A DNA stretch of 21,738 nt from a virus: positions 1 to 21,738 of IMG/VR virus record IMGVR_UViG_3300035204_001147; one strand, 5' to 3'. Position numbers and translations under genes: made by a program. Below are positions 1 to 21,738 of this stretch, one piece after another (the stretch's first letter is position 1; every line of letters starts with the position of its first letter). Under the pieces are notes generated by a model. It saw only the letters and a program-made list of their open reading frames with translations. It made no database searches and had not been told where the DNA came from.

Positions 1-905
1 GCTGCACCGCTTTCCCATTGTGGCGCGGACCACGAACCGCCGAAGCCTTGAATCTTCGCACCTTCAGCCGCGTAAACCGTTGTGTTCTGAACGCTGCCGT
101 CGTAGGAGTTGTTCCAGTTGATCTGAACGTTTCCAGCAGGAGTAGCGCCGGGAATGAGTTCGATCTCTGTGATGTAGACCTCACCTTCAGTCGGATACCA
201 GTCTGTTCTCGATGGCGCGAGGTAGCGAGAGGTGAAAGCTAGTGAGAAAGGCCATTCATAGATGTCGGTCAACTCACCATCGAGAAGCAGTGCGCCTTTG
301 TAATAGCTTCCCGCTGATCCCTTTGCGCTGAACACTCTTGCGCGAAGCCTGCAATCGGAACTTGTGTATAGTCTCCTCACTCGAATCCAATGCCAACGAA
401 GAGGACTTGTACTCGTGTTTGCAATCCACGCCTGAGACACTGCGTTCACGCCATCCTGCTGGTTCTCGTGGATCGCAATCGCGGGCGTCGATCCGCCCGA
501 TGTCGATCCGAGATCCCATAGCGAAGAGGTGCTTGAAACTGATGAACTCGAATCAGGCAAGTAGATCAAGCGCGCATCGTGAAACTGACGCTCAACGGAA
601 TCAAGTCTCGTAGTTAAGGCGAGAACAGCGATGTCAGCAGTCATGCTGGTGGATTGAGTAGACGATGCTTGCAACGCAAACCGTGCATCATCCACCTGAG
701 CACCAAGCGGAATTGATCCTGTGTCGAAGTGGCAAACAGCACCGTATCGAACAGCGTCTTTGCCTGATCCGATTCCGACATCAAGTGTGACCGAACTGTA
801 GTCCAGCAATGCGCTACTAGAATTGCGAAATCTGGTATCACCAACTTTGTCGGAGTTGTAAGTAGCAGGAGACAACTTGGCGACACTCGCGATGAACTTA
901 GCCAC
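1..905 (-). CDS. Large beta-rich virion or tail-associated protein, partial (C-terminus outside window)
   Basis: I translated the minus strand by hand from 905 to 1 and found one uninterrupted frame of 301 codons that runs off the left edge. The favoured start is the GTG at 905 (protein begins MAKFIASVAKLSPATYNSDK). AGGTGAG lies just upstream, and the start overlaps the last codons of the preceding gene. A further in-frame GTG at 914 follows a TAG. Residues about 50-90 read like the DNRLRE/CBM96-type beta-sandwich seen in surface and fibre proteins: an aromatic-F-D strand, then SIPLGAQVDDARFAL, then a hydrophobic strand. The rest is rich in S, T, Y and W, with alternating beta patterns and no membrane segment or coiled coil. 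Its position downstream of the tail fibre suggests an adhesion or fibre accessory role. The function is inferred; the reading frame itself is well supported. Confidence 0.82.
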   Translation of the reverse strand, partial: MAKFIASVAKLSPATYNSDKVGDTRFRNSSSALLDYSSVTLDVGIGSGKDAVRYGAVCHFDTGSIPLGAQVDDARFALQASSTQSTSMTADIAVLALTTRLDSVERQFHDARLIYLPDSSSSVSSTSSLWDLGSTSGGSTPAIAIHENQQDGVNAVSQAWIANTSTSPLRWHWIRVRRLYTSSDCRLRARVFSAKGSAGSYYKGALLLDGELTDIYEWPFSLAFTSRYLAPSRTDWYPTEGEVYITEIELIPGATPAGNVQINWNNSYDGSVQNTTVYAAEGAKIQGFGGSWSAPQWESGA

Positions 906-1563
906 CGAACTCACCTACGTTGCGTTCTGGATCTGGATCAACCGACTTCCATCCAGGCAGAGTCTTGACCGGCGTATCGTTTTCATCAAACTCAACTTCA
1001 ATCTTGCAGTATCGGTCGAACTGATCTTTGACTCCACTCCACTCATGCTGCACTGGATCGCCATTGGAAACAGACGGGAAGCGAAAGTGGTCAATCGCTC
1101 TTACTGTGCCATCTGCCATTCTCATCGGATTAGTCAGCATTGATTCAATGCAAGCAAACGTCTGCCGCCAGAATAGCTCGCGCATCTCAATAGCATCTTC
1201 GATCTCGTCTTGATTGATGACAACACCATCTAACGAGAAGACCTTCGCAGGAATACCAACTGCTACAGACGGAAAAGTCGGAGAACACAGAGCAGAGATT
1301 GTGTCTGACGATATTTCGTTGATCCGGTAAAGCGACCAGATTCCGTATGGTTCACCATCAGGATCAAAGACAGCGAAGATTTCAAACGGTTCATCTGGGC
1401 AAGATCCGATCACATCCAATGAATCAGGATCACCTCGCCAGAAGACTGTGGCAGCAAACTTCAGGTCGCTCCACATATCACGAACGAAATAGGCTTCATC
1501 GTCATGCCAATCAATGTGACGAAACTCATGCTCGCTAATCGTGAATGTCAGTATGTGACCCAT
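898..1563 (-). CDS. Hypothetical phage protein, 221 aa, function unknown
   Basis: I do not recognise this protein. It is acidic and soluble-looking, with no signal peptide or membrane segment. The N-terminal part contains a cluster of aromatic and acidic residues (HIDWHDDEAYFVRDMWSDL) and a strand-rich stretch, FEIFAVFDPDGEPYGIW. The middle (about residues 120-145) looks helical, and the C-terminus is polar. The start ATG at 1563 follows AAGGGTAGAGAG, a plausible ribosome-binding site, 6 nt after the previous stop. The 3' end overlaps the start of the next gene. It is the penultimate visible member of the tail-fibre cluster, so it could be a fibre accessory or chaperone, but nothing in the sequence proves this. 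Confidence 0.8.
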   Translation of the reverse strand: MGHILTFTISEHEFRHIDWHDDEAYFVRDMWSDLKFAATVFWRGDPDSLDVIGSCPDEPFEIFAVFDPDGEPYGIWSLYRINEISSDTISALCSPTFPSVAVGIPAKVFSLDGVVINQDEIEDAIEMRELFWRQTFACIESMLTNPMRMADGTVRAIDHFRFPSVSNGDPVQHEWSGVKDQFDRYCKIEVEFDENDTPVKTLPGWKSVDPDPERNVGEFGG

Positions 1564-1569
1564 CGCTCT

Positions 1570-1896
1570 CTACCCTTGAACTGCCGCCACCGTGATGCTC
1601 GTCGCGTCCGAGTAGGTGGCTGTCGCTTTTCGGCCCGAGCCATTGAACCGCATGATGTCGAACGGCCCGAGTGCGCTCGTCTCGCCGCCGTCCACGGTAG
1701 CGGTGAAGTTCTGCGCGGTGTGGCCGAAGCTGCATGTGCGCTCTTCGGCCACCGTGACCGTGATCGAGCTTCCGCTTGCGTTTGCGACCCACAGGAAAAC
1801 CTGACCGGTTGAGTTGTCCCAGGTGTTCCCGGTCGCATCTGCCGCAGCGAGCGAAGGTGACGCCATATCTGTCTGGACTGTGAGTTCTGTCGGCAT
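1570..1896 (-). CDS. Small beta-rich phage structural protein, decoration-like
   Basis: This is a 108-aa protein starting MPTELTVQT, with the pattern AADATGNTW, FLWVAN, a TVTVAE strand, GPFDIMRFN and finally YSDATSITVAAVQG. From memory, small phage proteins with this layout (opening strand, AADxxGN turn, GPF motif, closing VTVA strand) are common beta-sandwich structural proteins, often encoded next to capsid or tail genes and thought to decorate the virion. The assignment to that group is by pattern only. It has no membrane segment, and one Cys. It starts 3 nt after the preceding stop, with AGGAGC upstream of the ATG. Its place after the tail fibre instead of beside the capsid is a little unusual. 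It may coat the capsid or tail. Confidence 0.75.
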   Translation of the reverse strand: MPTELTVQTDMASPSLAAADATGNTWDNSTGQVFLWVANASGSSITVTVAEERTCSFGHTAQNFTATVDGGETSALGPFDIMRFNGSGRKATATYSDATSITVAAVQG

Positions 1897-1899
1897 GGC

Positions 1900-2142
1900 T
1901 TAGATGCTCCTCATTGCGTGAAATGCTGCGCCGCCCGCCGCCCAGGAGAGAGCCTCGACGAGTCGATGCGTTGTGATCCATCCGATCCACTGTCCGTCGT
2001 CGCGATGCTGCGCGCCTTCGCGCATCCATCCGAAGACGACGAGTGCGCCGAGTGCGCCGAGCATTGCATCCATCCAGATGGTCCACGCGAGCAGAGCGCC
2101 GCCTATCAGGTGCAGAGCGTTGTCTGTTGTGATGACGTTCAC
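1900..2142 (-). CDS. Small integral membrane protein, 80 aa (holin candidate)
   Basis: The gene starts with GTG at 2142, 3 nt after the fibre stop, with GAAGG a few bases upstream. Residues about 8-24 (NALHLIGGALLAWTIWM) and 26-41 (AMLGALGALVVFGWM) are two adjacent hydrophobic stretches separated by a short turn. A polar segment, REGAQHRDDGQW, follows, and then a third weakly hydrophobic stretch near the C-terminus. The size and layout would suit a holin or another small lysis or exclusion membrane protein, and the location after the tail genes is a common place for lysis genes. However, no endolysin is visible beside it, and the REGAQ motif after the second helix also occurs in small phage membrane proteins of unknown role. 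The membrane nature is clear from the sequence; the holin role is only a possibility. Confidence 0.7.
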   Translation of the reverse strand: MNVITTDNALHLIGGALLAWTIWMDAMLGALGALVVFGWMREGAQHRDDGQWIGWITTHRLVEALSWAAGGAAFHAMRSI

Positions 2143-2145
2143 GGG

Positions 2146-3714
2146 CTAGCCTTCGTCGAGATATTCAATCAGAACATACGTTCTACTAGACCCATACAAA
2201 TTGGCATTCTCATTGTAGGATCTTCCGAAGAGGGGGCCGGTTCCAGAATCGGCCAATAGATCAGACTGGTTATCGTCGCTCTCTTCTTCCATCGCGAGCG
2301 TGAACTTGTGGCCTGACTCCGGGGTGTGAATCCGGTGAGATAGTCCAAGCTCCGCGATATTCGTTCCGGTAGTCCAACCGTTACCGGAGGTATTGTTTGG
2401 CCCATTTTGTCGATCTATCTCATGGCCTGCACTCACACTCCCAGGGGTCGTGCTGGAGTACCAGATCATGTTGATGTTCCGATTCGAGTCCTGATTATCT
2501 TGAGTCTGGTAACGGACATGTGAAGTAATCAGAAATCTGCGCGTGCCGTTTGGCGCAACGGGATATTCGATGTCTGTGAACTGCGGAACCGCCTCTCGAT
2601 TTGTCCCATCATCGGTTCCGAAGTTGTTGAAGTCAACCGTCGCAAAGACAAGCGTTCTGATTGTCGGAAGAACCGCTAAGGGGATGTCGGCCCACTCGTT
2701 CCCGTCGAGCGTGTCCGCATCGAGCCCGTTTCCCGCGCCGGGAGTCAAGCTCACATAAGCATCGGTTCCGGGCGCAGTCGAGAACTCCAGCCGAGAGTTC
2801 GACGGATTGAGGCGGATACTCTCGGTGTAGTCGCCGCCCGACGCTCGACTTCGCAACTCGACCATGCCGTCCGTGTTATCCACGAACAAAGAGCCGCGCT
2901 CCGTACCGTTGTTTGTGATCGACACGCCGGGACTCTGAGAACCTGACGTGTCGGTAATAATCAGATTCGTGTCACCCGCAGACGTAAGAGTCAGGTTCGC
3001 ATCGATGGACTGTGCCGAGGCCGCATCCGAGCGAACGAACCCCGTCGAGTCGATGGCATCGAGCGTCGTCGCGTCCACGTCGCCGAAATCCGCACCCGTC
3101 GCCACAACGATGTTCCCTGAAGCGTCAACCTTCAGCACGTCATTCTCGGCCAGATCCGAAGCGCCGACCTTCAGGACGCCTCCACCAGTCGTTGCGAGCG
3201 ATGTCGCGATCGTCTCCACCGATGCCGTGCCGTGCCCCATATCGGTGCGCTCTGCGAGCTTCTCAGCCGTTGTGTTTCGACCGTAAGCTCTCCACACCTC
3301 GACCCAGCGGTTCCCGGTGTAGATCAACGCGATGCAACGCTTCGAGCAGAGCACGAAGTCCTCGCCATCGAGCATCTCGATCTGACCCGCGCCGGTTGCG
3401 TGCTGAACAGTGATGTATGCGCCGGTCGTCTCCGTCGATGTCGAGTCGTTGTTCTTCAAGATGACGATTCGGCCCTGCGTGATGTTCGTCACGCCGATCG
3501 TTTCGAGCACGTCGGGCACCGTCAAGCCTTCCGAGATCACGCTTACCATGCTTGACAAGGGAGCGTCGATGTCGCCGCCGCTGATCGTCGAAGAGATCAC
3601 CTCCTTGCTGCCGAGTTCGGCGATCACGTCGTTGAGCTTGTCGAGAGCGACCTTCATCTCGGCCTCGGTCCTGGCCGAGTTGCTCATATAGTTCGTTCCA
3701 GGGAGTAGCGTCAT
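2146..3714 (-). CDS. Tail fibre / receptor-binding protein
   Basis: This 522-aa protein begins MTLLPGTNYMSNSARTEAEM, an opening I know from phage fibre proteins, followed by a helical segment (about residues 15-40) that could trimerise. Residues about 40-150 form a compact beta domain with the ITQGRIVILKNNDSTS and GNRWVEVWRAYG strands. About 165-340 is a repetitive fibre shaft rich in D, T, S, A and G, with short repeats of the type LKVGASD, LKVDASGN and LDAIDSTGF. A GLDADTLDGNEWADIP hinge follows, typical of fibres where a shaft meets a tip. The C-terminal domain of about 180 residues is beta-rich and ends at YVLIEYLDEG. The start ATG is 1 nt after the stop of the J-like protein. By position and architecture it is a side or central fibre involved in host recognition. 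The receptor is unknown. Confidence 0.82.
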   Translation of the reverse strand: MTLLPGTNYMSNSARTEAEMKVALDKLNDVIAELGSKEVISSTISGGDIDAPLSSMVSVISEGLTVPDVLETIGVTNITQGRIVILKNNDSTSTETTGAYITVQHATGAGQIEMLDGEDFVLCSKRCIALIYTGNRWVEVWRAYGRNTTAEKLAERTDMGHGTASVETIATSLATTGGGVLKVGASDLAENDVLKVDASGNIVVATGADFGDVDATTLDAIDSTGFVRSDAASAQSIDANLTLTSAGDTNLIITDTSGSQSPGVSITNNGTERGSLFVDNTDGMVELRSRASGGDYTESIRLNPSNSRLEFSTAPGTDAYVSLTPGAGNGLDADTLDGNEWADIPLAVLPTIRTLVFATVDFNNFGTDDGTNREAVPQFTDIEYPVAPNGTRRFLITSHVRYQTQDNQDSNRNINMIWYSSTTPGSVSAGHEIDRQNGPNNTSGNGWTTGTNIAELGLSHRIHTPESGHKFTLAMEEESDDNQSDLLADSGTGPLFGRSYNENANLYGSSRTYVLIEYLDEG

Positions 3715-3715
3715 G

Positions 3716-6700
3716 TCAGTATCCTTCGATGGACACCGAGGCCGAACCCGTGGTCTCGGTGCCGCTGGAATCGAATAGCTTGATTGTGGGTCCGCTCAGT
3801 TCGTAGGTCGTCCCCGCTCCATCCGGCTGATGATTCGCGAGCAAGTCGTAGGCTTCTCCAGCCATTGCGCTCTGACTCGACGCCGAGGTCGTCGCAGGGT
3901 TCACGGTGATACTCGTGATCTTGCGGAAGCCCTTTCCGGTGAGATCGACTGTGGTGCCGCCTGTCGAGGCAACGCCCACGATCTCCCGGTGATGCTTCCG
4001 CAGACCCTCGACCTTGAACTCGGCTGCCTTCATCTTGCCCTGCGTCTTCCCAGATGCGATCGTGAAACGAATTCGGATAAGTTCCTGTGTCGCCGCTCCG
4101 ATCGCCGAAGGCCACTCGGGCTCTTCGAGGATTCGCTCCCCAGGCCAGGGAGCCCAGTCATCCATCATGTACGTGTATCCAAGTTCCGAATATGCCGAAT
4201 AGGTCCGATAGTGGATCTCGATCGCAGAGCCCTCAAAGTTGAGGTTCGCGACACGCATCCGACAAGGGAAATCGTCATCGACGGGCCAGCTATTTGGCGT
4301 TCGCACGTCGGCGAAATCGTGCATGACAGCAATGTCATCGGAGAACTGCATCTCCGAATAAATCGTCTCGCCCCAGAAGTCAGCAGAGTCCGTCGTCCAG
4401 AACGTCGCAGTGTCGCCTCCGCTCCAAAATGCTCCCGAGCTGTCGGTGTTCGCGACGAGGTAGCCCGTGCCTGCGTCGAGCGTGCAGCCGATTCGGTTTC
4501 CGCCGAACTCGCTCCCCCAGACACCCGTCCATGTCTCGGTCGAGATGTCGTCGAGTTGCTCCGGTGTGCGAATCACCTTCACCTCGGAGAGCGTCGTCGA
4601 TTCGTTCCCCGCGATGTCCACAGCCCGGACCATGATCGTGGTCGTTCCAGGCTGGATGCGCCCGCCGATCTGCACCCAGTTGTCGGTGACGAGATTCGAC
4701 GAGAGAGGGATGCCGGTCGCCCAAGTCGAGTCATCGCCCGATTGGTGCTTCACGATAAACCCCGCGAAGTCACGGGGCTTGTCGCCATACTCCCAGCGGA
4801 TCGCGTCACCCCAGACCGAGAGGTCAGTCGGCGGATCTGGTGGCGTCGAAAGGCCCACCACGGTGTGGTTCACGCGATAAACCCAGTCTGATGCGGTCGC
4901 GGTTGGGTCGGAGATCGCACGCACGCGCACGTCGTACACCTCGCCCTGCTCAACCGGCGAGATCGAGACCTCGGTCTCCCCGGTAGCTTCGACGCGAGCT
5001 GCGTTTACCCAGTCCGTCACCGCGTCGGCCCCGTCCTTCACGCGGAATTGTGAGTGGTAATGCGTCGTCGGAGCATAGGTGCCTTCCGTATTCTGAGGCG
5101 TCGAGACGTTCAAGACGATTCGAATCTCGGGCGTGCCCGAAGACGAGAAGAGCGCCACAGACTCATCGCTCACCAATTCCCCGATGATGTCCGGGCGCAC
5201 TGGTCGCAGCAGAGTGGGCGAGCTTTCGAGCGTGATGTTCGAGTCGTGTTCAGGAATCGCGCCCTCTTCGTAAACAGCCGAGTTGTACTCGACCAACTCG
5301 ATTACGGCAGTGAGATCGTTTCGAGGAGAGATCTTCTTCACTACGCACTGGATGCTCTCGGTGTCACGCTCGCCGAAGATCACGAGATCTCCGATACCTG
5401 GGTAGACCGTCCCAGCCGAGAGCCAGTAGTAATTGCTCACAGGCGTGACGGTCGAGCTATAGCCGCCCTGGTTCACCACGTTAATCACCGCTTCGGCTGA
5501 CTCGCTCGAATCCGCGTAGGTCACTCCGCGCACACGGATCGCGTAGTCCTTCGTCGGGTCGTAGTAGAACTCTTCATCGAGAACCCCGCCAGTGAACTGC
5601 GATGCGAAGTTCGTCACAGCAGTAAACCGCGCCGCACCGTAACCAACACCGATCACATCATGGGAGACGCGCACGAGGTCACCGCGATTGCAGACGAGGT
5701 GCTCCACGTCGGAGTTGATTGTGAATATCTCAGGCCGCAGCTTGGTCGATGCGAGATGATAGCGACCGTCGCGATACGCCTGCCGCGCATTCGAAACACC
5801 CCAGAGCGAAATCTCCGCGAACTCGGTCGCCGCCTGAGTGTTGTCGTCAACCGAGATCGACTCGATCTCGAAGACGCTCCCGAAGGACGAACCATTCTGC
5901 GTGAAGTCGAACCGCAGGCGATCCATCGTCCCCGTCCACTGAGAATTGCTTGTCATGTCCCAGACAACAGTCACCCAGCCTTTCGACCAGTCCGGCTCAG
6001 TCGATTGCAACTGAACATTGAGGCTGCTGAAGGATGATGTTCCCGTCGCAAACCAAATCTGACCGTGCCAGTCCTCGTCCCCCTTCGTGACCCGGCGCAT
6101 ACGCACGCGCACGAACTTGTAGAGGGAGGTATCGATCCCCATCAGATTGTCGGTGTCGCTGTAAAGCTGCGGATCAGTCGAACTCACAGTATGACGGATT
6201 GAGTAGCCCTGGTGCCCTGCCGTCGTCGATCCAGACGAGAGCCACGCGCTCGAAGTCCCCGCTGAAGACTCATTCAGAGAAGTCGGTGTCATCGAGCCCC
6301 GGAAGCCCAGGCGCACAACGTAGTTCCCGCTCTCACTGAAATTGTCGTTGTAGACGACGAGTTCGTCTTTCTGATACGACTTGTTGTCGGCACTGGGCTC
6401 CGGGTTCACGAAGTGAACGCGCACCGCATGAGGAGCCTTTCGGAATGCCTTGCTGCCAGAGAAGCCGTTTGAGTTCCTCGGCGTGAAGTGCTGAACGACC
6501 TGGGTCTGCGGGATGTCTTGAACGACCGAATACTTCCCGTCGATCACATTGAGCGCCGCGCGCCCGCCCGCTGCGATGTCAGACACCACCTTCTTCGCCG
6601 TCGTCGTGAAGTCGATCACCGCGTCGATGTTGCGAGCAGCCTTGGTCGTGCCGTCCTCCTCGTAACCACCGATCGGATAGGCCCCAGTGTCGCCGAGGTT

Positions 6701-8221
6701 GCCAGCCCAAACCGCGAGACCGGGGCCGTCTATTCGAGAGTCTTCGACAGGTCGCGAGTTCGCGGGGCCGCGCAACGTATGAGCGAACAGCCACGCAGGG
6801 TTGCGCGTGGGGAACATCGAGGCGTTATATGCGCTCGACGATGCCGTCACCGGCCCCCAGGATTGTGTCGTCGTGTCGAACTTCGGAACGATCGAAGTGC
6901 AGAGTGCAGAGAGATTGTCGATCACCCCGCTGAGACCCGTGTCGCTTGCGTTGATCTCAAGCTCGATCTTCGCGAGGTTCGGGATCAACGAGCCGACATG
7001 TGGCTTGATCGTGCGAATCACCGTCGCAACGGCATCGGCGTTGATCGAAACCGATTTACCGTTCCAGTCGGGCGAAGTCGTCGAGACCCGCGTGATACGA
7101 ATCTCGTGGCGAGCATTTTCAGTGCTCCCAGACGGCACAGGCCACCGCAGCCCGCGAGTGATGCTCCCGCGCTGCTTGAGCTTCAGGTCGAACGTACCTG
7201 CGGAGACTCGCCGAAAACCCGTCGAAGATTCGAGCCCTGCGGTGGGATTTTCAATCGCAGAGAATGAGCCGACCCCCTGCTCTCGCTGCTCGATCAGAAA
7301 CCGAACGGTGACCGTCTGGGGCTTCCCGTCATCGTCGAAGGCGATCAGGCCAGCAGGGAAGGCCAGATCGATCGAGACCTCCTTCGGCCCCTCGCCGGTC
7401 GTGAGCACCGCCACATCAGGAGCTACTCGGTTGAACTTCGGCTGAATCGACGAGTCCGCGTCCACCTCATCGCGGAAGATCGAAAGCTCCGGGTCATCAT
7501 CCCAGCCTTGGAGCACGTTGTACTTGCTGGAGTCGATCAGTTCGTCGATCGGCTTCTCGCCAATGCGAATATCCGTTACGTCGAGCGGTCCATACCCAAA
7601 GCACATGAGCAGGCGCAGCACAGAATCCTTCCCCACGCGCTCCTGGAAGGGCTTTCCGAGGAGATCCGGGTACACCCGGTACTGACCTAGCACCGTGCGG
7701 ATCGGGCCGTAGAGACGCGCACTGTTGCGCGCTCCAGAGAGCGCAGGCGAATCTCCGCTCTGTGGGATCGTGCCGCTGAACGGTACTGAGGGGGCTGGAG
7801 CCAGCAGGGATTGGATTCCAGCAGCAATCGACATGCCGCCGCTCACCGCGAGCGAGGCTGCGCCGAATGCCTCCGCAGCAGTCAGCTCAGCGAACCCGCC
7901 CGCCGCTCCCACTGTGGCGATCGACGCAGCAATCGCGAGCACGCCGATCACGATCGACAAGATGCCCTTGCCGCTCTTCCCGCCTCGCGGAATCACCTTG
8001 ACGACGACGAGAGCACCAGCCTTCGGGCGCACCTTCGAGAACATCCTCTCGGGAACGATCTCGCCGCCTACCGCAACGACCACCCCATACGCGGAGTCGA
8101 TCCGAAGGCTTCGGGCTTCGAGGATCTGCTCGATCGTCTCACCCTCGAACGCATACGAATGCACGCGCCCGTCTTCAAACGGATTGCTCGCGAGCTGAAC
8201 ATCTACTGCATCCGATAGCAT
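3716..8221 (-). CDS. J-like tail tip / host-specificity protein with N-terminal beta-grasp domain
   Basis: This is the central tail-tip protein, which closes the tail and contacts the host. I prefer the ATG at 8221 (MLSDAVDVQLASNPF, 1,501 aa) because GAGGCGG lies about 8 nt upstream; the ATG at 8242 would add 7 residues but lacks a ribosome-binding site. Residues about 15-82 look like a ubiquitin-like beta-grasp domain resembling lambda gpI, ending VVVKVIPRGG. Two to three hydrophobic stretches (about 88-150) end at SLLAPAPS, as is usual in J proteins. The hub region follows (GPIRTVLGQYRVYPDLLG, LLMCFGYGPLDVTDI). About 650-800 is a beta-sandwich-like insertion. About 1005-1215 contains fibronectin-III-like domains (PPDPPTDLSVWGDAIRWEY). 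The C-terminal 280 residues are beta-rich with many W and F. The beginning overlaps the NlpC gene by 19 nt. Confidence 0.92.
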   Translation of the reverse strand: MLSDAVDVQLASNPFEDGRVHSYAFEGETIEQILEARSLRIDSAYGVVVAVGGEIVPERMFSKVRPKAGALVVVKVIPRGGKSGKGILSIVIGVLAIAASIATVGAAGGFAELTAAEAFGAASLAVSGGMSIAAGIQSLLAPAPSVPFSGTIPQSGDSPALSGARNSARLYGPIRTVLGQYRVYPDLLGKPFQERVGKDSVLRLLMCFGYGPLDVTDIRIGEKPIDELIDSSKYNVLQGWDDDPELSIFRDEVDADSSIQPKFNRVAPDVAVLTTGEGPKEVSIDLAFPAGLIAFDDDGKPQTVTVRFLIEQREQGVGSFSAIENPTAGLESSTGFRRVSAGTFDLKLKQRGSITRGLRWPVPSGSTENARHEIRITRVSTTSPDWNGKSVSINADAVATVIRTIKPHVGSLIPNLAKIELEINASDTGLSGVIDNLSALCTSIVPKFDTTTQSWGPVTASSSAYNASMFPTRNPAWLFAHTLRGPANSRPVEDSRIDGPGLAVWAGNLGDTGAYPIGGYEEDGTTKAARNIDAVIDFTTTAKKVVSDIAAGGRAALNVIDGKYSVVQDIPQTQVVQHFTPRNSNGFSGSKAFRKAPHAVRVHFVNPEPSADNKSYQKDELVVYNDNFSESGNYVVRLGFRGSMTPTSLNESSAGTSSAWLSSGSTTAGHQGYSIRHTVSSTDPQLYSDTDNLMGIDTSLYKFVRVRMRRVTKGDEDWHGQIWFATGTSSFSSLNVQLQSTEPDWSKGWVTVVWDMTSNSQWTGTMDRLRFDFTQNGSSFGSVFEIESISVDDNTQAATEFAEISLWGVSNARQAYRDGRYHLASTKLRPEIFTINSDVEHLVCNRGDLVRVSHDVIGVGYGAARFTAVTNFASQFTGGVLDEEFYYDPTKDYAIRVRGVTYADSSESAEAVINVVNQGGYSSTVTPVSNYYWLSAGTVYPGIGDLVIFGERDTESIQCVVKKISPRNDLTAVIELVEYNSAVYEEGAIPEHDSNITLESSPTLLRPVRPDIIGELVSDESVALFSSSGTPEIRIVLNVSTPQNTEGTYAPTTHYHSQFRVKDGADAVTDWVNAARVEATGETEVSISPVEQGEVYDVRVRAISDPTATASDWVYRVNHTVVGLSTPPDPPTDLSVWGDAIRWEYGDKPRDFAGFIVKHQSGDDSTWATGIPLSSNLVTDNWVQIGGRIQPGTTTIMVRAVDIAGNESTTLSEVKVIRTPEQLDDISTETWTGVWGSEFGGNRIGCTLDAGTGYLVANTDSSGAFWSGGDTATFWTTDSADFWGETIYSEMQFSDDIAVMHDFADVRTPNSWPVDDDFPCRMRVANLNFEGSAIEIHYRTYSAYSELGYTYMMDDWAPWPGERILEEPEWPSAIGAATQELIRIRFTIASGKTQGKMKAAEFKVEGLRKHHREIVGVASTGGTTVDLTGKGFRKITSITVNPATTSASSQSAMAGEAYDLLANHQPDGAGTTYELSGPTIKLFDSSGTETTGSASVSIEGY

Positions 8222-8589
8222 GACAGCAACCGCCTCTTCCATGCAGGGCTCGATAGATCAACGATGCAGGAGTCGTTCCCATCCATCGCGTGCAGCATCC
8301 GACCATTGCCGAGCACGATCCCGCAGTGACACTCAATCCCCATGACCCGGCACCATGCGACATCGAACTCGCAAGGCTCCGCGACCTTCGTCCACGCACT
8401 CACCTCCTGGCCGAAGGCTTCCGCGAACGATTCCGCGTCGGTGCTCGACTCGTAGCCTGCATAAGAGGGGAGCTTGATCCCAAGCTCGCGCCGATAGACC
8501 TGACGAACGAGGCCCCAGCAGTCGAGCGCATCCATCTCGCGCCCGTTGATCTCGTATGGAATCCCGATGTACTCGTTCGACCATGACAT
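8203..8589 (-). CDS. NlpC/P60-family tail-tip cysteine peptidase
   Basis: This is a 128-aa protein matching a minimal NlpC/P60 fold. The catalytic Cys is C24 in ALDCWGLVRQVYRRELGI, the classic DCWG helix start. The likely catalytic His is H88 in ECHCGIVLG, which begins the central strand; H100 (GRMLHAM) or a nearby polar residue may complete the triad. Lambda gpK combines a JAB domain with NlpC/P60; here only the peptidase part is present. In phage tails and gene transfer agents this enzyme sits just before the host-specificity protein and is thought to cut peptidoglycan stem peptides during DNA entry or to act in tip assembly. Its ATG overlaps the stop of the DUF1833 gene by one nucleotide (TGATG), and its end overlaps the J-like gene. 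Confidence 0.9.
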   Translation of the reverse strand: MSWSNEYIGIPYEINGREMDALDCWGLVRQVYRRELGIKLPSYAGYESSTDAESFAEAFGQEVSAWTKVAEPCEFDVAWCRVMGIECHCGIVLGNGRMLHAMDGNDSCIVDLSSPAWKRRLLSCYRMQ

Positions 8590-9098
8590 CAGAACAGCCC
8601 CGGCACCAAATATGGCGTGAACTCGTGCTTCGGATAGCGACGACTCGTGATGTCCTCGAACGAAAGCTCGCCCGAAACAGACTGCGCGTCGTAGTCAGCA
8701 CTCTCCAGAACGAAGTAGTACGGACCAGCCTCGACGACATCCGGCGAACTGCGAAGGACCACCCACATCCTGACCTCGGGCGGCTCAGTCGCGTTGCGTA
8801 TCGCTGTCACGATTGTGCGGTCAACATTGTCCACCGTCAGCCGAACCGAACTCACCTCCTCGCCTGCCTCCTCTGGCAAGTCGATCGCGAAGAACCCTCC
8901 CGCAAACGTGACCGCAGCCGAGTGCGTATCTACGTCGTCCACCGTGAGCTTCGAGTCGAGATTCTCCGAGTCGAGCGCCGTGCGGATCGGGTCCGAAGGG
9001 TCGCTCTCGTTGCTGATCTCAAGCAAGATCACGAACACCTCCTCGGTGCTCTGCGAGTACATCGCCTGACGGGCTGTCGATGAGACCCCGCGACTCAT
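8589..9098 (-). CDS. DUF1833-like minor tail protein
   Basis: This 169-aa protein starts MSRGVSSTARQAMYSQSTEE, the usual beginning of DUF1833 phage proteins, where an N-terminal helix precedes the F-V-I-L-L-E-I strand. It continues with VRLTVDNVDRTIVTAIRNAT, PPEVRMWVVLRSSPDVVEAG and a closing segment containing FEDITSRRYPKHEFTP, all typical of that family. Family members lie between distal tail and NlpC genes and are taken to be tail-tip adaptors; the exact structure and partner are not established here. The gene corresponds in position to the DUF2163 gene of gene transfer agents. It starts within an ATGA overlap with the preceding minor tail gene and ends in a TGATG overlap with the peptidase gene, which points to tight translational coupling. 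Confidence 0.85.
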   Translation of the reverse strand: MSRGVSSTARQAMYSQSTEEVFVILLEISNESDPSDPIRTALDSENLDSKLTVDDVDTHSAAVTFAGGFFAIDLPEEAGEEVSSVRLTVDNVDRTIVTAIRNATEPPEVRMWVVLRSSPDVVEAGPYYFVLESADYDAQSVSGELSFEDITSRRYPKHEFTPYLVPGLF

Positions 9099-9481
9099 TC
9101 GAGAAGCTCCAACTGCACCACCGCGTTGAAGTAACCGTAGGTGCTCTGCGTGATGACAGGAGGTGAGAGAAAACGCCAGCCCGTGGTTTCGGTCGAAGTC
9201 GGTGCAACTCCCGTGCGGGGATGGCCGAGCGTTCCGAACGTGAGCGACCCGCTTGCGGTTCCTGCGGGAGAATCGGACGAGGAGTTTGTGTAGAACTGCA
9301 TCAGTCGCGTTGCCTGATCGGTCGTCATCGAGAACTGAAGCGAGAAGACACTCGGAGCAGACGTGAAGCGTCGGCGCATCTTCGCGGGGCCAGAGTCCGT
9401 CTCAGTTCGCACGCTCCCATCGCCGGGAACCTCGGACCAGCCATACAGCGGATCAGTGGGAAGCGTTCCGGGCCACTCCAT
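9095..9481 (-). CDS. Minor tail protein, distal-tail-like
   Basis: This 128-aa protein starts MEWPGTLPTDPLYGWSEVPG and contains SGPAKMRRRFTSAP, then a strand-helix unit FSMTTDQATRLMQFY, a GSLTFGTLGHPRTG turn, and ends YFNAVVQLELLE. Proteins with the motif [D/S]-x-GPAKxRRRFT lie directly downstream of tape measures in many siphoviruses and act as distal tail or tail-tip adaptor proteins that begin the tip complex. The family assignment is from motif memory; the position (tape measure, this gene, DUF1833, NlpC, J) is fully consistent with it. The ATG shares one base with the tape-measure stop (TGATG), and the end overlaps the DUF1833 start (ATGA). Confidence 0.82.
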   Translation of the reverse strand: MEWPGTLPTDPLYGWSEVPGDGSVRTETDSGPAKMRRRFTSAPSVFSLQFSMTTDQATRLMQFYTNSSSDSPAGTASGSLTFGTLGHPRTGVAPTSTETTGWRFLSPPVITQSTYGYFNAVVQLELLE

Positions 9482-11706
9482 CAGATGCCATGCCTCCCAA
9501 CTCGATTCACGCCATACGAGTTGCGGATCGCCTGATCCACGTCGCCGCCGCGCGCGATGTTCTTCGAAATCGCCTTGCCGACCATCACCTCGATCGAGCG
9601 CGTCCCGTTGGGACCGTCGCGCTCCGTCGTCGTCGCCTCCTGGCCGGTGTTGTTGACGACGGTCACCGTCACGTCGTTACCGCCTCCTCCTGACATCTTC
9701 CCGAGCGACTGGTTCGTTGCGACGAAGCCAGAAGTGTGCGGGATGAACAACTCCGGGCCTCGCTCGCCAACCAATGTTGGGCCGCCAATCGGACCACCGT
9801 TGGCCGCCATTCCGCTAAACGGATTCCCACCCGTTGTATTGATCGCAAGATCGGGCTTCGCGGCACCTCCGAAAAGAGCGCCCAACGAATCAAACGCAGT
9901 GCCCGCGAGGCTTCCGATCGCGCGGTTCACGAACTCCCGAAGGAATGATTGCGCGAGTTCCTTGAACGTGATCTCGCCCGTGATGAGCATGTCCGTCATC
10001 GCGTCGGTGAATCCGTCACGGATGAACCCGAAGGATTCTTCGAATGCCTTGTTGCGCCTTTCTAGCGCACTCTCCATTGCACTCTCCATTGCGCCATCGG
10101 CATCGGCTTGAAGAGCGGCGATCTTCGCTTCTGTCGTCTTCTTCAGCAGTATGATGTTCTCTTCGTACTGCTTTTCAGAAATCTCCTTGTCATTTAACAA
10201 CTTCTTGTGGGCCGCAAGTTGTCTTTCTAACTCGATCCCAAGCAGCACCGTTTCAGACATCGTTGCTTCTTGAAAATCCTGAAGCACACCTGCATTGATT
10301 CGCTTGATCTTATCTGCCTGACGCCCTTCGAGCTTCAAGGCTCTATTTCTTGCCTCTTTTACCTCAAGTGCCTCTCTGTCATTAATCTCTTTTATGTCAA
10401 GCCGCATTTTTTCTCTGATTGCGGCTTTTGCTACCCTTAAGCCTCCGAGAGCTTCCAACTCTCCAGCAGATGCCTCTTGTAGTATCTGCATCTTCTTGTT
10501 CGCTTCATGCCAGATGTCCTCTCTCTCTGTTGCTCGCATTTTGCGAAGATCCTCAATTGCCTTCGCAGCGATCTTTCGACGCAAATCTGCCGCTTTCTTT
10601 TCAGCAGCAACATTTACAGGTGCGTCTCCACCAGAGATTTGCTTCGCAGCATCTGCTCGTGCCTTCTTTTTTTCCTCAATATGTTTCTTTAGATCAAGGA
10701 GTTCTTGCTTTCGTTCTTTGATCGTCCTTCTGTGAACAATGAGCATTGCATCAAATTCTTCATTGCCCGCAATAGCAAGAACTTCCTTTTTTCTGCGAGC
10801 GAGATCTTCCTCTGCTTGAGCGAGTTCTTTAGTTGCCTCACCCTGTCTGAGAATTGCATTACTCAATCCAAGATCAGCAGTATCCGCAAACGCTCGATAT
10901 AGCTTGTTCGCCCAAAACGCCGCTGCCGAAAGTTGTTCGCCAACTGCAACCAACGCACCACCACCTAGATCAACAAGCGCAGGAGTCAGTTGTGCGCTTG
11001 TCACTTTGGCTAACGCGGAAAGCGTGTCCTTCGTCTCGCTCGACTTTGCAATCACCTCGTCATCGAGAACGAGTCCCATCGCCTGCGCTTCATTGCGAAG
11101 TTCGCCGATGTTGCCTGCGAGATTGACTAAAGCCACTCCTTCAGAATCGAAGAGCTTGAAACCCAGACGCACCCGCTCAAGTGGACTCTCGATGTCAGAC
11201 AATGCCTTCATCGAATCCATGAACAGATTCTCTGTTGAGCGCAACGATCCGTTCGTGTCAGTGAGCTGAATGCCCAATTGCTTGAGAGCGCTGCGTGCTT
11301 CTCCAGTGCCTGCGGCAGCTTCAGCCGCTCGACGCCCGAACCGCTGCAAGCCCATATTCAGAGTCTCGACTTTGACCCCGCTCTGTACTGCTGCGTACTG
11401 AAATTCCTGCAACGCGGAATTCGAGATACCTAGCTTGTCGGATGTCTTGCCAATTGCATCTGCCGCAGCAAGAGAACCATCAATCAATTTCTTCATGCCG
11501 CCTAACGCAGCAATCTGAGCAAGACCAAAAGCAAGCAAACCGAGCTTGACGCGAATCGCACCGAGGCCCTTGAACGCACCTTGCATGTTGCGCGCAATGC
11601 GTTTGCCAGCAGTGTTCGCTCGACCTTCCGCCTTCGCGAGATCGGATTCTAGCTTCGTGATGTCTGCCCTGAGTTTTACCTCAAGGTCGCCAATTGTCTC
11701 AGCCAT
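9481..11706 (-). CDS. Tail tape measure protein
   Basis: This 741-residue protein sets tail length and is ejected ahead of the DNA. The N-terminus (MAETIGDLEVKLRADITKLE) is helical. A hydrophobic stretch follows at about 52-70 (VKLGLLAFGLAQIAALGGM), then GISNSALQEFQYAAVQSG, typical of tape measures. About 275-545 is a long, charged, heptad-like helical region rich in K, E and A. The C-terminal part has the classic FIRDGFTDAMTDMLITGEIT and FKELAQSFLREFVNRAIGSL segments, then NGGPIGGPTLVGERGPELFI. At the usual 1.5 angstrom per residue, the length predicts a tail of roughly 110 nm. The start overlaps the upstream chaperone frame by 8 nt. Base composition drops sharply in the middle of the gene. 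Confidence 0.95.
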   Translation of the reverse strand: MAETIGDLEVKLRADITKLESDLAKAEGRANTAGKRIARNMQGAFKGLGAIRVKLGLLAFGLAQIAALGGMKKLIDGSLAAADAIGKTSDKLGISNSALQEFQYAAVQSGVKVETLNMGLQRFGRRAAEAAAGTGEARSALKQLGIQLTDTNGSLRSTENLFMDSMKALSDIESPLERVRLGFKLFDSEGVALVNLAGNIGELRNEAQAMGLVLDDEVIAKSSETKDTLSALAKVTSAQLTPALVDLGGGALVAVGEQLSAAAFWANKLYRAFADTADLGLSNAILRQGEATKELAQAEEDLARRKKEVLAIAGNEEFDAMLIVHRRTIKERKQELLDLKKHIEEKKKARADAAKQISGGDAPVNVAAEKKAADLRRKIAAKAIEDLRKMRATEREDIWHEANKKMQILQEASAGELEALGGLRVAKAAIREKMRLDIKEINDREALEVKEARNRALKLEGRQADKIKRINAGVLQDFQEATMSETVLLGIELERQLAAHKKLLNDKEISEKQYEENIILLKKTTEAKIAALQADADGAMESAMESALERRNKAFEESFGFIRDGFTDAMTDMLITGEITFKELAQSFLREFVNRAIGSLAGTAFDSLGALFGGAAKPDLAINTTGGNPFSGMAANGGPIGGPTLVGERGPELFIPHTSGFVATNQSLGKMSGGGGNDVTVTVVNNTGQEATTTERDGPNGTRSIEVMVGKAISKNIARGGDVDQAIRNSYGVNRVGRHGI

Positions 11707-12007
11707 CTGAAGATGCTTCCTTACGAGACCCTTGCTCGCTATTGGAGATGAGTTCCTCGATCAAAGAGATGTTTTCTTCGTGCTCGATCCTTCTGGTCTC
11801 CGCCTCCTCTCCAGACAGAGCCCTCGATTCCTTGGGAGGATTGATCCAGTTTTCGTATCCAGGGAGCCTCTTCGTCCTTGAAAGAGACTCAGACCAGTAA
11901 GCAGACGCTCTCAAAAGCTGAAACTCCGAATCTCTTTTCTTTCCGTATGCAACAGAGAGGGAGTTCAACTCGGCAGGAGTCAAGCTCCAGAATTCATCGA
12001 ACTTCAA
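11699..12007 (-). CDS. Tail assembly chaperone, second frame (gpT-like part of a G-GT pair)
   Basis: The downstream frame has the diagnostic sequence KFDEFWSLTPAELNSLSVAYG at its start, a FW-x-LTP-x-EL motif shared with small chaperones of gene transfer agents and many siphoviruses. A charged helix with EEAETRRIEHEENISLIEEL follows. If translated alone it would have to begin at a TTG at 12007 with no good ribosome-binding site. However, the same frame is open upstream to 12103 and encodes ARDFAVVHLGLKFDEFW, which reads like the true beginning of the domain. It sits in the -1 frame relative to the preceding gene, so I interpret it mainly as the C-terminal part of a frameshift fusion. The 3' end overlaps the tape-measure start by 8 nt, as expected for a chaperone that coats the tape measure during assembly. 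Confidence 0.78.
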   Translation of the reverse strand: MKFDEFWSLTPAELNSLSVAYGKKRDSEFQLLRASAYWSESLSRTKRLPGYENWINPPKESRALSGEEAETRRIEHEENISLIEELISNSEQGSRKEASSDG

Positions 12008-12018
12008 TCCTAGATGGA

Positions 12019-12103
12019 CTACTGCAAAGTCTCTTGCTTCGATGAAGTCCCATTCTCTACTTCCTGCTTCGGAGGGTCCACGTCGTCGTCGCTTCCCCCG
12101 AAC
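12019..12103 (-). other. Probable -1 programmed ribosomal frameshift window joining the two chaperone frames
   Basis: The upstream chaperone frame ends at TAG (12019-12021). The -1 frame is open from 12103, just after a TGA at 12104-12106, so any slip must occur within this interval. The best-looking slippery candidate is the G-run in TTC GGG GGA AGC (12095-12099 plus the following bases). Other possible single-codon slips are CCC T within GAC CCT CCG, and TTT G near the stop. None is a perfect X XXY YYZ heptamer, so the site is not pinned down. The case rests on the protein-like sequence encoded by the -1 frame before any good start codon, and on the G-GT arrangement being conserved between tail tube and tape measure in lambda-like phages. 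Confidence 0.55.
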
Positions 12104-12420
12104 TCAGGATCGATCCTCCCCCAAAGAGCCAGATTTATTGCCTCGATCGCAGAGTTGTATGTCGGAAGCATCGGAAAAAAGAACTTCCTCACTTCTTCGA
12201 TTTTCAGATCCGGCTCCTCCCATAACCTGCCAGACCAAACGAGACAAACCAGAGTGTCGATGTCCAGTGAGGAGACCGCAGAAGGAATCATGCTCATTCC
12301 CTCCAGTCCCAATTCACTAATCAGACGCGAGAGAGCGCCCTGATCGAAGCGAAGAAACTTCTCCTCGCCATCGATCAGGACACTTACTCGCCCACGCAGT
12401 TGGTCAGCATTCATGCTCAT
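12019..12420 (-). CDS. Tail assembly chaperone, first frame (gpG / GTA gp10-like)
   Basis: The favoured start is ATG at 12420, which shares one base with the tail-tube stop (TAATG), giving MSMNADQLRGRVSVLIDGEE and 133 aa. A TTG 15 nt upstream lies next to GGAGG but would be too close to it. The sequence has a small beta domain, then ALSRLISELGLEGMSMIPSA, a helical stretch around IDTLVCLVWSGRLWEEPDLK, and an acidic, proline-containing tail (DDDVDPPKQEVENG). This matches the small tail-assembly chaperones that sit between tail tube and tape measure and recruit tube subunits to the tape measure. The protein is not expected in the mature virion. A minor fraction is probably extended by -1 frameshifting into the following frame. 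Confidence 0.82.
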   Translation of the reverse strand: MSMNADQLRGRVSVLIDGEEKFLRFDQGALSRLISELGLEGMSMIPSAVSSLDIDTLVCLVWSGRLWEEPDLKIEEVRKFFFPMLPTYNSAIEAINLALWGRIDPEFGGSDDDVDPPKQEVENGTSSKQETLQ

Positions 12421-12800
12421 TAAACGGCAGACCAACCTCCGCTCACCTGAAGAGTTACTTCCGATTCCGCCGGTCCATGCTCTGGAGCGGAAATCGACAT
12501 CGAACTGATGTATGACGTTGTGTTCGTCTTGAGATTGGTTCCACCTTCTGCCCAGAAGAGAGTGACAGCATTGTTGGCTTCGTATGCGGTTCGGATCGCG
12601 GCTTGTGCCGTATCGCCAACAACATAGAAGCTATTCAAGGTTACCGTGTCAGCACGCTTGCCTGGGATGAACACCGCATCGTCATCGCTCTTCGTCGAAA
12701 CGTCGAGCATCTCAGATGAACTGTCCATCGTCACGCCTCTCTGTGAACCAATCGTGTCTGTGCCGATCTTCATCAAGATCGTATTGCCATTGACTGCCAT
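12420..12800 (-). CDS. Major tail tube protein
   Basis: This 126-aa protein begins MAVNGNTILMKIGTDTIGSQ and continues with the layout of TP901-1/lambda gpV-like tube proteins: an initial strand pair, RGVTMDSSSEMLDVSTKSDD, the insertion loop FIPGKRADTVTLNSFYV, a helix AQAAIRTAYEANNAV, and closing strands containing YISSMSISAPEHGPAESEVT. Tube proteins form stacked hexameric rings around the tape measure. The gene has one of the two best ribosome-binding sites in the window: AGGAGG at 12810-12815, 9 nt before the ATG. That fits a subunit needed in hundreds of copies. Its stop overlaps the start of the chaperone gene. The family assignment is strong by pattern and position. Confidence 0.9.
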   Translation of the reverse strand: MAVNGNTILMKIGTDTIGSQRGVTMDSSSEMLDVSTKSDDDAVFIPGKRADTVTLNSFYVVGDTAQAAIRTAYEANNAVTLFWAEGGTNLKTNTTSYISSMSISAPEHGPAESEVTLQVSGGWSAV

Positions 12801-12824
12801 TTCGGCCTTCCTCCTGCGTTGTTT

Positions 12825-13229
12825 CTAACGGTCGAGAACCACTCTCGCCGTCAAAACCCTTCCGTAGAAATCTTCTGAATCGTTTAGAGCTGGACCACTC
12901 AAGCTAAGACCACTCATCGTCCAATCTGGAACAGAGAATGGTGCCCGCAATTTCTCCCTCAAATACTCCGAGATCTCCTCGATCACAACAGGGCTTCCAT
13001 CCTGCTCATCGAATACGGAGATGTCTTGAGTGATCTCCCTGACTGTTCTGTTCTTCGCTTCAAGGTTTACGTCTGCAATAGATACTGTAACGATGAACGG
13101 ATAAGTCGTATTTGTCGGAACAGGAAATGCGGAGAAAACCGCCGAGTGGCCCATGAAAGATCCGAGCTTTTCAGAAAGAACGGTGTCGTCTCGCAAGTAG
13201 TTCACGATCGCTCGACTCAAATCGATCAC
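12825..13229 (-). CDS. Tail terminator / tail completion protein (DUF3168-like)
   Basis: This 134-aa protein starts at a GTG that overlaps the previous stop as GTGA (VIDLSRAIVNYLRDD). The order is typical of DUF3168 and lambda gpU-like terminators: an N-terminal helix, a loop with AVFSAFPVPTNTTYPFIVTV, a long strand DVNLEAKNRTVREITQDISV, and a helix containing IEEISEYLREKLRAPF. It ends with a strand pair, SEDFYGRVLTARVVLDR. In siphoviruses this protein caps the tail tube once the tape-measure length is reached and provides the surface that binds the head connector. Its location between the gp10-like gene and the tail tube is the standard one. Confidence 0.87.
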   Translation of the reverse strand: MIDLSRAIVNYLRDDTVLSEKLGSFMGHSAVFSAFPVPTNTTYPFIVTVSIADVNLEAKNRTVREITQDISVFDEQDGSPVVIEEISEYLREKLRAPFSVPDWTMSGLSLSGPALNDSEDFYGRVLTARVVLDR

Positions 13230-13687
13230 GTCGTATGCCTTCTTCGGTCAGAGATCCCCTGTCGCTTGAAAATGTCGCGAGTCAGCATCTTGATCGCCTT
13301 CACTCTGTGCTTTTTCAGCACAGGTCGAAGGAACGGGCGTGGCGCGATTGTCGCCTTCCCACTCTTGCCTCCGTACTCAAGGACCTTCGCGTAATTCGTA
13401 CCGGCGCTGATGTAGACATCAACGTATCTCCTGCTCTTATCCACCCTGTGGTCTATGGATGCACGCAATCTCCCCGTGACCAACTTCGGCGGATCGCCTG
13501 GAGCCGAAGGGTCCAACCCTCGCATGGAGCCACTCGACATACGTTTCACTGGCTGACCAACAGAAAGCGACTTGACGACTTCGGACTCCAGCATTCTCGC
13601 AACACGCTCTGCGTTAACCTTGAGCCTCTTCGCAGCCATCTTTCCAATCGCCTTGCCGTTCCATGTGAGTTCCCAGTCATTGCTCAT
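13226..13687 (-). CDS. HK97 gp10-like neck / tail completion protein
   Basis: This 153-aa basic protein starts MSNDWELTWNGKAIGKMAAK, has a helix with NAERVARMLESEVVKSL, and then the family signature: PPKLVTGRLRASIDH, followed by YISAGTNYAKVLEYGGKS and APRPFLRPVLKKHR. The GTxYAxxLEYG and PRPFLRP motifs are hallmarks of the HK97 gp10 / minor-tail completion family, which joins the tail to the connector. The start ATG lies 11 nt inside the upstream gene, and the end overlaps the DUF3168 start as GTGA. The C-terminus is strongly basic (KRQGISDRRRHTT), perhaps a flexible tail. It is unlikely to be anything else, given motif and position. Confidence 0.9.
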   Translation of the reverse strand: MSNDWELTWNGKAIGKMAAKRLKVNAERVARMLESEVVKSLSVGQPVKRMSSGSMRGLDPSAPGDPPKLVTGRLRASIDHRVDKSRRYVDVYISAGTNYAKVLEYGGKSGKATIAPRPFLRPVLKKHRVKAIKMLTRDIFKRQGISDRRRHTT

Positions 13688-14009
13688 TGGTATTCACCTT
13701 GCAAACGAGCGAAGTGTGGTGATCGCTGATACTTGGAGTCTTGACTCCAATGACCGTGTAAATCTCTGAGCCATGATGAACTTCATCGTCGCGCTTAAAC
13801 TCTGTTCCGCTCAAGACGTAAATCATCGCATTTGCCTCGGACCATTCAGTAGGCCCAGAGGTAACATCCACCGGCATCGACTGCGAAATGCGACAAGCAT
13901 GATTGCCTGAAAACGTATTCAACGTGTAGTTGACGTTTCCCATTCCATCGTAATCAGGAATAGGTCGCTTCATGTCGGCAGTCGTGTTCAGGAGATGCTC
14001 GATTGTCAC
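13677..14009 (-). CDS. Head-closure / head-tail joining protein
   Basis: This is a small beta-rich protein of 110 aa when started at the GTG at 14009, which overlaps the adaptor stop as GTGA and has GGAG about 9 nt upstream. A TTG at 14015 would add two residues but lies only 3 nt from GGAG. The sequence has HLLNTTADMKRPIPDYDGMG, then ACRISQSMPVDV and AMIYVLSGTEFKRDDEV, and ends with a strand around YTVIGVKTPSISD. This is the usual layout of SPP1 gp16 / HK97 gp7-like stoppers, small beta-barrels that seal the portal after packaging. The identity rests on size, fold-like pattern and location between the adaptor and the gp10-like gene. Confidence 0.78.
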   Translation of the reverse strand: MTIEHLLNTTADMKRPIPDYDGMGNVNYTLNTFSGNHACRISQSMPVDVTSGPTEWSEANAMIYVLSGTEFKRDDEVHHGSEIYTVIGVKTPSISDHHTSLVCKVNTNEQ

Positions 14010-15247
14010 CAGCAAGGTCTCCGGTATGGGTCAAGAATTGATTTTGCAACTGCGGGAATCACCCTCGAAGCCTCCCCGATAGCAATCGTCTTCGAGTAGT
14101 CCCCGATGCTTTCGCTCTGAATACCAGTGCTGGAACCGTCTCTGATAGCGCGAGCAGTCTCTAGAACTGCCATCTTGATTGACTCTGGGATTCGGGCAGT
14201 GCCGTCGCAGATCCTGACGTAATCAAGCATGTACAAGGCACCGTTGGGATCACTCGCGCCCAAGTTCCAGAGCTGGAGACTGATCTGCGTGATCGTCTGG
14301 TCGATCCAACTGCGCGCCGGATCTTGCATCTGCTTATCCATGTCTGATGCCTGATTGAAACCCATATCAGCAACAAGTGTCGCGTAACCAGTGTGATCCG
14401 AATTCAGAGACGATGCTCGAATTCGATCCGGCAAGAAATTCTGCTCGCCACGTTGAGACTTCTTCCCCGTGAAGCCCGTCCTGCCATCACCATCGAGCCA
14501 TCCAACGCGATAGCAGGCGTAGCCCGTCGTCGAGGCTTCGATCAGGTTGAGCCGCGTCACGATGAACGGAAAGTCGCCGCCATCGAACGAGAGCGAGGGA
14601 GAAAGCAAGCGCTCGTCACTCACGCTACCGCCAGTCTCGTAGTGAATGCCTTCGGTCTGGCTCGTCGGCTGAGGGCCGAGCAGATACGCACCTGCTGCGT
14701 TGGTCGTCGTCACCGTGCCATCGACAAAACCCCAGGAGAGCCGGTCGGCGGCATCGTCCCAGGTGTCAGAGGAGTTATTCCGATACCACTCCCAGGCGTA
14801 TGCGGTATTCCCAGCACACCAGCCGGTGCGGTAAGTGACGCGGTATTGAACGCCACGCCGGAAGACGAAATCCAGCCCCGAAGACGTTTTCCCGCCAACG
14901 CACCACCCTCGAAACTCAGGGCTGAAAACGTATTCGAAAGTCGGAGTTTTCGACGAAATATCATCACTCACTTCGTCGTTTGTCTGCTCGAACCCCTTCA
15001 CGTTGTAAGCGATAGATTCAATGCCGGTGACATAGCCGCCGCTCACTTCAAGCGTGGTCCTGTCTCTGACGGGTGTGATCCTTTCGCTTACGGTGTGCTC
15101 CTGAAGAGCGCTCCCTCGTCGATCGTAATGGATGGACAGATACGAAGAAACGAGCGCTTCTGCAATGTCGATCGAAGCCTGCGCTCTCGTTGGAACTGTT
15201 GAAACTCCAAGGAATTCAGCCAGTTCATCTTTGCGAACAATGCTCAT
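14006..15247 (-). CDS. Head-tail connector (adaptor, HK97 gp6-like) with a large inserted beta domain
   Basis: The outer parts match a head-tail adaptor. Residues 1-40 (MSIVRKDELAEFLGVST, then QASIDIAEALVSSYL) are the paired N-terminal helices. Strands follow to about 145 (TTLEVSGGYVTGIESIAYNV, YRVTYRTGW), and 350-413 hold the closing helices (IPESIKMAVLETARAIRDG, IPAVAKSILDPYRR). Adaptors are usually about 100-200 residues; this one has 413. The excess is a continuous block at about 146-349 with W-rich and strand-rich sequence, including PFIVTRLNLIEASTTGYACY, GYATLVADMGF and ALYMLDYVRICDG. It resembles a beta-sandwich (jelly-roll-like) domain and also resembles a segment of the tail-tip J-like protein. 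Adaptors form a 12- or 13-mer ring under the portal, so this domain would project around the neck. The start ATG has AAGG upstream. Confidence 0.87.
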   Translation of the reverse strand: MSIVRKDELAEFLGVSTVPTRAQASIDIAEALVSSYLSIHYDRRGSALQEHTVSERITPVRDRTTLEVSGGYVTGIESIAYNVKGFEQTNDEVSDDISSKTPTFEYVFSPEFRGWCVGGKTSSGLDFVFRRGVQYRVTYRTGWCAGNTAYAWEWYRNNSSDTWDDAADRLSWGFVDGTVTTTNAAGAYLLGPQPTSQTEGIHYETGGSVSDERLLSPSLSFDGGDFPFIVTRLNLIEASTTGYACYRVGWLDGDGRTGFTGKKSQRGEQNFLPDRIRASSLNSDHTGYATLVADMGFNQASDMDKQMQDPARSWIDQTITQISLQLWNLGASDPNGALYMLDYVRICDGTARIPESIKMAVLETARAIRDGSSTGIQSESIGDYSKTIAIGEASRVIPAVAKSILDPYRRPCW

Positions 15248-15297
15248 CGCATCTTTACCTTACAGGCTTTCAGGAAAGTGACTACTAACGGAAAGCG

Positions 15298-15330
15298 CCC
15301 TACCACCCCACCTTGCGCGGGGTGGTAGGG
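15298..15330 (-). terminator. 12-bp GC-rich hairpin, possible weak or partial terminator after the capsid gene
   Basis: The stem CCCTACCACCCC / GGGGTGGTAGGG is perfect with a 9-nt loop (GCGCAAGGT). It is followed on the transcribed strand by CGCTTTCCG, which has only three consecutive U residues, so it is not a classic intrinsic terminator. A partial terminator or RNA-processing stem behind a major capsid gene is common, because it lets capsid mRNA accumulate above the genes that follow. Confidence 0.4.
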
Positions 15331-15418
15331 GCGAGAGTCCATGCAAGGGCATTCTTTGAGCTTGTCTTCGCCCCCACGGCAAGAACAAAGCGTTTTCTTC
15401 CCAATACATGGACTCTCG
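15298..15418 (-). ncRNA. Candidate structured RNA element between capsid and adaptor genes
   Basis: On the transcribed strand the first helix pairs CGAGAGUCCAUG (15418-15407) with CAUGGACUCUCG (15343-15332), 12 perfect pairs closing a 63-nt interior. Inside it CUUUG and CAAAG can pair, and a nested hairpin CUUGCC with GGCgAAG is possible. One nucleotide after the first helix begins a second: CCCUACCACCCC (15330-15319) pairs with GGGGUGGUAGGG (15309-15298) over a 9-nt loop. Two uninterrupted 12-bp helices side by side are far more than chance in 120 nt. The element occupies the only sizeable gap in the operon, directly after the capsid stop. The likely roles are tuning downstream expression, mRNA stability or processing, or a separate small RNA. 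Pairing is seen directly; function is inferred. Confidence 0.5.
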
Positions 15419-15425
15419 GCTTCCA

Positions 15426-16637
15426 CTATTCGAGACCCGACGCGATGGTGTGACCACGCGCGACCACGCCGCCGAACTTGTACTCGTAGTCGAAGCGCAT
15501 CGAGACGGTCAGTTCGACTTGCCGCTTGCGCGGGTTCCAGTCGAGTTCCTGAGTCACGTCACGATGAACACCGAAGACGAGATTCGACGCGGGCGTCATG
15601 TAGATCTTGTCCGCGTCGAGGTGACGATCGACCGTGATCGGAATCCCGAAGTACGAGAGCCCGGTCGATCCGCCGACGAGAGTCTGGTCGCCCAGCATCG
15701 TGGCCCGATCGCCCAGCTCACCCATGTACGCAGTCGCGAAGCCCGGAGAAGCGAAGATCCGCTGATCCGAGATGGTGCGATACTGCGAAGACATGCCCTT
15801 GTACAGAGCATTCAGGGTGGCGAGTGCGGTCGAGTTCGAGGTGTTGTCCACGTCCGTCACCGCACTGTCTTCATCGGTTACGAACAGATCCTCGAATCCG
15901 TTGTTGATCGCGATCCACGCCGTCGCGGAGTCGTCGTCACCGTTCCAAGCCATATCGTTCAGCTCTTCACCGATAGCCTTCGCAACTACGTTTGCGATGG
16001 TTGCTTCGGCGTTCGACCCTGCGATGTTGTCTTCGAGGAAGCTCAGGCTGATGTCCTCGGCCCAGATAGCCTCAGTCACTGACAGAGAATGCTTCCCGAA
16101 GGTGATCGCATCGGTGTCGGAAGGAGCGGTATTCTCCGTCGCCGCGACGAGCTTGCGCGAACCCACCCCGATGCGGTCGAGCCGCGCCGTGGGCGAGTTC
16201 ATCACGCGCTTCTCGATCACCGAAAGCGTCGGCTGATCTCCGACCACGAAGTCGAGGAACGCGCTCGCCGTCTCCGATCGGAGCTTACCTGCCGAAGCGA
16301 TTGACGAGAGATCCACCGCACGAGTGTTGCCGTGCAGCAGTTCGTTCCTCACTGCGTCGATGTCCTTGAAGATGAAACCCTCGAACGGGTCGCTGCTCTT
16401 CTCGGTTGCGGCAATCAAGCCACCATTGACTTGAGCCAGACGAAGCTGCTCGTTCATCTCTTCGAGCTTCTGCTCTCCGTCGATGAGTCGCTTCTCCAAG
16501 TCCGACACTGCTTCGTCCGTTGGCGAACTGTCACGCTCCTCCAACGATGCCAATCGCTCCTTGATCGGAGTGATCTGTTCTTCGGTGAAAGTACGGATGT
16601 CCGCCTTCACCTCTTCTACTGCGTTTTCCAGTTCCAT
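15426..16637 (-). CDS. Major capsid protein, HK97 fold
   Basis: This 403-aa protein begins with a charged coiled coil (residues about 1-70, for example EEVKADIRTFTEEQITPIKE and SDLEKRLIDGEQKLEEMNEQ), equivalent to the HK97 delta domain. That domain acts as an internal scaffold and is cut off by the prohead protease, probably somewhere between residues 70 and 115. The remainder has HK97 features: FLDFVVGDQPTLSVIEKRVM, then SLSVTEAIWAEDISLSFLED (N-arm and E-loop region), the spine helix ANVVAKAIGEELNDMAWNGD, and a P-domain and A-domain ending RQVELTVSMRFDYEYKFGGV. No separate scaffold gene is present. Its ribosome-binding site, AGGAGG at 16645-16650 with 7-nt spacing, is the best in the window, consistent with high expression. 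Confidence 0.94.
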   Translation of the reverse strand: MELENAVEEVKADIRTFTEEQITPIKERLASLEERDSSPTDEAVSDLEKRLIDGEQKLEEMNEQLRLAQVNGGLIAATEKSSDPFEGFIFKDIDAVRNELLHGNTRAVDLSSIASAGKLRSETASAFLDFVVGDQPTLSVIEKRVMNSPTARLDRIGVGSRKLVAATENTAPSDTDAITFGKHSLSVTEAIWAEDISLSFLEDNIAGSNAEATIANVVAKAIGEELNDMAWNGDDDSATAWIAINNGFEDLFVTDEDSAVTDVDNTSNSTALATLNALYKGMSSQYRTISDQRIFASPGFATAYMGELGDRATMLGDQTLVGGSTGLSYFGIPITVDRHLDADKIYMTPASNLVFGVHRDVTQELDWNPRKRQVELTVSMRFDYEYKFGGVVARGHTIASGLE

Positions 16638-16644
16638 CGAGGAA

Positions 16645-16650
16645 CCTCCT
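16645..16650 (-). promoter_or_regulatory. Strong Shine-Dalgarno of the capsid gene
   Basis: A perfect AGGAGG lies 7 nt before the capsid ATG and overlaps the TAG stop of the protease gene (16649-16651). Most other genes here depend on overlap coupling and weak sites, so this marks the capsid gene for strong independent initiation. Confidence 0.75.
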
Positions 16651-17263
16651 ACGAGTTCGGCCCCAACTCAGTACGGATACGTTCCATACCCAGTATCGAC
16701 CGTATTCTGTCTCGCAGTCCCTCGGAATCTGCATCCTCTTCGGATGGAGAAGGATCTTGTGAGATTTCCGGCAACTGCATCGATCGCATGATCGCGACCG
16801 CTGCCGGATTCGACGGAACGGGAACGAGACTCACCTCGACCAACTCCGTGCGTTCGTAGACAGGGACCTCGTCCCCGTCGATAGATCGTGTCGTAACACT
16901 TGCCGGGTCTGGAATGAATCCAACAGACACGGCAGACAGAAAGCCAGAACGAACAAGGTCACGAGCCATCTCTGCCCTTTCATGGCTTGCCCAACGAACA
17001 CCGACATCGAACTCTGTGTCTGTCGTCTTGAAATCCACAACGCGACCGAGCACGTTCTCAAGATCGGGAGGAGAGTGACCTCCATATGCGTCATGTCCCC
17101 ACATGAAGATCGGATTGTGACTGAAGTTCACTGTGTCGATTCCGCGCGGCTCAACGATGGTCCCGTGCCGATCGAGTTCATTCGTCGATGCGCGAAACCA
17201 TGAGATGTCGCTTTCACCATCCTCTGAATGGGATCTGGCAGTGGATACGAATCGTTCTTTCAT
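16649..17263 (-). CDS. Prohead protease (HK97 gp4-like, peptidase U35)
   Basis: This is a serine protease that matures the procapsid by removing the capsid delta domain. I start it at the ATG at 17263, which overlaps the portal stop as ATGA and follows AAAGGAAAAA; a frame extension to 17302 has no support. The 204-aa product has the family signature: FRASTNELDRHGTIVEPRGI, then NPIFMWGHD with catalytic His57, then a strand FDVGVRWASHERAEMARDLV, and SGFLSAVSVGFIPDP with catalytic Ser113. It closes with ELVEVSLVPVPSNPAAV, which is typical. The C-terminal 60 residues are acidic and helical (SPSEEDADSEGLRDRIRS) and may be autoprocessed. Its place between portal and capsid is standard. Confidence 0.93.
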   Translation of the reverse strand: MKERFVSTARSHSEDGESDISWFRASTNELDRHGTIVEPRGIDTVNFSHNPIFMWGHDAYGGHSPPDLENVLGRVVDFKTTDTEFDVGVRWASHERAEMARDLVRSGFLSAVSVGFIPDPASVTTRSIDGDEVPVYERTELVEVSLVPVPSNPAAVAIMRSMQLPEISQDPSPSEEDADSEGLRDRIRSILGMERIRTELGPNS

Positions 17264-19443
17264 CGGTTTTTCCTTTCGCCTATCGCGAACGTCAATACGC
17301 AACGGCAGTTCACAACATTGCCTGCCCCACCCCGCTGATCTAATGGGTGCATCATTCTCATTCCGCCGACAATGAAATGCTCTTCCTGCAAGACCGATCT
17401 ACGACTTTCTCCGTTCGGCCCTTTGATTGCTGAAGCCCTGTGCTCTTCTCTTGTCCTCTCGTCCTGCGTTGGAACCCATGTCTTCACAGTGACGAACTCT
17501 GGATTCTCCTGATCGAACTTCGATGCGTTGGTGAACTTCCCAAAGTTGTACGAACGAGCAGTCTCGGTGCGTGCGATCGTATCTGCGCGAACGCCCTTCC
17601 AATCATCAAATGCCTTGGTCAAGCGAGCGGCAATCTGAGGAATGCTCAAGGACTCATCCAGCGCTTCGGAAAGAATCTCCCTCACTGCTTCTTTCGACAC
17701 CTCAGTGATCTTCGTGATCTCTTCAGCGGAATTCGTTGCAGCCCATTGCCGGATTTCGTCCGCGATCGTCTCGAACTCAACAAGCATGTCTGCGGAGACC
17801 AGCGCAGAACTCGCAGCCTCTCTATCGAACGCATCGAATCCGATCCCGAAGGTCGCGAAAGCCTCTTTCTCCAACACCTCCCTGAACTCCTCAGAGAACC
17901 CATCAAGAATCTGCTCGATGTCTTCCTTTATCGGTGCGCGTGTCTGCGTCTTCTTCGCGCCCCGCTTCACCTCTGCAACAATCGCCTTCTGCATCTTCGA
18001 GAAGATCGCTCGAATTCGGCCCTTCAGCCTTCTCTCCGCGTCTCCCTGGTCGGACAGGAAACGGAATGCAGCAATCTGCATTGCCTCATCACTCGGGTCT
18101 TTGATGAGCGCTTCCTGAATATCTTCGGAAAGCGACCTCTCCTCGCCGACTTCCTCTCCTGAGTCTTTGCTCGTTTCCGATGGAGCGTTCACGCTATCCA
18201 CAAAAGACGATGCTTCGTTCGGATCTTCGACAACGGATGATCCCAGCGGAATGAAGTAGACAGAGCCCCTCCCGCTTGGATCAGGATCAAATCCAATCCG
18301 CTCTCGGTATTCATCCATCGTGATAGCGCCTGCCTTGAAAGCAGTCTCCGCTGCGATCCGATCGAACTCCTTGTCACCGACATCAACTGAGTCGAACTCG
18401 AATGAATATTGAGACGGATCGATTCCGAGCCTGGGCAGGACTCGATGAGTAATCGGCTCTTCGTATCTCTTCAGCCTGGGGCCAAGACAAAGAGAAGTGT
18501 AGACGCGATCCGCCTCCTCCCCGTTTGCTCTACTCGAATCCTCAACAAGACCTAGCTTCGTCGCAGGAACATGGAACGCAGACAGAAGTTGATCGCGACT
18601 AACTCTCGCAAGGTTCAAGAATTCCAGATCCCTGATGTGAGCCGAGAGCGTCTGAAACTGCGCGCCCTTCCCGAGCACCTGAATCCTGCTCTCCCCTTGA
18701 TGGAAGTCTTGCCAGTTGTCCGAAATCACATTCGCTTGATCCCGAGTCAACTCAGCTTCAGTTGTCAGGATGCCGGTCGGCTGCGCGTGGTTGCGAAGAT
18801 GGCTCGCCGCGTAAGCGCGCGAATAGGTATCCATGTCGTGAGACATTGCGACTGCACGAATCGGAGACATTCCACCATGAGGTTCGATCGGGTCCGGGTA
18901 TCGAAACAAGACGACATCTTCAGCAGGAAGAATCTTCTTGTTCGAGCCAGCAGTGTTCAGTTCCCATCCGACAACTCTGGTCTTCGACTTGTCGTAGATC
19001 GCCCTCGAAACCCAGTCAGGATTCAAGTTCTGAATTCCAATGACCTTGCCGCCGCCCGATTCTTGATTCGTAATCAGATGCCAGAATGATCTTCCCGCTA
19101 GATCCAAATGAATCTGCGTTAATTCAATCAGGTCGCCCCATGTCGTTGCTTCTGAAGGTCGTCTCAGAACATGGGGTATCTGCGAATCATCAAGCGCCTT
19201 CCAATCATCTTTCGAAAACCCAACACGCTGATAGATCTTCCAAGAAGAAGATCGGACATCTTGACTGATCGTCGAAACACATGCGTAGACCCAGCCTGAA
19301 TATGTCTTCAGCGCGTCACTGTCTGTCTTGATCGGATCGGTGTCGTAGGTCTCGTGACCCAGCAAGCGGGCGAGAGAGTATGTCGAACTTGTTCCTGGCT
19401 GCGGCACCTGGAGCCCGCGCTTGACTATCTCACTGACCCTCAT
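17260..19443 (-). CDS. Portal protein fused to a MuF-type head morphogenesis domain
   Basis: This 727-aa product has two parts. Residues about 1-410 are an HK97-family portal: SGWVYACVSTISQDVRSSSW, HVLRRPSEATTWGDLIELTQ, the DVVLFRYPDPIEPHGGMSPI clip region, and FLNLARVSRDQLLSAFHVPA. A polar linker (about 410-450) follows. About 470-727 resembles the MuF / SPP1 gp7 C-terminal domain: a helical part, then DTIARTETARSYNFGKFTNA, WVPTQDERTREEHRA near 657-671, and GGAGNVVNCRCVLTF at the end with the family VNCRC motif. Portals and MuF proteins are usually separate genes; fusions are known but less common. The portal forms the DNA-entry dodecamer, and MuF proteins are minor head components. The start overlaps TerL as ATGA, and the end overlaps the protease as ATGA. 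Confidence 0.93.
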   Translation of the reverse strand: MRVSEIVKRGLQVPQPGTSSTYSLARLLGHETYDTDPIKTDSDALKTYSGWVYACVSTISQDVRSSSWKIYQRVGFSKDDWKALDDSQIPHVLRRPSEATTWGDLIELTQIHLDLAGRSFWHLITNQESGGGKVIGIQNLNPDWVSRAIYDKSKTRVVGWELNTAGSNKKILPAEDVVLFRYPDPIEPHGGMSPIRAVAMSHDMDTYSRAYAASHLRNHAQPTGILTTEAELTRDQANVISDNWQDFHQGESRIQVLGKGAQFQTLSAHIRDLEFLNLARVSRDQLLSAFHVPATKLGLVEDSSRANGEEADRVYTSLCLGPRLKRYEEPITHRVLPRLGIDPSQYSFEFDSVDVGDKEFDRIAAETAFKAGAITMDEYRERIGFDPDPSGRGSVYFIPLGSSVVEDPNEASSFVDSVNAPSETSKDSGEEVGEERSLSEDIQEALIKDPSDEAMQIAAFRFLSDQGDAERRLKGRIRAIFSKMQKAIVAEVKRGAKKTQTRAPIKEDIEQILDGFSEEFREVLEKEAFATFGIGFDAFDREAASSALVSADMLVEFETIADEIRQWAATNSAEEITKITEVSKEAVREILSEALDESLSIPQIAARLTKAFDDWKGVRADTIARTETARSYNFGKFTNASKFDQENPEFVTVKTWVPTQDERTREEHRASAIKGPNGESRRSVLQEEHFIVGGMRMMHPLDQRGGAGNVVNCRCVLTFAIGERKNR

Positions 19444-20708
19444 AGAAAGATTTGCGCCCCTCGGTCTTGAGTGAGTTCGGTCGCTGCCCAGATGAACGCA
19501 TCTGCGGAATCTGGAGAACCGTCTGATTCGTATCCTTCCGGCGTAAACGCAGCGAGCTGGGACTCAAGCTCATCCATGCCCTTCATCGTATGCGCCTTGC
19601 CTTGCTCGAACATCGCCAGGATGGGCTCCGCTCTCACATGCTTACCGCGTGTCGCATGGACCAACTTAATTGGAACGTCCGCGTCCAGACTGCGAATCGT
19701 ATGCTCGACCATCAACCCGCCCTGATTGCGCTCTGCGACAATCAGATCAGCCTTGAACTCGTGAAATACATCCACCACTCGACGAGCCCAACCAGCAGGA
19801 CCGGAGCGGCAAGAACGATCTGCCAACGTATACAAATGACCATTCACCCCACGAGAAGCCACCACGATCCCAGTCTGGTCTGCGCTGTCACCTGTCGTTA
19901 CCGCTGGATCAACGCCAACAACAATTCGTTGCGGCTCGTCCGCTTCATCAACGCGAAGATCGACCAGTTGATCGAGACTTAAGATCGCGCCTTCTACGTC
20001 TTCCAAAACTTCCGCGTAGATCTCTTGCCGACCCATCCTCGTTCCGTCGTATTTCTTCAGAATCGCATCGAGGAATTGGGGGGCCAGATTGGCCTTGTTG
20101 TCATACGTGGAGCCTCGCGTAACGACCGTCGAAGGGTTATCCACGAGGTTTTTTATCAGTCGAGTAGGACGAGGCGTCGTCGTAATCATCGCGCGCGGAT
20201 TCGCACCTATACGCAACGCGAACATCGCCATGTCCCAGGTCTCGCTATGCGTCCATGCGGCTAACTCATCGGCCAGCATCAAATCGCAATTCACTCCGCG
20301 TAGACGATCAGGCTCCTCCGCAGAATAAAGAGAAACCGTCGCCCCACTGTCCCACGTCAAACGACGCTTGCTCGGCTCGTACAACGGACAGTCCCAAGGT
20401 GGACACACACTCAAAAAACCAGATGGACCGTCCACAATCGTGTCGCGACAATCCGCCGAAGTCGGAGCGACCACAATCGCTCGACGACTCTCCCCGCCCT
20501 CAATCTGACGACGAACCCACTCCACACCAGCGCGAGTCTTGCCGAATCCTCGACCAGCCAAAACCAACCAATATCGATGATCCCCGTCTGGCTCCATCTG
20601 GTTCGGTCGAGCCCAGATGTCCCACAGGTATCTAGCCTGTGCCTGAGCCGCCTCAGAAGCCCCCTCAAGAGACTTTCTGAATTCTTCGACCTGAACCAAA
20701 GGCTTCAC
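19440..20708 (-). CDS. terL: Terminase large subunit
   Basis: This is the DNA-packaging motor ATPase and headful or cos nuclease. The start is GTG at 20708, in a GTGA overlap with the upstream gene. The 422-aa protein has Walker A AGRGFGKT at 51-58, Walker B LMLADE at 143-148 with D147 and E148, and the coupling motif MITTTPRP at 174-181. The RNase H-like nuclease domain shows acidic residues D267 (VVGVDPAV), E326 (VAERNQGG) and D403 (SADAFIWAATEL). These make it a complete, apparently active enzyme. The length and motif spelling resemble the Terminase_6 / gene-transfer-agent type large subunits, by memory of the family. It docks on the portal encoded next. Confidence 0.95.
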   Translation of the reverse strand: MKPLVQVEEFRKSLEGASEAAQAQARYLWDIWARPNQMEPDGDHRYWLVLAGRGFGKTRAGVEWVRRQIEGGESRRAIVVAPTSADCRDTIVDGPSGFLSVCPPWDCPLYEPSKRRLTWDSGATVSLYSAEEPDRLRGVNCDLMLADELAAWTHSETWDMAMFALRIGANPRAMITTTPRPTRLIKNLVDNPSTVVTRGSTYDNKANLAPQFLDAILKKYDGTRMGRQEIYAEVLEDVEGAILSLDQLVDLRVDEADEPQRIVVGVDPAVTTGDSADQTGIVVASRGVNGHLYTLADRSCRSGPAGWARRVVDVFHEFKADLIVAERNQGGLMVEHTIRSLDADVPIKLVHATRGKHVRAEPILAMFEQGKAHTMKGMDELESQLAAFTPEGYESDGSPDSADAFIWAATELTQDRGAQIFL

Positions 20709-21058
20709 TCAAGGTCTTCCTTAGAGCGCTCCAGAAGCTCCTCAAGCTCTTTCGCCGCCTCGCGCATCTCGTGGTTCAAATCAAGATCTCCAGCCACCTC
20801 GTGCTTCGAAACCTCGGGCCAAGCCCGTTTGATGTAATGGCTGAAATCTTCCTTATTTTTCTGTTTCAAAAGACGGTCAACGTACAACTTCGCAAGCAAC
20901 TCGCGCTTGATGATCCCCATCTTCTGAATCTCTTCGTCAAGAGCAGACTCAACCAACTCCTGGAAGCTCTTCTTCTTCGGGCGACCCTTCGGATTTCCGC
21001 TCTGACCCTTCTTCCACATCTGCTTCCGAAAGCCTTCTGGCAGCTCTGATTTCGCCAA
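20705..21058 (-). CDS. DUF5681-domain protein, probable terminase small subunit
   Basis: This 117-aa basic-then-acidic protein has the DUF5681 signature WKKGQSGNPKGRPKKKSFQE at residues 15-34, a conserved basic element typical of small phage proteins encoded directly before the large terminase. A helix with ALDEEIQKMGIIKRELLAKL and a C-terminal coiled region (EMREAAKELEELLERSKEDL) that could oligomerise follow. By position and architecture it is the likely DNA-recognition subunit of the terminase. The start is TTG at 21058 with GGGGAA about 8 nt upstream; an in-frame stop lies just before, so no longer start exists. The stop overlaps the large-subunit GTG. No direct proof of DNA binding is visible beyond the basic motif. 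Confidence 0.82.
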   Translation of the reverse strand: MAKSELPEGFRKQMWKKGQSGNPKGRPKKKSFQELVESALDEEIQKMGIIKRELLAKLYVDRLLKQKNKEDFSHYIKRAWPEVSKHEVAGDLDLNHEMREAAKELEELLERSKEDLE

Positions 21059-21222
21059 TTTTCAAATTCCCCACAAGACCTGCGTGCTTTACGCCTGTAA
21101 AAACACGGTGAGTTTGCGTTAAATCCCGGTAGCGTCAAGGCTGGGGTAAAGGGATTCCTCCGGGGGGAAAAGCACTCTGGGCGAAGACACCCGTGAGTGG
21201 TAGCGCCTACGCCTATTCTGGT

Positions 21223-21376
21223 GGCGCAGTTGGTTCGCTGCGCCTAATTGGGTTGCGCCAAATTCGGTGGCGTGTCGCTTTCCCCACCGCAGCGGATTTA
21301 CTGCGCGCAAACGAATGTTGCGCCATTGCGGGTCCCGGCGCATAGCTCGGAACGCGCACGCGGGGATGGGTGCGCC
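21223..21376. repeat. Cluster of TGCGCC / GGCGCA motifs, candidate terminase or regulator binding sites
   Basis: TGCGCC occurs at 21239, 21254, 21319 and 21371, and its complement GGCGCA at 21223 and 21337: six copies in 154 nt. The copies at 21252-21260 and 21317-21325 share the longer GTTGCGCCA. The pair GGCGCAG (21223-21229) and CTGCGCC (21238-21244) forms a perfect 7-bp inverted repeat with an 8-nt loop. Repeated short motifs beside the terminase genes are what a terminase-binding region would look like, but no protein is shown to bind. Confidence 0.5.
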
Positions 21377-21426
21377 GCCTATCGGCGCGCGGCATATCCA
21401 GTCGGACCGAGCCAGTAGGCGCGTGT

Positions 21427-21468
21427 GGGGGGCGTAGGGGGGCGTAGGGGGCGGTCTCGTGGGGGGGG
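21427..21468 (+). repeat. G-run array with two GGGGGGCGTA units, G-quadruplex candidate
   Basis: Four runs of 6, 6, 5 and 8 guanines are separated by CGTA, CGTA and CGGTCTCGT. The first two units are identical 10-mers (21427-21436 and 21437-21446). This fits a quadruplex-forming motif with short loops. The C-rich stretch at 21489-21521 can alternatively pair with it, for example GCGTAGGG with CCCTACGC at 21501-21508. Confidence 0.55.
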
Positions 21469-21477
21469 CGTGAGTGT

Positions 21478-21492
21478 GGGAGCCGTGCTCCC
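21478..21492. repeat. Perfect 6-bp hairpin GGGAGC-CGT-GCTCCC
   Basis: A tight GC-rich inverted repeat with a 3-nt loop lies directly after the G-run array. It has no adjacent T-run on either strand, so it does not look like an intrinsic terminator. It may be part of a packaging or regulatory site. Confidence 0.4.
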
Positions 21493-21600
21493 CCTCGCCA
21501 CCCTACGCGCGTCCCGCCCCCAAAAACGAAAGAAAATCCGATCTCACCTCACGTAACCCCCCAAAACTACCGAAAAGACGGTAAGATGCGGACGCGTCAC

Positions 21601-21620
21601 TCGAGCGAATTCTCGTTCGA
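21601..21620. repeat. Inverted repeat upstream of the divergent membrane-protein gene, operator or leader hairpin
   Basis: TCGAGCGA and TCGTTCGA flank ATTC; seven of eight positions pair, and the eighth is a G-T. It ends 18 nt before the ATG at 21639, so it could be an operator for a dimeric repressor or a hairpin in the 5' leader. Confidence 0.35.
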
Positions 21621-21638
21621 TCACAACGAAGGGAAACA

Positions 21639-21738
21639 ATGACAGAGCCCAATTTCTTCCAAGCGTTCATTCTGTTCTGGAGCGTGTTGCTCGCGTTCGC
21701 AGGAGCTTGTACGGCGATCGGGTGGGCTATCACAGAAT
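21639..21738 (+). CDS. Small membrane protein, partial (C-terminus outside window), divergently transcribed
   Basis: An ATG at 21639 preceded by GAAGGGAAACA (a good ribosome-binding site) opens a frame that is still open at the window end. The visible 33 residues begin MTEPNFFQAFILFWSVLLAF and continue through AGACTAIGWAITE, a single hydrophobic helix at about residues 8-29. It is the only gene on the plus strand that I can support, and is transcribed away from the terminase genes. It may be the first gene of a separate operon. A small phage membrane protein of this kind could belong to lysis, superinfection exclusion or simply be uncharacterised; the fragment is too short to decide. Confidence 0.65.
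   Translation, partial: MTEPNFFQAFILFWSVLLAFAGACTAIGWAITE

Follow-up and report, generated by a model that had tools for sequence, protein, structure and literature searches.

A conserved RNA structure lies directly after the major capsid gene of this virus, and on the comparative evidence it is one of a pair, the other member being a covarying hairpin after the tail-tube gene. The window, meaning the whole stretch of DNA analysed, comprises 21,738 nucleotides; it comes from a group of uncultured tailed phages, and its relatives are contigs labelled L002, L007, and so on. The two sites are very probably gene-boundary expression elements of some kind.

Since the minus strand carries all virion genes of the window, the RNA has the long-range helix P1 first and then, one base (C) later, the hairpin P2. 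The gene upstream of the site is that of the major capsid protein (15426..16637, minus strand; stop TAG at 15428-15426), a bulk gene whose product matches phrog_1623 virion structural protein (E 1.6e-55) and has hits annotated as major capsid protein. After the capsid stop, the 5' arm of P1, CGAGAGUCCAUG (15407..15418), pairs with its 3' arm, CAUGGACUCUCG (15332..15343), across a 63-nt interior with weaker inner pairing (15344..15406). P2 consists of the 5' arm CCCUACCACCCC (15319..15330), the 9-nt loop GCGCAAGGU (15310..15318), in which two further closing pairs are predicted, and the 3' arm GGGGUGGUAGGG (15298..15309), followed by the tail CGCUUUCCGUUA; all of these features are on the minus strand. 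The initial annotation had proposed two adjacent perfect 12-bp helices with additional pairing in the interior. Both inverted repeats (15298-15309/15319-15330 and 15332-15343/15407-15418) are indeed perfect over 12 bp and 1 base apart, and the interior pairings that it named exist in the predicted fold. Across the whole window they are the only 100%-complementary pairs of at least 12 bases within 200 bp, and a scan of the site's own virus record finds it in single copy.

Predicted folding energies single out both sites. The post-capsid fold reaches -82.8 kcal/mol against -56.4 +/- 4.3 kcal/mol in dinucleotide shuffles (z -6.1, 0/200 as low), and after G+C correction it is the most extreme 150-nt window on both strands of the 21.7-kb record. 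The tail-tube hairpin site is the second strongest fold of the window. Background tiles of window coding sequence (n = 98) have a synonymous-shuffle z of -0.54 +/- 1.24, and their minimum, z -4.3, is the tail-tube site itself. In 11/11 loci scanned, the top coding-strand fold is found at the post-capsid or post-tail-tube site; the exceptions lie further down the ranking, with a third site between the two in L016 and the post-capsid site outside the top five folds in L022. The third strongest structured stretch of the window, 3851-4038, near the 3' end of a J-like tail gene (3716-8242), is strong on both strands and has a synonymous-shuffle z of -4.0.

The site had been described as a large gap, but the premise that it is untranslated is not supported. 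The 178 nt between the capsid and adaptor genes are fully covered by a 60-codon ORF (15244..15426, minus strand) that contains both P1 and P2; its GTG start overlaps the capsid stop (TAGTG) and its TGA stop overlaps the adaptor start (ATGA). The product is a small Cys-rich protein (CxC...CxC), and ten relatives (L002, L007, L009, L011, L013, L014, L016, L017, L022, and L046; capsid identity 45-80%) have a counterpart of 62-71 aa at the same junction with Cys motifs, mostly CxC...CxC. In-frame stops occur in 0/11 of these ORFs, the single ORF-frame stop counted in L009 being upstream of its ORF start, and the other forward frames usually contain one to five. The small ORF is under mild purifying selection: in nine diverged pairs its own frame gives a pN/pS of 0.40-0.70, against values mostly near 1 for the other frames (the L016/L017 pair, with four differences only, is uninformative). 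Among relatives its frame relative to the capsid gene is 0, 1, or 2, and each copy has its own start codon, so translation of this protein starts independently and does not come about by frameshifting. Extension of the capsid protein by programmed frameshifting or readthrough was rejected as a candidate, given that the downstream ORF keeps no fixed frame among relatives.

Neither Pfam nor PHROGs assigns a family to the window protein or to any of six relatives, barring one PHROG match (L030, E 0.13). In L030, a more distant relative, a 70-aa zinc-ribbon-like protein (CPCC...CxxxxxxCxxCxC) is encoded upstream of 1276, before the adaptor gene; the gene preceding it is not recognisably a capsid gene, and no obvious post-capsid hairpins are seen. 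The downstream gene of the window (14006..15247, minus strand) carries a head-tail adaptor domain (phrog_442, E 4.1e-08, residues 351-412). Its Shine-Dalgarno-like sequence AAGGTAAAG (15253..15261, minus strand), read directly and aligned in relatives, lies within the small ORF, and the conserved C-terminus VK[MT]R of the small protein at least partly represents this Shine-Dalgarno sequence.

A lack of compensatory changes in relatives was among the refuting conditions of the initial annotation, and the outcome supports the structure: compensatory changes are found, and paired changes exceed the controls. Free folding of seven relatives gives a P1 stem with inner pairing and then P2 directly. 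In the close group (the window, L007, and L011), 20/20 tested P1/P2 pairs form in all three sequences (100% of 60 cells), against 45-52% paired when the partner is slid by 1-3 columns; six pairs are changed on both sides, a number equalled by 1/500 shuffles. Only the first eight P1 pairs are counted here because a bulge shifts the inner part of P1 in L007 and L011. In the second group (L002, L013, L016, L017, and L046), P2 and the loop helix together are 99% paired and contain six double-changed pairs (equalled by 0/500 shuffles). A search for the best short-loop hairpin places P2 at a similar offset in 11/11 lineages, with 14-20 bp including G-U (the window P2 is counted as 12 bp, and the range quoted for P2 stems is 12-20 bp). 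The stem sequence is mostly different among the 11 contigs, and per lineage 0-7 of 60 synonymous shuffles are as good.

The fold of the whole ORF beats synonymous shuffles in 11/11 lineages (z -2.5 to -6.2). When codons are redrawn from each capsid gene, seven lineages show a clear excess (z -2.4 to -4.5), L022 and L002 a weak one, and L013 and L046 none. P1 alone, as a long-loop helix, exceeds synonymous shuffles in the window, L007, and L014; it stays within them in seven other lineages, which makes P2 the firm part of the structure, and in L011 the search chose a different helix. Of the stem cells tested, 63 are G-U and 4 are A-C, a strong asymmetry from which it follows that selection acts on the sense RNA. 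Judged by these comparisons, the fold is conserved in its own right, beyond the ORF. A covariance model (R1) built from the three close sequences recovers those and L010, and reaches L009 (E 0.0046) and, weakly, L022 (E 0.23) in the right place; the remaining relatives are missed because their stems share little sequence. A scan of genome contigs for prophages or hosts found no relative.

Outgroups L020 and L019 (capsid identity 60-62%) lack the small Cys-rich ORF and keep a hairpin. L020 has a 20-bp hairpin in which a single 1x1 mismatch flanks the main stem joint on either side (z -5.4), and L019 has a 12-bp UUCG hairpin (z -3.0), followed by GUUUCC; both are non-coding and lie between the capsid stop and the likely start of the next gene. 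Since these outgroups keep the post-capsid hairpin without the ORF, the structure is tied to the 3' side of the capsid gene, and among the lineages compared the hairpin is more constant than the small ORF. Directly after the capsid gene, L020 (after 3940) and L019 (1513-2034) carry instead a signal-peptide-like, secreted-looking gene.

The view of the initial annotation that the site is unique in its operon gives way to a second conserved hairpin. The second bulk gene, that of the major tail (tube) protein (12420..12800, minus strand; phrog_1407 major tail protein, E 8.1e-09), is followed by a 23-bp hairpin (12334..12384, minus strand) within the next ORF (12019..12420, minus strand; ATGAGC start in TAATG, homologues in relatives), at about codons 13-29. 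By position, this ORF probably encodes a tail assembly chaperone. The hairpin is present in the window and in 10/10 relatives whose junction was read; over the 11 sequences, 96% of 253 cells pair, 5/23 pairs are changed on both sides (equalled by 1/500 shuffles), and the covariation score is above all shuffles. The protein is also conserved here, so part of the invariance of this hairpin is due to coding. The ORF 12019-12420 is followed by a second one, in the -1 frame, that runs as far as the tape-measure gene (together 11699-12420, minus strand). This is how genes are arranged at a programmed frameshift of the lambda G/GT type; no slippery site was found.

The candidate undescribed RNA element of the initial annotation is supported as a structured RNA that Rfam does not contain. 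With the Rfam models, Mu-gpT-DE (RF03012) included, nothing in the window reaches the gathering score, and relaxing the threshold to E 10 yields at the site only a chance miRNA match (12.9 bits against 80 needed). Mu-gpT-DE is, by its name, a structured element downstream of the phage capsid gene gpT, but it does not match the window site even at this relaxed threshold. No described phage element of this kind was found in the literature searched, which covers few subscription journals.

Hairpins directly after the major capsid gene and directly after the major tail gene, both present here, have analogues at one or both positions in HK97, T7, SPP1, and Corndog. HK97 carries a putative terminator behind each of these two bulk genes, at 5192-5213 following the major head gene and at 7443-7462 following the major tail gene. 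The first, GGGCGGGGAAACCCGCCCTTTT, has a T-run, whereas the second lacks one, like the elements of the window; the HK97 stems are about 8 bp, lie in short untranslated gaps with no small ORF, and are annotated only as putative. In T7, the annotated terminator Tphi follows gene 10 (capsid), as the hairpin does here, and lowers downstream expression; it differs in being a T7 RNA polymerase terminator with a U-run and a single stem in an untranslated gap. In SPP1, a rho-independent terminator is predicted where capsid gene 13 ends; gene 14 (58 aa, function not known) and then adaptor gene 15 come next (PMC6316719). SPP1 thus shares a hairpin after the capsid gene and a gene of about 60 aa before the adaptor, gene 14 and the window ORF being likened by size and position, but its hairpin is a canonical U-tract terminator before, not inside, the small gene. 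In the cluster O mycobacteriophage Corndog, a 12-bp stem-loop follows the major tail subunit gene, as in the window; TTTCT comes after it, it is read as a terminator, and none is reported after the capsid gene (PMC4351075). From these four phages, hairpins at this position are a known theme and have mostly been interpreted as terminators. The window and its relatives depart from that theme in the longer stems, the coding RNA, the mostly missing U-tract, the two-stem layout, and the covariation evidence.

Elevated folding after the capsid gene is also found in phiC31, Coruscant, and DLP_5. Lambda has no marked 120-nt fold after E or V, with a 7-bp UUCG hairpin after E. In phiC31 (L063), a helix GGAGCGCG...CGCGCTCC at about 7984-8047 occupies the first codons of gp40, directly after the tail-tube gene. 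Hairpins within coding sequence after tail-tube genes may be wider than this clade.

The analysis establishes the folds together with their position, covariation, and strand, whereas their effect on expression is inferred. From their position, the stems might lower the expression of downstream genes, and the place of the first structure after the capsid gene fits a role in the capsid-to-neck ratio or in the protection of capsid mRNA. The best explanation, to which we give somewhat better than even credence, is that the hairpins raise the output of the bulk genes over the downstream low-copy genes post-transcriptionally, via stabilisation or processing of mRNA 3' ends. After the capsid and tail-tube genes, the late mRNA would fold into long G+C-rich hairpins. 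The long operon transcript would decay or be cut from the downstream side, and the hairpin would either block 3'-to-5' exonucleases or itself be cut by an RNase III-type enzyme. An mRNA with the whole capsid (or tail-tube) gene would then survive, and the downstream part would be lost. Now and then, ribosomes re-initiating on the overlapping small ORF would melt the hairpins and supply the adaptor gene, the Shine-Dalgarno sequence of which is located within the small ORF. The hairpins behind the abundant cistrons of puf (Rhodobacter) and in malE-malF (REP) block 3'-to-5' decay and thereby give segmental mRNA stability. The phage elements are proposed to work alike; the bacterial hairpins are unrelated by sequence and sit in untranslated gaps.

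Three properties favour such stabilisation or processing: the position 3' of a bulk gene, the lack of a U-tract, and the indifference to whether the stem is coding or not. The long perfect double-stranded stems expected of RNase III sites are present (P2 12-20 bp, tail-tube hairpin 23 bp), so the stems are candidates for RNase III-type processing. Several points pull the other way. The hairpins are in translated ORFs, where ribosomes would open the stems; the shuffle controls for P1 alone and for capsid codon usage are uneven among lineages; part of the invariance of the tail-tube hairpin stems from the protein that it encodes; and the corresponding hairpins of HK97 and SPP1 resemble terminators.

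These last hairpins, together with those of T7 and Corndog, all of them annotated or predicted terminators, speak for an unlikely alternative, partial termination: a fraction of RNA polymerases would stop at P2, and likewise at the hairpin after the tail-tube gene, as they do at Tphi of T7, and transcription would step down after each bulk gene. The sense RNA does have a G+C-rich hairpin, three to four U occur shortly after P2 in the window and L007, and GUUUCC comes after the L019 hairpin. However, the tail without a U-run reported in the initial annotation is real, and the terminator scan is negative there. A U-tract directly after the stem is absent from the site and not conserved in the tails of 11 lineages, most of which have none after P2, and none follows the tail-tube hairpin. 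Moreover, an intrinsic terminator does not need a covarying P1 with a 63-nt interior, and the stems are longer than it requires. Quite unlikely, too, is a translational brake, in which the stems would slow or block ribosomes entering the small ORF and adaptor gene as well as the gene after the tail-tube gene, so that fewer neck and chaperone proteins are made. In the window, 9 nt of the small ORF precede P1, which is close enough for an initiating ribosome to meet it, and the TAGTG and ATGA overlaps suggest coupled translation, but some 36 nt of ORF precede the tail-tube hairpin, which places it past the usual initiation zone, the L020 and L019 hairpins lie upstream of the next gene's start without covering it, and elongating ribosomes usually melt such stems. 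Termination and a translational brake both fit less well than a block to 3' exonucleases or cutting of the RNase III type, although the three cannot be told apart from sequence data.

It is very improbable that the structure acts by more than its stability, as a binding or processing site for a protein of the phage or host, or that it gives rise to a separate small RNA. The P2 loop GGGUGGUUCC is common to L002/L013/L016/L017 and L046, two well separated lineages, despite differences at several stem pairs, a hint that the loop has a role of its own or forms a small inner helix; the same loop is missing in the window, L007, L009, L014, and L022. A scan with the sigma-70 consensus finds no promoter-like site in 13000-21738, and nothing points to the free-standing RNA suggested in the initial annotation. 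Least probable of all, and hardly to be expected, is that the stems are a by-product of coding or a DNA-level palindrome and not a selected RNA structure. In its favour, the main clade does use the region as coding sequence, and the peptide encoded by the tail-tube hairpin is conserved; yet synonymous shuffles destroy the fold, the stems stay paired where the peptide differs, G-U cells prevail over A-C cells, and the outgroup hairpins are non-coding.

Stabilisation or processing of the bulk-gene mRNA might be generalised further. Tentatively, and with more doubt than confidence, the elements could form a clade-wide class of coding-embedded sense-mRNA boundary elements without U-tracts, positioned by selection behind both bulk virion genes, that set virion-protein stoichiometry post-transcriptionally and not through termination, with the small Cys-rich, zinc-ribbon-like ORF, translated across the first element, as the valve. 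Tailed phages make hundreds of capsid and tail-tube subunits and about a dozen neck proteins from one long operon, and this copy-number difference has so far mostly been explained case by case. Here, two covarying structures mark both boundaries where output must fall, without a terminator U-tract and down to 45% capsid identity. The defined stems and paired mutations in them could separate termination, mRNA processing, and translation. Structure conservation can also be read inside phage coding sequence that is annotated as empty or as an ordinary small ORF.
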